Source of the DNA: Oscillospiraceae bacterium
GTDB lineage: Bacteria > Bacillota > Clostridia > Oscillospirales > Oscillospiraceae
Assembly: GCA_017458335.1 (NCBI GenBank)
Contig: JAFTFT010000005.1
Span: 1-64,000, forward strand
DNA: 64,000 bases
Direction: 5' to 3'
Shown: piece by piece, positions 1 to 64,000 of the stretch
Layout: every line of letters starts with the position of its first letter
Position numbering within the stretch: position 1 is the first letter of the stretch
Program-made: the position numbers and the translations under genes
Notes under the pieces: model-generated
The model's database searches: none
Seen by the model: only the letters and a program-made list of their open reading frames with translations
Told to the model about the DNA's origin: nothing

Positions 1-87
1 CACCGCTTGGCAGAGGGGATGGCCAAGCGCCGGGGGCCACCTTCTCGGGAAGGGGGCTCCCAAGAGCGAGAACCCAATGAATTCTAA
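1..87 (+). CDS. C-terminal end of a gene truncated by the window edge
   Basis: An open frame enters at base 1 and stops at TAA 85-87. The visible 28 residues are basic and hydrophilic (HRLAEGMAKRRG at the start, ending NEF). No family can be assigned. It lies next to mobile-element debris, so it could be the end of a transfer or recombination gene, but that is a guess. Confidence 0.3.
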   Translation, partial: HRLAEGMAKRRGPPSREGGSQEREPNEF

Positions 88-237
88 GACATCTGCCTGG
101 TGAGGTGCATTAAGCTACCCACCATCAGTGCAGAAGAGCCTGTTTTAAAGCTTATTGAGGAGTACAAGAAAGGCCACCCGGATGAACACGTAACGCTGAA
201 ACTGATGAAGCGTTTGATTGAAGAAGATCAGAGAAAA
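88..237 (+). other. Short open frame without a clear start
   Basis: The same frame reopens right after the TAA at 85-87 and runs to TAA 235-237. It reads as a plausible helical protein end (AEEPVLKLIEEYKKGHPDE then LKLMKRLIEEDQRK). Only a GTG at 100 could initiate, and there is no good ribosome binding site. It may be the remnant of a gene whose 5' part is lost. Family unknown. Confidence 0.25.
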
Positions 238-571
238 TAAACCGTTGCGCGAAACTTTTTAGAGGCCAAACTGCATATCTTTTGCGCGAAACACTGACTT
301 TCGCGCAATCACGTTCTTTGGTTAAGTCAGACGGGTGTTCAGTATCTACTCTTCGGATTTCTTGTTATCGCCAAAAGGCCCGTAAATTGGGGCTTCTTGG
401 GACCTTCATCTTTGACTTGTACATGAAAATCGCACTTTCACAGGCTGAAGTTATATGTAAAGACTCCAAAATGGACAGCATTTTTACCCCAGGGGTAAAC
501 GCCCGGACTTATGCATGTTGTGGCAGAGTAAGCCCCAAAAGGGTGGAGTAAAACCGGTTGACATAATACAA
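238..571. other. Stretch without a supported gene
   Basis: The only open frame (282-551, +) has no recognisable domain and no ribosome binding site. The motif TTGCGCGAAAC occurs twice (near 246 and 281), with TTTCGCGCAA as a near-inverted copy near 299. A TTGACA sits at 557-562 without a matching -10. Confidence 0.3.
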
Positions 572-627
572 CGGCAGACTCGGTTGCCTGATGATTGATA
601 TCAGGTTACCGGGGCTGCCGCTTTTTT
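572..627 (+). terminator. Rho-independent terminator
   Basis: A long stem starts with CGGCAG at 572 and closes with CTGCCG ending at 620, followed by six T (622-627). It would end transcription of whatever lies upstream on the + strand. A frame on the minus strand crosses it, which argues against that frame being coding. Confidence 0.7.
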
Positions 628-782
628 GCTTTTTGTGACCCTTCTGTGCCTGGGCTTCAAAGGCGCTCCCCGGACCATGGATCCCTACAAAGAAATCATC
701 AATGGTCTTCTGAGGCGGCGAAGCGGTTGAGATGTTCTCCTGTGAATTGCAATTGTCGCCGGCATAAGAACAATAAGCAGTC

Positions 783-1478
783 TCAGACATAGTTGGGGAG
801 CCAGTCGCCGTCGTGATTTGTGAACTGCATTCCGACCGTAATGCCGTCTCTTGGCTGCTGAACACGGAACCAGACGGCTAGACTGCAGCACATGGTATCG
901 CGTATATAATCCCATTTGTCGCGGATCTGATCCCCGTGTCCGACTTCATAAAACCAAAGCTGTATGCCGTAATCGCTGAAAAAAAGATCTAGCGTCAGAT
1001 CTGTAACCGGCATGGTCTCATCCCATCCCTCGATGAGATAGACGCAGTAACGGGTAGTTACTTTAGAGCTGTTGTAGTAATCAAGGCTGAACCATGCGGC
1101 GTATCGATGCCTGTAGTTGCTCTTGCTTGCCACATAACTCGCGAAAGCCTCGGCATGCTCCCGGGTGTTTACTTCAACGCCTGTGTAGAAGGTGATTCTC
1201 TTGTCGTTGCCTGACAGATAATTGGTATATACATCCTCAGCGCTGGTTATGAATGTCGGAGCGAATGCACTGTGCAGATAGGTTGTAGAGTATTGCCGCT
1301 GCTGCTCCGGCGTGTAAACGGAATAAAAGAGCATATCTTCTATATTGCTGCTGTAGATCTGGTATTTCCCGTACATCTCATCTGCAGATGCCCGCGGTAC
1401 AGCAACCACAGTCATCATCATTACCAGAGTCAGACACAGTGACGTAAATGCCCTGGGGATTCTTGTTGCAGTATTCAT
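783..1478 (-). CDS. Secreted protein of unknown function
   Basis: 231 residues. The N-terminus is a clear Sec signal peptide: basic start, hydrophobic core (SLCLTLVMMMTVVAV) and an ASA-type cleavage site near residue 32. The mature part is rich in Tyr, Trp, Phe and Asp, with no recognised catalytic motif and no membrane segment, so it is probably an extracellular or wall-associated soluble protein. The start is preceded by GGAGGGAGAATATA, a strong ribosome binding site. It stands alone, with an inverted repeat upstream (1523-1537). I do not recognise the family. Confidence 0.7.
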   Translation of the reverse strand: MNTATRIPRAFTSLCLTLVMMMTVVAVPRASADEMYGKYQIYSSNIEDMLFYSVYTPEQQRQYSTTYLHSAFAPTFITSAEDVYTNYLSGNDKRITFYTGVEVNTREHAEAFASYVASKSNYRHRYAAWFSLDYYNSSKVTTRYCVYLIEGWDETMPVTDLTLDLFFSDYGIQLWFYEVGHGDQIRDKWDYIRDTMCCSLAVWFRVQQPRDGITVGMQFTNHDGDWLPNYV

Positions 1479-1522
1479 TATATTCTCCCTCCGTAATGTT
1501 CATTCATAAACGTATTGTAGCA

Positions 1523-1537
1523 TGTTCTGTATGAACA
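1523..1537. promoter_or_regulatory. Inverted repeat upstream of the secreted-protein gene
   Basis: TGTTC-TGTAT-GAACA, perfect 5-base arms. On the minus strand a TACAAT (-10-like) follows at 1517-1512, so the palindrome sits where a regulator could touch the promoter. No good -35 was found. Confidence 0.35.
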
Positions 1538-1746
1538 AATCATAACAGGTTCTATAGGACATTGCTATTTCATCTGTTTTTTTCGCGGAACAAGAATCGA
1601 ACAGAGCGAAGGAAATAATCAGAGTTTTAGCATATTGCTACAAGAGAGGGAAAGATCTCCTCCTGTCAACACTGTATATAATGTATATAATTGATCAAGA
1701 AACATGCTTCCGGCCGTTGGTTTTTATTCGTCACCTTAGCATTTAT

Positions 1747-1785
1747 CGCCTCCCCCTCCATAGATCGGGGATGGGGCGCTTTTTT
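1747..1785 (+). terminator. Probable rho-independent terminator
   Basis: CGCCTCCCC pairs with GGGGATGGGGCG (two bulged bases), followed by TTTTTT. There is no clear + strand gene upstream, so it may belong to a lost transcript. Confidence 0.5.
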
Positions 1786-1836
1786 GCATGGGGCTAGCGG
1801 ATGATAATCAACCGTTAAGTGATATCGAGCGGACTA

Positions 1837-1896
1837 CTCTTTCTTCGGAAAGGGCTGTAAAACAGAGCGACGGCCAGCTACCCTTGTCGGTTTTTT
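1837..1896 (+). other. Structured RNA-like repeat element, copy 1
   Basis: It begins with a CTTTC-TTCG-GAAAG hairpin (cUUCGg tetraloop), then GGCTGTAAAACAGAGCGACGG, then a weak stem and TTTTTT at 1891-1896. The same head recurs at 2659, where it is nearly identical, and more distantly at 47715. It lies immediately before the toxin-antitoxin promoter. It behaves like a terminator with a conserved 5' extension; class unknown. Confidence 0.5.
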
Positions 1897-1915
1897 GTGT
1901 GAGTACAATTATTGG

Positions 1916-1944
1916 TTGACAAGTGGGATTTATCCCACTATAAT
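1916..1944 (+). promoter_or_regulatory. higBA promoter with operator filling the spacer
   Basis: TTGACA (1916-1921) and TATAAT (1939-1944) are both perfect consensus with a 17-base spacer. The spacer itself is the palindrome GTGGGAT-TT-ATCCCAC at 1923-1938. This is the textbook place for an XRE antitoxin to bind and block RNA polymerase, so autoregulation by the gene at 2324 is likely. Confidence 0.85.
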
Positions 1945-1976
1945 GATATCGTGAATACAACATTGGGAGATGCAAG

Positions 1977-2327
1977 ATGGCATTCGAAATCGTTGTCTAT
2001 GAGAGGGAGAATGGCAGTATTCCTTTCATGGAATTCCTGGGATCTCTGTCACCCAAGATGAAAGCGAAGATTCTTCGTGATTTGGATTTGCTGGAAGAAA
2101 AGGGGAATACTCTGCGCGAGCCTTATTCAAAGCATCTGGAGGATGGAATATTCGAGTTACGTACGAAGCTGGCATCAGATATTACGAGGTCCCTGTATTT
2201 TTTCTTTGAAGGGAACAGAATTGTTATTACACACGGTTTCGTAAAAAAGCAGGAGAAGACGCCTCCGTCTGAGATCCTGCGTGCAAAAGAGTATCGTGCT
2301 GACTGGCTGAGGAGGAATGTAAAATGA
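1977..2327 (+). CDS. higB: HigB/RelE-type toxin (phage-derived Gp49-like, DUF891)
   Basis: 116 residues, the usual size for HigB-like mRNA interferases. The N-terminal FEIVVYERENGSIPFMEFL, the central FELRTKL and the strand RSLYFFFEGNRIVITHGFVKK match the RelE/Gp49 fold of this family: helices first, then a beta-sheet carrying the basic active-site surface, with a KKxxKTP-like tail. Expected role: ribosome-dependent mRNA cleavage when the antitoxin is degraded. GGGAG lies 8 bases before ATG. The gene overlaps the next by four bases (ATGA), toxin first, as is typical for HigBA. It is transcribed from the consensus promoter at 1916-1944. Confidence 0.85.
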   Translation: MAFEIVVYERENGSIPFMEFLGSLSPKMKAKILRDLDLLEEKGNTLREPYSKHLEDGIFELRTKLASDITRSLYFFFEGNRIVITHGFVKKQEKTPPSEILRAKEYRADWLRRNVK

Positions 2328-2593
2328 CCTATACTGAACTGAAGAAGCAGCTTCTGAGCGATCCCGAAGTGAAGGCCGAATATGATGCGCTGGAACCGGA
2401 GTACCAGTTTATTCGTGATATGCTTGCATGCCGCGAGGAACTGTCGCTCTCTCAGCAGGGGCTTGCAGATCTGACTGGCATTGATCGGTCGGATATCAGC
2501 CGTATTGAGAATGGCAATGCGAATCCTTCACTGAAAACCATGAAGCGCATTGCTAACGGATTGGGGAAAAGACTGGAAATCAGAATCGTCTGA
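2324..2593 (+). CDS. higA: HigA-type XRE antitoxin
   Basis: 89 residues. The C-terminal half is a helix-turn-helix of the XRE/Cro type (LSLSQQGLADLTGIDRSDIS, then RIENGNANPSLKTMKRIA). The N-terminal helix (TYTELKKQLLSDPEVKAEYD) is the family's toxin-contact segment. It neutralises the upstream toxin and is expected to bind the 7-2-7 palindrome in the promoter spacer. The start overlaps the toxin stop (ATGA), so translation is coupled. Confidence 0.85.
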   Translation: MTYTELKKQLLSDPEVKAEYDALEPEYQFIRDMLACREELSLSQQGLADLTGIDRSDISRIENGNANPSLKTMKRIANGLGKRLEIRIV

Positions 2594-2658
2594 TATTTTG
2601 CGTTCGGGCAGCAGGGGAGAGAAACAGAAGAATAGCCCGTAGAAGGGCATAAATATCC

Positions 2659-2732
2659 CTCTTTCTTCGGAAAGAGTTGTAAAACAGGGTGACGGTCTGA
2701 GCAGTGTGCGTGCTGCCGGGCCGTCGCTTTTT
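2659..2732 (+). other. Structured RNA-like repeat element, copy 2, with terminator
   Basis: The same head as copy 1 (CTTTC-TTCG-GAAAG hairpin, then TTGTAAAACAGGGTGACGG), here leading into a GACGG...CCGTC stem and TTTTT at 2728-2732. It follows the antitoxin gene, so it can end the higBA transcript, while copy 1 ends the transcript before it. The pair therefore brackets the module. Confidence 0.55.
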
Positions 2733-2753
2733 ATGCGTCACCATAGCTTCTAA

Positions 2754-2782
2754 TTGCATTCAACCAGGTGATTTGATACAAT
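2754..2782 (+). promoter_or_regulatory. Candidate promoter without an obvious gene
   Basis: TTGCAT (2754-2759), 17-base spacer, TACAAT (2777-2782). Downstream there are only very short frames (such as 24 codons from the ATG near 2866) before a hairpin at 2964-3003. It could drive a small RNA or be the promoter of a deleted gene. Confidence 0.4.
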
Positions 2783-2963
2783 ATGATTGCTAGTTTTTTC
2801 TGAAATGGAGTCTATATATGGCTCTGAGAGAAAACCGGCCGGAAGACTGAGGTAAGAATCGATTTATGAGTAAGAGAAGAGTCTTGCTTGTAATATTTTT
2901 CAAGTGTAGGAGCGGTCTCTTAGTATGGAATATATCATAAGTAACTAATACTTGACAAATTCT
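2783..2963. other. No gene recognised
   Basis: About 180 bases between a promoter-like sequence and a hairpin. No frame has both a start with a ribosome binding site and a recognisable product. Confidence 0.3.
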
Positions 2964-3003
2964 AAGGACCATTCAGCTCACTAAAAGAGTCGAATGGTCC
3001 TTT
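2964..3003 (+). terminator. Hairpin, probable terminator
   Basis: AAGGACCATTC pairs perfectly with GAATGGTCCTT (11 base pairs), with only a short T tract after it (CTTTG). It lies between the promoter at 2754 and the ybaK remnant. Confidence 0.5.
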
Positions 3004-3012
3004 GTATAGTCT

Positions 3013-3141
3013 TATAGGCATTACACTTCGATTTGCCAGCCTTTGCAGATATCCACCCAATCAGTGTAGCCGGTCAGCCTTTCAATTTCCGGCATGGTCA
3101 GATGCACGGTACTGTTGAGGCTGCCGCCCGCAGCGTACATA
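3013..3141 (-). pseudogene. 3' fragment of a ybaK-type gene
   Basis: Read on the minus strand this encodes the last ~40 residues of a YbaK/EbsC Cys-tRNA(Pro) deacylase (ending WVDICKGWQIEV). It is nearly identical to the end of the copy at 19978-20386, including about six bases beyond the stop (TATAGG). Homology breaks off after GTACAT at 3141, where phage sequence starts. It has no start and no promoter. It shows that the same gene was copied or rearranged within this region. Confidence 0.8.
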
Positions 3142-3912
3142 GGCCCGATCCTTATAGTGGGCGGCAAGCTCATGCAAGGGGTCGGGTCCATTTTAACTTT
3201 TGTTCCGAAACTGGTCGGCGGCGTCAGCGCCCTGATTGGTGCAATCGGACCCTGGGGCATTGCCATCGCTGCTGGTATTGCAGTCGGAGTGCTGCTGTAT
3301 AAGAATTGGGATAAAATCAAAGAAAAAGCAGTGCAGCTGAAAGAATGGGTTTCCGAGAAATGGTCTGCTTTGAAGGAAAAAGTAAGCTCTGCCAGTGAAA
3401 AAATGAGGGATAAAGTATCCTCTGCCTGGACCAAAATGCATGAGCACATCTCCGGACTGAAAGAAAAAATCGGTGAGAAAGCCGACAGTTTAAAACAGCG
3501 ATTCCTTTCCCTCGGAGAATCTATAAAAGAAAAATGGGGCTCCATATGGGAACCACTCAGCGGAAAAATGGCAGAACTTCTACAGCCATTACAGCCTGTG
3601 CTGGATGGTGTCCTGCAGATGCTGCGCGGCATTTTTGACGTTTTCAAAGGACTGTTCACCGGTGACTGGAACCTTATGTGGTCTGGCCTCAGTACTGCAT
3701 TTACCGGCTACTTCACGGCCATTAAAGAATACTTCTCTGTAGTGCTTACAGCATTCCAGACGATTTGGGAAGGTTTCTCTGCCTGGTTTGGCTCCATCTG
3801 GAGTGAAGCATGGACATCTGTAAAGACTTTCTTTGAAACCATCTGGATTGGTGTCAGAGATTTCTTTATCGGAATATGGGAGAATCTGAAGACGGCAGTT
3901 TCCTCCGCTATG
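3142..3912 (+). pseudogene. Internal fragment of a phage tail tape-measure protein
   Basis: The frame encodes a hydrophobic segment (IGPWGIAIAAGIAVGVLLY), then a long Lys/Glu-rich coiled coil with repeated Trp-Ser-x-Leu-Lys-Glu-Lys units, then FTGDWNLMWSGL and a string of Trp-rich amphipathic units (AFQTIWEGFSAWFGSIW). This is the signature of tape-measure proteins of siphophages of Bacillota, which are normally over 600 residues; here about 255 remain. The open frame extends upstream into the ybaK debris (in antisense) and downstream into recombinase sequence read out of frame, so an automatic caller would report a chimeric gene at 3094-4071. Neither end is native. Confidence 0.8.
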
Positions 3913-4277
3913 AGCACTATAAGAACAGGCCGCAGAAGATTTACTGGCAGTGCAACACCCGATGCAACAAGGGACCGAAAGCCTGCAAATCCGAGAATGT
4001 GCCAGAGTCAACCATCCATCAGGTGTTCATCGATGCCTGGAACACCATTGTGCGGGACCGGAAAAAGATGAACCAGCGCTGGGAAAAGCAAGAGAGAGAA
4101 GGCACCGAGCTGGAGCAACTCAGAGCCAGACAGATGCGGGAGCTGGCCGAACAGGGGCGGCTTACCGAGGTCGTCCCGGAACTGGTTCAGACGGTGCTGG
4201 AGAGCATCACGGTCAAAGGAGACGGGTCATTCGATATTCGCTTCCTGGACGGGACAGCATTCAATGTGACAGCATAA
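3912..4277 (+). pseudogene. C-terminal fragment of a large serine recombinase
   Basis: In a frame different from the tape-measure fragment, the sequence reads YEHYKNRPQKIYWQCNTRC, then CNKGPKACKSENVPE, a long charged helix and the end FLDGTAFNVTA. This is the zinc-ribbon and coiled-coil tail of a transposon/phage-type large serine integrase; the catalytic resolvase domain is missing. The junction with the phage fragment lies close to 3909-3923. It is followed by a good terminator (4280-4327), probably the recombinase's own. Confidence 0.75.
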
Positions 4278-4279
4278 GA

Positions 4280-4327
4280 AAAGGGCTGTGAAGAACTGAA
4301 AAATCAGTTCCTCACAGCCCTTTTTTG
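4280..4327 (+). terminator. Rho-independent terminator
   Basis: AAGGGCTGTGA-GAACTGA pairs with TCAGTTC-TCACAGCCC, followed by six T. It directly follows the recombinase remnant. Confidence 0.85.
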
Positions 4328-4336
4328 CTTTTTTTC

Positions 4337-4500
4337 TCAGCAAACAGCTTCCTTAAGGTTTTTGTCAGGTTTGAAGGATGGAGTGTTATGCGCGGGGATT
4401 TCCATGGGTTCTCCGGTCTGAAGATTGTGGCCTTGCCGTGCTTCCTGGTGGGCAACGGAGAAGGTCCCAAATCCCGGTAGGGCAAGGATAACCGTTTTTA
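4337..4500 (-). pseudogene. C-terminal half of an HU-type DNA-binding protein
   Basis: The minus strand encodes LPGFGTFSV, then ARQGHNLQTGEPMEIPAHNT, then FKPDKNLKEAVC. These match the beta-arm and C-terminal part of HU/IHF proteins (GFGTFxVxxRxARxGxNPxTGExIxIPA). The N-terminal dimerisation helices (about 45 residues) are absent; upstream the sequence turns into an IS-like end at 4520-4539. The gene therefore looks cut by an insertion. Confidence 0.75.
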
Positions 4501-4519
4501 TTAAAACGGCAACAGGAAG

Positions 4520-4539
4520 CACGCGACTTTAGTCGTGTG
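4520..4539. mobile_element. IS200/IS605-like terminal hairpin
   Basis: CACGCGACT-TT-AGTCGTGTG forms a stem with one mismatch, followed by AGGCTTCACC. This resembles the subterminal palindromes of IS200/IS605 elements and the end of their TnpB guide RNA. No TnpA or TnpB gene is in the window, so this is a relic end at best. Confidence 0.4.
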
Positions 4540-4575
4540 AGGCTTCACCATGATTAAGTGCATTCAGACGCTGAA

Positions 4576-4616
4576 AGAAGGACGTCTCCCGTGATCAGGA
4601 GCGTCCTTCTTCTTTG
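4576..4616 (-). terminator. Terminator of the leftward operon
   Basis: AGAAGGACG pairs with CGTCCTTCT around a short loop; T tracts flank both sides. It lies just beyond the stop of licD, the last gene of the long minus-strand operon. Confidence 0.65.
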
Positions 4617-4628
4617 CTTTCAGTCTGA

Positions 4629-5459
4629 TTACAATTGTAAATAGTATTCCACACTATGTTCAAAATCCACCAAAAGATCGCCATGACCGCAGCGCTGCTC
4701 AGGCGGAGGCGGCGTCCTCCAATCACCGTAATAGGCTTCAAGGACCGTCTCATACGCACCGGGGCAGAAAAAATACTCCTCCTCAAAAGGCAGCTGTACG
4801 GCTTGCTCCGCCCAAAAAGCATCCGAAGGGAAGAAAGGCGTATCCGGATCGGTCGGTCCGTTGAAAACGCTGAAGCACTTGTCATAGTGCTGCGTATCCA
4901 AAAGGAGCGCGCGCTCAGAGAGCAGGGCAAGACCCTTCCGCACAGGGTTCGGCAGCTTCTGCAGCAGCATAGTTCCACGGGGAAAGCGCTGGCCTGCGGC
5001 CAGCTTTTCCTCCTTGCTCATAAGGGCGCGAAGCAGCGTCCACGCCCGCTGTTGGAGCCAGCGTCCAAAACCGGATCTTGCAAGACCCGCGATTACAAAA
5101 ACGTCCAGGCAGGCGCCGCAATGGGTGTTGGTAATGGGAAGTGACTTCGGCGTAACCGTCGTACCGTTAACGCGCACCTTGGTCCAGATCGCGCCCATGG
5201 TCGGATCGTTCCGGAAATTTTGCACAAAATACAGCTCTGGCATCCGGTGGGAAAGGCGGAGAAACCGCCGGTAATTGCGCACATCCATGCAGATGTCCAC
5301 ATCATCGTCCCAGGGAATAAACCCCTGATGCCGCACCGCACCGAGGAGCGTACCGGAATCCAGGAAATATTGGATGCCGTTTGTATCGCAAAAACGGGTC
5401 ACAGTCTTCAATTCCTCAAGCTCCAGAAGCTGGAGGCGGCGAAGGGTCTTTGTTTCCAT
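4629..5459 (-). CDS. licD: LicD family phosphotransferase
   Basis: 276 residues. Residues ~30-55 hold YFLDSGTLLGAVRHQGFIPW followed by DDDVDICM, the nucleotidyltransferase-type core of LicD proteins, with the Gly-Thr-Leu-Leu-Gly-Ala-x-Arg motif and the metal-binding Asp-Asp-Asp-x-Asp. LicD enzymes move phosphocholine or similar groups from a CDP-activated donor to cell-surface polymers; the real substrate here is unknown. No signal peptide, so cytoplasmic or membrane-peripheral. It begins 9 bases after the oppF stop and is the last gene before the terminator. Its presence at the tail of a peptide-import operon is unusual. Confidence 0.8.
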   Translation of the reverse strand: METKTLRRLQLLELEELKTVTRFCDTNGIQYFLDSGTLLGAVRHQGFIPWDDDVDICMDVRNYRRFLRLSHRMPELYFVQNFRNDPTMGAIWTKVRVNGTTVTPKSLPITNTHCGACLDVFVIAGLARSGFGRWLQQRAWTLLRALMSKEEKLAAGQRFPRGTMLLQKLPNPVRKGLALLSERALLLDTQHYDKCFSVFNGPTDPDTPFFPSDAFWAEQAVQLPFEEEYFFCPGAYETVLEAYYGDWRTPPPPEQRCGHGDLLVDFEHSVEYYLQL

Positions 5460-5468
5460 GCTCTCCTC

Positions 5469-6434
5469 CTAAGCCTGCGTTTCCCAGCAGGCGACAAAAT
5501 GCCCCTGCTCCTGCTCCGTCAAAGGCGGGGCCGCCTGGCGGCAGCGTTCCGAAGCGTATGGACAGCGCGGCGCGAAATTGCAGCCAGGCGGTACGTGGCC
5601 AGGATCGGGGATCTCGCCGGTAAGCTGCAAACGCTCCTTGAGCCAGTCGCTGTCCGGTTCGGCTTTGGGAATCGCGGAGAACAGTGCCTGGGTATACGGA
5701 TGGAGCGGTTTTTCATAGAGGGCTTCCGTATCGGCTATCTCCACGATTGAGCCCAGGTACATGACCGCCACGCGGTCGGAGATGTGCCGCACCATGGTCA
5801 AATCGTGAGAGATCATCAGATAGGTCAGGCCGCGCTCCTTTTGAAGACGCATCAGCAGATTGATGATCTGCGCTTGGATGGACACATCCAGGGCGGCGAT
5901 CGGCTCGTCACAGGCGAGAAAGCGCGGCTCCAACGCCAGAGCCCTGGCAATGCCGACGCGCTGCCGCTGGCCGCCGGAGAGCTCATGGGGAAAGCGCGAG
6001 GCAAACTCAGCGGTGAGGCCCACCGTCTCCAACAGCTCCTCGGTCTTGCTCCGGCGTTCCGCCATAGAGTAAGAGAAGTGCCTCCGCATCCCCTCCTCAA
6101 TGCTCATGGCCACGGTCATGCGAGGGTCGAGACAGGCGTAGGGGTCCTGAAAGATCATCTGGTTTTCGCGCCGGAAAGCTGTGCGTTCCTTGCGGGAGAG
6201 CGCAGATACTTCTTTGCCGTCCCAGAGGACGCTGCCGTCCGTCGGCTCATAGATGCCAAGGATCGTGCGGGCACAGGTAGTTTTCCCGCAGCCGGATTCG
6301 CCCACCAGACTCAGTGTTTCGCCCCGGTAGATCTGAAAGCTCACGCCGTCCAGCGCTTTGACGCTGGTTTTTCCGGATTTGAAGTACCGTTTCAGGCTCT
6401 CTGCCTGGAATAAAACCTCAGCCACCTGCCTCAC
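5469..6434 (-). CDS. oppF: Oligopeptide ABC transporter ATPase OppF
   Basis: 321 residues. Walker A GESGCGKTT near residue 45, ABC signature LSGGQRQR near 150, Walker B FLACDEP followed by the D-loop IAALDVS, and the switch His in ISHDL. The C-terminal zone carries the Opp/Dpp-specific tail with CNFAPRCPYASERC, the cysteine motif that binds an iron-sulfur cluster in some family members. It pairs with OppD to power peptide uptake. The start overlaps the oppD stop by 17 bases. Confidence 0.9.
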   Translation of the reverse strand: MRQVAEVLFQAESLKRYFKSGKTSVKALDGVSFQIYRGETLSLVGESGCGKTTCARTILGIYEPTDGSVLWDGKEVSALSRKERTAFRRENQMIFQDPYACLDPRMTVAMSIEEGMRRHFSYSMAERRSKTEELLETVGLTAEFASRFPHELSGGQRQRVGIARALALEPRFLACDEPIAALDVSIQAQIINLLMRLQKERGLTYLMISHDLTMVRHISDRVAVMYLGSIVEIADTEALYEKPLHPYTQALFSAIPKAEPDSDWLKERLQLTGEIPDPGHVPPGCNFAPRCPYASERCRQAAPPLTEQEQGHFVACWETQA

Positions 6435-7434
6435 CTCCGTTCAACGCCACTCTGGGGGCCATAGGATGCTGCAGCCAGCAGCGGCAGCTGTGGCCGGGTG
6501 TCTCTCCCGTCTCTTCCGGCATCTGCTTTTTACAAATGGGCATGGCATATTTGCAGCGGGCTGCGAAGGGGCAGCAGTCCAGCGCGAGACGCAGATCGGG
6601 CGGTGTGCCCGGCAGGGCATAGAGATCGCTGCGCCGTTCCATGCTGCGGCGTGGGATCGCCGTGAGGAGGGCCGCTGTATAGGGGTGCTTCGGGGAGCAG
6701 AAAATGTCCTGCGCCGTGCCCTTCTCGATCAGAGAACCGCCATACATAACCTGGACCCCGTCCGCGACGCCTGCCACGATGCCGAGATCGTGGGTAATGA
6801 GCAGGACCGACATGGCGAGCCTTTTTTGCAGGCGCTGCAGCAGCTCCAGGATCTGCGCCTGAATGGTCACATCCAGGGCTGTGGTCGGTTCGTCTGCGAT
6901 CAGAAGCTTCGGATCGCAGCTTAAGGCCATGGCAATCATGACGCGCTGGCGCTGCCCGCCGGAGAGTTCATGGGGGTAGCGACGAAGAAGCGCCTGCGGT
7001 TCGGGCAGCTCGACAAGCTCAAGCAGTTCACAGGCGCGCTTTGACGCCTCCCGCTTGCCGAGCTTTTTATGAGAGCGAATGGTTTCGATGATCTGGTTAC
7101 CGATGGTCATGGTGGGATTCAGGGACGCCATGGCGTCCTGAAACACCATACCGATGGCGTTGCCGCGAATTTGGTTGAGCTCCTTCCCGGAGAGCGTCAG
7201 CAGATTTTTTCCTTCAAATTCTACCACGGAATTGGAGGAGACTGTGGCGGAGCTGCGCTCCAGCAGGCGCAGGATCGCTTTGGCTGTGACGCTCTTCCCG
7301 CAGCCGGATTCGCCCACCATGGCCAGCGTCTCACCCTCATACACCGTGAAGCTCACACCGCGCACGGCCTTGACTTCGCCGTTGTAGGCGGAGAAGGTGA
7401 CGGACAGGTTCTTGACGTTTAACAATTCTCCCAT
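6418..7434 (-). CDS. oppD: Oligopeptide ABC transporter ATPase OppD
   Basis: 338 residues from the ATG at 7434, chosen over the upstream ATG at 7479 because AGGAGG lies 7-8 bases before it and the product then begins directly with the ABC domain ([14 protein letters not shown]). Walker [10 protein letters not shown], signature LSGGQRQR, Walker [15 protein letters not shown], switch ITHDLG, and an Opp/Dpp C-terminal Cys tail (CCPFAARC). It forms a heterodimer with OppF on the cytoplasmic side of the permease. It begins 4 bases after the oppC stop. Confidence 0.9.
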
Positions 7435-7438
7435 GTCC

Positions 7439-8362
7439 TTACCTCCTGAGACGCGGGTCCAGCGCATCTCGCAGGCCATCGCCCAGCAGTGTGAAGGCCA
7501 GCATGGTCAGGGCGATTGCACCCGCGGGGAACAGAAGCTGCCAGGGATAAAACTGGAACATCCCCTGTGCGGCTGCCGCCAAAGATCCCCAGCTGGTTTG
7601 CGGCGGCTGGACACCGAGCCCCACATAACTGAGAAACGCCTCATTGAAAATAAAACCAGGGATACGAAAGGTGGTGTCCACAAGAATGACGCTCATGGTA
7701 TTGGGGATCAGGTGCCGAAGAACGATCTTCACGGGTGAAATGTCCATGAGCCGCGCCGCTGTCACATATTCGCTCCGGCTGATCTGCAGCATCTGGCTGC
7801 GGACGATCCTGGCCGTGGGACACCAACCGGTGATTGTCATGGCAAAGATCATGGCTGCAATGCTTTTGCTGTCAATCACGACGGAGACCAAAATGATGAC
7901 CAGAAGATTGGGAACGCTGGAGAAAATGTCCACCACGCGCATCATCAGATCGTCCGCCCGGCCGCCCAGCAGCGCGGCGAGTCCCCCGTAGAGACTGCCA
8001 AGCACAATGACGATGACCGCGCCGGTCAGGCCAATGGCAATAGAAGCCCGGCCGCCTATACAGGTGCGGGTGAAGAGATCGCGGCCCATGCTGTCGGTGC
8101 CAAACCAATGCTCCGCGCTTGGGGCGAGGTTTCGCGCCCTGGCGTTGGCGCGCTCCGCGACAGGGTAGGTGCTGACCAGGGGGCCGAAGACGACCAGCAG
8201 CACCAGCAAAAGCAGGAGGATCGCCGCCGCAACGGCGATTTTGTTTTTCCGGAAACGGCTCCACGCGTCCCGCGCATAGGTCACGGGTCTGGAGGCCAGA
8301 CGTTCCTGTTCCTCTGTTGAAGAGACGCCCTCGATCACAAAATCGTTCGGAGAGAATTCCAT
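7439..8362 (-). CDS. oppC: Oligopeptide ABC transporter permease OppC
   Basis: 307 residues, with a first membrane helix near 35-60 preceded by the OppC_N-type amphipathic segment, a periplasm-facing loop (HWFGTDSMGRDLFTR), five further helices and the EAA loop (EYVTAARLMDISPVKIVLRH) that docks the ATPases. GTDxxGRD is diagnostic for the DppC/OppC subfamily. Start and oppB stop share a base (TGATG), so translation is coupled. Confidence 0.9.
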   Translation of the reverse strand: MEFSPNDFVIEGVSSTEEQERLASRPVTYARDAWSRFRKNKIAVAAAILLLLLVLLVVFGPLVSTYPVAERANARARNLAPSAEHWFGTDSMGRDLFTRTCIGGRASIAIGLTGAVIVIVLGSLYGGLAALLGGRADDLMMRVVDIFSSVPNLLVIILVSVVIDSKSIAAMIFAMTITGWCPTARIVRSQMLQISRSEYVTAARLMDISPVKIVLRHLIPNTMSVILVDTTFRIPGFIFNEAFLSYVGLGVQPPQTSWGSLAAAAQGMFQFYPWQLLFPAGAIALTMLAFTLLGDGLRDALDPRLRR

Positions 8363-9297
8363 CAGGCAGCCTCCTCTCCCACGGTACGGATACGTGGGTC
8401 AAGCAGCATCAGCAGGATATCCGATACCAGGATAGAGCAGACGTAGATGCCCGTCAGTACGACGTTCAGCCCGAGCACGACAAAATAATCCCGGTCGCTG
8501 ATGGCGGAGATGAAGTACCGCCCCAGACCGGGCAGCGAGAAGATGGACTCCACAATAAAGGAACCCGAAAAGATCCCGGCCACGCTGACGCAGATCATCG
8601 TCACACAGGGCAGAAGTGCGTTACGGAGCATGTGGTGGGTAATGATGCGCCGCTCGCTCAGACCTTTGGCCTCGGCGGTGAGGATATAGTCCTGATTCAC
8701 CACGTCCAGCATGCTCGAGCGCATATACCGCGCGTAGGTAGCCAGCGGCCCGACGCACATACAGATCACCGGCAGCACCAGATAGCGCGCGCCGTTATAC
8801 CCGGTGGTCGGGAAAACCGGCCAGGTGACGGTCAGCGCATATTGCAGCACCGAAGCGATCACAAAGGTGGGGATCGTCGTTCCCAGCAGGGCGAGCAGCA
8901 TGACCGCCCGGTCTGGCCACCGATCCCGTTTCAGCGCGGCGAGGACGCCGCAGCCCAGGCCCAGAAGAACACCGACAGCCAGTGCGATTCCGCCAACCAG
9001 AGCGGATACGGGCGAGTAGTTTGCCACGATGTCCGCCACCTTCCGCCCCGGATAGCGCAGCGACTGGCCCAAATTCCCCGAAAAGAGCTGCTTGAGGTAC
9101 ATTAGATACTGCTTCCCGACGGGCTGGTCGAAGCCGTAAGACACAAGATAAGCCTGCCTCGTCTCCTCGGGCAGATCCTGCACCATGGCGGTGATGGGAT
9201 CACCGGGGATCGCATGCAGCAGGAAAAAAGTGATGCTCGTCACGATCCACATCACCAGGGCCATATACAGGATTCGTTTTAGAATATATTTGAACAT
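8362..9297 (-). CDS. oppB: Oligopeptide ABC transporter permease OppB
   Basis: 311 residues from ATG 9297 (MFKYILKRILYMALVMW, the typical OppB start). An ATG two codons upstream is equally possible, since the ribosome binding site is weak. Six membrane helices, the FFLLHAIPGDP motif after helix 1 and the EAA loop (DYILTAEAKGLSERRIITHH) identify the DppB/OppB subfamily. A strong hairpin (9311-9346) sits between the binding-protein gene and this one, and probably lowers permease expression relative to the binding protein. Confidence 0.9.
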   Translation of the reverse strand: MFKYILKRILYMALVMWIVTSITFFLLHAIPGDPITAMVQDLPEETRQAYLVSYGFDQPVGKQYLMYLKQLFSGNLGQSLRYPGRKVADIVANYSPVSALVGGIALAVGVLLGLGCGVLAALKRDRWPDRAVMLLALLGTTIPTFVIASVLQYALTVTWPVFPTTGYNGARYLVLPVICMCVGPLATYARYMRSSMLDVVNQDYILTAEAKGLSERRIITHHMLRNALLPCVTMICVSVAGIFSGSFIVESIFSLPGLGRYFISAISDRDYFVVLGLNVVLTGIYVCSILVSDILLMLLDPRIRTVGEEAA

Positions 9298-9310
9298 GGG
9301 CATCCAACTT

Positions 9311-9346
9311 TCAAAAAGCCGGTGCAGATGCGTCTGCACCGGCTTT
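9311..9346 (-). terminator. Intercistronic terminator/attenuator between oppA and oppB
   Basis: AAAGCCGGTGCAGA pairs perfectly with TCTGCACCGGCTTT around a four-base loop (14 base pairs). On the minus strand it is followed by five T. Partial termination or mRNA protection here would give more OppA than membrane subunits. Confidence 0.8.
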
Positions 9347-9355
9347 GGTTCCTAT

Positions 9356-10999
9356 TCAGCGGTCGGAGGTGAAGAGGGGCTTCAACCCGGTGGTGTCAAA
9401 GGGATTGACGGGGATCCCACTCACATAGCTGTAAGCATAGGTCTGCGTGGCGTTGTAGTAGGTCGGCGCGATAGCGGCGTCGCTGATCAGCATGGCCTCA
9501 GCCTGCTGATAGTTTGCAAGGCGCACCGCATCGTCCATGCTGGCGGAGCCCTCGGAGACCAGGAGTGCATAGTCCGCATTCACCCAGCGGGACTGTCCGC
9601 CGGTGGACCAGCGGCTGAGCTGGAAGAGCGGCTCATAGGTCGAGCCCCAGCCGACGCTGCCGATCTGATAATTGCCATCCCGGATGCTGGCAAGAGCACT
9701 CTCGTTGAAGTCGATCTCGATCTTCACACCCAGAGTGTCCTCCCACATCTGCTGATAGAGCTCGGCGTTGGTTCGGCCCGCGGCACTGGTATCGCGCCAG
9801 GTGAAGGTATAGGTCAGCGCGGCAGGATCGGAGCCGAGCCCGGCCTCTGCCATGCCCTCCAGCAGCAGGGCGGCGGGGTCCTGATCCCGCAGTTCAAGCA
9901 GCGGCTCGGCAGTCGCCTCCCGGAAGTTGACGTCCCCCACATAGCAGACGGTGGGGACAAGTCCGAAGGCGGGCGTACCCAGACCTCCGTTTGTAATCTC
10001 AATGATCAGCGCCCGATCAAGAGCCAGCGAGAAAGCCTGCCGGATCTTGGCGTTCGACAGCATGGGATCTTCACAGTTGAACACGATCATGGCGGTGCGG
10101 TCCGTGGTAATGTTCAGCACGTAGAGATCGTCCCGTGCGTCAAACTTCGCGGCGTACTCCGGCGCGTTAACCGTGGCATAGTCCAGCGAGCCGTTTTCCA
10201 GGGAGGCCATCTGGGCGCTCTCGTCAGGGATGATCTGATAGGTGAAGCGGGATAACTGCACGTTTTTCACATCCCAATACTGCTCGTTGCGGCTGAAGCT
10301 CAGTTCGCTGTTATGCACCCAGGTGTCCAGCTTGAAGGGGCCGCAGGAAGAGAACGTACCCGCCTCGCTGCCGTAGCCGTCACCGCAGGCGGTCACGTCG
10401 CTTTCCCGGCATGGGAAAATGTCCACCGTGGAGAGAAAGGCCGGGTTGGGCGCGTTGAGGGTAATGACCAACGTGCTGTCGTTCTCCGCGACAACACCGA
10501 TCTCTTCAGGGCTCACTTCGCCGTTATACGCCGCCTCGAAGTTCACGATACTGAAAAAGTCACTGGCAAAGCTCCAGGCGTTGGCGGGGTCGGCCTCACG
10601 CCGCAGGGCAAAAGCATAATCCGCGGCCGTAACGCTCTCACCATCGTCCCAACGGTTTTCCCGCAGGGTAAAGGTATAGATCAGACCGTCATCTGATACC
10701 GTCCAGCTCTCCGCGCCGGCCTCGGTGACGATCCCGTTTTCGATCCGGGTCAGCGGCTCTGTGATGGAGTGCAGGATATTGCGGTCAATGATCCCCAGAA
10801 AGCGGGCGCAGTCCAGCGTGGAAGGGTCGGACGTGATCAAGGCGTTGATAAACTGCTCCGCATCCCGTGTGCCGTTGTCCTCCGGAACCGTGTTGACCGC
10901 TGCAGCAGGCTGCGTGGTTTGCGCAGCGTTCTGCGCGCCGCAGGCACAAAGCGACAATATGAGCGCAAGCGCGAGCAAAAGTGTGACGGTTTTCTTCAT
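9356..10999 (-). CDS. oppA: Peptide-binding lipoprotein OppA
   Basis: 547 residues from ATG 10999, preceded by GGAGGACCGCC. An upstream ATG at 11047 would add 16 residues ahead of the signal peptide and overlap the previous gene, so it was rejected. Lipoprotein signal peptide MKKTVTLLLALALILSLCAC with the lipobox Cys at about residue 18-20. The mature part is an SBP family 5 protein: YTFTLRENRWDDGESVTAADYAFAL-type segment, FKLDTWVHNSELSFSRNEQY, and the C-terminal domain ending GLKPLFTSDR. It captures peptides on the outer face for OppBCDF. Confidence 0.9.
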   Translation of the reverse strand: MKKTVTLLLALALILSLCACGAQNAAQTTQPAAAVNTVPEDNGTRDAEQFINALITSDPSTLDCARFLGIIDRNILHSITEPLTRIENGIVTEAGAESWTVSDDGLIYTFTLRENRWDDGESVTAADYAFALRREADPANAWSFASDFFSIVNFEAAYNGEVSPEEIGVVAENDSTLVITLNAPNPAFLSTVDIFPCRESDVTACGDGYGSEAGTFSSCGPFKLDTWVHNSELSFSRNEQYWDVKNVQLSRFTYQIIPDESAQMASLENGSLDYATVNAPEYAAKFDARDDLYVLNITTDRTAMIVFNCEDPMLSNAKIRQAFSLALDRALIIEITNGGLGTPAFGLVPTVCYVGDVNFREATAEPLLELRDQDPAALLLEGMAEAGLGSDPAALTYTFTWRDTSAAGRTNAELYQQMWEDTLGVKIEIDFNESALASIRDGNYQIGSVGWGSTYEPLFQLSRWSTGGQSRWVNADYALLVSEGSASMDDAVRLANYQQAEAMLISDAAIAPTYYNATQTYAYSYVSGIPVNPFDTTGLKPLFTSDR

Positions 11000-11009
11000 G
11001 GCGGTCCTC

Positions 11010-12062
11010 CTAAAAACGTTCTTCTTTGGACATGTAGACCGGGGCATCCAGCATAGCCAAAAGCTCCGGCGACAGATATTCTTTTCGGATCACAGCAGAG
11101 AGCACATACGCGTCAAACCAGGCGTCGGTCATTACATAATGGCCGTCCGGCCCGGTATCCATGCCATGACTGTCCTGTACCCTCCAGCGGCCGTCACTCG
11201 CCCAGCCGTCAATGCTCATCACGTGGCAGGCGTTAATCTGACGATAGGCGATCGCCTCTGCTTTTGGCAGCCGTGGAGATTCAGACAGTGCAAGCTCGCC
11301 CAGGCTCCGGCTTCCCTCCTGCCGGACATCCGCGCCGATCACCACCTGCTCCCCGTTTTGCAGCTGCCGCAGGGTGAGAGCCTTGACGGTTGTCATATCC
11401 ACGCTCAAAAGCGTCAGGAAGGGATCGCGCTCATCCACATTTTTCTCTTCGTGACAGGCGCATGGACTCGGGAATCGAGAACCGGGGTGGTGGATCAGCG
11501 TTACGTATTCTGTCAGGTCGATGCCGCTGTCCTGGTAAAAACCTTGCGGAGTGGTTTCTCTGTCCTGAACCCAAATGTGTTGAGGCGGTGCACCCAGCTG
11601 CTCTCGAAGGATTTCTTCGATCTCCCGGAGGATATGAGTCTTATCCGCTTCTCCGTTTCGCAGTTCCCGGGCCCCCAGGCGCAGCCGTGTATTCAGCGCC
11701 CAGGTCAAGGGGACGCTGTTCTCTGTCGCGACGGTGTCCGGCATAGCGTCCAGCGGTATGAGTCCGTGATCCGCGACGTAGGAAGCGAAATAGCACCACT
11801 GCCCCACCGTGGAAATGGGCTCCCGCAACAGCGCGGAGAGCGCAGGGTCATTCAGTGGACGATCTTTGCTCTCTTCAATACTCCGCAGAAAAGTCTTGCT
11901 TTTTTGCATCTGATCGAAGTAATAGATGTAGTTGGTGGAAAACTGTATCCCCAGCTTTTGCCGAAAGGGTGCCAGAGAGGCATAGATCCAGCAGCGCCCG
12001 TTCTGCTTTTGATCGCAGAGCAGACCGGGGAACAGGTCGATGTCAAATGTGCGGGACAGCAT
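11010..12062 (-). CDS. PepC/bleomycin-hydrolase-like cysteine peptidase (divergent)
   Basis: 350 residues, about 90 shorter than usual PepC (around 440), mostly missing the N-terminal segment. The papain-like Gln and Cys are kept (DQKQNGRCWIYA, Cys near 25), as is the His in NACHVMSIDGWA near 282. The third catalytic position differs: families have W-x-V-x-N-S-W-G, here WRVQDSHG, so the Asn is Asp and the Trp is His. The rest of the C-terminal fold (GHYVMTDAWFDAYVLSAVIR) is normal. Cytoplasmic, no signal. It would trim peptides brought in by the Opp system 10 bases downstream, or act as a weakened or altered hydrolase. Its start shares a base with the MDR stop (TGATG). Confidence 0.8.
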   Translation of the reverse strand: MLSRTFDIDLFPGLLCDQKQNGRCWIYASLAPFRQKLGIQFSTNYIYYFDQMQKSKTFLRSIEESKDRPLNDPALSALLREPISTVGQWCYFASYVADHGLIPLDAMPDTVATENSVPLTWALNTRLRLGARELRNGEADKTHILREIEEILREQLGAPPQHIWVQDRETTPQGFYQDSGIDLTEYVTLIHHPGSRFPSPCACHEEKNVDERDPFLTLLSVDMTTVKALTLRQLQNGEQVVIGADVRQEGSRSLGELALSESPRLPKAEAIAYRQINACHVMSIDGWASDGRWRVQDSHGMDTGPDGHYVMTDAWFDAYVLSAVIRKEYLSPELLAMLDAPVYMSKEERF

Positions 12063-13015
12063 CAGACCGTGACCACGACTTTTCCGTTGACTTTTTTGCT
12101 GTCCTGAGCAGCCACTGCGTCCTGAATGTGGTCCAGATCAAATACCTGACCGGCGTGGGGCTGCAGATCATGCGCGTTCAGAAAAGCGAAGATCTCATCC
12201 ATGATCTCCTGCGTGGGGTAGTTGGAGAAAAAGCCGGTGAGATACACACCGTTAGGTATTTCTTTGATGGGGTCGAAGTTGTCCAGCTCAAACACACCGC
12301 CCAGAATGCCGGTGTTGCAGACGATAGCGCCCTTGTCCACAGCTGTCAGCGTATCCCGCAGATTTCGCGGGCCGATCAGATCCAACGCCTTGGTAACGCC
12401 GTGAACCTTTCCGGTGATCACGCCCTCGTCCAGGACGATCTCATCCGTGCCTGCCTCTTCAAGAAGTCCAAACTTGCTCTCCCGATGAGTCGTGCCGATC
12501 ACCCGGCAGCCCATTGCTTTGGCCAGCTGGATGACAGAGTAGCCCAGAGCGCAGGTCGCACCGCGTACCAGCAGCGCGTCTTCAGGCTTTAAACGCAGAC
12601 ATTCAAACAGCGAACCCCAGGCAGTAAAATAGGTCTCCGGCACCGCGCCCAGCTGCTCCCAGGGAAGGTCGCTGTGAATGGCAAACACATGGTGCTCCGG
12701 CAGCAGGGCATATTCCGCGTAGCTGCCGTCAAAGCTGCGGCCCATACCACCCATAAGTGCACATACCTTTTGCCCTTTCTCAAAGCGGGTGTCCCCGGGA
12801 TCGGCTACTTCGCCCACACATTCGATGCCGGGTATGACCGGCTTCTTGATATAGTTTTCTTCAATTTCCATTGTGCGGAGTACCTTTTCTGAATGGTTCA
12901 GGCCAAAGGCTTTCACTTTTACCAATACCCAGCCTGATTTAACCTTGGGTACTGGCATCTCAGTCAGCTTGATTTCTTCAATCGGTGTAACCTTTTCCAA
13001 TACAACTGCTTTCAT
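12062..13015 (-). CDS. MDR-superfamily quinone-oxidoreductase-like enzyme
   Basis: 317 residues. N-terminal GroES-like domain (MKAVVLEKVTPIEEIKL, then VLVKVKAFGLNHSEKVLR), then a Rossmann domain with an ATCALGYSVIQLAKAMGCRVIGTT nucleotide-binding turn near 150-170. No structural-zinc Cys cluster and no complete catalytic zinc set, so it belongs with the zinc-free quinone oxidoreductases that use NADPH. Substrate unknown. The stop of the preceding (broken) gene overlaps its ATG by ATGA, which implies coupled translation. Confidence 0.85.
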   Translation of the reverse strand: MKAVVLEKVTPIEEIKLTEMPVPKVKSGWVLVKVKAFGLNHSEKVLRTMEIEENYIKKPVIPGIECVGEVADPGDTRFEKGQKVCALMGGMGRSFDGSYAEYALLPEHHVFAIHSDLPWEQLGAVPETYFTAWGSLFECLRLKPEDALLVRGATCALGYSVIQLAKAMGCRVIGTTHRESKFGLLEEAGTDEIVLDEGVITGKVHGVTKALDLIGPRNLRDTLTAVDKGAIVCNTGILGGVFELDNFDPIKEIPNGVYLTGFFSNYPTQEIMDEIFAFLNAHDLQPHAGQVFDLDHIQDAVAAQDSKKVNGKVVVTV

Positions 13016-13427
13016 GGATCAGCCTTCTTTCTCGTAGTTTCTCGGTTATTAATAATCAGCATGTCCGCAAGCCGGTCGCTCAGCATATTTCCCAAACGTT
13101 TTTCCAGGTGGCGCACTTCGCTGCTGCCCTTGATTTCCACTGCATTTTCTTCGTTTCTTGTTCACTCTCTGCTTTCAAACTCCGTCAGCTCCGGATCGCT
13201 CAGGTATGAGAACGTCGCTTCCTCCTCGCGGAGGATTTCCAGCACTAACCAGAGCTCAGGATGCTGGAGCATATCCGCCCCCTCAGGAAAAAGTGGGGCT
13301 GACGGTGATAGAGAATACTGAAATCCAGGCAGTTGTACAAAACATCTTCCTGCTGCTTTCCGCTCATGCTCTGCAAGCCTGGACCCATATCCAGCTCAAA
13401 GGTAAACAGCTGTTCCGTGTTAATCAT
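13012..13427 (-). pseudogene. Small operon gene with a frameshift and an in-frame stop
   Basis: The frame starts at 13427 (MINTEQLFTFELDMG). Protein-like reading continues only if one shifts by -1 at the CTTTTTCC tract near 13278 into PEGADMLQHPELWLVLEILR. It then meets an in-frame TGA near 13164 after EFESRE, and continues in the same frame with TRNEENAVEIKGSSEVRHLEK and ends RKKADP at a TGA that overlaps the next ATG. The continuous charged, helical character and the ATGA junction suggest a former gene of about 135 codons. Two lesions make decay likelier than recoding. Family unknown. Confidence 0.5.
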
Positions 13428-13469
13428 TCCTTAGCTTGCTTCCATTATAAATTCATCATGCTCTCCGCC

Positions 13470-13910
13470 TCAATGCAGTTTCCAGACCGTGATTCCTGTG
13501 TTCGGGTCAGTCATCCGACCGAGACCGTCGCCGGAAACCGGTTCGATCACAAGCTCTGCTGTATAGCTGACCACGGCGCTTTTCAGATGCCCGCCGAAGA
13601 AGGAAATGCTACCGTCTTCGTTCAGATAGGAGAACATTGCGTGTGCATGTTCAAAAATCTGTCCGTCTTCATCGTGCGAGATGTTTCCGTCCAGAGAAGC
13701 CAGTTCCAGCATGCCGCCTTTGTGGTGATCCAGGAAATCGTCTTTTTCCGGAATATAGGTGGCGACACAGACTTGTCCAAAAGCACCGATTCCATGAAAG
13801 GTCGCGGATCGGATGTCCGCATTCCGGCAGACTTGCAAAATCATTGCCAGAAGTTCATCGCCTTTATCGAGACGGAGATATATTTTTTCGTCAAGCTTTC
13901 GATAGTCCAT
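13470..13910 (-). CDS. PPC/DUF296-domain protein
   Basis: 146 residues from ATG 13910 (MDYRKLDEKIYLRLDKGDEL). The upstream ATG at 14006 would lie inside the nitroreductase gene and add unrelated residues. The strand-helix pattern with ATFHGIGAFGQV, then LASLDGNISHDEDGQIFEHAHAMFS and GGHLKSAVVSYTAEL, matches the PPC (DUF296) fold, a small trimeric domain often found free-standing in bacteria, with a conserved His cluster (here HAHAMF and GGHL). Biochemical role unknown. It overlaps the nitroreductase gene by 20 bases. Confidence 0.75.
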   Translation of the reverse strand: MDYRKLDEKIYLRLDKGDELLAMILQVCRNADIRSATFHGIGAFGQVCVATYIPEKDDFLDHHKGGMLELASLDGNISHDEDGQIFEHAHAMFSYLNEDGSISFFGGHLKSAVVSYTAELVIEPVSGDGLGRMTDPNTGITVWKLH

Positions 13911-14565
13911 TTGACTCTGACTCCCTGAATGTAACTGTCGCCGCTTCCTCAAAGAAATCGGTCCGATAGGGTTTGGCAAAGCTGTTATCAAAACAGGTGT
14001 GCGCAATGGGATGGCGTTTCCCGCTCATGTGTGGATTGGGCTTAAAATCCTTAGCGGGATATCCCACATAGAGCATCCCGTTAATTTCAAAGTTCTCGGG
14101 AATACCTAGAAGCTCACGCGCCTTGTCATGGTCAAAATAACTGATCCAGACCGTGCCGAGACCAAGACTAGCCGCCTCCAGCATCATGTGGGTGGTGACG
14201 ATGGTGGCATCCGTAGAACCACTGCTCTGTCCGTTCTGCGGATGTGTCCAGCAAGCGGTTTTATCCCAGCAGATCAAAAACACCAAGGGGGCACCGTAAT
14301 AGTAGACGTTATGCTTATGATCGGCGGTGTCGCACTCTTCTGTCAACTCCGCATACTTCTTGTCATATCCGAATGTGCAAAACTGCCGCACTTTATTAAG
14401 ACTCTCCGGTGTGTTCAGCACAAGAATACGCTGTGGCTGATAATCTACTGCGGTGGGACTCCAACGTCCAGCCTCCAGGATCAAATCGATCTTTTCTTTT
14501 TCAACTGGCCTCTGATCAAACTTGCGTACTGTTACGCGCATCTTGGAAATATCGCGAAAATCCAT
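13891..14565 (-). CDS. Nitroreductase-family flavoprotein
   Basis: 224 residues. The N-terminal RVTVRKFDQRPVEKEKIDLILEAGRWSPTA is the FMN-binding RxSxRxF...A...APS-type motif. The middle has MMLEAASLGLGTVWISYFD and the end LYVGYPAKDFKPNP. Such enzymes reduce nitro groups, quinones or enones with NAD(P)H and FMN, as dimers in the cytoplasm. The neighbouring riboflavin-type S-component fits a flavin need. It follows the S-component gene by three bases. Confidence 0.85.
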   Translation of the reverse strand: MDFRDISKMRVTVRKFDQRPVEKEKIDLILEAGRWSPTAVDYQPQRILVLNTPESLNKVRQFCTFGYDKKYAELTEECDTADHKHNVYYYGAPLVFLICWDKTACWTHPQNGQSSGSTDATIVTTHMMLEAASLGLGTVWISYFDHDKARELLGIPENFEINGMLYVGYPAKDFKPNPHMSGKRHPIAHTCFDNSFAKPYRTDFFEEAATVTFRESESNGLSKA

Positions 14566-14568
14566 AGC

Positions 14569-15174
14569 TTACCTTCCTTTCAGAATGAGTGAGAGACGCT
14601 TATACAAAAGCATGGTCACAATGGATACAAGCAGCCCTTTTATCGTATTCATCGGCAGAGCATTGAGCAAAACCACGTCCAATTTGGTATGAATGAAAGG
14701 AATGAACTCCGCAAAGGCTTGGATCATCTGCTCTATGGGCATAAAGACTTCAAACAACGGCAAGAGAATATAGTAATTCGTCAGCGCTGACATAAAGCCC
14801 ATGCAGACGCTGCCTGTCAGGCATCCAATCAGTGCGGTCCTGCGGCTCTTTTGGTGTTTGTAAAGGATGCCGGCTGGAAAAACAAGTGCGCTTCCCATCA
14901 AGAAATTGGCGAGTTCTCCAATTCCACCTGTTGCTGAATGCATCAGATGCAGGGCATTTTTGACCGCTTCGATCACCATACCCCAGAGCGGCCCATAGGC
15001 AAAGGCTCCAATCAGAGCGGGCAAATCTGAAAAATCCATTTTGGCAAAGGCGGGCGACAGAGGCATGGGAAACTCCAAAAACTGAAGGACAAAGGCGACA
15101 GCGGAAAGCATTGCTGTGCCGATCATGGTATGAAGTTTACGGCTGGATGGCTTCATCTTTCTCTCACTACTCAT
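14569..15174 (-). CDS. ECF transporter S-component, RibU-like
   Basis: 201 residues, six predicted membrane helices. The segment AYGPLWGMVIEAVKNALHLM followed by TGGIGELANFLMG closely matches riboflavin-specific S-components (the Lys-Asn-x-x-His and Gly-Glu-x-x-Asn-Phe motifs). It binds the vitamin and relies on the shared ECF module (EcfA, EcfA', EcfT), which is not in this window. The start overlaps the lacI-type stop by four bases. Ligand riboflavin is an inference; a related flavin precursor is possible. Confidence 0.8.
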   Translation of the reverse strand: MSSERKMKPSSRKLHTMIGTAMLSAVAFVLQFLEFPMPLSPAFAKMDFSDLPALIGAFAYGPLWGMVIEAVKNALHLMHSATGGIGELANFLMGSALVFPAGILYKHQKSRRTALIGCLTGSVCMGFMSALTNYYILLPLFEVFMPIEQMIQAFAEFIPFIHTKLDVVLLNALPMNTIKGLLVSIVTMLLYKRLSLILKGR

Positions 15175-16175
15175 AATGTCTGGCCCGGCAGGATGCTGGT
15201 CGGAATCACAATGCGTTTTTCCAAAACCGGTCGTTTTTCAATCCTGTCGAGGAGCATTTCACAGGCACTGCGTGTGATGAGTTTGACGTTCAGCTGCACA
15301 GATGTGATGTTCAGGACCTCTGTGCAGGCGTCGGAGACAGCTTCAAAACCGATCAGTTTTATATCGTCGGGGATTAGGAGGCCGCTGTTGCGTATGCCGA
15401 CATAAGCGCCAAGCGCGCAGGCGTCGTTCATGGCAAAAATGCTGTCAAAATCGGCGCCCTTGGACAGCAGATAACGCAGCATCTCCTGACTCTCCGTGAC
15501 AGTGCTTTTCAGCTCTGGCAGATGAACGATCTGCTCGTCTGTAAGTGGGAGGCCCTGAGCGGCGAATTCCTGCTCGAAACCTTTGATCCTATCCTTTTCT
15601 CGATTCCCGAGCTGGGTGCCGGTGAGAAGGATCGGTTTTTTGCAGCCTTTGCGCAGCAGTTCCTGTGCGGCCATACTGCCTGAAACCAGATGATCGCTGT
15701 CCACCCGGTAGATATGCTCGGTTTTCTCCGGCCTGTCATTACAGTCGATCCAAAGATGTGGGATTTTGCTATGCAGATGCTCTCTGATGGATAAATAGTC
15801 GCAGCCAACCAGAATAAGTCCTTCGACATTTGCGTCATACAGCGTATCGAGCACAAAGGGAAGATGACCGGTCTGACCCTCCGTGTTCATGGCCACAGTG
15901 CCGATCCCGCGATCTCGCATATAGATGCCGATATTACCGAGGACAGCGTGATAGTAATCGGAATGACTCGAGACAATGACTGTGCCGATCTTACTGACCT
16001 TCGGCGGCGTGACCGAGGAGGCGGCATACTCATATTTTTCCAGCGCGTCCAGAACGGTGCGGCGCGTGCTGTCTGTTACCGAACTGTCGTTGTTGATCAC
16101 ACGGGATACCGTCGCCGTCGAAACGCCGCACTGCTCGGCGATGAAGCGAATGGAAATTTTTTTTCTTTGAGACAT
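15171..16175 (-). CDS. LacI-family transcriptional regulator
   Basis: 334 residues from ATG 16175 (AAAGGAGAAGCC upstream); the longer frame starting at 16223 lacks a ribosome binding site. N-terminal helix-turn-helix and hinge: ISIRFIAEQCGVSTATVSRV, then INNDSSVTDSTRRTVLDALE. The rest is a periplasmic-binding-protein-like sensor (VEGLILVGCDYLS; AMNDACALGAYVGIRNSGLLIPDDIKLIGF). It is the first gene of the long leftward operon and diverges from the FMN/FAD reductase gene. Four palindromes in between are its likely operators, so it probably controls both directions and itself. Confidence 0.85.
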   Translation of the reverse strand: MSQRKKISIRFIAEQCGVSTATVSRVINNDSSVTDSTRRTVLDALEKYEYAASSVTPPKVSKIGTVIVSSHSDYYHAVLGNIGIYMRDRGIGTVAMNTEGQTGHLPFVLDTLYDANVEGLILVGCDYLSIREHLHSKIPHLWIDCNDRPEKTEHIYRVDSDHLVSGSMAAQELLRKGCKKPILLTGTQLGNREKDRIKGFEQEFAAQGLPLTDEQIVHLPELKSTVTESQEMLRYLLSKGADFDSIFAMNDACALGAYVGIRNSGLLIPDDIKLIGFEAVSDACTEVLNITSVQLNVKLITRSACEMLLDRIEKRPVLEKRIVIPTSILPGQTL

Positions 16176-16213
16176 GGCTTCTCCTTTCCGTGGCGACCAG
16201 AATTCTTTGAAAC

Positions 16214-16241
16214 AGTATATCATATGTTTTGTAAAATTACA
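16214..16241 (-). promoter_or_regulatory. Leftward promoter of the lacI-opp-licD operon with operator
   Basis: On the minus strand: TGTAAT at 16241-16236, a 16-base spacer, TATACT at 16219-16214. The palindrome TGTAA-AA-TTACA (16230-16241) covers the -35 and the start of the spacer, so a bound repressor would block it. Confidence 0.6.
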
Positions 16242-16255
16242 TCCTTTTTTTAAAA

Positions 16256-16272
16256 AATGTAATTGTTACATT
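16256..16272. promoter_or_regulatory. Palindromic operator A1
   Basis: AATGTAA-TTG-TTACATT, perfect 7-base arms with a 3-base spacer. It is identical in its arms to operator A2 at 16369-16385. It lies upstream of the leftward promoter. Confidence 0.7.
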
Positions 16273-16335
16273 CCACAAGATTCCGCATGCTTTTCTATGA
16301 AAATTGTGAAAATCGAAAAAAGCAGAGAAAACCTA

Positions 16336-16364
16336 TTGCATTGTATTGCAAGATAGTGTATAGT
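16336..16364 (+). promoter_or_regulatory. Rightward promoter of the FMN/FAD reductase gene
   Basis: TTGCAT (16336-16341), 17-base spacer, TATAGT (16359-16364). The predicted start site falls at the edge of operator A2. Confidence 0.65.
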
Positions 16365-16368
16365 CACA

Positions 16369-16402
16369 AATGTAAACATTACATTAAAAATGTAAAATTA
16401 CA
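16369..16402. promoter_or_regulatory. Palindromic operators A2 and B2
   Basis: A2 is AATGTAA-ACA-TTACATT (16369-16385). B2 is TGTAA-AA-TTACA (16391-16402), the same 12 bases as the site at 16230-16241. They lie just downstream of the rightward -10, the classic repression position, and mirror the A1/B1 pair on the other side. Confidence 0.7.
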
Positions 16403-16427
16403 AGCAAAACAAACTGGAGGCGATTAC

Positions 16428-18548
16428 ATGAGTAAAAAAGATTTAACCCGCAGAGATTTTATCAAAGGCCTTGCCGCTGGCGCGTTTGGCGTTGCCGCGG
16501 CGACGATGCTGCCCGGTGTCACAATCGCGCATGCGGATGGGCTCTATACCCCCGGTACTTACTCCGCCAAAGCCGCAGGCATTTCCAGCAATGTAACAGT
16601 TACAATGACCTTTGACGAGAACGCCATCACCGATGTGAAGATCGACGTCTCCGGCGAGACGCCGAGCATCGGCGGTGCGATCGGCGAGCAGATGGAGCAG
16701 GCGATCCTGGCGTCTCAGGTCGCTGAGATTGACGGTGTATCGGGCGCTTCCGTCACCTCCGACGCGATCCGTACAGCTGCCGCAGCCTGTATCGCCCAGG
16801 CGAAGGGGGATACCGTTGAGCTGGCAGTGGAGGAGGAGAACGGGAACATGGCCTTCCGTCCTGAGAAGGGTGAGGGCTTCCCCAGTGACTACGGCTCCTT
16901 CCGCAACGGCGCGCAGCCCATTCCTCCCGCTGCCGTTCCCGCGAACTGGGATGAGGAATACGATGTAATCGTCGTCGGTTCCGGCATAGGCGGCCTGACC
17001 GCTGCTCTCTATACCGCACAGGCCGGGAAAAAGGTCGCTCTGTTGGAAAAGGACGGTTCTACCGGCGGTGCCAGCCGTCACGCGGCCTTTATCCAGATCA
17101 ACGCGGGCGGATCCGAAGCTCAGAACGACATCGGTTACTACTGGCCCACCCAGAAGCCCAACGGCGAGGCGCTGGATCACTTTGATCCCAAGCAGGCCGC
17201 TGCCGCGATGCAGAGCCACTACCAGTATTCCATTGAGAACACCATGCTGCTGCGTGCTGTCGATGAGGGCGGCAAATGGGCCGATTGGCTCTGCAGGCAG
17301 GAGGATGTGCATCTCAACTGCCCCGGCTATTACTTTGCTGACGTCCACACCGATATCGCCATTGCGGGCGGCACCGATAACGTCATTTGCTCCAACACCT
17401 ACACCATCGACGCCATGACTGAGGACTGCAGGGCTGCGGGCTGTGACGTCAGGACCTCCACCGCTGTGGACGCGCTCGTCGCGAACGAGGGCCGTGTTGT
17501 CGGTGTACAGTGCGGAGACAAGTTCTTCAAAGCCAATGACGGCGTCATCCTCTGCGCGGGCGGCTTCGGCTGCAACCTCGATATGCTGGAGAAGTACACG
17601 CCCTCCGCGTATATGTACGCGGTGCAGGGCGGCCCGATCTTCACGCATACCGGTGAGACGATCCGCATGGGCGTCGGCATGGGGGCCGCCATCTCCGGCT
17701 TCAACTCCTTCTGTGTCTGGGAGGACGGCCTGGACGAATATTGGGGCGACGGCAACGGCAACTTCTGCAACTACCTCTTTGAGCCCACCCGCGACATCAT
17801 CTGCAACCCCTACATGCGCGTGGATGTTCTGGGCAACCTCATTCCCTTCTATGCCGGCCAGGACAATTTTGTCGGCTCTCCCTTCACGGGCGGCGGCGAA
17901 TCCATGACGGCCACCACCATGGCCACACCCGATCACCGTTCCCGCGTGATCTTTGATTCAAAGTTCCGGGATTATCTGGACGGTTTTCAGCAGACCGCCT
18001 GGGGCGGCGTGAACCGCTGCAATCCCAAGACCTTCTATCAGGCCACCAACGAGGTCGGCAAGAAGTTCGTCGGTCATCTGGATATGGACGAGGACTTCCA
18101 GGCTCACATTGACCGCGGCGCGATTAAAGTCGCCGATACGCTCGAGGAACTGGCTCCGATGATCGGGATGAAGCCCGAGGTGCTGGTAAAGGCCGCAGAG
18201 GAATGGAACCGAATCGTGGAGCAGGGCTATGACGATGTGCTCGCCGTTCCCTACAAGCCCGAGTGGCTCACGCCGCTGAGCGAAGGCCCCTTCTATGCCG
18301 CCGTCGTCGGAGGTCAGATCGGCAAGACGCTGGCTGGCCTGCGCGTAAACGCGGACATGCAGGTGCTCAATACCGAGCATGAGGCAATCCCCGGCCTCTA
18401 TGCGGGCTGGACGACCGCCGGCGGTCTCTGCGGCGAGAACATGTTCATCGGCCAGTTCGGTAAGTGCTCTCCCTTCGGCTCCGTCGCCATGTCCGGCATT
18501 GGCGGCTGGCTCTGCGCCAAGAGTATCCTGGGCGAGTTCGAGCAGTAA
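16428..18548 (+). CDS. Exported FMN/FAD reductase, fumarate/urocanate-reductase type
   Basis: 706 residues from ATG 16428 (AACTGGAGGCGATTAC before it). Tat signal TRRDFIKGLAAGAFG at residues 6-20. Residues ~40-125 are an FMN-binding domain (TFDENAITDVKIDVSGETPS) with the covalent-flavin site DGVSGAS, an acceptor for ApbE-type flavinylation. From ~180 a Rossmann FAD domain (DVIVVGSGIGGLTAALYTA, then LLEKDGSTGGAS) and a fumarate-reductase-like capping and catalytic part to GGWLCAKS. Works as a terminal reductase of a small organic acceptor outside the cytoplasmic membrane, with electrons delivered to the FMN. The acceptor cannot be read from sequence. No ApbE gene in the window. Confidence 0.85.
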   Translation: MSKKDLTRRDFIKGLAAGAFGVAAATMLPGVTIAHADGLYTPGTYSAKAAGISSNVTVTMTFDENAITDVKIDVSGETPSIGGAIGEQMEQAILASQVAEIDGVSGASVTSDAIRTAAAACIAQAKGDTVELAVEEENGNMAFRPEKGEGFPSDYGSFRNGAQPIPPAAVPANWDEEYDVIVVGSGIGGLTAALYTAQAGKKVALLEKDGSTGGASRHAAFIQINAGGSEAQNDIGYYWPTQKPNGEALDHFDPKQAAAAMQSHYQYSIENTMLLRAVDEGGKWADWLCRQEDVHLNCPGYYFADVHTDIAIAGGTDNVICSNTYTIDAMTEDCRAAGCDVRTSTAVDALVANEGRVVGVQCGDKFFKANDGVILCAGGFGCNLDMLEKYTPSAYMYAVQGGPIFTHTGETIRMGVGMGAAISGFNSFCVWEDGLDEYWGDGNGNFCNYLFEPTRDIICNPYMRVDVLGNLIPFYAGQDNFVGSPFTGGGESMTATTMATPDHRSRVIFDSKFRDYLDGFQQTAWGGVNRCNPKTFYQATNEVGKKFVGHLDMDEDFQAHIDRGAIKVADTLEELAPMIGMKPEVLVKAAEEWNRIVEQGYDDVLAVPYKPEWLTPLSEGPFYAAVVGGQIGKTLAGLRVNADMQVLNTEHEAIPGLYAGWTTAGGLCGENMFIGQFGKCSPFGSVAMSGIGGWLCAKSILGEFEQ

Positions 18549-18612
18549 GTGTATAAAGCCCGGTGTGCCGTCCGGGCACACCGGGTCAATTAATAAAAAA
18601 GGAGTAATGAAC

Positions 18613-19458
18613 ATGAAAAAACTGATTTTCCTTCTCTGCGTCGCTGTTCTGCTGGTCTCTCTGTTGAGCGTGGCCGCCTTTGCCGATGAGGAAGAGGCTC
18701 CCGCCCCGCTGGAGAACTGGGCCTATTGCGGCATCACCCTGGACAGCGAAGACCTGGGCATTGCCTCTGTCTACTACGCCGCTGCGTATTTCACCCGTGA
18801 GGGCATTCTGAATCCCCTGACGGTGGAGCCCTACACTGAGGAAGAGCTGGCTGCGATCGTGGACGGTGCTGTGGCCGGCGCCAAGGGCTACGTCGTCAAT
18901 GTCCCCGCGGATGCGGTCGTCGGTGTGAGCGCTTTCGGTATGGAGGGCGCCATATGCTGGTTTAATGAAGAGAACGCGGCGAAGCTCCTCTCCAGCGCCG
19001 ATCCCCTGATGCTGAACGCCGAAGCGCGTGAACTGAGCAATTTGAACGGTGAGGCCGTCGCCTCTGCCATCCCTGCCCTGGAGAACTGGGCCTTTGCCGG
19101 CATCACGCTGGCGAGCGAGGATCTGGGCATCAACTCTGTCTACTACACCGAGAGCTTTTATCTCGCAGTGCTGAACGGAGAAGTGGAGACTGTGAATCCA
19201 CTGACAGTTGCTCCCTATACCTCCGCTGAAGTGCTGGCGATCCTGTCCGGCGCGGTGGAGAACGCCGAGGGCTATGTGTCCGACGCGCCCGAGGCCGGTT
19301 GTGTGGGTATTTCTGCTTTCGGCGACGAGAACATCTGCTGGTTCGACGCCGAGAACGCTGCCGGCATTCTCTCAAGCTCCGATCCTCTGGTCCTGAACGC
19401 TGAGACTGGCGAGGTCTGCAATCTCTCCGGTGAGGTCGTTGCTTTGGCGATTGCCTGA
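18613..19458 (+). CDS. Secreted protein made of two ~125-residue repeats
   Basis: 281 residues. The ATG at 18613 fits the GGAG at 18601-18604 better than the ATG at 18607. Sec signal peptide KKLIFLLCVAVLLVSLLSVA ending in AFA. The mature chain consists of two tandem copies: each starts LENWA-x-x-GITL-x-SEDLGI-x-SVYY, continues with NPLTV-x-PYT and ends ICWF-x-x-ENA-x-x-LSS-x-DPL-x-LNAE. Acidic, no Cys pairs beyond one per repeat. No known domain recognised. It follows the reductase gene by 64 bases, so it may be a partner or substrate-binding accessory of that enzyme. Confidence 0.75.
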   Translation: MKKLIFLLCVAVLLVSLLSVAAFADEEEAPAPLENWAYCGITLDSEDLGIASVYYAAAYFTREGILNPLTVEPYTEEELAAIVDGAVAGAKGYVVNVPADAVVGVSAFGMEGAICWFNEENAAKLLSSADPLMLNAEARELSNLNGEAVASAIPALENWAFAGITLASEDLGINSVYYTESFYLAVLNGEVETVNPLTVAPYTSAEVLAILSGAVENAEGYVSDAPEAGCVGISAFGDENICWFDAENAAGILSSSDPLVLNAETGEVCNLSGEVVALAIA

Positions 19459-19469
19459 GGAGAAACAAT

Positions 19470-19760
19470 ATGATTAAAATCGTCGCATGTATGAAAGTCA
19501 AGGCCGAATGCCTTGATACATTCAAAACGTTGGCAAAAGAACTGGTGGAGAAGTCCCGCACCGAGGATGGCAATGTCTCCTACTCACTCAATGAGCTAAT
19601 CGGTGATCCTGCCACACTGGCCTTTATCGAGATCTGGAAGGATCAGGCCGCCATTGACATCCATAATACCACCGAGCATTTCACAGGCATTCTTCCCAAG
19701 CTGGGCGAGCTCTGCGAAAATACCCAACCGGTCAATCTATTCACAGAAGTCGAGTTCTAA
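19470..19760 (+). CDS. ABM-domain (YgiN-like) monooxygenase
   Basis: 96 residues, starting 11 bases after the preceding gene. IKIVACMKVKAECLDTFKTL, then SRTEDGNVSYSLNELIGDPA and FIEIWKDQAAIDIHNTTEHF match the dimeric ferredoxin-like antibiotic-biosynthesis-monooxygenase fold, including the conserved His of the TEHF segment. Relatives act on quinols or other phenolics without cofactors. In an anaerobe an isomerase or binding role is just as likely. A double hairpin follows. Confidence 0.75.
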   Translation: MIKIVACMKVKAECLDTFKTLAKELVEKSRTEDGNVSYSLNELIGDPATLAFIEIWKDQAAIDIHNTTEHFTGILPKLGELCENTQPVNLFTEVEF

Positions 19761-19765
19761 TACTG

Positions 19766-19837
19766 TTTTCCATAAAACACTGCGCTTTATGGAAAAAGGC
19801 GCGTTGCAAAAAGAAAACATTGCAACGCGCCCTTCTT
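19766..19837 (+). terminator. Two consecutive hairpins, terminator
   Basis: First TTTTCCATAAA pairs with TTTATGGAAAA (19766-19796), then GGCGCGTTGCAA pairs with TTGCAACGCGCC (19798-19831), followed by CTTCTT. Together they end the reductase/repeat protein/ABM transcript. Confidence 0.75.
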
Positions 19838-19958
19838 ATGCAAAGCATGTAATACCGTTCTGGAGAAATCAAAAGAGATTATTCGCCAGTTTAGAATGGT
19901 TCATAAGATTAATGAGATCTGGTACAAGGAGATTCAAGAGAACGACGTTCACTTATAA
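19833..19958 (+). pseudogene. C-terminal remnant of an unidentified gene
   Basis: A frame without a start reads FLCKACNTVLEKSKEIIRQF then MVHKINEIWYKEIQENDVHL and stops at 19956-19958. The composition looks like real protein (a possible CxxC knuckle followed by helices). No family recognised. Confidence 0.25.
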
Positions 19959-19977
19959 GCAGGGACGGCTATAGGCA

Positions 19978-20386
19978 TTACACTTCAATTTGCCAGCCTT
20001 TGCAGATATCCACCCAATCGGTATAACCGGTCAGCTTTTCAATCTCCGGCATGGTCAGATGCACGGTACTGTTGAGGCTTCCTCCTGCGGCGTACATATC
20101 TGCAAAACGCTTCATGGAGATGTCCAGATAGACCTTTACACCCTCGTTAAGTGCAAAGGGCGTCACCGCTCCCGGTTCATGACCAATTACGTCCTCGACC
20201 TGATCCCAGGGAACCATAACAGCCTTCTCATGGAACGCAGCCTTGAACTTGGAACTGTTTACTTTAGCGTCACCGGCCATTGCAACAACGATAGGACCAG
20301 AGCTCAACTGAAAGGACATAGTCTTCGCAATCTGCTCTGGCCTGCAGCCCAGAACATGCGCAGCATGCTCTACGGTATCATGATAC
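19978..20386 (-). pseudogene. YbaK/EbsC Cys-tRNA(Pro) deacylase, 5'-truncated
   Basis: Read leftward the frame runs from about 20386 (HDTVEHAAHVLGCRPEQIAK) to the stop at 19978. SSGPIVVAMAGDAKVNSSKF, GHEPGAVTPFAL and the end WVDICKGWQ identify the editing domain that clears Cys from tRNA(Pro), with the conserved Lys and GxxPG region present. About 25 N-terminal residues are missing: the sequence turns directly into the terminator of the next gene. A shorter product could start at the internal ATG 20319 (113 residues). The 3' part is duplicated at 3013-3141. Confidence 0.75.
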
Positions 20387-20393
20387 CTGTAGC

Positions 20394-20433
20394 AAAAACA
20401 AACCCACGGTGAGCTTGGTACTCACCGTGGGTT
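20394..20433 (-). terminator. Terminator of the DUF2798 gene
   Basis: AACCCACGGTGAG pairs perfectly with CTCACCGTGGGTT around a seven-base loop. On the minus strand TTTGTTTTT follows. The ybaK remnant begins right behind it. Confidence 0.85.
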
Positions 20434-20439
20434 AAACAC

Positions 20440-20973
20440 TTATGCAGCCAGAGTGCTTTTCTGAAGCACTTTTCTATCATGAAAGATCACATTGAACAGC
20501 CAGTGTGAAAAAGGAGCAGCAGCAAACATATTCCAGAAAAAGGCCATGGGGAAGTTCTTCAAAACAGTTCCTACCCAGATTGCGGGGAGCTGAGAAACCG
20601 GTTGCTTTGCTAAAACCACATTGAACAGAATCGATGCAACCATACTCATCGTCGGGCACATGACAACAACAGTACCTGCCTGGCGCATTAATTGACAGAA
20701 GTAGGGGTTGTCCTTCTGTAAATTACAATGCCTTTCCATAAATGCTGCACCACATCGGTTGCCCCATAGACTCGAGAAGATGAAAACAAATACTCCCATA
20801 TATGCGGCCTCTTTCAGTGCGGCGGGGAACACAGCGTTCGTCATAGAGGAAAAACTGCCTGGGTTCAGATTGAAGCCCATTTTGATGGCAATGTTGTAAA
20901 TCTCCATCCCGATCGCCATAGCATAAGACATGATGATCCCAAAGATGATCCCTTGTGTTTTCGTTTTCGGCAT
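20440..20973 (-). CDS. DUF2798-type small membrane protein
   Basis: 177 residues from ATG 20973, which has CAGGAGG 8 bases upstream (the ATG at 20994 does not). Four hydrophobic segments in two similar halves: IIFGIIMSYAMAIGMEIYNI near the start and VVVMCPTMSMVASILFNVVL in the second half, each with a Met-Ser/Thr-x-x-Met-type helix. DUF2798 proteins are of unknown function. Monocistronic, with its own terminator. Confidence 0.65.
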   Translation of the reverse strand: MPKTKTQGIIFGIIMSYAMAIGMEIYNIAIKMGFNLNPGSFSSMTNAVFPAALKEAAYMGVFVFIFSSLWGNRCGAAFMERHCNLQKDNPYFCQLMRQAGTVVVMCPTMSMVASILFNVVLAKQPVSQLPAIWVGTVLKNFPMAFFWNMFAAAPFSHWLFNVIFHDRKVLQKSTLAA

Positions 20974-21194
20974 AACAAAAACCTCCTGAAACATGAAATA
21001 GAAAAACGCAGCCTAACGAAATAGACTACGCCGAATCGACTTATTTCTGTTTCACGAGGTTCATTTTTCAATATCAGGATTATATCAGAAAGAATGAGAA
21101 TAAGCAAAGGTGTTTTTTAACAAAAAGTCTTCTGCTGGCTACAAAATCCTTACGCCATATTCATCACTATTTCCATATAGAATGAGCCTACATA

Positions 21195-21223
21195 TTTCCA
21201 AAACTGTAGGATTGTGGTACAAT
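21195..21223 (+). promoter_or_regulatory. Candidate promoter
   Basis: TTTCCA (21195-21200), 17-base spacer, TACAAT (21218-21223). It precedes a 19-codon frame and the GIY-YIG gene. Confidence 0.5.
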
Positions 21224-21253
21224 ACTGCTGATAATCCAATGGAGGAGAACACA

Positions 21254-21313
21254 ATGAAAACAGTCATGCTATTATTAGCTGAAAAATACCATCAATACCC
21301 TTGTCGGGTATGA
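21254..21313 (+). CDS. Very short frame with a strong ribosome binding site
   Basis: 19 codons (MKTVMLLLAEKYHQYPCRV) with GGAGGAG 7 bases before ATG. It could be a leader peptide for the nuclease gene 19 bases downstream, or the first exon-like piece of a gene lost by deletion. Confidence 0.3.
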   Translation: MKTVMLLLAEKYHQYPCRV

Positions 21314-21332
21314 CGAATATTTACTACACGAA

Positions 21333-21587
21333 ATGAACTATGTTTACCTTCTCTGCTGCTCAGACGGAACCCTGTATTGCGGCTGGACAACAAATCTCGA
21401 GCAGCGTGTGGCCGCGCATAACAAAGGAACGGGAGCAAAATATACACGCTCTCGTAGACCCGTTGCATTGGTATATTTTGAAGAGTTCCCTGAGAAGCAC
21501 GATGCTATGAGCAGGGAATGGCATATCAAACGGATGAGCCGCGAGGAAAAGCTCCGGCTTATCCAAAAAACGGGAACAATTCTCTGA
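21333..21587 (+). CDS. GIY-YIG nuclease domain protein (UPF0213/YhbQ-like)
   Basis: 84 residues. MNYVYLLCCSDGTLYCGWT has the paired motif (here YVY...LYCG), followed by the catalytic Arg in LEQRVAAHN, the conserved GAKYTRSRRPV and the Glu in the AMSREWHIKRMS helix. The family is a single-domain homing-nuclease relative; cellular role little known, perhaps DNA repair. Length is normal for the family. Confidence 0.85.
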   Translation: MNYVYLLCCSDGTLYCGWTTNLEQRVAAHNKGTGAKYTRSRRPVALVYFEEFPEKHDAMSREWHIKRMSREEKLRLIQKTGTIL

Positions 21588-21766
21588 AGGCGATGCTTCC
21601 TCTCGGGTGATTTCACGCTCACAGAGGGACTGAAAAAATCGAGAAATTTGAGGGACCAGAATTTTACATAAGGAATCCTGGCCCTTCATACTGCAAATGC
21701 ATGAGCCTGCGGGCGTTCATTTCTCGTCTCTTCATCTGGACGGGACGGTTGCTTCCACAGCTTTCT
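21588..21766. other. Intergenic, no gene seen
   Basis: Convergent space between the GIY-YIG gene (+) and mazG (-). No strong hairpin recognised. Confidence 0.3.
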
Positions 21767-22243
21767 TTATTTCGTAAATCCTTTGCGCTCTCTCGCCTTC
21801 TGGATCAGATCTTCCGCTTCATGGAATGCGGCGGGGAGATAGTCAGATTGCCATTCCTTACCGCGCTTTTCTTCCTGCTTGATGGCCTCCCATGCCCTGA
21901 GCTGCTCTTCCCGGCCGGCATACGTCACACCATTGAAGACATGCGGGTGACGGCGGACCATTTTGTCCGAAACGACCTTTGCAACATCGTCGAAGGTGAA
22001 CAGGCCTTCTTCCTCCGCAAGGACGGCATGAAACATGACCTGCAGGAGCAGATCGCCAAGCTCTTCTTTCAGATTCTCGGGGTCGCCGGTTTCTGACAGG
22101 ATATTAATCCCGCTGATGACTTCGGCAGCTTCTTCAATGCATGCCGGCTTCAGACTTTCATGGGTCTGTACCCGGTCCCAGGGGCAGCCGTGATCGCTGC
22201 GGAGGACCTGGACGATTTCTTTCAGTCTGTCAATTTCAGTCAT
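21767..22243 (-). CDS. mazG: MazG nucleoside triphosphate pyrophosphohydrolase
   Basis: 158 residues from ATG 22243 (MTEIDRLKEIVQVLRSDHGC); the longer frame to 22321 adds unrelated residues. The CPWDRVQTHESLKPACIEEAAEVISGI motif with the metal-binding Glu-x-x-Glu and the later LKEELGDLLLQVMFHA with Glu-x-x-Asp are complete. MazG cleaves NTPs or dNTPs to monophosphate and pyrophosphate, cleaning damaged nucleotides or tuning alarmone levels. This is a single-domain form, about half of the E. coli protein. Confidence 0.9.
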   Translation of the reverse strand: MTEIDRLKEIVQVLRSDHGCPWDRVQTHESLKPACIEEAAEVISGINILSETGDPENLKEELGDLLLQVMFHAVLAEEEGLFTFDDVAKVVSDKMVRRHPHVFNGVTYAGREEQLRAWEAIKQEEKRGKEWQSDYLPAAFHEAEDLIQKARERKGFTK

Positions 22244-22583
22244 AATATTTGATCTCCAATGCATCATATCGAGAATGCTGATAAGAGTATACCACAAGAT
22301 CACCCTGTCGACCAGATGCATGTCACTTCAGGCGGCTGATCTCAACGCTTTTTTTCAGGCCTCGCATAACAGGGTCCCCACGGCTTTGGTTTTGAATACA
22401 GCGGGCCGTATTCGAAAAGTATTTCGGGTACACCCTTCCGGGGAATACTTCAAAAATATGTACAATATGCACAAAGAATGCGTGTTATTTTCGGCGAATT
22501 CTTTTTCGATGTAAGTTGCAGCAGGGGAGACCGCGGACTTAAAATAATAATGATCGAGGATATATAAAAACGGAGAAAATACC
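22244..22583. other. Intergenic, no gene seen
   Basis: 340 bases of divergent spacing between mazG and the 22584 gene. Only short frames without starts. Confidence 0.3.
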
Positions 22584-22838
22584 ATGGAGAATGATCAGGA
22601 CTATTTTGAAATTACGGCGACAACGGTGACGGTCGAAGTGAAGGACGCATATACCGGAAAAGTCTTCCGACGGGAGCTGCCGATCGACTACTACGAGAAC
22701 GCGAACTTCCTGAAACTGAGCGGTGAAAACATGGACGGCAGCGTCTCACAGCTGGTCTTCTACACCCCGCGCGGGGTTCAGCGCGTGAAGGACCTGACCG
22801 GAAAAGGCTTCGACCACGATCCCTGCCATAAAGACTAG
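22584..22838 (+). CDS. Small conserved-looking protein of unknown function
   Basis: 84 residues (ITATTVTVEVKDAYTGKVFR, RELPIDYYENANFLKLSGEN, then TPRGVQRVKDLTGKG). Predicted beta-rich, no signal, no membrane segment. ATG preceded by ACGGAGAAAATACC. It stands 96 bases ahead of the molybdenum hydroxylase gene with a GC-rich hairpin in between, so it may not share the transcript. Family not recognised. Confidence 0.6.
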   Translation: MENDQDYFEITATTVTVEVKDAYTGKVFRRELPIDYYENANFLKLSGENMDGSVSQLVFYTPRGVQRVKDLTGKGFDHDPCHKD

Positions 22839-22934
22839 CTCCGCGCCGCGGCGGCCGCGGCGGCTGAGCAGGCAATCAGCGCAATACCCTTTTGTAAAAG
22901 GATATCATATATTTCAATATCAAGGAGGTACAAA

Positions 22935-25688
22935 ATGGTAAGAAAAACACTTGTCATCAACGGCGTGACCCGCAATCTGGTCCTGGCTCAGGACGAGACC
23001 CTCGCAAAGGTCCTGCGTGAGCATCTGCTGCTCACAGGCTGCAAGATCGGCTGCGGCGAAGGCCACTGCGGCGCCTGCAACGTCATCATGAACGGCAAGG
23101 TCACCAAGTCCTGCATCGTGAAGATGAGCAAGGTTCCCGACAATGCTGAGATCACCACCATCGAGGGTGTCGGCACGCTCAGCGACATGCACCCCCTGCA
23201 GGTTGCCTGGATGGCGCATGGCTGCGCCCAGTGCGGTTTCTGCACCCCGGGCTTCATTATCAGCGCCAAGGTCCTGCTGGAGCAGAATCCGAACCCGACC
23301 CGCGAAGAGGTCCGCGACTGGTTCAACAAGACCCGCAACCTCTGCCGCTGCACCGGCTACAAGCCGCTGGTTGACGCCGTCATGGATGCAGCCGCGGTTC
23401 TGCGCGGTGAGATGAGCAAGGAAGACCTGATCTTCAAGCCCACCGGCGACAGCATCAAGGGCACCAAGTACATCCGTCCCTCCGCGGCCCAGAAGGTCAC
23501 CGGTACCTGGGACTTCGGTGCAGATGACGCGCTGAAGATGCCCGGCTGCCTGCGTCTGGCCCTTACCCAGGCAAAGGTCTCCCACGCCAACATCAAGTCC
23601 ATCGACACGAGTGAAGCCGAGAAGATGCCCGGCGTCGTCAAGGTCATCACCTACAAGGACATCCTGGCCGCCGGCGGTTCCAACAAGATCAACGGCCTCG
23701 TCATGCTGCCGAAACACAACAAGACCGACGGCTTTGAGCGCCCGGTTCTGTGTTCTGACAAGATCTTCCAGTTCGGCGATGCCATCGCCATTGTCGCCGC
23801 CGACACCGAGGAACATGCCCGTGCCGCTGCCGATGCCGTCAAGGTCGACATCGAAGAGCTGCCCGCCTACATGAGTGCTCTCGACGCTATGGCTCCCGAC
23901 GCCATCGAGATCCACCCGGGTACCCCGAACGTCTTCTTCGAGACCAACTGCATCAAGGGACCGGACTTCGACTGGGACAGCGTGCCCGATGCCCAGCAGG
24001 TCGAGATCGAGAGCTACTGCTCACGCCAGCCGCATCTGCACCTCGAGCCGGACAACGGCTACGGCTACATCGATGAAGACGGCATGGTCACCGTCCACTC
24101 CAAGTCCATCGGCATCCATCTGCACATGCCGATGATCGCCGACGGCATCGGCGTTCCGATGGAAAAGCTCCGCATCGTCCAGAACCATGCCGGCGGTACC
24201 TTCGGCTACAAGTTCTCCCCGACGAACGAGGCCCTCATCGGCGCGGCCGCCAAGATCCTGGGCGTTCCCGTATCCCTGAACTTCAACCAGTTCCAGAACA
24301 TCACCTATACCGGCAAGCGTTCCCCGGCCTTCATGCACATCAAGCTGGCGGCCGACAAGAACGGCAAGCTGCTGGCTCTCTGGGGCGACAACTATGTCGA
24401 CCACGGCCCGTACTCCGAGTTCGGCGATCTGCTGACCATGCGTCTGAGCCAGTTCACCGGCGCCGGCTACGGCATCCCCTCCATCCGCAACAAGAGCCAG
24501 ACGGTCTTCACGAACCACGCCTGGGGCTCCGCCTTCCGTGCCTACGGTTCTCCGCAGAGCTTCATGGGCTCGGATATCGCCATCGACTGCCTCGCTGCCA
24601 AGATGGGCATCGATCCGTTCGAGATGCGCGCGATGAACTGCTACAAGGAGTCCGAAGGCACCACCATTCCGACCGGTTATCCGCCTGAGGTCTACTGCGA
24701 AGAGGCCCTGTTCGACAAGGCCCGCCCGCTGTATGAAGCCGGCAAGAAGAGAGTTGCCGAGAAGAACGCCGCCTCCGACGGACGCTATAAGTACGGCATC
24801 GGCGTCTCCCTGGGTGTCTACGGCTGCGGCCTGGACGGTGTTGACACCTCCTCCGCCTATGCCGAGCTGAATCCGGACGGAACGGTCACCATGTACGCCT
24901 CCTGGGAGGATCACGGACAGGGCGCCGACATGGGCGTTCTGGTCTCCGCCCATGAGACCCTGCGCCAGGCCGGCATCAAGCCCGAGCAGATCCGCCTGGT
25001 CATGAACGACACCAAGTACACTCCGAACTCCGGACCTGCCGGCGGTTCCCGCTCCCAGGTCATGTCCGGCAACGCCTGCCGTCTCGCGGCCGAGGCGCTG
25101 GTTGCCGAGATGAAGAAGGACGACGGTACCTTCCGCACCTATGACGAGATGGTCGCCGACGGCAAGAAGCTGAAGGTTGAGGGCAACTGGGTCACCACCT
25201 TCTGCGCCGATCATCCGATCGATCAGGATACCGCCCAGGGCGATCCGTTTGCCACCTACATGTACACCATCTTCCTGCCCGAAGTCTGCGTCGATACCCA
25301 GACCGGCAAGGTCAAGGTCGAGAAGTTCACCTGCGTGGCAGACGTCGGTACCATCATGAACAAGCTGCTGGTCGACGGCAACTTCTACGGCGGCCTGGCA
25401 CAGGGCATCGGCCTTGCGCTGACCGAGGACTTCGAGGATCTGTCGAAGCACACCAGCCTGCTCAAGTGCGGCATCCCGTACATCAAGGACATCCCCGATG
25501 ACATCGAGCTCGTCTACAACGAGACCTATCGTCCCTCCGGCCCCTACGGTGCTGCCGGCTGCGGCGAGGCCCCGCTGGATGCGCCGCACCCGGCCATCCT
25601 GAACGCGATCTACAATGCCACCGGAGCCCGCGTCACCCGCATTCCGGCCACGCCGGACAAGGTGCTTGCCGCGCTGAAGGAACTCTGA
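22935..25688 (+). CDS. Molybdenum hydroxylase (aldehyde oxidoreductase, Mop/xanthine-dehydrogenase family)
   Basis: 917 residues, close to the ~907 of the Desulfovibrio aldehyde oxidoreductase. Residues 1-80: plant-ferredoxin-like 2Fe-2S domain with Cys40, Cys45, Cys48 and Cys60. Residues ~95-140: helical second 2Fe-2S domain (CAQCGFCTPGF and CRCTGY). Then the two molybdopterin domains with the GGTFGYKF-type segment, the FRAYGSPQ loop and the terminal catalytic Glu in GAAGCGEAPLDAPHPA. All cofactors in one chain, no FAD domain, so electrons leave to an external partner. No signal peptide: cytoplasmic. AGGAGG lies 7 bases before ATG. The genes from 25878 onward are its presumed maturation or electron-transfer partners. 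Confidence 0.9.
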   Translation: MVRKTLVINGVTRNLVLAQDETLAKVLREHLLLTGCKIGCGEGHCGACNVIMNGKVTKSCIVKMSKVPDNAEITTIEGVGTLSDMHPLQVAWMAHGCAQCGFCTPGFIISAKVLLEQNPNPTREEVRDWFNKTRNLCRCTGYKPLVDAVMDAAAVLRGEMSKEDLIFKPTGDSIKGTKYIRPSAAQKVTGTWDFGADDALKMPGCLRLALTQAKVSHANIKSIDTSEAEKMPGVVKVITYKDILAAGGSNKINGLVMLPKHNKTDGFERPVLCSDKIFQFGDAIAIVAADTEEHARAAADAVKVDIEELPAYMSALDAMAPDAIEIHPGTPNVFFETNCIKGPDFDWDSVPDAQQVEIESYCSRQPHLHLEPDNGYGYIDEDGMVTVHSKSIGIHLHMPMIADGIGVPMEKLRIVQNHAGGTFGYKFSPTNEALIGAAAKILGVPVSLNFNQFQNITYTGKRSPAFMHIKLAADKNGKLLALWGDNYVDHGPYSEFGDLLTMRLSQFTGAGYGIPSIRNKSQTVFTNHAWGSAFRAYGSPQSFMGSDIAIDCLAAKMGIDPFEMRAMNCYKESEGTTIPTGYPPEVYCEEALFDKARPLYEAGKKRVAEKNAASDGRYKYGIGVSLGVYGCGLDGVDTSSAYAELNPDGTVTMYASWEDHGQGADMGVLVSAHETLRQAGIKPEQIRLVMNDTKYTPNSGPAGGSRSQVMSGNACRLAAEALVAEMKKDDGTFRTYDEMVADGKKLKVEGNWVTTFCADHPIDQDTAQGDPFATYMYTIFLPEVCVDTQTGKVKVEKFTCVADVGTIMNKLLVDGNFYGGLAQGIGLALTEDFEDLSKHTSLLKCGIPYIKDIPDDIELVYNETYRPSGPYGAAGCGEAPLDAPHPAILNAIYNATGARVTRIPATPDKVLAALKEL

Positions 25689-25700
25689 GAAAATGATTCT

Positions 25701-25727
25701 GTCTCCCGCCCCGGCGGGGCGGGAGAC
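25701..25727. terminator. GC-rich hairpin after the hydroxylase gene
   Basis: GTCTCCCGCCC pairs perfectly with GGGCGGGAGAC. No T tract follows, so it may act as an mRNA-end stabiliser or partial terminator. Confidence 0.5.
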
Positions 25728-25785
25728 AAACCGGGCACTTGAAACGGAGTGCCCGCCGTACGGAGGGCATTCTGATCCGCAGTCT

Positions 25786-25838
25786 TTGCAAAAATCAGCC
25801 GCGATGCTATAATAGAGAGGTCCTTCGGGACCTCTCTA
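25786..25838 (+). promoter_or_regulatory. Promoter with a hairpin at the transcript start
   Basis: TTGCAA (25786-25791), 16-base spacer, TATAAT (25808-25813). Immediately downstream, AGAGAGGTCC-TTCG-GGACCTCTCT (25814-25837) is a perfect 10-pair stem with a UUCG loop, which would sit at or straddle the 5' end of the mRNA of the maturation cassette. Confidence 0.6.
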
Positions 25839-25877
25839 TGTTCTAAGACCATTCTGTTACCGGGAGGGGAAAACGGT

Positions 25878-28172
25878 ATGCCTGAGATTCAGGAGCGTGG
25901 TTCAACCCATGTGTATAAAGTCAACCGCATCTCCAAAGAAGAAATGGAGAGTATGGTGGCGCGCTGCGTCTATGAGGAACCGCCGTTCTGCAATGCGGCT
26001 TGTCCGCTGAAGCTGGATACCCGCGCATTTCTGAAGGCGGCGGCAGGCGGGGACTTCAAGAAGGCGCTGCAGCTTTATGAGAAGGCGACACCGTTTCCCC
26101 TGATTCTGTCGATGGGCTGTGAAGCGCCCTGTGAGACAGCGTGCCGCCTGTGTGAACGGGGAGACGGAATTGCGGTGCGTGCGGTGGAAGCCGCTGCGGC
26201 GCGTTACGGACAGGCCTCCAGACTCGGAAGCGTCTTCCGGACAAAGAAAAAGAAAACCGTCGCCGTGCTGGGCTCAGGGCTGTTCCCGCTGTTTCTTGCC
26301 GGAGAACTGGAAAAGAAAGCCTATCCGACCACGGTGTTCTGTGAACAGGATGATCTGGAGGCCTTCCTGCACTGTGAGACGGAGTTCCTGGATGAAGAGG
26401 CCTTTGCCCTGGAACTCAAACGGCTGAAGGGCAAGGACATTCAGTTCGTCTTCGGCTGCGACCCGGATGAGGCCTTTTTCGCCAGGCAGCGGGAGGCCTT
26501 CGATGTGCTCTGCGCGTCCGAAACCGTGGCGAAGAAACTCTTTCCTTCCGAAGAGGCGGACCCGGCGCTCATGATTCTTGCGTCAGAAAAGCTCGTCACC
26601 GGCTGCGGCTCAGGCGTCATGGCGGCCGCTTTCGGGGCGAAGAAGGCCGCCCTCACGGTGGACCGCCTGGCCCAGAACCTGGATCCGCGCAATATGCGCG
26701 GAAGCGAAGGGGCCGTCGAAAGCAGACTCTATACGGACCTCTCGGAGGCTTCCGCACTCCGTCGCGTCCCGTCGGAGCAGGGCGGCTATACGCCGGAACA
26801 GGCGGCACAGGAGGCGGCAAGATGCATCCAGTGTCACTGTGAAGAGTGCATGAAGAGCTGCGCCTATCTGAAACATTACAAGAAATACCCCGGCCTGCTG
26901 TCCAAGGAAATCTACAACAACACACAGATCATCATGGGCGACCACCAGCTCAATAAGCCGATGAACGCCTGCACTCTCTGCGGCCAGTGCACGGCGGTCT
27001 GTCCCAACGGCTTTGATATGGCCCACGTCTGTGCGGTGGCGCGGCGGAATATGGTCTCTACGGACAAGATGCCCCTGGCGCCGCATGAGTTCGCGCTGAT
27101 GGACATGCTGTTTTCAAACGGAGACGCCTTCCTCAGCCGGCCGCAGCCCGGCTTTGAGACCTGCCGCTATGTCTTCTTCCCCGGGTGTCAGGCCTCGGCG
27201 ATCGCACCGGAGACGGTGAAGGCCGCGTATCTTGATCTCTGCAGCCGCCTCGATGGAGGCGTGGCGCTGATGCTGGGCTGCTGCGGGGCCATCTGCGACT
27301 GGGCGGGACGCTGCGAAATGCAGGAGAGCACGCGGGAGTTCCTTCTGACAGAGCTCTCCAGGCTGGGAGATCCGGTGATCATCGCAGGCTGCCCCAGCTG
27401 CCGGAAGGAACTGGCGGAATCCGTCGGCGGAGAAGTCGTCGGGATCTGGGACATTCTGGAGCGGATCGGTCTGCCGGAGGGCACAAAAAGAATCAACCGC
27501 CCGGCCGCGCTGCACGATTCCTGCGGAGCCCGCGGCGATGCCCATACCCAGCAGGCGATCCGGAACCTGGCTTCCAGGCTCGGCGTCCGGATTGTTGAGA
27601 CGAAATACTCCGGAGACCGCTCTCCCTGCTGCGGCTACGGCGGACTTACGGCTTATGCCAATCCGGAGGTTGCCGGGGAAATCACGCGGAAAGCGCTGGA
27701 GCGCACGGATGCACCGTATATCACCTACTGCATGGCCTGCAGGGACCGGTTTGCCCGGGAGGGGAGAGAATCCAGGCATATCCTGGAACTGATCTACGGA
27801 ACGGACGCCGGGGCGCCGCCGGATATCAGCGAGAAACGATACAACCGTCTGAATCTGAAGAGAGAGCTCCTCCGGGAGTTCTGGCAGGAGGAAACCGCCG
27901 AGATGAAGCTGGACTATGAACTGACATTTACGGATGAAGCGCGCAGCCTGATGGACAGCCGGATGATCCTGACGGACGATGTGATCGCGGTGCTGAACGA
28001 TTACCGGGAGCACGGCGAGGCCGTTCTGGATTCGGAGACCGGCCTGCTGATTGCCCGCCGACGCCTCGGAAACGCCACCTTCTGGGTCAAATTCACCGAG
28101 GATCAGGAGCAGGGCTATACCGTGCACGGGGCATACAGCCACCGGATGAATGTGGTCAGGAGGGAAGGCTGA
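25878..28172 (+). CDS. Fe-S/flavin pyridine-nucleotide oxidoreductase-like dicluster protein
   Basis: 764 residues. Residues ~30-90: the Fe-S domain of glutamate-synthase small subunits (CNAACPLKLDTRAFLKAA and CEAPCETACRLC). Residues ~125-250: a degenerate Rossmann unit (KTVAVLGSGLFPLFLAG), so FAD or NAD binding may be weakened. Residues ~310-390: CIQCHCEECMKSCAYLKHY and CTLCGQCTAVCPNGF, two ferredoxin-like clusters. Residues ~430-610: two CCG domains (MLGCCGAICDWAGR; SPCCGYGGLTAY) as in heterodisulfide reductase. C-terminal ~90 residues separate. Likely electron carrier between pyridine nucleotide or ferredoxin and the hydroxylase. I recall the same architecture as the dicluster-binding protein next to aldehyde oxidoreductase in Desulfovibrio. 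Stop and next start share a base (TGATG). Confidence 0.8.
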   Translation: MPEIQERGSTHVYKVNRISKEEMESMVARCVYEEPPFCNAACPLKLDTRAFLKAAAGGDFKKALQLYEKATPFPLILSMGCEAPCETACRLCERGDGIAVRAVEAAAARYGQASRLGSVFRTKKKKTVAVLGSGLFPLFLAGELEKKAYPTTVFCEQDDLEAFLHCETEFLDEEAFALELKRLKGKDIQFVFGCDPDEAFFARQREAFDVLCASETVAKKLFPSEEADPALMILASEKLVTGCGSGVMAAAFGAKKAALTVDRLAQNLDPRNMRGSEGAVESRLYTDLSEASALRRVPSEQGGYTPEQAAQEAARCIQCHCEECMKSCAYLKHYKKYPGLLSKEIYNNTQIIMGDHQLNKPMNACTLCGQCTAVCPNGFDMAHVCAVARRNMVSTDKMPLAPHEFALMDMLFSNGDAFLSRPQPGFETCRYVFFPGCQASAIAPETVKAAYLDLCSRLDGGVALMLGCCGAICDWAGRCEMQESTREFLLTELSRLGDPVIIAGCPSCRKELAESVGGEVVGIWDILERIGLPEGTKRINRPAALHDSCGARGDAHTQQAIRNLASRLGVRIVETKYSGDRSPCCGYGGLTAYANPEVAGEITRKALERTDAPYITYCMACRDRFAREGRESRHILELIYGTDAGAPPDISEKRYNRLNLKRELLREFWQEETAEMKLDYELTFTDEARSLMDSRMILTDDVIAVLNDYREHGEAVLDSETGLLIARRRLGNATFWVKFTEDQEQGYTVHGAYSHRMNVVRREG

Positions 28173-28393
28173 TGGCCATCGAGAGAAACTATTATACCAT
28201 TGACCCGGAGGGAAAACTGGAGTGCATGAAGTGCCATGTCCCTCTGATCAAGGGCAAGGCAAAGTTCATGTATCTGGACAACGGTTTTCCCGTGGAACTG
28301 CCGGTCTGCCCGGTCTGCGGTTTTGTCTATGTGCCGGAGGAGCTGGCGCTGGGGAAGGTCGCCTCCGTGGAACGGGCGCTGGAGGACAAATGA
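28172..28393 (+). CDS. Small two-CxxC redox protein (DVU_1557-like)
   Basis: 73 residues: CMKCHVPL near residue 18 and CPVCGFVYVPEELALGKV near 46 form a rubredoxin- or zinc-ribbon-like knuckle (CxxC...CxxC). It could hold iron or zinc, or carry persulfide. Coupled at both ends: TGATG with the upstream gene and ATGA with the downstream one. The assignment to the DVU_1557 redox family rests on recalled gene order. Confidence 0.75.
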   Translation: MAIERNYYTIDPEGKLECMKCHVPLIKGKAKFMYLDNGFPVELPVCPVCGFVYVPEELALGKVASVERALEDK

Positions 28394-28905
28394 ACGGACA
28401 CCCCGGCGGAGCGGAGCATACCCGGCACATGCTGGAGCTGGCTGATCTTCCGGCAGGGGCCGGGGTTCTGGACATGGGTGCCGGTGCGGGAGAAGCGGTG
28501 GCACTGCTGAACAGCCTCGGCTGCCGCGCGGAGGGAATCGACCTCAGACCGCGGACGGACCGGATCCGGGAAGGGGATTTCCTGTCCGCGCCCTATCCGG
28601 ATGAGAGCTTTGACGCGGTGCTGAGCCAGTGCGCGTTCTTCGTTTCGGGAGATCCGGAGGGGGCTCTGAGAGAAGCCCGGCGGCTCCTGAAGCCGGGCGG
28701 AAAGCTGATGCTCTCGGACGTGGAGTTTGCACCGCTGAGGCCGATGACGGAAGAAGCCGGATTCCGGATCCTTTTTGATGAGGATCTGAGCGCGGCCTGG
28801 AAGGAGTATTACATCGAAGCGCTCTGGCGCGGAGAGACCTGTGACTGTGAGCTGCCGAAGGGAAAATGCGGATATCGTCTGCTGATCGCGGAGAAGGAGA
28901 AGTAA
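28390..28905 (+). CDS. Class I SAM-dependent methyltransferase (DVU_1556-like)
   Basis: 171 residues from ATG 28390. Motif I VLDMGAGAGEAVALL near residue 25, acidic motif II EGIDLRP, motif post-I SFDAVLSQCAFFV, and the ArsM/UbiE-like RRLLKPGGKLMLSDV near 105. The C-terminal part keeps a short CDCELPKGKCGY with three cysteines, atypical for small-molecule methyltransferases and consistent with a role in sulfur or metal chemistry. Member of the hydroxylase-associated cassette. Confidence 0.8.
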   Translation: MNGHPGGAEHTRHMLELADLPAGAGVLDMGAGAGEAVALLNSLGCRAEGIDLRPRTDRIREGDFLSAPYPDESFDAVLSQCAFFVSGDPEGALREARRLLKPGGKLMLSDVEFAPLRPMTEEAGFRILFDEDLSAAWKEYYIEALWRGETCDCELPKGKCGYRLLIAEKEK

Positions 28906-28907
28906 AC

Positions 28908-29333
28908 ATGGATCTGTTTGACCAAATCATCGAGCTCGGCCGATACGGATATTCCTGCGGCCAGATTCTGGCGCTGCTGCTGGAAAAGGTGACCGGGGAG
29001 GAAAACCCCGCTCTGGTCAAGGCCCTGGGCGGCCTGGACGGCGGCGTCGGCTATTCGAAGGGCTGCTGCGGCTGTATGACGGGGGGCGCCTGCCTGATCT
29101 CTTCCTTCACGGGAAAGGGCGGCGATTTCGAGTACGAGCACCCGGAGCACAAGTCGGCACTGGGTGAATTTACCCGGTGGTTTCAGGACGAGATGACTGC
29201 GGATTACGGCGGCATCAACTGCGAAGACATCATCGGCACGGATCCCGCCAAGCGGGTGGAGTACTGCCCGCAGATCATGGCGGCGAGCTTTGAAAAATGT
29301 ATGGAGATTCTGGAAGAGAAAGGACTGCTCTGA
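28908..29333 (+). CDS. C-GCAxxG-C-C family protein (DVU_1555-like)
   Basis: 141 residues from ATG 28908, two bases after the methyltransferase stop. The family's Cys pattern is present: an N-terminal YSCGQILALL, the central KGCCGCMTGGACLISSF, INCEDIIG and EYCPQIMAASFEKC. These proteins are thought to bind redox-active Cys or metal centres; no reaction is established. It lies between the methyltransferase and the ligase in the same order as in the Desulfovibrio group I recall. Confidence 0.8.
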   Translation: MDLFDQIIELGRYGYSCGQILALLLEKVTGEENPALVKALGGLDGGVGYSKGCCGCMTGGACLISSFTGKGGDFEYEHPEHKSALGEFTRWFQDEMTADYGGINCEDIIGTDPAKRVEYCPQIMAASFEKCMEILEEKGLL

Positions 29334-29352
29334 CCTGGGGCGTATACGCGGC

Positions 29353-30531
29353 ATGAGACGGAGTCGGATCGACAGCTTCATCATGGAGCAGGAGGGCCTG
29401 CAGACCCTGAACAGAAAAGAGATCGAAGCGGTTCAGCTGGAAAAGCTGAACCGCGTTCTGGCGATGGAGAGAAAGCGGGCCGGCTTTTACCGGAATCTGC
29501 CGGAACGGCTGAACAGCCTCGCGGAGCTCAAAGATCTCCCCTTTACTACGGAAGAGGATCTGGCACAGCATGCACCCGGCCTGCTGCTCCGGTCTCAGGC
29601 GGAGATTCAGCGGGTGCTCTCCGACGCCACCTCGGGCACCACCGGTGCGGCCAAGCGTGTTTTCTACACCGAAGGGGACTGCCGGAACACTGTCCGGCTG
29701 TTTGTGGCAGGCCTCGGTGAACTGATCGGACCGGGCAGCGTGACGATGATCTGCTTTCCGTTTTCCGGACCTCACGGGCTGGGGGAGTTGATCAGCGAAG
29801 CCGTCGAAGGCCTCGGCGCGAAGCCCCTGAAACTGGGCGCCGGGCTGAGCTATGGGGAATACCGCGGGGTGATGGCGGAGGAAAAGCCGGACACCTTTGT
29901 CGGTATGCCGGTTCAGCTGCTGTCGATGCTGCGCGTCTGCGGGAACGGAAGCCTGGAGCGGGCGCTGGTCAGCGGGGATGCGTGTCCGCGGACCGTGACG
30001 GAGGCCTGTGAAAAGATCCTTGGAACAAAATTGTTTCCACACTACGGCTCCCGCGAAATGGCGCTGGGCGGTGCGATCTGCTGCCCTGCCCATGAGGGGA
30101 TGCACCTGCGGGAAAACCATGTCATCGCGGAAATCATTGACCCGGCAGGAAACCCGCTTATGCCGGGAGAGACCGGGGAGCTGGTGATCACCACCATCGG
30201 GATGGAAGCCATGCCCCTGATCCGCTACCGAACCGGGGATTTTACCCGGATTCTGCCGGACAGATGCCCCTGCGGCAGCGAGGTGCTGCGCCTGGACACG
30301 GTACACCGCGGCGGGAGAGCCTCCGAGATGGAGAAACTGGACGGGAGGATGTTTTCCCTTCCCTGGGTAGCGGACTACCGGGCGGAGAGACGAAACGGAA
30401 GGCTGCGGATGGAGGTCCTGACCTGCGGAGAAGGAACGCCGCCTCCCCTGGACGCGGAGTGGAAACTGCGGCAGGTCACGGCGGAGGACCGGGCACTGTA
30501 CCACGGGAAGAGAACCGTTGAAGAAACCTGA
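29353..30531 (+). CDS. AMP-dependent CoA-ligase-like enzyme (DVU_1553-like)
   Basis: 392 residues, short for an ANL enzyme and closest to phenylacetate-CoA-ligase types. ATG 29353 chosen (ATG 29383 also possible). Phosphate-binding loop SDATSGTTGAAKRVFY near residue 93, LFPHYGSREMALGG near 220, and RYRTGDFTRI near 290 with the conserved Asp and Arg. The C-terminal lid domain is small. It adenylates a carboxylate or a sulfur carrier; within a cofactor-maturation cassette the true substrate is open. Confidence 0.8.
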   Translation: MRRSRIDSFIMEQEGLQTLNRKEIEAVQLEKLNRVLAMERKRAGFYRNLPERLNSLAELKDLPFTTEEDLAQHAPGLLLRSQAEIQRVLSDATSGTTGAAKRVFYTEGDCRNTVRLFVAGLGELIGPGSVTMICFPFSGPHGLGELISEAVEGLGAKPLKLGAGLSYGEYRGVMAEEKPDTFVGMPVQLLSMLRVCGNGSLERALVSGDACPRTVTEACEKILGTKLFPHYGSREMALGGAICCPAHEGMHLRENHVIAEIIDPAGNPLMPGETGELVITTIGMEAMPLIRYRTGDFTRILPDRCPCGSEVLRLDTVHRGGRASEMEKLDGRMFSLPWVADYRAERRNGRLRMEVLTCGEGTPPPLDAEWKLRQVTAEDRALYHGKRTVEET

Positions 30532-30584
30532 GGTCTGTGGCGCGGAGCCTGCCCGGAGAGAAACAGGTTTTTTACATTTTTCTC

Positions 30585-30613
30585 TTGTCGGAAGACTGAT
30601 ATGGAGTTAAAAT
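30585..30613 (+). promoter_or_regulatory. Promoter of the GTPase-radical SAM pair
   Basis: TTGTCG (30585-30590), 17-base spacer, TAAAAT (30608-30613), 96 bases before the GTPase ATG. It makes the last two genes of the cassette separately expressible. Confidence 0.5.
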
Positions 30614-30708
30614 AAACTAATAAAGCTAATAAAGATCGATAAGATCGATCGAGATTGCAGGCGCACTGAGGGCCGGCAAAAACAGAACAGAAAGAGAAGT
30701 GACCGGTA

Positions 30709-31770
30709 ATGAAGAAATTTGCGGTATTCAGCGGCTTTCTCGGCTCGGGAAAGACCACGACAATGATGGCGCTGACCGACTATTACACGGCGCATCACGG
30801 AAGGGCGGCCATGATCTCCAACGACCTCGGCCATGGGGTTACACTGGCGGACCACTGTTATGCCCGACTCTGCGGCTGCAATGCCTCGGAGATGACCGAC
30901 GAGTGCATCTGCTACCAGAACGAAAATCTGGCGGACCGGCTGAGGTCGTATTACGACGATGGCTGTGAGCTGGTGATCTCGGACATACCCGGCTTCGGCG
31001 TCGGTGCGCTGGAACATGTCTATCACGGCCTGACAGAGAAATATCCAGGGGAGTTTGACCTGGCGCCCTTTACGGTTCTGGTGGAGCCCAGAACGGTGGC
31101 CATTCTGCGTGACGGGACAGGTGGAGATCTGGAATACCTGTATGACACCCAACTGGTGGAGGCGGATCTTATCGTACTGAACAAATGCGATCTGATGGAT
31201 GAAAATCGGCGGGAAGAGGATGTCCGGTGGCTACGCGGGCGTTACCCTGAGGCAGAAGTCCTCTGTATCAGCGCACTCAGGGCCGAGGGCCTGGAAGAAC
31301 TGTCGCAGGCGCTGGCGCGGGGAAAGGCCTCCATGCGCCGGCCGGAGATCGGCTATGGCGGAGAGGCCTTCCGGGCGGCCATGGGCAGGATCAGCGAATT
31401 CTATCTTCAGTTTCGCGCGGTCGTCTGCTGCAATGATTTTGACGGTAACGCCTGGCTGAGCGAAATGGCGGGGGCACTGAAAACGGAGATCGAAAAAGCC
31501 GGATACGAGGTTCCGCATTTCAAACTTCTGGCCTGGGAGCCGGAAGGAGACTTCGGGAAAGTGGACCTGCTGGGAACAGAAAGAGAGATCGAGGTGAACC
31601 ATCGCTTTGCCCGCCCCTGTACGGACCTTGCCGCGGTGCTGAATGCCAGTGCGGTCTGCCCTGCCGGGATTCTGGAACAGGTGGCCATGGATACCGTCAG
31701 AACGGTTTCCGACCGGTATCAGCTGGAGCTGACGGTGTTCAAGAAAGAATGCTTCGGTATGGGGGGCTGA
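30709..31770 (+). CDS. CobW/G3E-type GTPase metallochaperone-like protein
   Basis: 353 residues. P-loop GFLGSGKTT at residues 9-17, Walker B-like VISDIPGFG, base-specificity motif VLNKCDLMD. The metal-binding site typical of the family (GCxCC) is altered to ECICYQNENL, with one Cys pair reduced to C-x-C. The C-terminal domain differs from CobW. Such GTPases deliver metals or cofactors to client proteins. Next to a molybdoenzyme maturation cassette, insertion of metal or modified cofactor is plausible but unproven. The radical SAM gene begins one base after the stop. Confidence 0.8.
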   Translation: MKKFAVFSGFLGSGKTTTMMALTDYYTAHHGRAAMISNDLGHGVTLADHCYARLCGCNASEMTDECICYQNENLADRLRSYYDDGCELVISDIPGFGVGALEHVYHGLTEKYPGEFDLAPFTVLVEPRTVAILRDGTGGDLEYLYDTQLVEADLIVLNKCDLMDENRREEDVRWLRGRYPEAEVLCISALRAEGLEELSQALARGKASMRRPEIGYGGEAFRAAMGRISEFYLQFRAVVCCNDFDGNAWLSEMAGALKTEIEKAGYEVPHFKLLAWEPEGDFGKVDLLGTEREIEVNHRFARPCTDLAAVLNASAVCPAGILEQVAMDTVRTVSDRYQLELTVFKKECFGMGG

Positions 31771-31771
31771 G

Positions 31772-33070
31772 ATGGGGAAGGAGATTCGAAGGAGCAGATC
31801 GGTCTGCCCGGTCTGCGGGAAGAATCTCCCGGCGGTCCTCTCACAGGAGCCGGACGGAGTCATCCGGTTAAAGAAGAGCTGCCCGGAGCACGGCGGCTTT
31901 TCGGTGCCCGTCTGGCGCGGCAGGCTGGATTTCGATCAGTGGCTTCTGGGGACGGAGCCGATGCCGGAGGACTGCGGCCTGCATTGCCCGGCGCACTGCG
32001 GCATCTGCCCGGAGCATGAGAGCGGGAGCTGCTGCGTGCTGCTGGAGGTGACGGAGCGCTGTAACCTGCACTGCCGTTACTGCTTCGCAGACGGCGGGAA
32101 CAATACGGAAGACCCCTGTGCGGAGCAGATGAAAGAGGCAATTCGGGAGATCGTCCGGCAGTGCGGCGAGCCTCTTCTGCAGTTTTCCGGGGGAGAACCC
32201 ACCCTGCGGGACGACCTTCCGGAGCTGGTGCGCTATGCGAAGGAGGCCGGGTGCAGCTATACCCAGGTGAACACCAACGGCATCCGCCTTGCCGAAGATC
32301 CCGGCTATGCCGAGGCGCTCTGCGAGGCCGGACTGGATATTGTGTTCCTGCAGTTTGACGGAACCCGGAATGACATCTATGAGCGGCTTCGAGGCAGCGC
32401 TTTGCTGGAAACCAAGCGGAAGGCGATTGAACGCTGCGCCGGACTCGGAATCGGGGTCACCCTGGTCCCCACAGTGGTCCGGGGCGTCAACGACGATAAT
32501 CTCGGCGATCTGGTCCGCCTGGCGACGGCGCTTGCTCCGGGCGTCCGCGGCATTCACTTCCAGCCGGTCTCCTACTTCGGCCGGTATCCGGAAAACCCGT
32601 CTGCCGATGAGCGCTACACCCTGGACGAACTGATGGCGGACATCAGCGCGCAGGCCGGAATCCCGGTCGGAAGCTTCATGCCCTCGCGCTGCGATCATCC
32701 GCTCTGCGGCTTTCACGCGAGTTTCCTGATCGAAGAAAATGGCGGTCTCCGGCCGCTGAGTTCCATCACCCACTCCGCCCATACCCGGGGCAGCGCAAGA
32801 GAGAACCGCGACTACGTGGCAAGGCACTGGCGAAGAGCGCCGGAGGAGGCTCCGCCGCAGACCACTGTGCCGCAGACCGCATTCGCGGAGGAGATGGATT
32901 TTGATACCTTCCTGTACCGCCTCCGTCACAGCAGCCTGACTCTGTCGGCCATGGCCTTTCAGGACGCCATGAACCTGAACATCGAACGTCTGCACCGCTG
33001 CAGCCTGCACGTTTATGACAGAGGAACCATCAAACCTTTCTGTGCAAAGTATCTCAGTCTGACGGAGTGA
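31772..33070 (+). CDS. trsS: Radical SAM protein, TrsS-like
   Basis: 432 residues. N-terminal CPVCGKNLPA knuckle at residues 12-21 and SCPEHGGFSVPVW, then CGLHCPAHCGICPEH, then the radical SAM cluster CNLHCRYCFADGG near residue 94 and LQFSGGEPTLRDDL. Such N-terminal cysteine-rich extensions are found in the TrsS/tetraether-synthase-like radical SAM group. C-terminal CDHPLCGFHASFL supplies more Cys. I recognise it as the radical SAM member of the molybdenum-hydroxylase-linked set, in which some homologues are selenoproteins; all key positions here are Cys codons. Reaction unknown. Confidence 0.75.
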   Translation: MGKEIRRSRSVCPVCGKNLPAVLSQEPDGVIRLKKSCPEHGGFSVPVWRGRLDFDQWLLGTEPMPEDCGLHCPAHCGICPEHESGSCCVLLEVTERCNLHCRYCFADGGNNTEDPCAEQMKEAIREIVRQCGEPLLQFSGGEPTLRDDLPELVRYAKEAGCSYTQVNTNGIRLAEDPGYAEALCEAGLDIVFLQFDGTRNDIYERLRGSALLETKRKAIERCAGLGIGVTLVPTVVRGVNDDNLGDLVRLATALAPGVRGIHFQPVSYFGRYPENPSADERYTLDELMADISAQAGIPVGSFMPSRCDHPLCGFHASFLIEENGGLRPLSSITHSAHTRGSARENRDYVARHWRRAPEEAPPQTTVPQTAFAEEMDFDTFLYRLRHSSLTLSAMAFQDAMNLNIERLHRCSLHVYDRGTIKPFCAKYLSLTE

Positions 33071-33361
33071 AGCGCCGGAAAGAGAGAAGCATCCTCCGGA
33101 CTCCATCCGTTCAGGCCGGGACGGACCCAGGTTGTTCAAAACCGTGTTTAAAGTGTTTACAATTCGGTGAAAATGTAGAAACAAAATGCTACCCTGTGTT
33201 CTTCCGTCAGCGCTTTGGCGATGACAGAACGGGCATGATAAAGAAGGCACCATCCGAAGATGGTGCCTTCCCCTGAAGATCGGCAACACAGCCAGGGCAG
33301 CTGCGCCGCGCAGAAGCCTTCAGCTGCCTCCCGCCGGTATTTCGTCCGGAACAAATCAATG
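33071..33361. other. Intergenic, with one hairpin
   Basis: About 290 bases. AAGGCACCATC pairs with GATGGTGCCTT (33244-33269, CGAA-type loop), without a long T tract on the + strand. No gene recognised. Confidence 0.4.
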
Positions 33362-33390
33362 TTGACGGGCTTGATGCGAGGGAATATACT
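33362..33390 (+). promoter_or_regulatory. Promoter of the acetate-kinase-like gene
   Basis: TTGACG (33362-33367), 17-base spacer, TATACT (33385-33390), about 70 bases before the ATG. Confidence 0.65.
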
Positions 33391-33460
33391 GAAAACAACC
33401 GGAAACGGCAGAGGACGCAACAAAATGAAGAATGAAAACTGATCCGGAAGGAGAATCATT

Positions 33461-34663
33461 ATGCTGATCCTTGTCTGCAATGTGGGCAGCACTTCCCTGA
33501 AGTACAAGCTCTTCAACATGCCTTCGACGGAGATTCTTGTGGAGGCGAAAACCGAACGTGTCGGCCGCGGGGACGCGATCTTTTCCTATCGCAACAACCG
33601 GAACGGCTTCTTCGAGAAGCTGGAGGGGATCTCCGTCCCGGATTACGCCGCGGGGATCCGGCTCTTCCTGAAGTACCTGCTGGGTGAAGACTCCGGTGCG
33701 CTCCGCTCCATCGAGCAGCTGGAGGCCATCGGCTTCAAGACTGTGCTGGCTAAGGGCTATTACGGCATCCATGAGCTTACGGATGAGGTCATCGCCGCTA
33801 TGGAGGCCTGCATTGCCGTTGCCCCGGCGCACAATCCGCCCTATATTCAGGCCATCCGGGTCTTCCGGAGCATTCTGCCGGACCGGCTGATGGTGGGCTG
33901 TTTTGAAACCGCCTTCCACACCACCATTCCGCTCTCCCGCCGCATTTATGCGCTTCCTTACGAGTGGTACGAGCAGTACGGCATCTGCCGTCTCGGCTAC
34001 CACGGCGCTTCCCACGGTTATATCGCGCGGCAGATCAAAGCGCGTGCCGGAGAGCATTTCAAGCTCATCTCCTGTCACATGGGCGGCAGCGGTTCCATCT
34101 GCGCCATCGAGGACGGAAAGTCCGTGGATACCTCGTTCGGCTTCTCCCTTCAGACCGGCATCCCTCATGCCAACCGCTCCGGCGATATTGATGCCTATAT
34201 CATTCCCTACCTGCTCTCCCAGGGGATGAAGATGGATGAGATCATGAAAGGCATCGACAAGAAGGGCGGCCTGCTGGGCATCTCCGGCGTGAGCAATGAT
34301 CTGCGGGATATTAAGGAGGCGGCGGAGGCCGGAAATGAGCGCGCGTCCCTCGCCATCGACGCCTTCTGTGAATCCGTGATCCGCTACATCGGCGGATTTT
34401 ATGCCGAGCTCGGCGGGATGGATTACCTCGTCTTTACCGGAGGCATCGGGGAGAATTCCGCTCTCGTCAGAGAAAAAGTCTGCTCCAGGCTCTCCTGTCT
34501 GGGGATTTCCTTTGATCCTGAGACCAACCGTGCTCTTCACGGCGAGGGGATTATCTCCGCACCCGATTCCTCCGTTACCGTGCTGGTCCTGCCGACAAAT
34601 GAAGAGGTCGGAATCGCCCAGACAGTTTTCGAGCGCTTCTCCGAACACCCGGCGGTCTCATAG
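33461..34663 (+). CDS. Divergent acetate/propionate-kinase-family protein
   Basis: 400 residues, the normal AckA length. ASKHA motifs are recognisable: CNVGSTSLKYKLF at the start, RLGYHGASHGYIA near 184, LISCHMGGSGSICAI (usually HLGNGSS), DTSFGFSL and GGIGENS near 327. Two catalytic positions deviate: the GHRVVHGG segment with the essential Arg reads GFKTVLAKGYYG, and VFDTAFH reads CFETAFH (Asp to Glu). The Arg of RSGDID is kept. It may phosphorylate another acyl group or have lost kinase activity. Monocistronic, with GGAAGGAG before ATG. Confidence 0.8.
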   Translation: MLILVCNVGSTSLKYKLFNMPSTEILVEAKTERVGRGDAIFSYRNNRNGFFEKLEGISVPDYAAGIRLFLKYLLGEDSGALRSIEQLEAIGFKTVLAKGYYGIHELTDEVIAAMEACIAVAPAHNPPYIQAIRVFRSILPDRLMVGCFETAFHTTIPLSRRIYALPYEWYEQYGICRLGYHGASHGYIARQIKARAGEHFKLISCHMGGSGSICAIEDGKSVDTSFGFSLQTGIPHANRSGDIDAYIIPYLLSQGMKMDEIMKGIDKKGGLLGISGVSNDLRDIKEAAEAGNERASLAIDAFCESVIRYIGGFYAELGGMDYLVFTGGIGENSALVREKVCSRLSCLGISFDPETNRALHGEGIISAPDSSVTVLVLPTNEEVGIAQTVFERFSEHPAVS

Positions 34664-34781
34664 GAATGCACTCTCCCGGAATACAGCATGCCCCTCCGCT
34701 GTCCGGAATACCCGGTGGAAGCGGAAGGGCATGAGGTCCATCTTCTGTTCCTGTGAGGAGTGTCTGTACGCTTCCGATGCT

Positions 34782-35228
34782 TTACGAATCTGCGGAATGA
34801 GATGCAAGCCATTCCTGCTCGGTAAGAACCTCAATACCATGATCCATCAGCAGTTGGGCTGCAAGCCCATTGCCGGAGATCAATCCGCCGTCGAAAAGAC
34901 CGTTATGGATGACACCCTTGCCGCAGGATGGGCTTTTGGATTTCAGGATTGCCTGTTTGCAGCCGCTTTCCCTGCAGATTCTGAGCGCCTCCTCTGCACC
35001 CGTGCGGAACTGAGCGGTGACATCGTCTCCCGCATTGTTTATAACGCGATCCTGTATTCTTTCGCTCGGCTTCCGTGGCGTAGGCAAACCTCCGAGGGTT
35101 TCAGGACAGACGAGAACGGCCTGATTGCAGTCTACCAGCTTTTTGATCTCCGGTACAAGGTTGGTGCCGCCATCCCAGCGGCAGTACTGCCCGGCAAGAC
35201 ACGCGGAAACGAGAATCATTTTTTCCAT
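34782..35228 (-). CDS. DUF523 family protein
   Basis: 148 residues: ILVSACLAGQYCRWDGG at the start, VCPETLGGLPTPRKPSE, and ILKSKSPSCGKGVIHNG near 95-110. The conserved Cys in SACLxG, CPE and SPSCG could bind a metal or cluster. DUF523 relatives are linked to thiouridine desulfidation (TudS-like). Its start lies 15 bases after the smr stop, so the two may form an operon. Confidence 0.8.
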   Translation of the reverse strand: MEKMILVSACLAGQYCRWDGGTNLVPEIKKLVDCNQAVLVCPETLGGLPTPRKPSERIQDRVINNAGDDVTAQFRTGAEEALRICRESGCKQAILKSKSPSCGKGVIHNGLFDGGLISGNGLAAQLLMDHGIEVLTEQEWLASHSADS

Positions 35229-35243
35229 ATATCAGCTTTCCCT

Positions 35244-35489
35244 TTACAATTCCTTTAAAATCAGATCCGTCTCACCGGGGTTCAGACCAAGTTCAACTCT
35301 CTTCACCTTCGGATGATTTTTGTAGTGAGAACGAACCGCGTCCCGCAGAACCGTTCCGCCGTGATATCCATGGATTACCCGGAGCGTATATACCGCTCCG
35401 CCGGCTCTGCGCAGCTTTGCGTCAATCGCCGTGAAAGCCTGCGCCTTTGTCATTCCGTGAATATCGACTTCCTGAAAACCGCTGATCAC
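35244..35489 (-). CDS. Stand-alone Smr-domain protein
   Basis: 81 residues. VDIHGMTKAQAFTAIDAKLR, then LRVIHGYHGGTVLRDAVR and the end NPGETDLILKEL carry the Smr motifs (DxHG and HGxGxGxLR, here HGYHGGTVLR). The domain is the C-terminal nuclease or nicking part of MutS2, here on its own; isolated Smr proteins are associated with RNA cleavage or ribosome rescue. Confidence 0.85.
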   Translation of the reverse strand: MISGFQEVDIHGMTKAQAFTAIDAKLRRAGGAVYTLRVIHGYHGGTVLRDAVRSHYKNHPKVKRVELGLNPGETDLILKEL

Positions 35490-35562
35490 CGGTGTACCTC
35501 CTACAATATGCGTGTTACAGATGATCTGTCATGAAGGTTATCACAGAAAGCGTCGAGAAGCT

Positions 35563-36468
35563 TCATCCGGGCTGAATCAGTTCAAGCCACTCCGGATCAA
35601 ACGCGGAACGGTAGAAGTCGCGGCACATCAGCATCAGGGGCATCATCTGCTCCTCGTCCTCTTTCCGGCACATCAGTCCGATCTCCACCTTCGGTGCGTC
35701 GTCTATCCGGATGCGGCAGCGGTCTTCGCCGACATCCAGCAGGCTGATGGAGGAGATCAGGGCGCCGTTCATCATGCACAGGGCGTCCGCCTGATCCGGG
35801 TGCTCGAAATCGACGATCTCGCTGTCCGGACAATGAACGGAATAGAGTTTCTTCATGTTTCGGCAGTTCTTGTGGCTGCTGTCCATTTTCGGAAGAAGAA
35901 TCGTCTGACCGTTGAGTTCTTCGGCGCGGACGGCGGCTCTGGCCGCCAGCGGGTGCGAATTGACAGCAATCACAATGTTGAAGGCGCGGAATACCGGCAG
36001 GGTGCAGACGGAATCATCGGCCTGCTCCGTCTCGGCAAGAAGAATCAGATCCGCCTTCCGGCTGCGAAGAACGTCGCAGGAATCCGTAAACCGACAGGAG
36101 GCGAAGGAGAAGGAGAGCCAGGGACAGCGGCGTTTCAGATCCGCGCAAGTCCGGGTGATGGCACTTCGAATATAGGAGTATGTTCCGATGCGGATCAGGC
36201 GATGCAGACTGTCCGTGCTGCGGGCGCTCAGGACGGCGGCTTCATAGGCATGGACAATCGCGCGTGTTTCACGGTAGAACACTTCGCCCTGTTCCGTCAG
36301 AGAGATGCCGTATGCCGAGCGGATAAAGAGCGGAAATCCAAGCTCCGCCTCCATGGACGAAACCTGGCGGGTCAGCGTGGATGTGGAGACAAAGGTCGCT
36401 TCGGCGGCTTTTTTAAAACTTCCCTGTTTCACAAGAACGTCAAGCAGTTCGAGCTGATGGATCTCCAT
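35563..36468 (-). CDS. LysR-family regulator
   Basis: 301 residues from ATG 36468 (MEIHQLELLDVLVKQGSFKK); the longer frame to 36516 runs into the divergent promoter. Winged helix at residues 1-60 (AAEATFVSTSTLTRQVSSME) and a two-lobe effector domain. It is transcribed away from the Tat flavoenzyme at 36639 and probably activates it: the shared region contains a TTGCA-N5-TGCAA box and a -10 without a proper -35. Confidence 0.85.
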   Translation of the reverse strand: MEIHQLELLDVLVKQGSFKKAAEATFVSTSTLTRQVSSMEAELGFPLFIRSAYGISLTEQGEVFYRETRAIVHAYEAAVLSARSTDSLHRLIRIGTYSYIRSAITRTCADLKRRCPWLSFSFASCRFTDSCDVLRSRKADLILLAETEQADDSVCTLPVFRAFNIVIAVNSHPLAARAAVRAEELNGQTILLPKMDSSHKNCRNMKKLYSVHCPDSEIVDFEHPDQADALCMMNGALISSISLLDVGEDRCRIRIDDAPKVEIGLMCRKEDEEQMMPLMLMCRDFYRSAFDPEWLELIQPG

Positions 36469-36536
36469 AACGACAACCTCCGTTTGCTGATTCGGGACAG
36501 CGTGTGTGCAGCTCATTTGCCCATGAGTATAGCAAA

Positions 36537-36593
36537 TTGCAAAAGGATTTGCAAGATATGCAACTCCCGAAGACTTTCTTTCTGTGATATGAT
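36537..36593 (+). promoter_or_regulatory. LysR-type regulatory region
   Basis: TTGCA at 36537-36541 and again at 36549-36553, the latter forming the dyad TTGCA-AGATA-TGCAA (36549-36563). TATGAT at 36588-36593 is a good -10, but the -35 position (CTCCCG) is poor, as expected for an activator-dependent promoter. Confidence 0.6.
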
Positions 36594-36638
36594 ATTCATA
36601 ACCCGATACGGGAAAAACATCACAGGAGGTAAACTACC

Positions 36639-38846
36639 ATGAAGATTTCACGCAGAGACTTTCTGAAGGGATCCGCGGCGGGCGCTCTCGGCCTTGCGGC
36701 GACGTCGATCCTGGGCCCGGCGACGGCGCTGGCCGACGACGCAAAGACCGCGGAAGCACCGGTCAACGTCTATAAGGTCATGACCGAACTGAATCCGCAG
36801 GACTATGACTTCCGCGATCCGGATTCCGATCTCTCCGCGGTGTTCAGCCCCTGGAAGTTCGGCGGGCTGACGCTGAACCACCGCATGGTCAAGTCCGCGG
36901 CCGGTTCCGACACCCAGAAGGGCAGCGAAGAGGAGGCCGTCGAGTACTATGCCGCCTTTGCAAAGGGCGGGGTGGAGATGGTCTGGGTTGAGGACTTCCT
37001 GGCCTTCGGAGACAACTTCCCCAGCGGCCGTGCCACAAAGATCGAGGACTCCCACGTGAAAGCCGTTGTCGACGGGGTGCATGCCGCCGGCGGGTATATC
37101 GGCTACCAGCTCAGCTGCATGGGGCGGTCCTTCAGCGGCTTTGACGCCGCGACCGCGCCGCAGTATGCCTCGGCCTTTGCCGAGCACCTCACCAGAGAAG
37201 AGGTAAAGCTGGTTCAGGAGGACTTCATCCAGGGCGCGAAGAAAATGAAGGACCTCGGGTTTGACGCGGTCGAGATCAATGCCGCCGGCAACAACATCGG
37301 ACAGGCCTTCTTCTCCAGGCAGAGAAACCACCGCGACGACGAATACGGCCCCCAGAGCTTTGAAAACAGAGCACGCTTTGTCGGCGAGATCATCACCGGC
37401 ATCAAGGAACTCTGCGGCAAGGACTTCCCGGTTCAGGTCCTGATCAACGGCATCGAAGAGAACGACATCAACATCGGCGAAGCAGATCTCTCGACCACCG
37501 TGGAAGAGAACTGCAAGATCTGCAAGTCCCTCGAGGACTTCGGCGCGGATTCGCTCCATGTGAGACTGGGTGTCTTCCGCATGCACGTCTGTCAGTTTGC
37601 TTCCGACCTGTACTTTACCGGTAACGGCATCATCGGCACCGCCGCGGACGGAACGCGTTTTGACTTCTCCCGCCACTTCGAAGGAAAGCTTCTCGCCAAC
37701 CACGACGCCTACGGCATGATGCTGAATGTCGCGAAGGAAATCAAGGAAGCCGTCACCATCCCCGTCGGTACGGTCACCTGCATGAACCCGGCCTATGCGC
37801 CAAAGTTCTTCAACGATGCCATTGCCAACGGCATGTGCGACTTCTTTATCATGAACCGCCCGCTTACGGTGGATCCGGAGTATGTCAACAAACTGCGCGA
37901 GGGCAGAATCGACGAGATCGCACCCTGCACACGCTGCATGCACTGTCATTTCGACTACACCGAGGACGGTGTGTATTTTGAGCACTGCCGCGTAAACGCC
38001 GCGACCCAGAGAGCCTGGCACGACGAGATGCCGGAGGGCGCCACCCCGCGACCCGGCGACGGAGAGAAGAAGGTCATGGTGATCGGCGGCGGCCCGGCCG
38101 GCATGGAGGCTGCAAGGATTGCCGCGCAGCGCGGATATGACGTCACACTGTATGAGAAGCAGACGGTCCTTGGCGGACTGCTCACCTTTGCCAGCGTCAT
38201 CAAGGGACCGCATGAGAACCTGAACGATCTGAAGAAATACCTGATCTGTCAGCTGGAGCTGAAGGGCGTCACGGTCGTGACCGGCACTGAGGTCACCCGC
38301 GAGCTGATCGAGCAGGAGGCGCCGGACTATGTGGTTCTGGCCGTCGGCGGCCGCCGTCCGGAACTGGAGTTCGAGTCCAACGGCGCGACAAGCGTGATCT
38401 CGCTGGATGACATCGCGTTCAAGCCGATCGGCGATCATGTGACCATCCTCGGCGGAAACGCCCAGGCAGTGGACGCCGCCCAGTATCTGATCGCCCAGGG
38501 CAAGCATGTCACGATGGTCTCTCCGGAAGGAAAGGAGCATCTGGATAAGGGGCAGTCCTCCTGGGTCAAGCAGTTTACGATTCCTATGCTGTACGCCAAC
38601 GGCACCCGTCTCTGGCCGAATGCGTCGCTCAAGGAAGTGCGTGACGGAACGGTCGTGATTGACGGAGAGACCGGATGCGACATCGTCGTGAAGTGCGACA
38701 CGGTCATCGACGCACGCGACATGCTTCCGAATGCGGAGCTGATCGAAGGCCTGAGCATTCCTGCGGTTGCGGTCGGCGACTGCAATTCCCCGTTCAACAT
38801 CGCGGAAGCCATTGCGGCCGGAAACCTCGCGGCCAGACGGATCTGA
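36639..38846 (+). CDS. Tat-exported Old-Yellow-Enzyme-type flavo-iron-sulfur reductase
   Basis: 735 residues. Tat signal ISRRDFLKGSAAGALGLAAT at the N-terminus. Residues ~65-420: FMN-binding TIM barrel (WKFGGLTLNHRMVKSAA; the GFDAVEINAAGNNIGQAF segment). Cluster site CTRCMHCHFDYTEDG with a later C in FEHCRVNA (spacing C-x2-C-x2-C-x13-C, slightly unlike the usual C-x2-C-x3-C-x11-C). Residues ~460 onward: FAD/NAD(P) domains (KVMVIGGGPAGMEAARIA). This is the layout of 2,4-dienoyl-CoA reductase and bile-acid or enoate reductases, which are normally cytoplasmic. Export with a Tat signal suggests a respiratory use of an extracellular enone- or enoate-type acceptor. Confidence 0.85.
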   Translation: MKISRRDFLKGSAAGALGLAATSILGPATALADDAKTAEAPVNVYKVMTELNPQDYDFRDPDSDLSAVFSPWKFGGLTLNHRMVKSAAGSDTQKGSEEEAVEYYAAFAKGGVEMVWVEDFLAFGDNFPSGRATKIEDSHVKAVVDGVHAAGGYIGYQLSCMGRSFSGFDAATAPQYASAFAEHLTREEVKLVQEDFIQGAKKMKDLGFDAVEINAAGNNIGQAFFSRQRNHRDDEYGPQSFENRARFVGEIITGIKELCGKDFPVQVLINGIEENDINIGEADLSTTVEENCKICKSLEDFGADSLHVRLGVFRMHVCQFASDLYFTGNGIIGTAADGTRFDFSRHFEGKLLANHDAYGMMLNVAKEIKEAVTIPVGTVTCMNPAYAPKFFNDAIANGMCDFFIMNRPLTVDPEYVNKLREGRIDEIAPCTRCMHCHFDYTEDGVYFEHCRVNAATQRAWHDEMPEGATPRPGDGEKKVMVIGGGPAGMEAARIAAQRGYDVTLYEKQTVLGGLLTFASVIKGPHENLNDLKKYLICQLELKGVTVVTGTEVTRELIEQEAPDYVVLAVGGRRPELEFESNGATSVISLDDIAFKPIGDHVTILGGNAQAVDAAQYLIAQGKHVTMVSPEGKEHLDKGQSSWVKQFTIPMLYANGTRLWPNASLKEVRDGTVVIDGETGCDIVVKCDTVIDARDMLPNAELIEGLSIPAVAVGDCNSPFNIAEAIAAGNLAARRI

Positions 38847-38934
38847 TCCGCAATCCGGCCGGAGCTCCTTTGCAAATCCATTGCGAAACAAGTTCGCAGA
38901 TGGTAACCATAACATATCAAAAGGAGGAATATCC

Positions 38935-41145
38935 ATGCGCAGGATCCTATCTCTTGTGCTCTGTGCCTGCCTGATGCTCACACTGACAGTCTGCAGCTAT
39001 GCAGCCGGCCCTCTGAATCCCGGTACTTATGAAGCATCTGCCCAGGGGTTCGGAGGTACCGTGACCGTCACTTTGACGTTTGACGCGGAAAAAGTTACAG
39101 AAGCCGTCGTCGTAGGGTCAGGTGAGACGCCGTCGGTCGGCGGAGCGGCGATCGAACAATTCAATACTTCCCTGGTCGGGATCACCTCTGCAGATGAGGT
39201 CGACGCTGTTTCCGGTGCGACTTTTACATCCACCGCGGTAAAAGCCGCTGTAGACTCTGCTTTTGCACAGGCGCAGGGCGTTGCCAAAGAAGCGTCTGCT
39301 CCGCTTGCGGACGGGACCTATACCGGTGAAGGTTTCGGCTTTAATCTGACTGTCCGTGTACCGGTCACCGTAGAGGTGAAGGACGGCGCCATTGCCTCGG
39401 TCGAAGTCGGGGAGAATGGTGAAACCAACGGCTTTATTGATACTGTCATCAATAAATTCATCCCTCGTGTCATTGATCATCAGAGTCTGGCAGTTGATGC
39501 ACTCACCGGTGCGACGGCCTCCTCCAACGGCGTCCGCCAGGGTATTGTCAACGCGCTCACGGAAGGCGGGCAGGATGTTTCCGGTCTGTATACTCCGATT
39601 GAGAAAGTCAATGCGAACGAAACCTATGAGACGGATGTTCTTGTGATCGGCATGGGTTCTTCCGGCACTACGGCCGCGCTTGCCGCCGCAGAGTCCGGCG
39701 TTTCTGTGCTGGCGATTGATAAGGCTGCCAAGTGGGGCGGTACAGGCGCAACGACTTCCGGCCCGGCCAATGTCAATCCGCCCAGCAAGGTTGCCGCGGA
39801 GATACCGGAATGGAACGATCCGATTCAGGGGAAACACGACAAAGCGGCCGGGGAAGAGTTTGTGGACGCTGACGCGCTCTATGAGACCTGGCTTGATTAC
39901 ACCACCATTGACGGCGTTCAGGGGGCAAAGCCCGAGATGATTGCCAAGGTGATCTATGAATCGGGCGAAACCTGTGACTGGCTTGAGAGCTATGGATTCG
40001 CCTTTGGTCCTCCCGTCGGCTTCGTAGGCGGAAAGTGGGCAATCTTCTCCTCCTATGTCGGAAACAAAGCATTAACGGAGAACTACTTTGCCTCTGCCTA
40101 TGCGAAGTATGAAGAGATGGGCGGAAAGTATCTCCTTGAGACTGAGGCAACCGAACTCCTGTTTGAGGATGGCCGCTGCATCGGGGTCAAAGCTGTAAAG
40201 GCGGACGGAACAGAGGTCACGATCCATGCCAAAGCCGTCATCAGCTGTACCGGCGGTTACGCCGGCAGCGAAAGTCTGCAGAAGGAGTTCACCGGAGAAG
40301 CGTACAAGCTCTATGGCATGTACACAAACGACGGCAAGATGCTTGCCTCCGCAATCGCCAACGGCGCGGCAACCTACAGCATTGGGATTTATCCGATGTC
40401 GCACTTTGTTGCCCCTCCTCAGATTACCACGGCGTTCTCCTTTGCCGACAATGACATTCCTTACGGCCTTATATGCACGGCCGAGGGAATGGCTGTCAAC
40501 CGGGACGGAAACCGCTTCATCAATGAGTCTTCCATTGCAATGGAGGCCTTCTATCAGGGGAGCGAATTCTACTATATCTATTCTGCCGACCAGATTGACA
40601 TCCTGCGTGAAAAAGGCCTCAGCGCCAATGCCTCCGGACGTTATCTCTCCCAGGGCGGAATTGTTGCGGATACACCGCTTGAGAACATTGACGCAGTCAT
40701 CGACCTCGGTGTAAAATCCGGATTTGTTTATAAAGCCTCCAGTCTGGAAGAACTGGCTGGGCAGATCGGCGGAAGCATGACAGCGGAGAACCTGAAGGCT
40801 TCCATTGCGGGCTACAATCCCGACCATGACGCTTTCGGAAAGGATCCTTCCCGCTTTGAACGTCTCGGCACCATTTCGGAGGATTCCGCGTACTACGTCG
40901 CATTCACCGGCGCGCCTTACATCTACAGCACCTGCGGCGGCCTGGATGTGAATGAGAACTTCCAGGTTCTTGACACCAACGGAGATGTGATTCCCGGGCT
41001 GTTTGCCTGCGGGACAGACAGTATGGGAGTGCTCTTTAACGAAGCCAAGGCATATACCAATTATGGCGGCTGTGCACAGGGCTACTGCTTCGTCTCCGGA
41101 CGTGACGCGGGAACATACGCTGCTGAACAGATTCTCGCCGGTTGA
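38935..41145 (+). CDS. Secreted fumarate-reductase-like flavoprotein with two FMN-binding domains
   Basis: 736 residues from ATG 38935 (AAAGGAGGAATATCC upstream). Sec signal peptide ending SYA near residue 22. Residues ~25-115 and ~120-220 are two FMN-binding domains, each with a covalent flavin site: DAVSGATFTS and DALTGATASS. Residues ~235-end: FAD Rossmann fold (VLVIGMGSSGTTAALAAAES) and fumarate-reductase-like catalytic part ending GRDAGTYAAEQILAG. The serial FMN domains suggest an electron wire from a membrane flavin donor. It lies 88 bases after the OYE-type gene and ends in a terminator, so the two are probably co-transcribed. Confidence 0.85.
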   Translation: MRRILSLVLCACLMLTLTVCSYAAGPLNPGTYEASAQGFGGTVTVTLTFDAEKVTEAVVVGSGETPSVGGAAIEQFNTSLVGITSADEVDAVSGATFTSTAVKAAVDSAFAQAQGVAKEASAPLADGTYTGEGFGFNLTVRVPVTVEVKDGAIASVEVGENGETNGFIDTVINKFIPRVIDHQSLAVDALTGATASSNGVRQGIVNALTEGGQDVSGLYTPIEKVNANETYETDVLVIGMGSSGTTAALAAAESGVSVLAIDKAAKWGGTGATTSGPANVNPPSKVAAEIPEWNDPIQGKHDKAAGEEFVDADALYETWLDYTTIDGVQGAKPEMIAKVIYESGETCDWLESYGFAFGPPVGFVGGKWAIFSSYVGNKALTENYFASAYAKYEEMGGKYLLETEATELLFEDGRCIGVKAVKADGTEVTIHAKAVISCTGGYAGSESLQKEFTGEAYKLYGMYTNDGKMLASAIANGAATYSIGIYPMSHFVAPPQITTAFSFADNDIPYGLICTAEGMAVNRDGNRFINESSIAMEAFYQGSEFYYIYSADQIDILREKGLSANASGRYLSQGGIVADTPLENIDAVIDLGVKSGFVYKASSLEELAGQIGGSMTAENLKASIAGYNPDHDAFGKDPSRFERLGTISEDSAYYVAFTGAPYIYSTCGGLDVNENFQVLDTNGDVIPGLFACGTDSMGVLFNEAKAYTNYGGCAQGYCFVSGRDAGTYAAEQILAG

Positions 41146-41173
41146 CCGACTGATTTCAATAATCGATACAGGA

Positions 41174-41205
41174 AAAGAGCAGGAGCGCAAACTCCTGCTC
41201 TTTTT
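41174..41205 (+). terminator. Rho-independent terminator
   Basis: AAAGAGCAGGAG-CGCAAA-CTCCTGCTCTTT, then further T. Ends the two-flavoprotein operon. Confidence 0.9.
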
Positions 41206-41516
41206 GGTCCGCGAACGGAAAACGTCTATTGCGGGTAAAAGAACCGGTCAAACCGGTCCTTTCCTCGTTTCATTTCAGAGTTTGTTCCGTTACAGGAAAC
41301 AACTGATTTTGAATATTGATATTCCGGGATTTCCGGCCTGTTTGTGTGACACATCTGTGATGTTTCGTGTGCTATGATATGGCCACAAAAGAAAAAGCTC
41401 CGCCAATTCAAGTCTTTGACGGAGCGGGGAGAGCGAAAACCGGTTTCAATGTACCGGCCGGGAAGCCCCTCGGGAATTGTAATAATACCGTGAATCACAA
41501 AGGAGGAGATAGAATC
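41206..41516. other. Leader region of the small double-glycine peptide gene
   Basis: No gene. TATGAT at 41373-41378 could be a -10, without a good -35. GCTCCG (about 41398) pairs with CGGAGC around a 17-base loop, and GC-rich segments up to the ribosome binding site suggest a folded 5' leader of ~130 bases. Confidence 0.35.
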
Positions 41517-41777
41517 ATGGAAAACAAGAACATGAACGATCGGGAACTCGAAAATGTAAACGGCGGCGAATTCCGCTACGTCAACACCGGGGATGAAAGA
41601 CCTGCCGCAATCAGAACTTATCCCGGGCTGAACGCCCCTGTCGTCGCGACGCTTGTGAATGGTACGCAGGCGAATACGACCGGACAGTTCGTTTATGCCG
41701 ACGGCCGCAACTGGGCCGAGATCAACTACCCGGTACAGGGATGGATCAAGGGCTCCATTCTCGGCTACGCGTATTGA
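41517..41777 (+). CDS. Small peptide with double-glycine leader fused to an SH3-like domain
   Basis: 86 residues, ATG 41517 with AAAGGAGGAGATAGAATC upstream. Residues 1-18 (MENKNMNDRELENVNGGEF) carry the bacteriocin-type leader pattern Leu/Glu-Leu-x-x-Val-x-Gly-Gly, processed in other systems by C39-peptidase ABC exporters. Residues ~20-86 resemble a bacterial SH3 (SH3b) domain: IRTYPGLNAPVVATLVNGTQ, then WAEINYPVQGWIKGSILGY. No C39 exporter is in the window. It could be a secreted wall-binding peptide or a RiPP-like precursor. Confidence 0.7.
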   Translation: MENKNMNDRELENVNGGEFRYVNTGDERPAAIRTYPGLNAPVVATLVNGTQANTTGQFVYADGRNWAEINYPVQGWIKGSILGYAY

Positions 41778-41812
41778 TGCCGCAGGCGTCTTCCTGAAAA
41801 GCAAATCAGCTG

Positions 41813-41854
41813 AAATCTCCTCTGCCGCTTTTCGTTGCGGCAGGGGAGATTTTT
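41813..41854 (+). terminator. Rho-independent terminator
   Basis: AAATCTCCTCTGCCGC pairs with GCGGCAGGGGAGATTT (one G-U pair), then TTT. Ends the small peptide gene. Confidence 0.9.
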
Positions 41855-41922
41855 GCTGTCTTGTATTCTTCCGGATTCCGTGATATCTTTAACCAAAGAA
41901 GAAAGAACGGAGGCGGAGCGGC

Positions 41923-43245
41923 ATGGCGCTGTTGCTGAAGCACGAGAATCTCACCGCGGTCCGGAATCCCGCGTTCCGGCAGTACGCGGAAAACTGTCTC
42001 GCGGTTTATGACGACTTTGTCCGTCAGGTGGAACAGTTCGGGCTGCCATTTGCAGAGGAACGGGAAGAAGAGCTGTGCACAGCGCGCGAGAGCCTGTCAA
42101 CCCTCGGCGTGAAGCGCTGCAACGAAGGCGCCGCCCTTGTATGGGGCACACGCTGCGGCGCGTGCGAGGCCTGCCGCACAGGCGTCGACAGCTACACCGG
42201 AATCATCTCACTCATGTGCCACCGGAACTGCTTTTTCTGCTTCAATCCGAATCAGGAGAACTACGAGGGCTATTCCCATGCGACAAAGGACTGGGAAAGG
42301 GAATTGCGTCAGGTTCACCGGCGTCAGCCGGATCTGGGCTATGTGGCGCTGACCGGAGGAGAGCCGCTGCTTCATAAGACCGAGGCCGTGGAGTATTTCC
42401 GGACAGCACGAAGCCTCTGGCCGGAGGCTTCCATGCGCCTCTATACCTCGGGCGATCTCCTGGACGAGGGGACGGCTGCGGCGCTTCGTGACGCCGGGGT
42501 CGGGGAGATCCGCTTCAGCCTGAAGCTGGAGGATACGGCGGAAGAACGGGAAAAGGTCTATCAGGCGATGGAACTGGCGAAGAGATATTTCCCGCGCGTG
42601 ATGGTGGAGATGCCGGTTCTGCCGGACCGGGAGAACGACATGAGGGAGATCCTCGACCGCCTGGAAGCGATGGAGATCTTCGGCATCAACCTGCTGGAAC
42701 TCTGTTTCCCCTACCACAATGCCGAGGCTTTCCTCGAACGGGGCTACCGCCTGCGCTATCCGCCCTACCGGACGCTTTATAACTTCTGGTACGCGGGAGG
42801 GCTGCCGGTGGACGGGAGCGAGCTGCTGGCGCTGAAGCTGCTTGAATATGCCGCCGGGCGGGACTTCCGGCTGAACGTGCATTACTGCTCCCTGGAAAAC
42901 AAACATTTCGGTCAGGTGTATATGCAGAACCTGGGCGCCGCGGCAAAAGACAGAACGTTCGTGATGTCGGGAAAGGATTTCTACCTCAAGACCGTCAAGG
43001 TCTTCGGCAAGGACATCAGCCGCGCCGAGCGGATCTTCCGGGCGCACCAGCGCACGGACTATCAGCTTGACCGGGAGCAGGGCTTCCTTCAGTTCTCGCC
43101 GGAGTGCGCGCAGCTGCTGAAGAAGACGGACATGCAGCTGGGCATCTCCTATAACATCCGGGAGTTCCGGGAAAGGGAGAGCGTGATCCGGGAGCTGCGC
43201 CTGGATCTGGAAGCGGCTGCAGACTTCCGTCCGGAAGAACTGTGA
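41923..43245 (+). CDS. Radical SAM protein in the DmsAB/TorD operon
   Basis: 440 residues. Cys-rich stretch TRCGACEACRTGVDSY near residue 75-90, then the radical SAM cluster CHRNCFFCFNPN near 103 and YVALTGGEPLLHKTE near 150. The barrel continues to ~300. C-terminal ~140 residues form an extra domain with a VHYCSLENKHFG Cys/His segment. Function unknown. Position directly upstream of the TorD chaperone and the first molybdoenzyme suggests it modifies that enzyme or its cofactor, or generates its substrate. Confidence 0.75.
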   Translation: MALLLKHENLTAVRNPAFRQYAENCLAVYDDFVRQVEQFGLPFAEEREEELCTARESLSTLGVKRCNEGAALVWGTRCGACEACRTGVDSYTGIISLMCHRNCFFCFNPNQENYEGYSHATKDWERELRQVHRRQPDLGYVALTGGEPLLHKTEAVEYFRTARSLWPEASMRLYTSGDLLDEGTAAALRDAGVGEIRFSLKLEDTAEEREKVYQAMELAKRYFPRVMVEMPVLPDRENDMREILDRLEAMEIFGINLLELCFPYHNAEAFLERGYRLRYPPYRTLYNFWYAGGLPVDGSELLALKLLEYAAGRDFRLNVHYCSLENKHFGQVYMQNLGAAAKDRTFVMSGKDFYLKTVKVFGKDISRAERIFRAHQRTDYQLDREQGFLQFSPECAQLLKKTDMQLGISYNIREFRERESVIRELRLDLEAAADFRPEEL

Positions 43246-43311
43246 GCGGCAAAAACGGGACAAAGCGGTTTGACACCACACAGGATACCATACAAGAAGG
43301 AGACAGACAAG

Positions 43312-44007
43312 ATGAATGATCAGACAAGAGAAGCGGCCGAAGTGCTGCTTTGTAACCGCCTGTTCCTCTACAGCCTGATGCACAAGCTGTTCGGACGGGA
43401 ACCGGACGAGGAGCTGCTGAACATCCTGACGGATGAGCATACCGGTGAGGCCTTCGGGCTGCTCAGGGAAGAGGAGAAGGACATCATGGACCGGACCGCG
43501 ACCTTCCTGAAGGAAATCCGGGAGGAGAAGCAGAACCCGGCCTTTCTCGAAGAGGCAAAGGACGAGTACACGCGCCTGTTTATCGGTCCGGTGTCACTGG
43601 TGGCGCCGCCCTGGGAGTCGGTGTACGGCCAGAAAGATGCCATGCTCTTTCAGGAGAGCACCCTGGAAGTGCGAAACACCTACCGGCAGTTCGGCCTGAT
43701 CCCGGAGGGCTATCCCCATGTGGCGGATGACAGCCTTGCCCTTGAGCTGCATTTTATGGCCCTGCTGGCCCAGCGCAGTCTCGACGCCTTCTATGCAGGG
43801 AAGAATGACGATCTGAGCGCGGACCTCAGCGGCTCCTTAGATTTTCTGAAGAAGCACCTGCTGGTCTGGGTGCCGAAGTTCCTGGAGCGGATGAAGGGCG
43901 CTAAAAGCAACATCCTGTACCCGCAGATGTGCCTGGTACTGGATGAATTCCTGCGGAAGGACGCAGGAACGGTAGAAGAGATCCTCGGAGCGCTGAAAAA
44001 CAACTGA
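43312..44007 (+). CDS. TorD/DmsD-type molybdoenzyme chaperone
   Basis: 231 residues from ATG 43312 (AAGAAGGAGACAGACAAG upstream). All-helical; the YTRLFIGPVSLVAPPWESVYG segment is the family hallmark (Y-x-x-LF-x-GP...P.ESVY), followed by LALELHFMALLA. It binds the Tat signal of DMSO-reductase-family enzymes and holds them for cofactor insertion before export; clients are likely the proteins at 44344 and 54478, whose signal regions are almost identical. Confidence 0.85.
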   Translation: MNDQTREAAEVLLCNRLFLYSLMHKLFGREPDEELLNILTDEHTGEAFGLLREEEKDIMDRTATFLKEIREEKQNPAFLEEAKDEYTRLFIGPVSLVAPPWESVYGQKDAMLFQESTLEVRNTYRQFGLIPEGYPHVADDSLALELHFMALLAQRSLDAFYAGKNDDLSADLSGSLDFLKKHLLVWVPKFLERMKGAKSNILYPQMCLVLDEFLRKDAGTVEEILGALKNN

Positions 44008-44054
44008 AACAGAAAACAATAACAAAACTTCCGGACTTTTCGGAATATGTTATG

Positions 44055-44085
44055 ATTGACTAACTGAGAACGGCTGTGATAGAGT
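44055..44085 (+). promoter_or_regulatory. Upstream element shared with the second dms operon
   Basis: ATTGACTAAC followed by a similar string ending TGTGATAGAGTT. It matches 54253-54283 at about two thirds of positions, with identical spacing of the conserved blocks. TTGACT and TGTGAT are only 13 bases apart, too close for a normal sigma-A promoter, so a regulator site is possible. Confidence 0.4.
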
Positions 44086-44163
44086 TATTTCAGCACCAGC
44101 AAGTCATTCTGCCTGGTTTGTACAGAGTGTATAGAAGATGCAGAAAAGATACGCGTCACAACC

Positions 44164-44252
44164 TGTTCCGAGCTGTATGCCACCCTCCGGGCGGGTACAG
44201 CCGATGAGCGGCGGGGGCAACCGCGCCGCTTGCCCTGGATTGCGAAGGAACA
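44164..44252 (+). ncRNA. Candidate molybdenum/tungsten-cofactor riboswitch, copy 1
   Basis: A closing stem pairs TGTTCC (44164-44169) with GGAACA (44247-44252). Inside are GCTGTA/TACAGC enclosing CCACCC-TCCG-GGCGG, the linker CGATGAG, and GCGGCG...CGCCGC enclosing a GGGGCAACC-type loop. The 54303-54390 copy is nearly identical and also precedes a molybdoenzyme operon. Size, multi-stem shape and context fit the Moco RNA motif. The family call is by memory of the motif and gene context. Confidence 0.65.
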
Positions 44253-44299
44253 ACAGAGTTTCGCGGCAGAATGGCCGCGCGGCTTTGCTGTTCCTTTTT
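44245..44299 (+). terminator. Alternative terminator overlapping the RNA element
   Basis: AAGGAACA (44245-44252) pairs with TGTTCCTT (44289-44296), with an inner CGCGGC/GCCGCG stem (44262-44267 with 44274-44279), and ends in five T. It uses the same GGAACA strand as the closing stem of the aptamer, so the two folds exclude each other: a stabilised aptamer should prevent termination. Confidence 0.75.
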
Positions 44300-44343
44300 A
44301 TATGCACGGCAAAGAAATCAATCATACAACAAAGGAGGAAGAC

Positions 44344-47037
44344 ATGGCGAAAGTATTGGAAGAAGTCCTGAACAGGAAGTTCAGCCGCAGGGACTTCCTG
44401 AAAGGAAGCGTAGCGGCGACGGCTGCCGTGGCGGGACTCGGCTTTGTCGGGAAGGAGAGCACACTCGCTTCCGCGGAGAGCGTGGCCCCGTCAGAGGGAG
44501 CGGCGGTGGCCGATGCGGCGGAGGGCGGCAAGTGGGTCGCGGCTCCGTGCTGGCACAACTGCGGCGGCAAGTGCCTGGTTCGTGCCTATGTGAAGGACGG
44601 CGTGATTGTCCGTCAGGGCACTGACAACTTCAACACCGACGACGGCGTGAACCGTCAGCAGAGAGCCTGCCTCAGAGGCTATTCCCAGCAGTATCAGGCG
44701 AGAGGCCTGGACCGCCTGAAGTATCCCATGAAGCGCAAGAACTGGACACCCGGCGACCCGCATCCGGAACTGAGAGGCATTGACGAATGGGAGCGCATCT
44801 CCTGGGACGAAGCGGCCACCTATATCCACGATGAGGTTGAGCGCATCAACGGCACCTACGGCGACAACTCCATTCTCACCCTGGGCGGTGAGGCGAACAG
44901 CCTGCTGAACAAGCTGAACATCAACTATGTGAACTCCTGGACCACCAGTTCCTGGGGAACCTGGTATGCACCCGGTCCGCTTGGCTGGGGCGACGGCTGC
45001 AACTACTATGACTGCAACAATGACCGTCTGGATTTCCTGAACTGTGACTATGTGGTGGCCTTCGGCTACAACCCGGCCTGGGCTGCCCTGGGCAACGCCA
45101 CCAACTACGCCGTTGAGTGGAAGAAGGCCGGTGTCAAGTTCATTATCTTCGACCCGATCTACACCGACAGCGCGTCCATTCTGGATGCGAAGTGGGTCCC
45201 CATCCGGCCGGGCACCGATATGGCCGCGATGATGGCGATGGCCTATGTGATGCTGGAAGAGGACAAGGACGGCTCCCTCATTGACTGGGACTTCCTGGAC
45301 CGCTGCTGCCTCGGCCAGGATAAAGACCACATGCCCGCGGATGTGAAGTCGGAGGAGAACTTCTTCGACTATCTGCGCGGCGAGTATGACGGTGTGGCCA
45401 AGACCCCCGAGTGGGCGGAAGCCATCACCGGAATCTCCGCCGACACCCTGCGGGAAGTTGCCCGCATTCTCGGCAAGGACAACAATGTCGCGATTCTCTC
45501 CTCCTGGGCCAGCGCCCGTACTTACGATACCGACCAGCTTCCGCAGCTGGCGACCTGCCTGGGCGCCATGGGCGGCCACATCGGCAAGAGCGGCAACTGT
45601 GTCGGACCCACGGCCTGGAACCACACCAACAACTTCGGCCCGCGTCTGGTGAAGGTCGGCTCCTCCGGACCGAACGGCGCTGTCGGCGGCACCGGCAAGG
45701 CCACGATGGTCTGCGACACCCAGGTCTGGAACGCGGTCTTCGGCGAGCCGTTTAACCCGACCAACATCTTCAACGACATCAACGGCGCCGGACCCAACGG
45801 CTGGAAGGACGCGATTGCCGGCTATGATCTGACAAAACGGGTTGATTACATCACCGCTCCGATCAAGATGATCTGGACAACCAACAAGGCAAAGCTTACG
45901 ACCTGCGAGGGCGCGAAGAAGGGTGTCGAGGCCTTCCGCTCCGTCGAGTTTGTCGTGGCCCAGGGCCACTTCCTCACCGCCTCCAACAAGTACGCCGACA
46001 TCGTTCTGCCCATCACCACCAACTGGGAACGCGAAGGCTCTTATGTCTGGGAAGGCTACATCAACCGCGATATCCTGCTCATCAACCGCAAGGTGGTCGA
46101 GCCCTTCTATGAGGCCAAGAGCGATGCCGAGGCGATGATGACCATCGGTGAGAAGTTCGGCCTCAGCCCCGAGATGTGGGGCACCGTGAGCGCCAAGCAG
46201 CTGCTCTTCAACTCCGTCGCCACCTCCACCGTCATCAAGGAAGACGGCAAGACCTGGGAAAACCTGGTCTCCATCACCGAGGACGACATCAAGGAATGGG
46301 GCGTGGAGGGCGAGCCGCAGGAAGGCCGCATCCCCATCAGCAAGTACATGGAAGACGGCATCTACCGCGTCGACCGCCATGTCGGAGACAATTTCGGATA
46401 CATTGACAAGAAGGAATTCCGTGAGGATCCCGAGGCCAATCCCATCGGCACGGCCTCCGGCAAGATCGAGTTTGCCAACCAGACCTGGGCGGACATTCTG
46501 AACAGTCAGGGCTTCTCCGAAGAGCCTTACAGCGCGATCCCGAAGTACCGTGCTCCCACCCAGGGTTACGAAGACACCTTTGTTGACGGCAAACTGGACG
46601 GCGAGAAGACGGAGTTCCCGCTGCAGTGCATCAATCCGCATTATCAGAGACGTTCCCACTCCATCTTCGACAACATCCCCTGGCTGCGCGAAGCGATGCA
46701 CAACCCGGTCTATCTGTCGAAGAAGGACGCGGCCGACCGCGGCATCGCCGAGGGAGACACGGTCAAGATCTCTTCCAAGTACGGCGAGACGCTCCGCCAC
46801 GCCTATGTCACGGCGCGTCTGATGCCCGGCGTGGTCGGCCTGCCCCACGGACCGTGGATCCGCATAGACGAGGCCACCGGCATCGACCAGTCCGGTTCCG
46901 AGAACTATATCACCGGCAACGTGGCACGCGGCCTCGGCTGCAGCGGCTACAACACCCTGAACGTGGAAGTAAGCAAGTATGATGGCGAGGCAATTCCCGA
47001 AGACGTCGAAATTCCTCAGACCATTTTGTTTGAGTGA
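44344..47037 (+). CDS. dmsA: Tat-exported DMSO-reductase-family molybdoenzyme, catalytic subunit (copy 1)
   Basis: 897 residues from ATG 44344 (AAAGGAGGAAGAC). The frame extends upstream through the RNA element but has no start there. Tat signal FSRRDFLKGSVAATAAVAG at residues 13-31. Fe-S motif CWHNCGGKC near 68 and a further Cys in QQRACLRGY. The molybdopterin region has TSSWGTW, where a Ser is the likely metal ligand as in DmsA. C-terminal domain ends VEIPQTILFE. Forms a complex with the next-gene Fe-S subunit on the outer side of the membrane. Substrate unknown. Confidence 0.85.
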   Translation: MAKVLEEVLNRKFSRRDFLKGSVAATAAVAGLGFVGKESTLASAESVAPSEGAAVADAAEGGKWVAAPCWHNCGGKCLVRAYVKDGVIVRQGTDNFNTDDGVNRQQRACLRGYSQQYQARGLDRLKYPMKRKNWTPGDPHPELRGIDEWERISWDEAATYIHDEVERINGTYGDNSILTLGGEANSLLNKLNINYVNSWTTSSWGTWYAPGPLGWGDGCNYYDCNNDRLDFLNCDYVVAFGYNPAWAALGNATNYAVEWKKAGVKFIIFDPIYTDSASILDAKWVPIRPGTDMAAMMAMAYVMLEEDKDGSLIDWDFLDRCCLGQDKDHMPADVKSEENFFDYLRGEYDGVAKTPEWAEAITGISADTLREVARILGKDNNVAILSSWASARTYDTDQLPQLATCLGAMGGHIGKSGNCVGPTAWNHTNNFGPRLVKVGSSGPNGAVGGTGKATMVCDTQVWNAVFGEPFNPTNIFNDINGAGPNGWKDAIAGYDLTKRVDYITAPIKMIWTTNKAKLTTCEGAKKGVEAFRSVEFVVAQGHFLTASNKYADIVLPITTNWEREGSYVWEGYINRDILLINRKVVEPFYEAKSDAEAMMTIGEKFGLSPEMWGTVSAKQLLFNSVATSTVIKEDGKTWENLVSITEDDIKEWGVEGEPQEGRIPISKYMEDGIYRVDRHVGDNFGYIDKKEFREDPEANPIGTASGKIEFANQTWADILNSQGFSEEPYSAIPKYRAPTQGYEDTFVDGKLDGEKTEFPLQCINPHYQRRSHSIFDNIPWLREAMHNPVYLSKKDAADRGIAEGDTVKISSKYGETLRHAYVTARLMPGVVGLPHGPWIRIDEATGIDQSGSENYITGNVARGLGCSGYNTLNVEVSKYDGEAIPEDVEIPQTILFE

Positions 47038-47053
47038 TTGAGGAGGAAAAGAC

Positions 47054-47641
47054 ATGGCACAGTATGGATTCTATTTTGACCAGACCGTATGCGCCGGCTG
47101 CCACACCTGCCAGATCGCCTGCAAGGACAAGAACCGCCTCGAGGTTGGCACGCTGTACCGCAAGGTGATCACCTGTGAGACCGGCGAGTATCCCAACCCG
47201 GGAATCTATCACCTGGCCACGGCCTGCAACCACTGCGACAACCCGGCCTGCGTGGCAGCATGTCCCACCCGCAGAACCGTGAAGGACGCCGAGACCGGTC
47301 TCGTCTGCCACGACGACAACATCAAGTGCCTCGGTGAAGTCTGCCAGATGTGCGTCAAGGCCTGTCCCTACGGGCACCCGGTCTATGTTCCCGAGAAGGA
47401 AGCGGTCGGCAAGTGCAACGGCTGCATCGAGCTGGTTCGCAAGGGCCAGGCACCTGCCTGCGTCGAGAGCTGCATGATGCGCGCGCTGAAGTTCGGCCCG
47501 ATGGACGAACTGAAGGCGGCCTACGGCGACGACGTGGTGACAGAGCTGCCCTGCTTCCCCGACGGCGGCACGGGCCCCAACTTCCTGATCCACCCGAGCA
47601 AGGCGGCCCTGGAAGAGGACTTCGAGGTCAAGCTCGTCTGA
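47054..47641 (+). CDS. dmsB: Four-cluster Fe-S subunit, DmsB-like (copy 1)
   Basis: 195 residues, 16 bases after the catalytic subunit. Four ferredoxin-type Cys groups: CAGCHTCQIACKDKN, CNHCDNPACVAACPT, CLGEVCQMCVKACPYG and CNGCIELVRKGQAPACVESC. These hold four 4Fe-4S clusters (DmsB may convert one). No signal of its own, so it is exported by riding with the Tat subunit. No DmsC/NrfD membrane anchor follows, so the quinone or other electron donor link is missing locally. Confidence 0.9.
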   Translation: MAQYGFYFDQTVCAGCHTCQIACKDKNRLEVGTLYRKVITCETGEYPNPGIYHLATACNHCDNPACVAACPTRRTVKDAETGLVCHDDNIKCLGEVCQMCVKACPYGHPVYVPEKEAVGKCNGCIELVRKGQAPACVESCMMRALKFGPMDELKAAYGDDVVTELPCFPDGGTGPNFLIHPSKAALEEDFEVKLV

Positions 47642-47714
47642 TCCGAGGACGCTTCACGGAATGAACCGCGAAGCATGGAACGAAAAAAGAACGCAGTGCG
47701 TAAAAGCCGATGCC

Positions 47715-47804
47715 CATAAGAAAGTTTTGAAAAACAGGGTAACTGTCTGACAGGTTGGCAAAAGGAATACCGGTCTGCTGTTTATGCGGCAGGCCGGTAT
47801 TTGT
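47715..47804 (+). terminator. Structured repeat element, copy 3, ending in a terminator
   Basis: CATAAGAAAG then TTTTGAAAAACAGGGTAACTG resembles the heads at 1837 and 2659. The 3' part is a strong terminator: ACCGGTCTGC pairs with GCAGGCCGGT (one G-U), then T-rich sequence. It ends the first dmsAB transcript. Confidence 0.6.
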
Positions 47805-47975
47805 ATTATCTCAACAAACCGATTCTATTATTTCCCTTCTCTAACATAAATCAGCAGGAAATTCAGAATGCCATACAGTCCTTTATCCAAAAACTCCTTG
47901 TCGTATACTCCGAATTCATGTAATCAGGGAACATCAATCATCACATGACCGTTCTCCTTGACAAATGGTAGTATT

Positions 47976-48053
47976 TTATGCCTCCTCCTCATCCACCAGA
48001 GTCGAGCCAGTATCGTAGAGAACCCAATCAATTGAAGGCGTTATTTTATCCAT
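47976..48053 (-). pseudogene. 5' remnant of a HAD-type hydrolase gene
   Basis: 25 codons starting at ATG 48053 (DWVLYDTGSTLVDEEE, the first HAD motif with DTGSTLVDE) and then a stop. The ATG overlaps the stop of the AlbA-type gene (TAATG), so it was once a coupled downstream gene. Nothing of the remaining ~200 residues is visible in the next 170 bases. Confidence 0.55.
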
Positions 48054-49384
48054 TACAGTACTTTCCAATAACCCGTTTTGTTTGAACCGATCCGCTGTAT
48101 CAGCTTTCTGCTTTTCAGTGCTGCGAGCAGCCGGGATATTGTTCTCTCTGACTTTCCGGACGCATCCGACAGTTCTGCGTTTGTCATGGACGGTGATTGC
48201 TTCAGCAAAGAAAGCAGCATCAGCTCTGCTTCGGTTATCCCGCCATTTATCCCGCCATCCTTTGGCGGGATATTCCGGTCATCCCTTGAGAATTCAAGGG
48301 TGAAAGCCGTCTCCTCATTTATGTACGATACTTCGACACCCGCTTCATTGCAAAGCGTGTAGATCTTCCTGATCCCCGATCCGAAGGTTTCAACATCCTT
48401 GCAGAGATAAAGCGTTTTTGCAATCACTTCATTTCTCAGGTACGAACGGATATCTCTGGTATAAAAGTCTATCGGTTCAAACTCATTGGCAAAGGAGCCC
48501 GGGTTGCAGATGGAAATACGGTTCGAGAAAATATCTATTTCATGCTGGACAGAGAGATCATAGCGTGCGTGGGCAAAGCTGTTGATCACAGCTTCTCTTA
48601 TGGCATCGACCGGGATCTCGGGGATTTCTTTCCGGTGAATCCCATCTCCGCTCATCTCAACCCGCCAGCGGATGTTCTTTACGATGTATGTCACTGCCGC
48701 GTCGATCAGTTCAAATATATTCCCCTCCGTCCGGTCCATATCCAAAAAAGTCTCTTTGTGGTCGGTGGCAAAGACGGCCATTTTCAACGCAATGGGTTTT
48801 CTGGAAGAGAACAGACAAACCCCGGCGTTTGTTAGGTGATTGCCATTCAGGACGCCGAGCTGATCGAGGATCTTCCGTTTATCGAATTCAATCTCCGGAA
48901 GCCTGCCGCAGGAAATGGCAGAATCATAAAAAGCTTTTATTGTCTTTTCGTCAGCGTCGTCTACAGTCTGATTTGTGGTTTTGTCCTCCCAGTTCTCTTC
49001 GTACTCTCTTCGGATCATGATCTTGCGAAGCTCGGAAGGCGAGAGTTCCCTGTCTTCATCCGCGATCCGGATATAATATTTTCCAAAAGCGGAGTAGGGC
49101 ACGTCTTCACCAGAAAATGTAAGAGTGATGACCTCGACACCTTCGATTTCTTCAATATCGACGACGGGTATCAGCTGCGGTTTTATGGATTCGTATACTT
49201 TCCGGGAAACATCACGAAGGGTGGAGTCGGTAATGGTAAATGGATTGGGTGTGCCGTCGTTTCTGAGACCGAAATATACTTTCCCCTGCTTATGCTTGTT
49301 CAGCATGGCAGAAACAGACACCATGGCTTCATTCAGCTCTCCGGTCGTTTTCTTAAATTCCCTGTGTTCGTCTTCCCGCATCAT
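48053..49384 (-). CDS. AlbA_2/Schlafen-type ATP-binding protein with wHTH
   Basis: 443 residues. Residues ~1-120: AlbA_2 domain (EHREFKKTTGELNEAMVSVS, then GKVYFGLRNDGTP). Residues ~230-340: GHKL ATPase-like part (PVDAIREAVINSFAHARYD, then GSGIRKIY). C-terminal ~60: winged helix (LSDASGKSERTISRLLAALK). Such proteins are putative transcription regulators or defence-associated ATPases, very common in accessory regions of gut Bacillota. A GGCGGGAT-type repeat near residue 385 (NIPPKDGGINGGI) is low-complexity linker. Confidence 0.8.
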   Translation of the reverse strand: MMREDEHREFKKTTGELNEAMVSVSAMLNKHKQGKVYFGLRNDGTPNPFTITDSTLRDVSRKVYESIKPQLIPVVDIEEIEGVEVITLTFSGEDVPYSAFGKYYIRIADEDRELSPSELRKIMIRREYEENWEDKTTNQTVDDADEKTIKAFYDSAISCGRLPEIEFDKRKILDQLGVLNGNHLTNAGVCLFSSRKPIALKMAVFATDHKETFLDMDRTEGNIFELIDAAVTYIVKNIRWRVEMSGDGIHRKEIPEIPVDAIREAVINSFAHARYDLSVQHEIDIFSNRISICNPGSFANEFEPIDFYTRDIRSYLRNEVIAKTLYLCKDVETFGSGIRKIYTLCNEAGVEVSYINEETAFTLEFSRDDRNIPPKDGGINGGITEAELMLLSLLKQSPSMTNAELSDASGKSERTISRLLAALKSRKLIQRIGSNKTGYWKVL

Positions 49385-49561
49385 TTGATAAGCCTCCCTT
49401 CCGGTAGTTTATATTTTATCATACGTGGCGGAATAAATCAACTGCGATGGCGGAATAAATGGCGGAACAACAAATTTGAAAAATGCATTTGATCCCTCTC
49501 AGCGTTTTGCAAAAACGCGCAACTCACACGGAGTGTGATCTCTGGGTTTGGGAGGTGTTCC
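49385..49561. other. Intergenic, decayed
   Basis: No gene. The promoter of the AlbA-type gene must be here, but no convincing -35/-10 pair on the minus strand was identified. Confidence 0.3.
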
Positions 49562-49775
49562 CAACGAGCCGGTGTAGAAATTGGCGCAGGTCCGGATCTG
49601 TACACTGCTTGCTAAGTACTGAACATCCATTCGGACACTGCTGACCAATTTGTGAAACCTGTAAGGGTTTGCCCTGCTTGCCAAGTACCAAATCATACAG
49701 GTATGCATTGCTTGCCAGGTAGTAAACATGGACGGCAAAGCACTGCTTGCCGGGTAGTGAAGCCCTGGCGGGCAG
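49562..49775. repeat. Degenerate tandem repeat, unit about 35 bases, five to six copies
   Basis: Units start near 49562 (weak), 49603, 49636, 49672, 49706 and 49741, that is at intervals of 33-36 bases after the first. Each begins with a form of CACTGCTTGCCRRGTAGTRAA followed by ~15 variable bases. Too short and too degenerate for CRISPR. It may be the DNA of a decayed repeat protein or an array of binding sites. Confidence 0.6.
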
Positions 49776-49989
49776 TTACGTGCGGATACAATAACGGTGG
49801 TCCTGAAAAGAATCATTTGGGGAAATCAGGTTGCCTGATTCATTGATCGTTTCCCGCTCCTGAGATTGCTGGGTTCCGATATGGTATTTGTTGGATAGGA
49901 TGGATACGGTAAGGCTAACGGAATGGACGAGCTTTGCCGTTGCCACGGGGAAGCGAGTGATATGGAGTTCGCGACGACATGTTGTATAA

Positions 49990-50222
49990 TTGCGCCTTAC
50001 CCTTCGTGCAGGGGCTTTCGGTTCTTCCAGCAATTTTCGCAAAAGCCCGGACACTTCCGGTTTGCCGAAACGACAAGGTCAGCAGCTCCATCACCTGATC
50101 ATCTATCAGCTTTTCCGGCTATTGTACAAAAGCTTCGACCATCCCACCGTGCGTACATAGCCGATGTATTCTCTCGTTTCGAGTCAGCCGCTTGATCTCG
50201 CTTTGAAGTATTTTGTCCTTTA
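49990..50222 (-). pseudogene. DUF3847-like conjugative-element gene, frameshifted
   Basis: Minus strand reads IKDKILQSEIKRLTRNERIH then RLCTHGGMVEAFVQ before a stop at 50121-50119; beyond it DDQVMELLTLSFRQTG and, after a frame change, RKLLEEPKA. The pattern (basic helix, THRLCxxGGMLE, then DDQVMELL) fits small DUF3847 proteins of Clostridial transfer elements. Broken by a stop and a shift. Confidence 0.5.
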
Positions 50223-50239
50223 TCGGATGCGGTCCGTTG

Positions 50240-50383
50240 TGATCAGAATAGCCTTGCTTATCGCGTTCCTGCCTAGGTGTTTCCATTTGGCCTTCACAGA
50301 TGCAATTCTTTTTGCCTGCCGCTGGCGGATTGATTCAAGCTTAGTCTGTGCAAAATAGGCCATGATCTGTAATGACATGTCCC
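50240..50383 (-). pseudogene. Fragment of a serine resolvase
   Basis: Minus strand reads MAYFAQTKLESIRQRQAKRI then KAKWKHLGRN, closely matching residues ~118-155 of the intact resolvase at 52383-53024 at both DNA and protein level (about 100 bases near 52584-52683). N-terminal catalytic and C-terminal DNA-binding parts are gone. Evidence of a second, related element in the same region. Confidence 0.75.
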
Positions 50384-50496
50384 CCTTCCGAGGCAAATTG
50401 ATACAAGCACACTTTGTGCCCAGGCTATACCAAATACAGCCTGACCACAGTATCGTTTAAGTGCAAAACGGCACACGATTGTGCATACAGACTGAA

Positions 50497-50530
50497 ATTG
50501 GCGTCCCTTCAGAAAAGAAGGAACGCCAAT
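50497..50530 (-). terminator. Terminator of the acyl-CoA ligase gene
   Basis: ATTGGCGT..CTTC pairs with GAAG..ACGCCAAT, just beyond the ligase stop on the minus strand. Confidence 0.6.
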
Positions 50531-50534
50531 CATT

Positions 50535-52244
50535 TTATAAAATGTGTTCTTTTGCCATGTTCTCCAAAAGTTGATAATCAATTTTCCCGCTTGCTGTCAT
50601 GGGCATGGCTTTCAGCATTTGAACTGCGACAGGTTGTTCATAAGCTGATAGTTCTCTTTTTACATATTGCCATATCAGTTTCTCCAGAATGCTATCATCT
50701 GTTGAATCCATTTTTGCTTTTGCAAATACGACAGGAACATGCATACGCGCTTGATCTTCCAAGACAACAACGCCGCAGGTTTCAATTTCATCTAGTTTGC
50801 AGATCAACTCTTCAATTTTCTGAGGGAAAAGCTTGTAAGCGGTTCCATCTCTGTCCCGGGTGATAAAAATGCGTTTGATTCGGCCTTTGATATAGACGAA
50901 GCCATCCTTGTCTACATATCCCAGATCGCCAGTACGTAGCCATCTATTCCCATTTTCATCAGTAATAAAAACTGATTCCGTCGCTTGTGGTTTTTTATAA
51001 TATGCTTTCATTAGACTAGGAGTACTAAAACACAATTCGCCAACTTCGTTATATGGTAGTTCGCTTTGATTCTGTAAGGATATACTTTTTACGATTGTTT
51101 TTGGTAATGGTATTCCAACACTTCCATATTTGTTAATTGTATCTGTAGACGCGCAGAGAGTTGCGGATGATTCTGTCATACCATATCCGTTTGCGTAGAT
51201 TGTTTTTGAATGGCATCGATGCAAGTAGTCATTTATAGCTCGTTCGCTTTTCTCTGTCAAAGCACCACCGCCACCACCAAAATAAATAATGTGACTTAAA
51301 TCAACTTCTTTTTGCGCTATTATTGCATCAACAAATGCAGGACCTGTTACAAAGAATTCTGGCTTATCCTTCACAAACTGTTTTGCGATGGCTTCAGGTT
51401 CTAATTGAATCCAAAGATGAATATCTAGTCCAGCTGCCAACGTCTCATGAAGCATAGTAATACCAAAACCAATAAATGGTGGGAGTGCATCTAAAAATCG
51501 ACGTCTTTTCTCAAGATGATACTCTGCATTTAGTGCTTGAAATGCTACTGCTGTGATACTGTTATTGCTTAACACTGCACCTTTCGGCTCTCCTGTTGTG
51601 CCGCTGGTGTAGACTATGACCGCTGATGCACCGTGGTCGGTGGCTATTGGAGGCTCGCCTGCGCTGTGTTTGAAAAAGTCCCGCCATGTCAAAAATGTGT
51701 GTTTCTTCCGCTCTTCTGCCTTCAAGTGATAACCGAGTTTTATATGCACGGGCATGGAATCAGCAACTCCCAACACCACGACAGGTATATGCAATTTATC
51801 TTTAATGGCTTCCATCTTTTTCAATGCTACATCCAACACCAGAAAAAGCTTACTTTCCGTATTCTCTATGGTGTGTAGGATCTCCTTTTCCGCTAAGGTC
51901 ATATACACCATATTCGCCACAGCACCGATATAGTTGAGTCCATAGATGGCATAAATCGTCTCGGGAGTATGCATAGACATAATGGTGACAATATCTCCAG
52001 GTCGAACACCCATAGCATAAAAGGAACTTGCAGCTTTTTTGATGTTTTCAAGCAAACTGCCATAGCTGATTTTTGTACCATAATATCGCAGGGCAATATC
52101 GGTAAGATGATCCTTATTATTCTCCCATATATATTGATACATGGTACATTTCGGTAGAGGAGCATTTATTGCCTCGTCGGAATAGTATTTCAGCCAAGGC
52201 TTATCGATGGACGGGTATCCGGTCAAGGGCTTGTTCTCAGGCAT
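50535..52244 (-). CDS. AMP-forming acyl-CoA ligase
   Basis: 569 residues from ATG 52244 (GGAGAGAAAAAAC upstream); an ATG at 52268 is possible. N-terminal GYPSIDKPWLKYYSDEAINA is typical of Clostridial stand-alone ligases. Phosphate loop VIVYTSGTTGEPKGAVLSNN near residue 190, YANGYGMTESSATLCAS near 340, and WLRTGDLGYVDKDGFVYIKG near 430 with the hinge, then the catalytic Lys in MPMTASGKIDYQ near the end. It activates a carboxylic acid as acyl-AMP and transfers it to CoA or a carrier. AT-richer than its neighbours, so probably acquired. Confidence 0.85.
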   Translation of the reverse strand: MPENKPLTGYPSIDKPWLKYYSDEAINAPLPKCTMYQYIWENNKDHLTDIALRYYGTKISYGSLLENIKKAASSFYAMGVRPGDIVTIMSMHTPETIYAIYGLNYIGAVANMVYMTLAEKEILHTIENTESKLFLVLDVALKKMEAIKDKLHIPVVVLGVADSMPVHIKLGYHLKAEERKKHTFLTWRDFFKHSAGEPPIATDHGASAVIVYTSGTTGEPKGAVLSNNSITAVAFQALNAEYHLEKRRRFLDALPPFIGFGITMLHETLAAGLDIHLWIQLEPEAIAKQFVKDKPEFFVTGPAFVDAIIAQKEVDLSHIIYFGGGGGALTEKSERAINDYLHRCHSKTIYANGYGMTESSATLCASTDTINKYGSVGIPLPKTIVKSISLQNQSELPYNEVGELCFSTPSLMKAYYKKPQATESVFITDENGNRWLRTGDLGYVDKDGFVYIKGRIKRIFITRDRDGTAYKLFPQKIEELICKLDEIETCGVVVLEDQARMHVPVVFAKAKMDSTDDSILEKLIWQYVKRELSAYEQPVAVQMLKAMPMTASGKIDYQLLENMAKEHIL

Positions 52245-52311
52245 GTTTTTTCTCTCTCCATTCATCATATTATAATCGCAGTTTCAGAAGGTAGACAATT
52301 CGGTACATCAG

Positions 52312-52359
52312 AAAAAGCATGAGATGAGAGCTCAAAATGCTGTCATTTCATGCTTTTTT
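52312..52359. terminator. Bidirectional terminator-like hairpin
   Basis: AAAAAGCATGA pairs with TCATGCTTTTT (T-rich on both strands). It separates the ligase and resolvase genes. Confidence 0.65.
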
Positions 52360-52382
52360 GTCTCTTCCTCAATCAAGATTCA

Positions 52383-53024
52383 TTATATCAGAGCTGTTTC
52401 GGAAAGTCTACCTTCAGAAACAGATAAATTTTCCTCCCAGGCGATAAATCGTCGGTAGAATGTGGTGTGACTCATGCTTAGAAGCTTGGCGGCTTCACGT
52501 GTCGTCAGCTCGCCACCATAACATAGAGCGCAAACAGTTTCAAAGCCTTCCGGATTGGATATCGGGTTTCTTCCTATGTGTTTCCCTTTGGCCTTTGCCG
52601 CTGCAATTCCTTCTGCCTGTCGCTGGCGGATTGATTCACGCTCAGTCTGTGCAAAATAGGCCATGATCTGTAATACCATGTCTGCAATCAGCATTCCGGT
52701 CAGACTGCCCTTTTTCTCCCGAGTATCGAGAAGGTCCATATCCAACACCAGGATATCCGAACCGATTTCTTTCGTAATGCGCTGCCATTCAAAAAGAATG
52801 TCCTTATAATTCCTTCCCAACCGATCAATGCTTTTTACAATAAGGCAGTCGCCCGGCTTCAACCGTTTCAGCAGCCTCTGATATGCCGGACGGTTAAAAT
52901 CCTTGCCGGACTGATAATCACAATAGATATTCCTCTTTGGGATTTTGTACGGTTTCAACGCAATAAGCTGCCGGTCTATATTCTGCTCCCTGGTTGAAAC
53001 CCGCACATATGCGTAATACGCCAT
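52383..53024 (-). CDS. Serine recombinase (resolvase/invertase)
   Basis: 213 residues. Catalytic Ser in YAYVRVSTREQNIDRQL at residue 10, the conserved CLIVKSIDRLGRNYKDI near 60-75 with both catalytic Arg, the E-helix AYFAQTERESIRQRQAEGIA near 120-140, and a C-terminal helix-turn-helix (LTTREAAKLLSMSHTTFYRR). Complete and of normal length. It may resolve or invert DNA of the surrounding element. A palindrome 120 bases upstream could be its site or an operator of the next gene. Confidence 0.9.
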   Translation of the reverse strand: MAYYAYVRVSTREQNIDRQLIALKPYKIPKRNIYCDYQSGKDFNRPAYQRLLKRLKPGDCLIVKSIDRLGRNYKDILFEWQRITKEIGSDILVLDMDLLDTREKKGSLTGMLIADMVLQIMAYFAQTERESIRQRQAEGIAAAKAKGKHIGRNPISNPEGFETVCALCYGGELTTREAAKLLSMSHTTFYRRFIAWEENLSVSEGRLSETALI

Positions 53025-53144
53025 TGCTTTACCTCCTGTAATGTGGTTTCAACCTAATTTACAGCAGGCAAAACGGTACATCATATTTACTTTTTCAAAA
53101 ACTGATCCGTATTGCTTTTCATTGTCACGGCCTCTCATAGAAGA

Positions 53145-53160
53145 AGGCTATACATAGCCT
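53145..53160. promoter_or_regulatory. Palindrome between resolvase and XRE genes
   Basis: AGGCTAT-AC-ATAGCCT, perfect 7-base arms with a 2-base spacer, plus a half site GGTAGCCT at about 53174. Same 7-2-7 geometry as the higBA operator, fitting an XRE-type dimer. Confidence 0.55.
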
Positions 53161-53231
53161 AAATAGTAGCATGGGTAGCCTGCTTTTTCAAGCCCGATTA
53201 TGTATGATTGCAAAAAAAGGGCGGCGATGAT

Positions 53232-53474
53232 ATGGATACGATCACAGCAATAAAGAATAGAATACTTTTCCTATGTGGAGAGCGAAATATCTCGATCAAC
53301 AAGCTTGCTACGATTTGTGGCTTGCCGCCGTCTTCTATAAAGAATATTCTTTATGGCAGGAGCTCTGATCCGAAAATCTTGACGATCAAAAAGATTTGTG
53401 ACGGGTTGGATATTACTCTTGCAGATTTTTTCACTTCTCCTGAATTTGCAACTCTGGAACAAGAAATAAAGTAA
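53232..53474 (+). CDS. Small XRE-type regulator
   Basis: 80 residues from ATG 53232 (GGGCGGCGATGAT upstream, weak). Helix-turn-helix ISINKLATICGLPPSSIKNI followed by ILYGRSSDPKILTIKKICDG and the typical ITLADFFTSPEF tail. Likely autoregulator of the accessory element through the palindrome at 53145-53160. It has its own terminator. Confidence 0.8.
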   Translation: MDTITAIKNRILFLCGERNISINKLATICGLPPSSIKNILYGRSSDPKILTIKKICDGLDITLADFFTSPEFATLEQEIK

Positions 53475-53588
53475 GCAGCAACAGAGGCCCGGTCCGTAAA
53501 GACTGAGCCCCTGCGTTGTCTTGATGTGTCCGTCGTCACCCGCGAAATAGAATAGTGATGAATTGATTATTATATGCTCAAGAAAAAC

Positions 53589-53628
53589 AGAGACCCGGGA
53601 TGTTTCGTCCCGGATCTCTTTAGTTTTT
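53589..53628 (+). terminator. Rho-independent terminator
   Basis: AGAGACCCGGGA pairs with TCCCGG..CTCT, followed by TTTAGTTTTTT. Ends the XRE gene. Confidence 0.8.
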
Positions 53629-53736
53629 TGTTATCGCAGACCCAACGGCAGATTGCCGAGAAGTGTGCGGAACGTATTTTTATAGTCATCAATATCCGCA
53701 AGGCGGGTGAGGGGTGTGATCTTTTTCCTGTGTTAT

Positions 53737-54141
53737 TCAAATTCCTACCAGTGACACGGGAAAAGCAAAAGCATAATCATTTATTGCGCGTACTTTGTCG
53801 GTGTTCTCTATGACCATGCCTCTCATAACAGGCATCCCGAACTTCTTGAGAACGTTAAAGTTTTTCGTCGGCTTATTCGGAGCGATCCCTTTCTTTATCT
53901 CTACCGGATAAATGGACCCATTTTTGACCAGCAGGATATCTACTTCCTTTTTGTCGATATCCCTGTAATAATATAGATAATGTGCAGGATACCACCCTGT
54001 GACGATTAAATCAAGAGTTGACTCCCGATTTAATCGAAATCTTATCGGAAGAACGGCGTCATACTGCTTCGCCAGTGCCGTGGCAAAGTACCAGGCGGCC
54101 ATTATCCGTCCGTTGTTCGGGTCTTCCAGAAAGCGGATCAC
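53737..54141 (-). pseudogene. C-terminal part of a DUF4143/AAA ATPase
   Basis: 134 residues read leftward: MAAWYFATALAKQYD, then YYYRDIDKKEVDILLVKNGS and YPVEIKKGIAPNKPTKNF. This is the nuclease-like DUF4143 end (Glu/Asp...Glu-x-Lys) of the AAA plus DUF4143 proteins, which are about 400-450 residues long. The ATPase half is missing; upstream lies the second riboswitch region. Beyond its stop a further leftward frame (ITPLTRLADIDDYKNTFRTL) hints at more debris. Confidence 0.6.
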
Positions 54142-54252
54142 GGAATTCAGACCGCAGTGCTTCGGGCGAGGGGATAGTCCCGGTGAAGCAGAAACAGAAG
54201 CAGAAACGAAGCAGGATACGCGAAAAAAGAATCAGATATTGAGCAGGTTGCA

Positions 54253-54283
54253 ATTGACTAACCGACAGAAAATATGCTACAGT
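54253..54283 (+). promoter_or_regulatory. Upstream element shared with the first dms operon
   Basis: ATTGACTAAC ... TATGCTACAGT, aligned without gaps to 44055-44085. It lies 20 bases before the RNA element here but about 80 bases before it in the first operon. Confidence 0.4.
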
Positions 54284-54302
54284 CTGAACATCTTTTATAC
54301 CG

Positions 54303-54390
54303 TGTTCCGAGCTGTACACCACCCTCCGGGCGGGTACGGCCGATGAGTGGCGGGGGCAACCGCGCCGCTTGCCTGTTTTGCGAAGGAACA
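54303..54390 (+). ncRNA. Candidate molybdenum/tungsten-cofactor riboswitch, copy 2
   Basis: Same fold as copy 1: TGTTCC (54303-54308) with GGAACA (54385-54390); GCTGTA/TACGGC (one G-U); CCACCC-TCCG-GGCGGG; CGATGAG; GGCGG..CCGCGCC. Differences from copy 1 are few and partly keep pairing (for example TACAGC to TACGGC). That supports selection on structure. Confidence 0.65.
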
Positions 54391-54439
54391 GAAAGCACAT
54401 CCCGATCCAGGTGTCGAGGTGTTCTTTGTGTTCCTTCGC
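54380..54439 (+). promoter_or_regulatory. Alternative stem competing with riboswitch copy 2
   Basis: GCGAAGGAACA (54380-54390) pairs perfectly with TGTTCCTTCGC (54429-54439). It sequesters the same GGAACA strand as the aptamer closing stem. Unlike copy 1 no T tract follows directly, so it may act differently or be a weaker terminator. Confidence 0.6.
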
Positions 54440-54477
54440 ACTGTTATAAATCATACTCAAAGGAGGAGAACTGTATT

Positions 54478-57201
54478 ATGGCACTGGAAGAGATCCTGGA
54501 CCGCAAGTTCAGCCGCAGAGACTTCCTGAAAGGAAGCATGGCGGCAACAGCCGCGGTGGCCGGTCTGGGCGCAGTCAGCAGAGAGAGCCGTCTCGCTGCG
54601 GCTGAGGAAACCGTTGCCCCCAAAGAGCACGCCCCCATCGTCGACGGAGATGAGGGAGGGAAGTGGATCGCGGCGGCCTGCTGGCACAACTGCGGCGGCC
54701 GCTGCATGAACAAGGTCCTGATGAAGGACGGCGTTGTTGTCCGGCAGAAGACGGATGACACGCATCCCGACTCCCCGGACTATCCTCAGCAGCGCGGCTG
54801 CATCCGCGGCAAGGCACAGCAGCAGCAGTGCTTCGGCGCCGACCGTCTGAAGTACCCCATGAAGCGGAAGCACTGGTCCCCAGAAGAGCCGAACGGAGAA
54901 CTCCGCGGCCGTGATGAATGGGAGCGCATCAGCTGGGACGAGGCGATCAAATATGTCGCCGACCAGTATAAGACGATCAAGGAGAAGTACGGCAACCAGG
55001 CCTTCCTGACCGGAAGCTGGGGCTCCTACAGCGAAAATATCCCCCTGATGTACTACGGCGGGCATACCTCCGTGGCAGACTCCACCTCTTACGGCACGTA
55101 CCTTCTGAACACCAATACCACCATCGGCGTGAGCAGAAACGGATTCGGCGCCAATAACGACCGCTACGACATGCTGAACGCAGACACAATGGTCTTCCTC
55201 TCCCTGAACCCGGCCTGGTCTGCACCCGGCACGCCGATGACCCATTTCATGCGTGCCAAGGAAAACGGGACGAAGTTCATCTGCGTTGATCCGATGTACA
55301 GCGCGTCGGCTCAGGCGCTGGACGCCGAGTGGGTCCCCGTCCGTACCGGTACGGACACGGCCCTGCTGCTGGGCGTGGCGCATGAGATGCTGCGCCTGGA
55401 CGCGGAAGAGGGCGACATCGTCGACTGGGACTTTCTGAAAAAGTACACCGTCGGCTTTGACGCCGAGAGCGAGAAAGCCCCCAACCTGAAAGATGACGTG
55501 AACTTCCGGGATTACCTGGATGGAAAGTATGACGGCATCGTCAAGGATGCCGAATGGGCGTCCAAAATCTCCGGCACCCCGGTGGAACAGATCACCATGC
55601 TTGCCCGTGCTCTGGGGAAGAAGAACAACGTCTGGATCCTCCACAGCTTCGCCCTGGCGAGAAACGACGGCGCGGAGAACATTCCGCAGATTGTCATGAC
55701 CGTAAGTGCGATGGGCGGCCACATGGGCAAACCGGGCAACTGCAGCGCGCTGAGCTATACCCACAATTCCGCCAACGGCGGCGACCCGCTGGTCAAGGGC
55801 GGCGGTACCGGACTGCCCGGCACGCCGGACAACGGTGTCCCCGGCATCATCGCCGGACCGCAGGTCTGGGACGCGGTCCTGACCGGGAAGTATCACATGA
55901 TCGGCGACTACTACGGCTACACCGCGGAAGGAATCGGCGAAGGCCGTGACATCGAATGCGACATCCACTGCATCACCAATGTCGACGAGCACGCCTATCT
56001 GCAGAGCGGCCCGAACATGAAGAAGGGCATCGAAGCGCACCGCAAGGTCGACTTTGTCGTCTCCAAGGCACAGTTCCTGAACACCCCGGCCAAGTACTCC
56101 GACATCGTGCTGCCGGTTACCACCTATTGGGAACTGCCGGGCGGCCTGTCCGCTTCCAACCGCGAGTTCCTCTTCTGCTATTCCCAGGTGACGGAGCCCA
56201 TGTATGAGGCCAAGTCCGACCAGGAGATCGACAGCCTGATCATGGAAGCCCTCGGACTGGATCCGAAGGAAGCCTATCCCATCAGCGAGAAGCAGCAGTT
56301 CTTCAACGCGATTGCCGGATCTACCGTCGTGAACGTCGAGACCGCGACGGCAGGCGGAGACGGCGCTGCGGCGGGCTATGACCCCTACGGCAACCCGCTC
56401 TCCTCCAGCCTGGAGTACATTCCGCTGGTAACCATCACCCAGGAAGACATCGACGCCTGGGGCGTTGAAGGTGAGCCGCAGCAGGGCGTCATCTCTCTGC
56501 AGGACTTCATTGACAACGGTGGCTATCAGGTCGAGCGCAAGCCGAATGACGCGTTCTGCGGACATCTGGGCTATGCCTCCTTCATCAAAGACCCGGAGGC
56601 CAACCCCCTTGCCACCGCCAGCGGCAAGTTCGAGATCACCAGCCAGACCAAGGCGGACCTCTTCAACGGCTTCGGCTTCATCGACTGGGATTACAAGCCC
56701 TATCCGGAGTACATCACCCCGACCACCGGCTATGAAACCACCTTCAAGGACAAGACCATCGGCGGCGAAAAGGGCGAGTTCCCCTATCTGCTGTACAACA
56801 TCCACTATCTCCGCCGGTCCCATACGACCTTCAACAACTGCCCCTGGCTGCGTGAAGCCTGGCCGAACCCGGTCTTCATCAATGCTTCGGATGCCAAGGA
56901 GAAGGGCATTGAGAGCGGCGATACGGTCCTGATCTCCACCAAGACCTCCCAGGCCCTGCGCAAGGCCTGCGTCATGGAAGGCCTGATGCCCGGTGTGGTC
57001 AGCATCCCGCACGGCGCATGGGCGGTCATCGATGAAGAGACCGGAATCGATCACGGTGGATCGGACAACTATCTGCTGGGCAACGAGATCACCGGCTCCG
57101 GCATCACCCCGTATAACAACATCAACTGCAACATCGAAAAGTATGACGGACCTGAGCTGGAGGATGACGTATATACCGACAGCCGGATCATTGACCTTTA
57201 A
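54478..57201 (+). CDS. dmsA: Tat-exported DMSO-reductase-family molybdoenzyme, catalytic subunit (copy 2)
   Basis: 907 residues from ATG 54478 (AAAGGAGGAGAACTGTATT). The first 35 residues (FSRRDFLKGSMAATAAVAGL) nearly duplicate copy 1. CWHNCGGRC near 70 and QQRGCIRGK give the Fe-S site. The metal-ligand region is YYGGHTSVADSTSYGTY, with Ser as likely ligand, closer to canonical DmsA (GGHxSxYxxYS) than copy 1. Catalytic-domain sequence otherwise differs clearly between copies, so different substrates are likely. C-terminus ends TDSRIIDL. Confidence 0.85.
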   Translation: MALEEILDRKFSRRDFLKGSMAATAAVAGLGAVSRESRLAAAEETVAPKEHAPIVDGDEGGKWIAAACWHNCGGRCMNKVLMKDGVVVRQKTDDTHPDSPDYPQQRGCIRGKAQQQQCFGADRLKYPMKRKHWSPEEPNGELRGRDEWERISWDEAIKYVADQYKTIKEKYGNQAFLTGSWGSYSENIPLMYYGGHTSVADSTSYGTYLLNTNTTIGVSRNGFGANNDRYDMLNADTMVFLSLNPAWSAPGTPMTHFMRAKENGTKFICVDPMYSASAQALDAEWVPVRTGTDTALLLGVAHEMLRLDAEEGDIVDWDFLKKYTVGFDAESEKAPNLKDDVNFRDYLDGKYDGIVKDAEWASKISGTPVEQITMLARALGKKNNVWILHSFALARNDGAENIPQIVMTVSAMGGHMGKPGNCSALSYTHNSANGGDPLVKGGGTGLPGTPDNGVPGIIAGPQVWDAVLTGKYHMIGDYYGYTAEGIGEGRDIECDIHCITNVDEHAYLQSGPNMKKGIEAHRKVDFVVSKAQFLNTPAKYSDIVLPVTTYWELPGGLSASNREFLFCYSQVTEPMYEAKSDQEIDSLIMEALGLDPKEAYPISEKQQFFNAIAGSTVVNVETATAGGDGAAAGYDPYGNPLSSSLEYIPLVTITQEDIDAWGVEGEPQQGVISLQDFIDNGGYQVERKPNDAFCGHLGYASFIKDPEANPLATASGKFEITSQTKADLFNGFGFIDWDYKPYPEYITPTTGYETTFKDKTIGGEKGEFPYLLYNIHYLRRSHTTFNNCPWLREAWPNPVFINASDAKEKGIESGDTVLISTKTSQALRKACVMEGLMPGVVSIPHGAWAVIDEETGIDHGGSDNYLLGNEITGSGITPYNNINCNIEKYDGPELEDDVYTDSRIIDL

Positions 57202-57216
57202 GAGGAGGCAAAGAAC

Positions 57217-57792
57217 ATGGCATTAGGTTTTTACTTTGACATGACCCGCTGTGTAGGCTGCCGCGCCTGTCAGGTTGCCTGCAAGGACCGCAACGACCTG
57301 GACATCGGGCTTCTCTTCCGCTATGCGAAGACCTATGAGACCGGCTCCTTCCCGAAAGTCGGCATGTACAACTACTCCGGCAGCTGCAACCACTGTGAGA
57401 ATCCGGCCTGCGTCACGGTCTGCCCCACCGGCGCCATGTACAAGGCCGAGGACGGTACGGTCATCCATGACGACGACATGTGCATCGGCTGCAAGGCCTG
57501 CATGAACATCTGCCCCTACGGCGCCCCGAAGTTTGATGAGGCAAGGTCCATCGTCCGCAAGTGCGACGCCTGTGCCAGCCAGCGCGCCAAGGGTGAGAAT
57601 CCTGTCTGCGTGGACGCCTGCCCGAGCCGGGCGCTGGACTTCGGTGAGCGGGAGGAACTGATCGCCAAGTACGGCCCGGATCTGGTGAAGGATCTGCCGA
57701 TCCTGCCGGATTCCAAGCTGACCAACCCGAACACCCTGATCAAAGCCAAACCCTGCGCCCTGGAAGAGGATTTCCGGGAGCTGCCGACCTGA
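57217..57792 (+). CDS. dmsB: Four-cluster Fe-S subunit, DmsB-like (copy 2)
   Basis: 191 residues, 15 bases after the catalytic subunit, AGAGGAGGCAAAGAAC before ATG. Cys groups CVGCRACQVACKDRN, CNHCENPACVTVCPT, CIGCKACMNICPYG and CDACASQRAKGENPVCVDAC. Canonical DmsB spacing; no membrane anchor gene follows. Terminator at 57843. Confidence 0.9.
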   Translation: MALGFYFDMTRCVGCRACQVACKDRNDLDIGLLFRYAKTYETGSFPKVGMYNYSGSCNHCENPACVTVCPTGAMYKAEDGTVIHDDDMCIGCKACMNICPYGAPKFDEARSIVRKCDACASQRAKGENPVCVDACPSRALDFGEREELIAKYGPDLVKDLPILPDSKLTNPNTLIKAKPCALEEDFRELPT

Positions 57793-57842
57793 TCCGAAAA
57801 GCTCGGGACCGAAGCATATCTTAAAAATTTATTAAGAACAAC

Positions 57843-57897
57843 GGGCTGACGAACGCAACATCTTGTATGTCGCTTCGTCAGTCTGTCTCTTTTTTTC
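57843..57897 (+). terminator. Rho-independent terminator
   Basis: CTGACGAA pairs with TTCGTCAG (further weak pairs inside), then TCTG and TCTCTTTTTTT. Ends the second dmsAB operon. Confidence 0.8.
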
Positions 57898-58154
57898 AAG
57901 ATCTTGGAGGCTGCCAAAAGAAAGTCTTTATTTTGTTTCCAATTTTAGCCAATTTCCCGTTTTTCTGCATCTGCTTTTTTGTTGTAAATACACAAAAAGA
58001 GCGGTATGATCAAGTCACGGCCTTGGATCGCATGCAGCAAACTCACGAAACGCCATAAACCCACTTTTATGACCATGAAGGAAAAGGCCGGATGGAAAGA
58101 ATATGCCCGAAAAGAAAGATTCCAAGATGATCAGAGAAGAGGAGGCTGAATCCT
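57898..58154. other. Intergenic, no gene seen
   Basis: AT-rich spacer of about 260 bases between the terminator and a 37-codon frame. No clear promoter found. Confidence 0.3.
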
Positions 58155-58268
58155 GTGGAAGAGATCATGCCGAGAATCTTGCAGAACCAGCGCCTGACCT
58201 ACGAACTGATGGCAGAGCTGTTTGGAGAAGAGCCGATCGAACTGCCAGCCAGGGACGAAGATAACTGA
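58155..58268 (+). CDS. 37-residue small protein, GTG start
   Basis: GAGGAGG lies 8-9 bases before GTG 58155. The product (EEIMPRILQNQRLTYELMAE, then LFGEEPIELPARDEDN) is helical and acidic. A perfect terminator follows at 58298-58352, so this is a self-contained short transcript. An overlapping frame from ATG ~58105 is less protein-like. Function unknown. Confidence 0.5.
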   Translation: MEEIMPRILQNQRLTYELMAELFGEEPIELPARDEDN

Positions 58269-58297
58269 CAGCGGATGACAGAAGAAATGGAATAGGA

Positions 58298-58352
58298 GAG
58301 GCATCAGAGACGCACCGGACCCGGAGGCAGCATCTCTGGTGCCTCTTTTTTT
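58298..58352 (+). terminator. Rho-independent terminator
   Basis: GAGGCATCAGAGA pairs with TCTCTGGTGCCTC, then seven T. Confidence 0.9.
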
Positions 58353-58427
58353 GAAGCCGGCAGAGCTGCGCTGAGCGCACGGACGGCGCCGGAGGAAGAA
58401 ATCTGCGGCAAAAATCGGATAACAGTA

Positions 58428-58456
58428 TTGCTTTCTTTTTAACAATCAGGTATACT
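58428..58456 (+). promoter_or_regulatory. Promoter of the flavodiiron gene
   Basis: TTGCTT (58428-58433), 17-base spacer, TATACT (58451-58456), 50 bases before the ATG. Confidence 0.65.
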
Positions 58457-58506
58457 GGAAGACACATGCAGGCTTCAATTATCAAAATCAAGAAAGGAGC
58501 AAATGT

Positions 58507-60015
58507 ATGAGCAAAGAAATCGCGAGAAGAGACTTCCTGAAAGCTGCGGCCGCCGGGGCAGCGGGCTTTGTGGCCGCTGGCGCACTGGGGGGCGTGACGG
58601 CCTTTGCCGAGGAAGGGAAAGAAACAGGTCTGCCCTTTGACGGCAAAAAGAAATTTGCCGGGATCGGCAGCTGCCGCATGGTGACGGACGACATTGTCTA
58701 CATCGGCGTGAGCGACCGCCGTATCCAGCTGTTTGAGAATGTGTATCCCATCCCACGCGGCGTGGCGTACAACTCCTATGTGATCCTGGACGAAAAGACG
58801 GTTCTGGTGGACACGGTGGACCGCTCGGTGACCGGTCAGTTCTTTGAGAACCTGACGGCGGTGCTGGACGGGAGAGATCTGGACTATCTCATTGTGAACC
58901 ACATGGAGCCGGACCACAGCTCCGCCATTTCCGAGGTGCTGGTGCGCTATCCGAACGCCAAGGTGGTCTGCACGCTGACGGCCTCGCTGATCCTGAACCA
59001 GTTTTTTGCCTGCGATATTTCCGACCGCAGCATCCTGGTTGGGGAAGGCGACACCCTGAACATCGGCAGGCATACACTGGCTTTCGTCATGGCGCCGATG
59101 GTCCACTGGCCCGAGGTCATGATGACCTATGACACGGTTTCCGGCGCACTGTTTTCCGCGGATGCCTTCGGCAGCTTCGGCGCACTCAACGGCAATCTCT
59201 TTGCCGACGAGGTGGACTTTGAGAAGGACTGGCTCCCGGACGCAAGACGCTATTACTGCAACATCGTCGGCAAGTACGGCAAGCAGGTGCAGGATGTCCT
59301 GGCAAAAGCCGGCACGGTGGATATCAGGATCCTGTGTCCCACCCACGGCCCGGTCTGGAGAGAGAACCTGGGCTGGATCATCGAGAAGTACAGCCTGTGG
59401 AGCAGCTACACCCCGGAAGAAGAGGCCGTCATGGTGGTCTATGGCTCGGTCTACGGCGGAACGGAGAGCGCGGCCAACTCCCTCGCGGCGCAGATTTCCC
59501 AGAACGGGGTCGCCGATGTGGCGGTCTACGACGTGTCGAAGACCCACGTCAGCGAGCTGATCGGCGAGGCTTTCCGCTGCAGCCATATCGTCCTGGCGTC
59601 CATCACCTACAACATGGGCATCTTCACCCCGATGAAGAACTTCCTGCTGGATCTCGAAGCCCACAATCTGCAGAACCGCTGCTTCGCTCTCGTGGAGAAC
59701 GGCAGCTGGTCCCCGGCTTCCGGCAAGCTGATGAAGGAGATCATCGACCGGCTGCAGGGCTGCAGCGTGGTCGGGGAGACGGTCACCATCATGTCCAGTC
59801 CCGACAGCGGCGACGCCGATGCCCTGAAAGCGCTGGCCGACGCGGTGACGGCCTCGGTACAAAACGGCGGGGAGCCCGCCGCGGAGCCGGAGACCGCGGA
59901 GACGAAGAAATGGGTCTGCAAGATCTGCGGCTATGTCTATGAGGGAGATGAAGTACCCGAGGATTACACCTGCCCGATCTGCGGTGCGGGCCCGACGGCC
60001 TTTGAAGAGGCCTGA
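58507..60015 (+). CDS. Tat-exported flavodiiron protein fused to rubredoxin
   Basis: 502 residues. Tat-type signal IARRDFLKAAAAGAAGFVAA at the N-terminus. Residues ~55-300: beta-lactamase-fold diiron domain with all ligands (HMEPDHSS, MVHWPE, SADAFGSFG, PTHGPVW). Residues ~305-450: flavodoxin domain (VVYGSVYGGTESAANSLA). C-terminal ~50: rubredoxin (WVCKICGYVYEGDEVPEDYT then CPICGAGP). The enzyme class reduces O2 to water or NO to N2O using electrons through rubredoxin and FMN. Known members are cytoplasmic; a Tat signal here is unusual and would place O2/NO detoxification outside the membrane. GAAAGGAGCAAATGT upstream of ATG. Confidence 0.9.
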   Translation: MSKEIARRDFLKAAAAGAAGFVAAGALGGVTAFAEEGKETGLPFDGKKKFAGIGSCRMVTDDIVYIGVSDRRIQLFENVYPIPRGVAYNSYVILDEKTVLVDTVDRSVTGQFFENLTAVLDGRDLDYLIVNHMEPDHSSAISEVLVRYPNAKVVCTLTASLILNQFFACDISDRSILVGEGDTLNIGRHTLAFVMAPMVHWPEVMMTYDTVSGALFSADAFGSFGALNGNLFADEVDFEKDWLPDARRYYCNIVGKYGKQVQDVLAKAGTVDIRILCPTHGPVWRENLGWIIEKYSLWSSYTPEEEAVMVVYGSVYGGTESAANSLAAQISQNGVADVAVYDVSKTHVSELIGEAFRCSHIVLASITYNMGIFTPMKNFLLDLEAHNLQNRCFALVENGSWSPASGKLMKEIIDRLQGCSVVGETVTIMSSPDSGDADALKALADAVTASVQNGGEPAAEPETAETKKWVCKICGYVYEGDEVPEDYTCPICGAGPTAFEEA

Positions 60016-60053
60016 CGGAAACAAAATCCCCTTGCGGAATGATCATGAAAAGA

Positions 60054-60082
60054 TAGACAGGTGTTAAGAAATCGTATATAAT
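60054..60082 (+). promoter_or_regulatory. Promoter of the mscS-type gene
   Basis: TAGACA (60054-60059), 17-base spacer, TATAAT (60077-60082). Confidence 0.7.
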
Positions 60083-60114
60083 ATTCACAAATATTTATGA
60101 GGGGGGTATTTTCC

Positions 60115-60900
60115 ATGGAAGCACTTACCAATCTCTGCACAACGGTAGTCGGAAAAGTATTGCTGGCGATTGTTGTCTGGTTCGTCGGAAAGTTCATTGT
60201 GAGCAAGATCCTGGGACTGGTCGGAAAGATCAAGGTCCTGGACAAGATCGAACCGAACACGCGCACCTTTGTCCTCAGCGCTCTGAAATGGCTCCTCTAT
60301 GTCATCCTTGTCGTCTCCATCGTCGCGATTCTCGGCGTCCCGATGGCGTCGGTGATCACCGTCCTCGGCACCGCAGGCGCCGCCATCGCCCTCTCCCTGC
60401 AGGGCTCGCTCTCGAACCTGGCCGGCGGCATCATGCTGGTCATCTTCCGCCCGTTCAAGGTGGGTGATTTTGTGGAAGCCTCGGGTGTTACCGGCACGGT
60501 AAAGGAAATCACGCTCTTCTATACGGTCCTGAACACGGTGGATAACTGCAGAATCAATGTCCCGAACGGCGCGCTGATGAACGCCAACGTGATCGACTAT
60601 TCCGCGGAGGCAACCCGCCGCGTCGATCTCAGCTTTGCCTCGGCCAAGAGCGAGAATCCGAAGAAGATCCAGGATCTCATGCTGGATGTCATGGGACAGA
60701 ACGAAAAGGTCCTCAAGGATCCGGCTCCCTTTGCAAGAGTCTCCGGCGGCACGAACGAGGCCATGCAGTTCACCGTCCGCGCCTGGTGCAAGACCGAGGA
60801 TTACTGGGATGTCTACTTCGACCTGACCCAGGCTATCACGGAAAAGCTCGGGGAAAACGGCGTCCAGGCCCCCGCGGTTCGTGTGATCAGCGAAAAGTAA
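60115..60900 (+). CDS. mscS: Small-conductance mechanosensitive channel
   Basis: 261 residues from ATG 60115, with GGGGGG 8-9 bases ahead; the ATG at 60097 lies before that site. Three membrane helices; TM3 with VLGTAGAAIALSLQGSLSNL (Gly/Ala-packed pore helix) and the adjoining AGGIMLVIFRPFKVGDFVEA typical of MscS. Beta domain with LNTVDNCRINVPNGALMN. Length close to E. coli MscS (286). Releases solutes at osmotic down-shock. Monocistronic with terminator. Confidence 0.9.
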   Translation: MEALTNLCTTVVGKVLLAIVVWFVGKFIVSKILGLVGKIKVLDKIEPNTRTFVLSALKWLLYVILVVSIVAILGVPMASVITVLGTAGAAIALSLQGSLSNLAGGIMLVIFRPFKVGDFVEASGVTGTVKEITLFYTVLNTVDNCRINVPNGALMNANVIDYSAEATRRVDLSFASAKSENPKKIQDLMLDVMGQNEKVLKDPAPFARVSGGTNEAMQFTVRAWCKTEDYWDVYFDLTQAITEKLGENGVQAPAVRVISEK

Positions 60901-60971
60901 AGCTTTCTCGCCCGGCCTCGGCGCTTCCCGGCAGGTGAAGCCGCAGCGTCGGCATAGTTAGAATCATAAAA

Positions 60972-61025
60972 CGGCAAAATGCATAAGATTTTTGTAGTTT
61001 CTTGTGCATTTTGCCGATTTTTTTG
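60972..61025 (+). terminator. Rho-independent terminator
   Basis: CGGCAAAATGCA pairs with TGCATTTTGCCG, then seven or more T. Confidence 0.9.
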
Positions 61026-61132
61026 TCAAGCCCTGTTTTTTTATGACATTTTTCATTATAATACCAAACCATGAAGGGCGATTTGTTTAAAATTGCAAGT
61101 CGTATATAAAAACAACACGGGAGGATTACCCC

Positions 61133-62158
61133 ATGAAGCTGATGAAAACCGAGGACGCTGTCGGACAGGTCCTGTGCCATGATATTACCCAGATTATCCG
61201 CGGTGTGAGCAAGGACGCGGTGTTCCGCAAGGGCCATGTGATCCGGCCGGAGGATGTGCCGGTGCTGCTGAGCGTGGGCAAGGACACGGTGTATATCTGG
61301 GAAAACGACGAAACCATGCTCCACGAAAACGACGCGGCCTATATCCTGCGGGACATCTGCATGAATGCGAACATGACGGCTACGGAACCGAAGGAAGGCA
61401 AGATCGAGCTGATCGCCGACGTGGACGGCCTGTTCCTTGTGGATCTTGAGCGCCTGCGGGCGGTGAACTCCCTGGGGGACATGATGATCGCGACCCGGGC
61501 GTCCGGCTTCATGGTGAAAAAGGGCGACAAGCTCTGCGGTACCCGTGTGATCCCGCTTGTGATCAAGAAGGAGCGTATGGAAGCGGCAAAGCAGGCGGCG
61601 GGAGAAGCTCCCATCATGCAGCTGGTCCCGGTGAAGCCGAAGAAGTACGGCCTGGTGACCACCGGGAACGAAGTCTTCTACGGACGTATCGAGGATACCT
61701 TCACGCCGGTCATCCAGGCGAAAATGGCGGAGTTCGGCTGTGAGATGCAGGAGCACGTGGTGCTCAACGACGACCATGAGAAGATCACGGCCGCGATTCA
61801 GGAGATGCTGAACAAGGGCTGTGAAATGGTGGTCTGTACCGGCGGCATGAGCGTCGACCCGGACGACAAGACCCCGCTTGCCATCAAGAATACGGGCGCG
61901 AACATCGTCTCCTACGGCGCGCCGGTGCTGCCGGGAGCCATGTTCCTGCTGGCCTATACGGACGACGGCCGGCCGGTCTGCGGCCTGCCCGGCTGCGTCA
62001 TGTATGCGAAACGGACGATTTTCGATCTGGTGCTGCCGTATCTGGTCACCGATACGCCGGTGACAAAAGAGCATCTGGCCGGCCTGGGCCACGGCGGCCT
62101 CTGCCTCAACTGCAAGGTCTGTCACTTCCCGAACTGCGGATTCGGAAAGGGAGTTTAA
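61133..62158 (+). CDS. MoeA-like molybdopterin-binding protein with C-terminal cysteine tail
   Basis: 341 residues, GGGAGGATTACCCC before ATG. Residues ~1-160: MoeA-type N-terminal parts in reduced form (VGQVLCHDITQIIRG, then FRKGHVIRPEDVPVLL). Residues ~165-310: MoCF/MogA domain with YGLVTTGNEVFYGRI, VCTGGMSVDPDDKTPLAI and GAPVLPGAMFLLAY, VCGLPGCVMYAKRTIFDLVLP. The tail LAGLGHGGLCLNCKVC and HFPNCGFGKG adds four Cys and two His, able to bind a metal or cluster. Likely molybdate or tungstate insertion or cofactor sorting. Stands just before modABC. Confidence 0.8.
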   Translation: MKLMKTEDAVGQVLCHDITQIIRGVSKDAVFRKGHVIRPEDVPVLLSVGKDTVYIWENDETMLHENDAAYILRDICMNANMTATEPKEGKIELIADVDGLFLVDLERLRAVNSLGDMMIATRASGFMVKKGDKLCGTRVIPLVIKKERMEAAKQAAGEAPIMQLVPVKPKKYGLVTTGNEVFYGRIEDTFTPVIQAKMAEFGCEMQEHVVLNDDHEKITAAIQEMLNKGCEMVVCTGGMSVDPDDKTPLAIKNTGANIVSYGAPVLPGAMFLLAYTDDGRPVCGLPGCVMYAKRTIFDLVLPYLVTDTPVTKEHLAGLGHGGLCLNCKVCHFPNCGFGKGV

Positions 62159-62286
62159 GCCGGCGGTGCGCCGGACAAGCCTCGCGTATATGAACGGTGA
62201 AACACCCGATAAATGTTCCCTGTCACACACCGCCGCCGGCGGTGTGTTGGACAAACCCCATGCGTATATGAACGGTGAAATACCCG
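62159..62286. repeat. Two ~50-base direct repeats upstream of modA
   Basis: Copies at 62159-62208 and 62235-62286 share GCCGGCGGTG and, at the 3' end, GCGTATATGAACGGTGAAA followed by C/T and ACCCG. A GC-rich palindrome (ACACACCGCCG/CGGCGGTGTGT) overlaps the start of copy 2. Copy 2 ends 5 bases before a TATAAA at 62291, so the repeats cover the presumed modA promoter. CGTATAT..GAAATAC loosely recalls ModE-type sites. Confidence 0.6.
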
Positions 62287-62334
62287 TTTGTATAAATTTA
62301 TAGTCCCTGAAATATGGGAAGAAGGAGAAACCAC

Positions 62335-63219
62335 ATGAAAAAAGCACTTTCCCTGCTGCTTGCGCTGACCATGGTCTTCGCGCTGGCCGTACCGAGTGCC
62401 TTCGCCGCCGACGCGGAGAAGACGGAACTGATCGTCTTTGCCGCGGCCTCGATGACGGAGACGCTGAACCGGATCAAGGAACTCTACGAGGCGGAGAACC
62501 CCGATGTCACCCTGGTCTATAACTTCGACTCTTCCGGTACCCTGAAGACTCAGATCCAGGAAGGGGCAGACTGCGACGTATTTATCTCTGCGGCTCCGAA
62601 GCAGATGAACCAGCTGGACGCCTCCAAGGACAAGGATGCCAATCCCGACGGCCTTGACTTCGTCCTGCAGGGCAGCCGTATTAACCTCCTCGAGAACAAG
62701 GTCGTTCTGGCCGTTCCGGAAGGAAATCCCAAGGGAATTGAGAGCTTCGACCAGCTGGCAGAGCTGCTGGCGGCCGGCGACGTGTTCCTCGCCATGGGCA
62801 ACAGCGATGTCCCGGTCGGACAGTATACCCAGAAGATCCTTGCGTTCTATGGCCTGGATGAAGAGGCCCTGGCCAAGGCCGGTTCCATCACCTACGGCAC
62901 CAACGTGAAAGAGGTTACGACCCAGGTCACGGAAGCGAGCGTTGACTGCGGCATTGTCTACGCCACGGATGCGTTTTCCGCCGGTCTCGACAGCGTGGAC
63001 GCTGCCACCGCAGAGATGTGCGGCCAGGTCATCTATCCCGCCGCGGTCCTGAACGTCAGCCAGAATCCCGAAGCCGCTCAGGCGTTCCTGGACTATCTGA
63101 CCGGACCGGAGGCCACCGAGGTCTTTGAAGCGGTTGGCTTCAGCGCGATGACCAAGGAAGCCGAAGCGAAGACCGAGCCTGCTCCCGAGGCTTCCCCGGA
63201 AGTGACACCCGCGGCATAA
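62335..63219 (+). CDS. modA: Molybdate/tungstate-binding protein ModA
   Basis: 294 residues from ATG 62335 (GAAGGAGAAACCAC). Sec signal peptide ending PSAFAA, without a lipobox Cys, which is unusual for a Gram-positive binding protein. Mature part: LIVFAAASMTETLNRIKELY, then YNFDSSGTLKTQIQEGADCD (oxyanion-binding Ser), DVFISAAPKQM, and VDCGIVYATDAFSAG. Family PBP II ModA. The last 25 residues (EAKTEPAPEASPEVTPAA) form a flexible acidic/Pro tail. Confidence 0.9.
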   Translation: MKKALSLLLALTMVFALAVPSAFAADAEKTELIVFAAASMTETLNRIKELYEAENPDVTLVYNFDSSGTLKTQIQEGADCDVFISAAPKQMNQLDASKDKDANPDGLDFVLQGSRINLLENKVVLAVPEGNPKGIESFDQLAELLAAGDVFLAMGNSDVPVGQYTQKILAFYGLDEEALAKAGSITYGTNVKEVTTQVTEASVDCGIVYATDAFSAGLDSVDAATAEMCGQVIYPAAVLNVSQNPEAAQAFLDYLTGPEATEVFEAVGFSAMTKEAEAKTEPAPEASPEVTPAA

Positions 63220-63232
63220 TCCTGTTTTAAAT

Positions 63233-63268
63233 CGGGCATCGGGAGGCTTCCTGCCGCCCGATGCCCCG
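63233..63268 (+). other. Intercistronic hairpin between modA and modB
   Basis: GGGCATCGGG pairs perfectly with CCCGATGCCC, no T tract. Probably protects the modA mRNA end or tunes modB levels, as with the oppA-oppB hairpin. Confidence 0.6.
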
Positions 63269-63278
63269 GAGTAGTTTC

Positions 63279-63953
63279 ATGAATTTTGACTGGTATCCGT
63301 TATGGAATTCCCTGCGCATCGCGGCGATCAGCTGTGTGCTGGTTTTCTTCCTCGGTATTTTCTTCGCCTATTACGCGGCGCGGCTGCCGCGGGCGGTCAA
63401 GGGCGTGCTGGATGTGTTTCTCACGCTGCCGATGGTCCTGCCGCCGACGGTCTGCGGCTATTTCCTGCTGCTCGTTTTCGGCGTGAAGCGCCCCCTCGGC
63501 ATCTTCCTGCTGAAGTTCGGCATCAAGTTCGTCATGACCTGGTACGGCGGCGTGCTGGCGGCCTCGGTCGTCGCCTTCCCACTGATGTACCGGACGGCAA
63601 GAGGCGCCTTTGAGAGCTTCGATCAGACGCTGGCCTATTCCGGGCAGACTCTTGGTCTCAGCAACACCTATATCTTCTGGCGGATCCGCATGCCCGCCTG
63701 CCGGCAGGGAATCCTGGCCGGAACCGTACTGGCCTTTGCCCGCGCACTGGGCGAGTACGGCGCCACCAGCATGCTGATCGGCTATACCCCGGGACGCACC
63801 GCAACCATTTCGACCACGGTCTACCAGCTCTGGCGGACCAACGACGAGAAGGGCGCGATGTTCTGGGTGCTTATAAACCTCGCCATCAGCACGGTGGTCC
63901 TGCTCACGGTGAACATGCTGGAAGCAAGGCAGAAGAAGGCGGTGAAGGCATGA
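63279..63953 (+). CDS. modB: Molybdate ABC transporter permease ModB
   Basis: 224 residues from ATG 63279 (CCCGGAGTAGTTTC upstream; the ATG at 63261 lies inside the hairpin). Five membrane helices, LTLPMVLPPTVCGYFLLLVF near residue 50, the EAA loop LAYSGQTLGLSNTYIFWRIR near 125 and GEYGATSMLIGYTPGRT near 165, all hallmarks of ModB. Confidence 0.92.
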   Translation: MNFDWYPLWNSLRIAAISCVLVFFLGIFFAYYAARLPRAVKGVLDVFLTLPMVLPPTVCGYFLLLVFGVKRPLGIFLLKFGIKFVMTWYGGVLAASVVAFPLMYRTARGAFESFDQTLAYSGQTLGLSNTYIFWRIRMPACRQGILAGTVLAFARALGEYGATSMLIGYTPGRTATISTTVYQLWRTNDEKGAMFWVLINLAISTVVLLTVNMLEARQKKAVKA

Positions 63954-64000
63954 GTCTGATCGTCGACATCCACAGAGCGCTCGGCTCCTTCACGCTGGAT
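63950..64000 (+). CDS. modC: Start of the molybdate ABC transporter ATPase ModC
   Basis: ATG 63950 overlaps the modB stop (ATGA). The 17 visible codons (SLIVDIHRALGSFTLD) match the first strand of an ABC ATPase. Cut by the window end. Confidence 0.75.
   Translation, partial: MSLIVDIHRALGSFTLD

Follow-up and report, generated by a model that had tools for sequence, protein, structure and literature searches.

The first 64,000 nucleotides of the Oscillospiraceae contig JAFTFT010000005.1 (the window), from a gut-type clostridial genome, contain, at positions 22935-33070, a gene encoding a Desulfovibrio gigas-type aldehyde oxidoreductase, Mop, which is followed by seven closely packed helper genes. 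In order, these encode DICL, RDX, a methyltransferase (MT), CGA, an AMP ligase (AMP), a CobW-like GTPase and TrsS (Table 1). All eight genes are located on the forward strand, in the place and orientation reported by a first-pass annotation of this DNA, whose description of a tight set behind Mop proved accurate. The starts of RDX, MT, CGA and the AMP ligase were re-read from the DNA; the reading frame of the latter is open from the TTG at position 29290. Based on the corrected coordinates, the gaps from DICL through TrsS amount to -1, -4, 2, 19, 177 and 1 bases, and 189 bases separate Mop from DICL. With such spacing, some of these genes are likely to be translationally coupled. Most of these families have already been modelled by NCBI curators.

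Table 1. Features at the Mop locus and in the second molybdenum (Mo) cluster of contig JAFTFT010000005.1.
Feature	Position	Strand	Evidence and remarks
f15, 84-aa protein, unknown family	22584..22838	+	Upstream of Mop
Mop, molybdopterin-dependent aldehyde oxidoreductase, two [2Fe-2S] domains and Mo domains	22935..25688	+	NF045668 1517.6 bits (curated cut-off 1100)
DICL	25878..28172	+	NF045663 797 bits (cut-off 530); PF14691, PF13534, PF02754
RDX, 73 aa, two CxxC pairs (DUF7479, DVU_1557 family)	28172..28393	+	NF045645 90 bits (cut-off 60); PF24292
MT, SAM methyltransferase, DVU_1556-like	28390..28905	+	NF045667 122.4 bits (below cut-off 155); PF08241
CGA, C-GCAxxG-C-C protein, DVU_1555 family	28908..29333	+	NF045669 138 bits (cut-off 103); PF09719
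AMP, phenylacetate-CoA-ligase-like adenylate-forming enzyme, DVU_1553 family	29353..30531 (most likely)	+	NF045666 324 bits (cut-off 300)
CobW-like G3E GTPase	30709..31770	+	PF02492
TrsS, radical SAM protein, tetraether-lipid-synthase type	31772..33070	+	NF045646 489.3 bits; 7tol profile match
MoeA-like molybdopterin-binding protein, start of second Mo cluster	61133..62158	+	PF00994; TIGR00177 63.5 bits (below cut-off 85.35)
ModA, molybdate-binding protein	62314..63219	+	TIGR01256 127 bits
ModB, molybdate permease	63261..63953	+	Local family model (L143)
XdhC	about 65072-66100	-	Same contig, past window end
HisPhos-HD	66177-67184	-	Same contig, past window end
NTPt (MobA-/MocA-like transferase)	67187-68107	-	Same contig, past window end

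In Mop, the cysteines of both [2Fe-2S] clusters (C40, C45, C48, C60, C100, C103, C137, C139) and E878, presumably the active-site Glu, are conserved among 59 sequences. An assignment as selenium-dependent xanthine dehydrogenase (TIGR03311) was rejected (406.8 bits, cut-off 830). Full-length homologues are the aldehyde oxidoreductases (AOR) of D. gigas and D. desulfuricans (1sij/1vlb and 1dgj; 1126 and 1170 bits), whose host phylum differs from that of the present Mop. The D. gigas enzyme provided the first structure of the xanthine oxidase family (PMC10223205; PMC3877041), and flavodoxin is described as its putative physiological electron acceptor only (PMC10223205). Since the D. gigas AOR is described as containing ordinary molybdopterin cytosine dinucleotide (MCD) (PMC10223205) and, in its competent form, an equatorial oxo rather than a sulfido ligand on Mo (PMC10223205; PMC3877041), the possible new cofactor or sulfur-transfer system of the first-pass annotation stays hypothetical. 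If D. gigas carries the cassette, no permanent change to the pterin would be expected, as its enzyme contains plain MCD, a point against the two-layer proposal made below.

As judged by alignment, the four metal sites of tetraether lipid synthase (Tes) recur in TrsS, its bacterial relative, which has two further invariant cysteines. TrsS scored at the threshold of NF045646 (489.3 and 489.6 bits in two scorings, cut-off 490; relatives reach up to 707) and matched the profile of Tes 7tol with an E-value of 4.7e-108. The model of tetraether lipid synthase itself, NF045702, gave 289 bits and was rejected (cut-off 450). The rubredoxin, N-terminal auxiliary cluster, radical SAM and C-terminal cluster sites of Tes/GDGT-MAS (mj0619, 7tol), the last with its labile Met, all have counterparts in TrsS (PMC9433317). 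Their predicted ligands (C12, C15, C37, H40; C72, C76, C79, H82; C97, C101, C104; C312, C410, C424, M394) occur in at least 97% of 91 TrsS, those of the C-terminal cluster being placed by alignment and not by structure. The cysteines added relative to Tes are C87 and C307, the region of the latter aligning weakly, and the region from the core to the C-terminus comprises approximately 112 residues in Tes versus about 68 in TrsS. Tes Tyr459, strictly conserved in archaeal enzymes (PMC9433317), aligns with V414 of TrsS, which is Val in 99% of the 91 sequences. Lloyd et al. 2022 (PMC9433317) already pointed out bacterial Tes homologues whose hosts are not known to produce lipids of this kind. The source for a selenocysteine form of TrsS is a table in PMC13188914 only; no in-frame stop was found in the TrsS reading frame of the window, and the TGA flags on TrsS of two further genomes (G137, G593) represent terminal stop codons.

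Among the remaining helpers, DICL combines a GltD-like N-terminal Fe-S domain, a 4Fe-4S dicluster and CCG (HdrB-like) cysteine motifs. Invariant cysteines were found in RDX (C18, C21, C46, C49; 50 sequences), MT (C81; 32 sequences), CGA (C17, C54, C105, C120; 39 sequences), the AMP ligase (C244, C305, C307; 38 sequences) and the CobW-like GTPase (C66, C68; 54 sequences); the surplus of cysteines remarked on in the first-pass annotation is thus real and kept in relatives. For the CobW-like GTPase, the NCBIfam search returned no specific model and only Pfam cobW matched. Its gene lies within 200 bp of TrsS on the same strand in 58 of the 91 cases and is a common upstream neighbor in this lineage.

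A likeness to the Desulfovibrio DVU_1551-1559 genes, noted in the first-pass annotation, was borne out by NCBIfam models (NF045645, NF045646, NF045663-NF045669), the basis of this comparison. Mop, DICL, RDX, CGA and AMP exceeded the respective cut-offs and TrsS lay at its cut-off, whereas MT, XdhC and NTPt of this genome fell below. Moreover, an extra CobW-like GTPase precedes TrsS, the DVU_1551 model is split between an NTPt-ModE-HTH protein and the HisPhos-HD protein, and XdhC and NTPt, which would be expected in the same cluster, are encoded approximately 32 kb downstream in a Mo-uptake cluster. This cluster runs on beyond the window, with ModC (called by a local family model), XdhC, HisPhos-HD and NTPt (called by NCBIfam and Pfam) at about 63950-68110. 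An absence of XdhC and of a MobA-like transferase, as stated in the first-pass annotation, therefore holds within the window but not on the contig; it is a window-edge effect, and the argument built on missing partners fails, since both genes are located just past the window end beside the MoeA-like and modAB genes. Of the known factors XdhC and MocA, which mature enzymes of the xanthine oxidase family, both are present in this genome; genomes featuring only xanthine-dehydrogenase-type hydroxylases are devoid of the TrsS set, and the D. gigas AOR functions without a sulfido ligand (PMC3877041).

The helpers probably activate Mop and carry its electrons. A dedicated support system of the Mop clade, composed of two layers, namely redox partners and a shareable maturation set, is proposed, and we give this reading an even chance. 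What we observed is which genes are present and in what order, how they co-occur and in how many copies, and which metal-binding residues are conserved; which way the electrons flow, what the substrate is and that the product acts on Mop are what we infer. In the first layer, RDX with its two CxxC pairs would relay electrons from the [2Fe-2S] clusters of Mop to DICL; the latter may hand them onward or use its HdrB-like sites. DICL is encoded within 8 kb of 45 of the 47 Mop copies and RDX within the same distance of 43. Because extra Mop copies usually keep both, these proteins look like electron-transfer partners of Mop rather than maturation factors. Neither was found within 8 kb of one Mop in G159 (L132) and one in G324 (L146), which counts against the two-layer proposal. 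In the second layer, TrsS, the CobW-like GTPase, the AMP ligase, MT and CGA would form a maturation or activation set common to several Mops per cell and cooperate with the known factors XdhC, MocA-like NTPt and MoeA-like protein. TrsS may perform radical chemistry of the tetraether-synthase type, abstracting hydrogen from an unactivated carbon and holding the carbon radical on one of the sulfur atoms in the C-terminal cluster. Its substrate could be a small molecule activated by the AMP ligase, the product being needed at the Mop active site. An unlikely extension is that Mop-type hydroxylases, in contrast to the other members of the xanthine oxidase family, do without Mo-sulfido by relying on this product, in which a C-S or C-C bond would be formed on the AMP-activated precursor; the product would be transient or easily lost during purification and needed to assemble the Mo-dithiolene center or keep it active. 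If a TrsS-made component were confirmed, this would be, to our knowledge, the first cofactor or activation role for the bacterial tetraether synthase branch.

Based on the profile of 293 genomes of the class, which took in Mop, DICL, AMP, CGA and TrsS, the association of the set with Mop is more than chance. The same 15 genomes carry Mop, DICL, AMP and CGA, and 14 of them TrsS. DICL and AMP exceeded their cut-offs in all 15, Mop and CGA in 14 each, complemented by a contig-cut match (G088 for Mop, G210 for CGA), and TrsS reached at least 489 bits in all but G088. In the other 278 genomes, none of the best few candidates scored per genome passed the cut-off for any of the five families, and rescoring nearly all Mop candidates in 35 of these genomes again yielded none. 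Three genera (g75, g89, g127) each include genomes with all families and genomes with none. Furthermore, TrsS of at least 451 bits was detected in 26 additional genomes of a phylum sample, all of which encode Mop (25 over the cut-off, one contig-cut), versus one of six genomes possessing only TrsS-like proteins of 313-367 bits. In the class genomes and the phylum sample, the families accordingly track this hydroxylase clade and not xanthine-dehydrogenase-type hydroxylases, as a co-occurrence survey suggested in the first-pass annotation was meant to establish. Among metagenome-assembled genomes (MAGs) of relatives, 74 of 79 with TrsS encode a Mop-type hydroxylase, either at the TrsS locus or at another place, when fragments cut by contig ends are counted. 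No such hydroxylase was found in the other five, and TrsS was not found in the 99% complete genome G088, which possesses Mop, DICL, RDX, MT, CGA and AMP; both observations count against the two-layer proposal.

Poor congruence of the Mop and TrsS trees (distance correlation 0.21, 50 pairs) argues against tight co-evolution of enzyme and maturase and thus likewise counts against this proposal. Together with the frequent lack of linkage between CobW-TrsS and Mop (51 of 91 TrsS without Mop in the locus), it would fit a successful mobile cluster that is co-inherited without any functional tie between TrsS and Mop. However, genomes with unlinked TrsS still encode Mop elsewhere (45 of 50; 26 of 26 in the phylum sample), and presence or absence within genera involves the families together, so that this explanation is disfavored as very improbable.

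Co-occurrence alone cannot separate maturation from a common metabolic pathway, and metabolites are the usual substrates of AMP ligases and SAM methyltransferases; both points count against the two-layer proposal. In such a pathway, a possible but clearly less probable alternative, TrsS and MT would construct or alter a carbon skeleton, Mop would convert an aldehyde into the acid, and from this the AMP ligase would make a CoA or AMP ester; the maturation of Mop would be left to XdhC, NTPt and the MoeA-like protein alone. The AMP ligase indeed matches PaaK structures and keeps K386 and the residues of the adenylation motif, MT belongs to the class I SAM methyltransferases, the components are kept together across genomes, and a D. 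vulgaris proteome table places DVU_1559 under ethanol metabolism (PMC10920352). In contrast, several Mops of one genome can share single copies of TrsS, AMP and CGA. G079 has one of each for three Mops, along with three DICL, the last of which lies directly 3' of the third Mop; G172 has one of each for two Mops, both accompanied by DICL and RDX; and G324 has one TrsS for three Mops (one over the cut-off, two just under). Some extra Mops are located in different gene surroundings, and Mop-DICL-RDX is separate from the remaining set in L118, L130, L144, L149 and L150. Sharing is not universal, since TrsS copies equal or outnumber Mops in G096, G117, G137 and G255. A pathway is also difficult to reconcile with one and the same TrsS clade accompanying both deep Mop subclades, and with the existence of loci devoid of Mop where modABC, XdhC, NTPt and MoeA-like genes surround CobW-TrsS. 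At least one Mo gene occurs in 20 of the 51 Mop-less TrsS loci (XdhC in 15, MoeA-like in 13, modB in 12), and a MoeA-like gene is near TrsS in 34 of all 91 loci. No Mo gene was seen in the other 31 Mop-less loci, and in deep clades the cassette occurs without CobW, both counting against the two-layer proposal.

These 20 loci also speak against the idea that TrsS, AMP and MT synthesize a diffusible small molecule, either a redox carrier or a modified thiol, for use by the HdrB-like sites of DICL in a role as electron acceptor of Mop. The CCG motifs of DICL, its proximity to Mop and the only putative role of flavodoxin in D. gigas are in its favor; we know of no carrier pathway matching the cassette and consider this quite unlikely. 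Under the two-layer proposal, the conserved neighborhood offers candidates for two questions on D. gigas Mop, its acceptor (DICL, RDX) and its activation (TrsS, AMP, MT, CGA), and the tetraether synthase family gains a defined biochemical partner for one of its bacterial branches. The 84-aa protein f15, which the first-pass annotation does not list and for which NCBIfam and Pfam returned no match, is encoded within 8 kb of 14 of the 47 Mop copies, and its C81 and H82 are conserved among 29 sequences.

The cassette investigated comprises eight genes in the order Mop (D. gigas-type aldehyde oxidoreductase, NF045668), DICL (dicluster Fe-S protein), RDX (two-CxxC protein), MT (SAM methyltransferase), CGA (C-GCAxxG-C-C protein), AMP (adenylate-forming ligase), CobW (CobW-like GTPase) and TrsS (radical SAM protein). 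The genes from DICL to CGA overlap or almost abut; gaps of 19 bases precede AMP, 177 bases precede CobW, and one base separates CobW from TrsS. Mop, DICL, RDX, CGA and AMP exceeded the thresholds of NCBIfam models whose accession numbers lie close together, TrsS scored at threshold level (489.3 versus 490), MT remained below (122 versus 155), and the NCBIfam search yielded no specific model for CobW. Most of the set is covered by models of the NCBI curators, one of which is titled 'XdhC family aldehyde oxidoreductase maturation factor'. Features referred to in the text are compiled in the following table.

Coordinates of the cassette, of further features on the window's contig and of tandem TrsS loci from other genomes
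Feature	Position	Strand	Remarks
Flavocytochrome c / fumarate-reductase-like oxidoreductase	16263-18548		Tat-like signal by reading; below curated cut-off
84-aa ORF	22584-22838		Directly upstream of Mop; conserved C81-H82 near its end
Mop to TrsS cassette	22935-33070	plus	Eight genes
Old-yellow-enzyme, bilirubin reductase / BaiCD type	36639-38846		Tat-like signal by reading; below curated cut-off
MoeA-like	starts 61133		Second cluster, which is cut by the window end
ModA	starts 62314		Second cluster
ModB	starts 63261		Second cluster
ModC, XdhC, HisPhos-HD, NTPt (MocA-like NTP transferase)	about 63950-68110		Beyond the window, same contig
NTPt	L143:7188-8108 (contig about 67187-68107)	minus	C-terminal ModE-type helix-turn-helix domain
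TrsS tandem	L123:2646-6600		Locus without Mop; DUF5714-like protein close by
TrsS tandem	L126:6885-10800		Locus without Mop

In order to evaluate the distribution of the set, 293 genomes of the class were profiled, namely the window's genome (83.7% complete) and others requested at a completeness of at least 90%, scoring the best two Mop, three DICL, five TrsS and seven AMP candidates per genome. DICL exceeded its cut-off in 15 genomes, and AMP in the identical 15. CGA did so in 14, with a contig-cut match in G210; Mop likewise in 14, with a contig-cut match in G088, and TrsS reached at least 489 bits in 14, G088 being the missing one. In this genome (L138; 99% complete) Mop, DICL, RDX, MT, CGA and AMP are present, and TrsS was not found. 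Among these best candidates, Mop, DICL, AMP, CGA and TrsS were all below cut-off in the remaining 278 genomes, 48 of which contained below-cut-off matches to the Mop model, mostly of the xanthine-dehydrogenase type and without the set. Rescoring of Mop in 46 genomes, covering every candidate except in G206 (15 of 21), confirmed 11 of 11 positives and placed none of 35 negatives above the cut-off. The 15 positive genomes represent 11 genera and nine families, and co-occurrence was supported by Fisher p values of at most 1e-22, calculated on genomes that are not independent. Genera g75, g89 and g127 are mixed, since some of their genomes encode all five families and others (G073; G094; G180 and G275) none.

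Furthermore, 378 genomes were sampled from the phylum, and TrsS reached at least 451 bits in 26 of them besides G000; Mop, searched for in TrsS-positive genomes, was found in all 26, once contig-cut. Mop occurred in one of six genomes with distant TrsS-like proteins only. Among related metagenome-assembled genomes, Mop was located in the locus or elsewhere in 74 of 79, lying inside the locus in 29, partly as contig-cut fragments. Genome-wide searches of the other 50 detected Mop above the cut-off in 27, and 18 more were accepted on below-cut-off matches, mostly contig-cut fragments (one of 48 residues), by a criterion of our own that required a minimum of 1.08 bits for each aligned residue. 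The remaining five comprised four without any Mop match and one with xanthine-dehydrogenase-type matches only. The co-occurrence of these families with this hydroxylase clade, named by the first-pass annotation as a check, is supported, and among the sampled genomes the gene set is real and bound closely to Mop.

Neighbours were counted within 8 kb for the 47 of 57 full-length Mop copies having at least 6 kb downstream. DICL was recorded at 45 copies, RDX at 43, CGA at 37, AMP at 36, MT at 31, NTPt at 25, XdhC at 24 and CobW at nine; the value for TrsS (25) is biased because 20 of the 57 copies originate from the window and TrsS-retrieved loci, the other 37 being from other regions. The 84-aa ORF, for which the family search returned no matches, occurs near 14 of the 47. 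Where one genome encodes extra Mops, DICL is mostly kept alongside, and other members can be common property. G079 possesses three Mops (3179862, 450432, 1747937) and three DICL, the third beginning 225 bases past the third Mop, and single copies of TrsS, AMP and CGA; RDX was seen at both Mops whose regions were read. Likewise, both Mops of G172 are accompanied by DICL and RDX, and this genome encodes TrsS, AMP and CGA once each; in G324, three Mops scoring 1114, 1093 and 1073 bits, only the first above the cut-off, go with a single TrsS. However, one Mop each of G324 (L146) and G159 (L132) lacks adjacent DICL and RDX, and TrsS copies equal or outnumber Mops in G096, G117, G137 and G255.

The best explanation, for which confidence and doubt are evenly balanced, is that Mop has dedicated redox partners and draws on a common maturation set. 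Two layers would thus exist: redox partners belonging to Mop, and maturation proteins usable by several Mops. Tight co-evolution of Mop and TrsS was not supported (r = 0.21 over 50 pairs), and in the tree the TrsS proteins of genomes carrying the second Mop subclade branch among those of genomes carrying the first. This weak congruence and nesting speak against specific pairing and are compatible with TrsS acting as a common service for Mops. CobW lies immediately upstream of TrsS in 58 of 91 loci. A Mo gene, with HisPhos-HD counted as such, was present in 20 of 51 TrsS loci without Mop and absent from 31, and AMP is no more than 3 kb away from TrsS in 24 of the 91 loci, four of which are without Mop. 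A serious rival, rated as less probable than the best explanation, is that the set constitutes a metabolic pathway.

The first-pass annotation had also reported an XdhC-type factor and a MobA-like transferase as absent. Both are indeed outside the Mop cassette; however, the window stops inside a second cluster and both genes follow further along the contig, so the reported absence is a window-edge effect. XdhC scored 263 bits (NF045664, cut-off 350) and NTPt 201 bits (NF045665, cut-off 315), and ModC was assigned by a local family model. The ModE-type domain of NTPt suggests a cofactor enzyme and molybdate regulator in one protein. The match to the DVU_1551 model is divided between this protein and HisPhos-HD.

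Among solved structures, the archaeal tetraether lipid synthase Tes (mj0619) is by far the best match to TrsS (E values of 5.7e-69 and 4.7e-108 in sequence and profile searches). Residues aligned to all four Tes metal sites, including the labile Met, are conserved in 91 TrsS proteins, whereas Tyr459, variants of which are still active in Tes, is replaced by Val. Moreover, C87 and C307 are invariant in TrsS and opposite non-Cys residues in Tes, as judged from the alignment, which is weak for C307. Since the metal sites are Tes-like and Tes, in the sections available, links a carbon of its substrate to a sulfur of the cluster (PMC9433317), TrsS likely activates an unreactive carbon. With its shortened middle region, TrsS would be less likely to join two lipids. 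Pterin methylation, prompted by the Pfam name 'HMPTM zinc ribbon', was dropped, as mj0619 is itself that synthase, for which a role as pterin methylase is not corroborated in the same sections (PMC9433317). A search of E. coli DNA for TrsS gave no matches. Selenocysteine in TrsS of G137 and G593 was rejected, the flagged TGA being the terminal stop codon; a table citing Haft and Tolstoy 2025 lists TrsS as a selenoprotein family (PMC13188914, in part). In L123 and L126, TrsS stands in tandem with a TrsS-like paralogue and an AMP ligase. A group of radical SAM proteins resembling TrsS, with scores of about 313-367 bits, was observed in G258, G193 and G003 (L135-L137), G439, G454, G508, G606 and G615, genomes in which Mop above the cut-off was not found. 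Since its member in L135 is close to a protein whose sequence reads like a lipoprotein diacylglyceryl transferase, the group may represent a lipid-modifying branch.

AMP is probably an active enzyme because its adenylation residues and C-terminal Lys (K386) are retained. Cys81 of MT is invariant, and CGA, RDX, DICL and CobW each contain invariant Cys.

Synthesis of a new cofactor by the cassette, proposed initially along with sulfur transfer, is possible. For the D. gigas enzyme, the accessible text describes plain MCD as cofactor and a putative electron acceptor only (PMC10223205), a structure at 1.28 A and an oxo ligand replacing the sulfido ligand (both PMC10223205, PMC3877041). DVU_1559 of D. 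vulgaris appears as Aor in a proteomics table (PMC10920352, in part), and the RB-TnSeq paper PMC10102598, as far as available, concerns another, tungsten enzyme. Within the accessible portions of the literature, DVU_15xx loci or TrsS were represented only by the PMC13188914 table entry and mentions of DVU_1559 or DVU_1558.

Selenocysteine in the Mo hydroxylases of G029, G212 and G257 was likewise rejected, as two adjacent ORFs are separated by a stop followed by a new start; in L139, L140 and L141, Mo hydroxylases that belong to the same family and order and had been flagged for an in-frame TGA are split into adjacent small Fe-S and large subunit ORFs. Finally, the two oxidoreductases with Tat-like signals in the window give a hint of respiration with organic acceptors.
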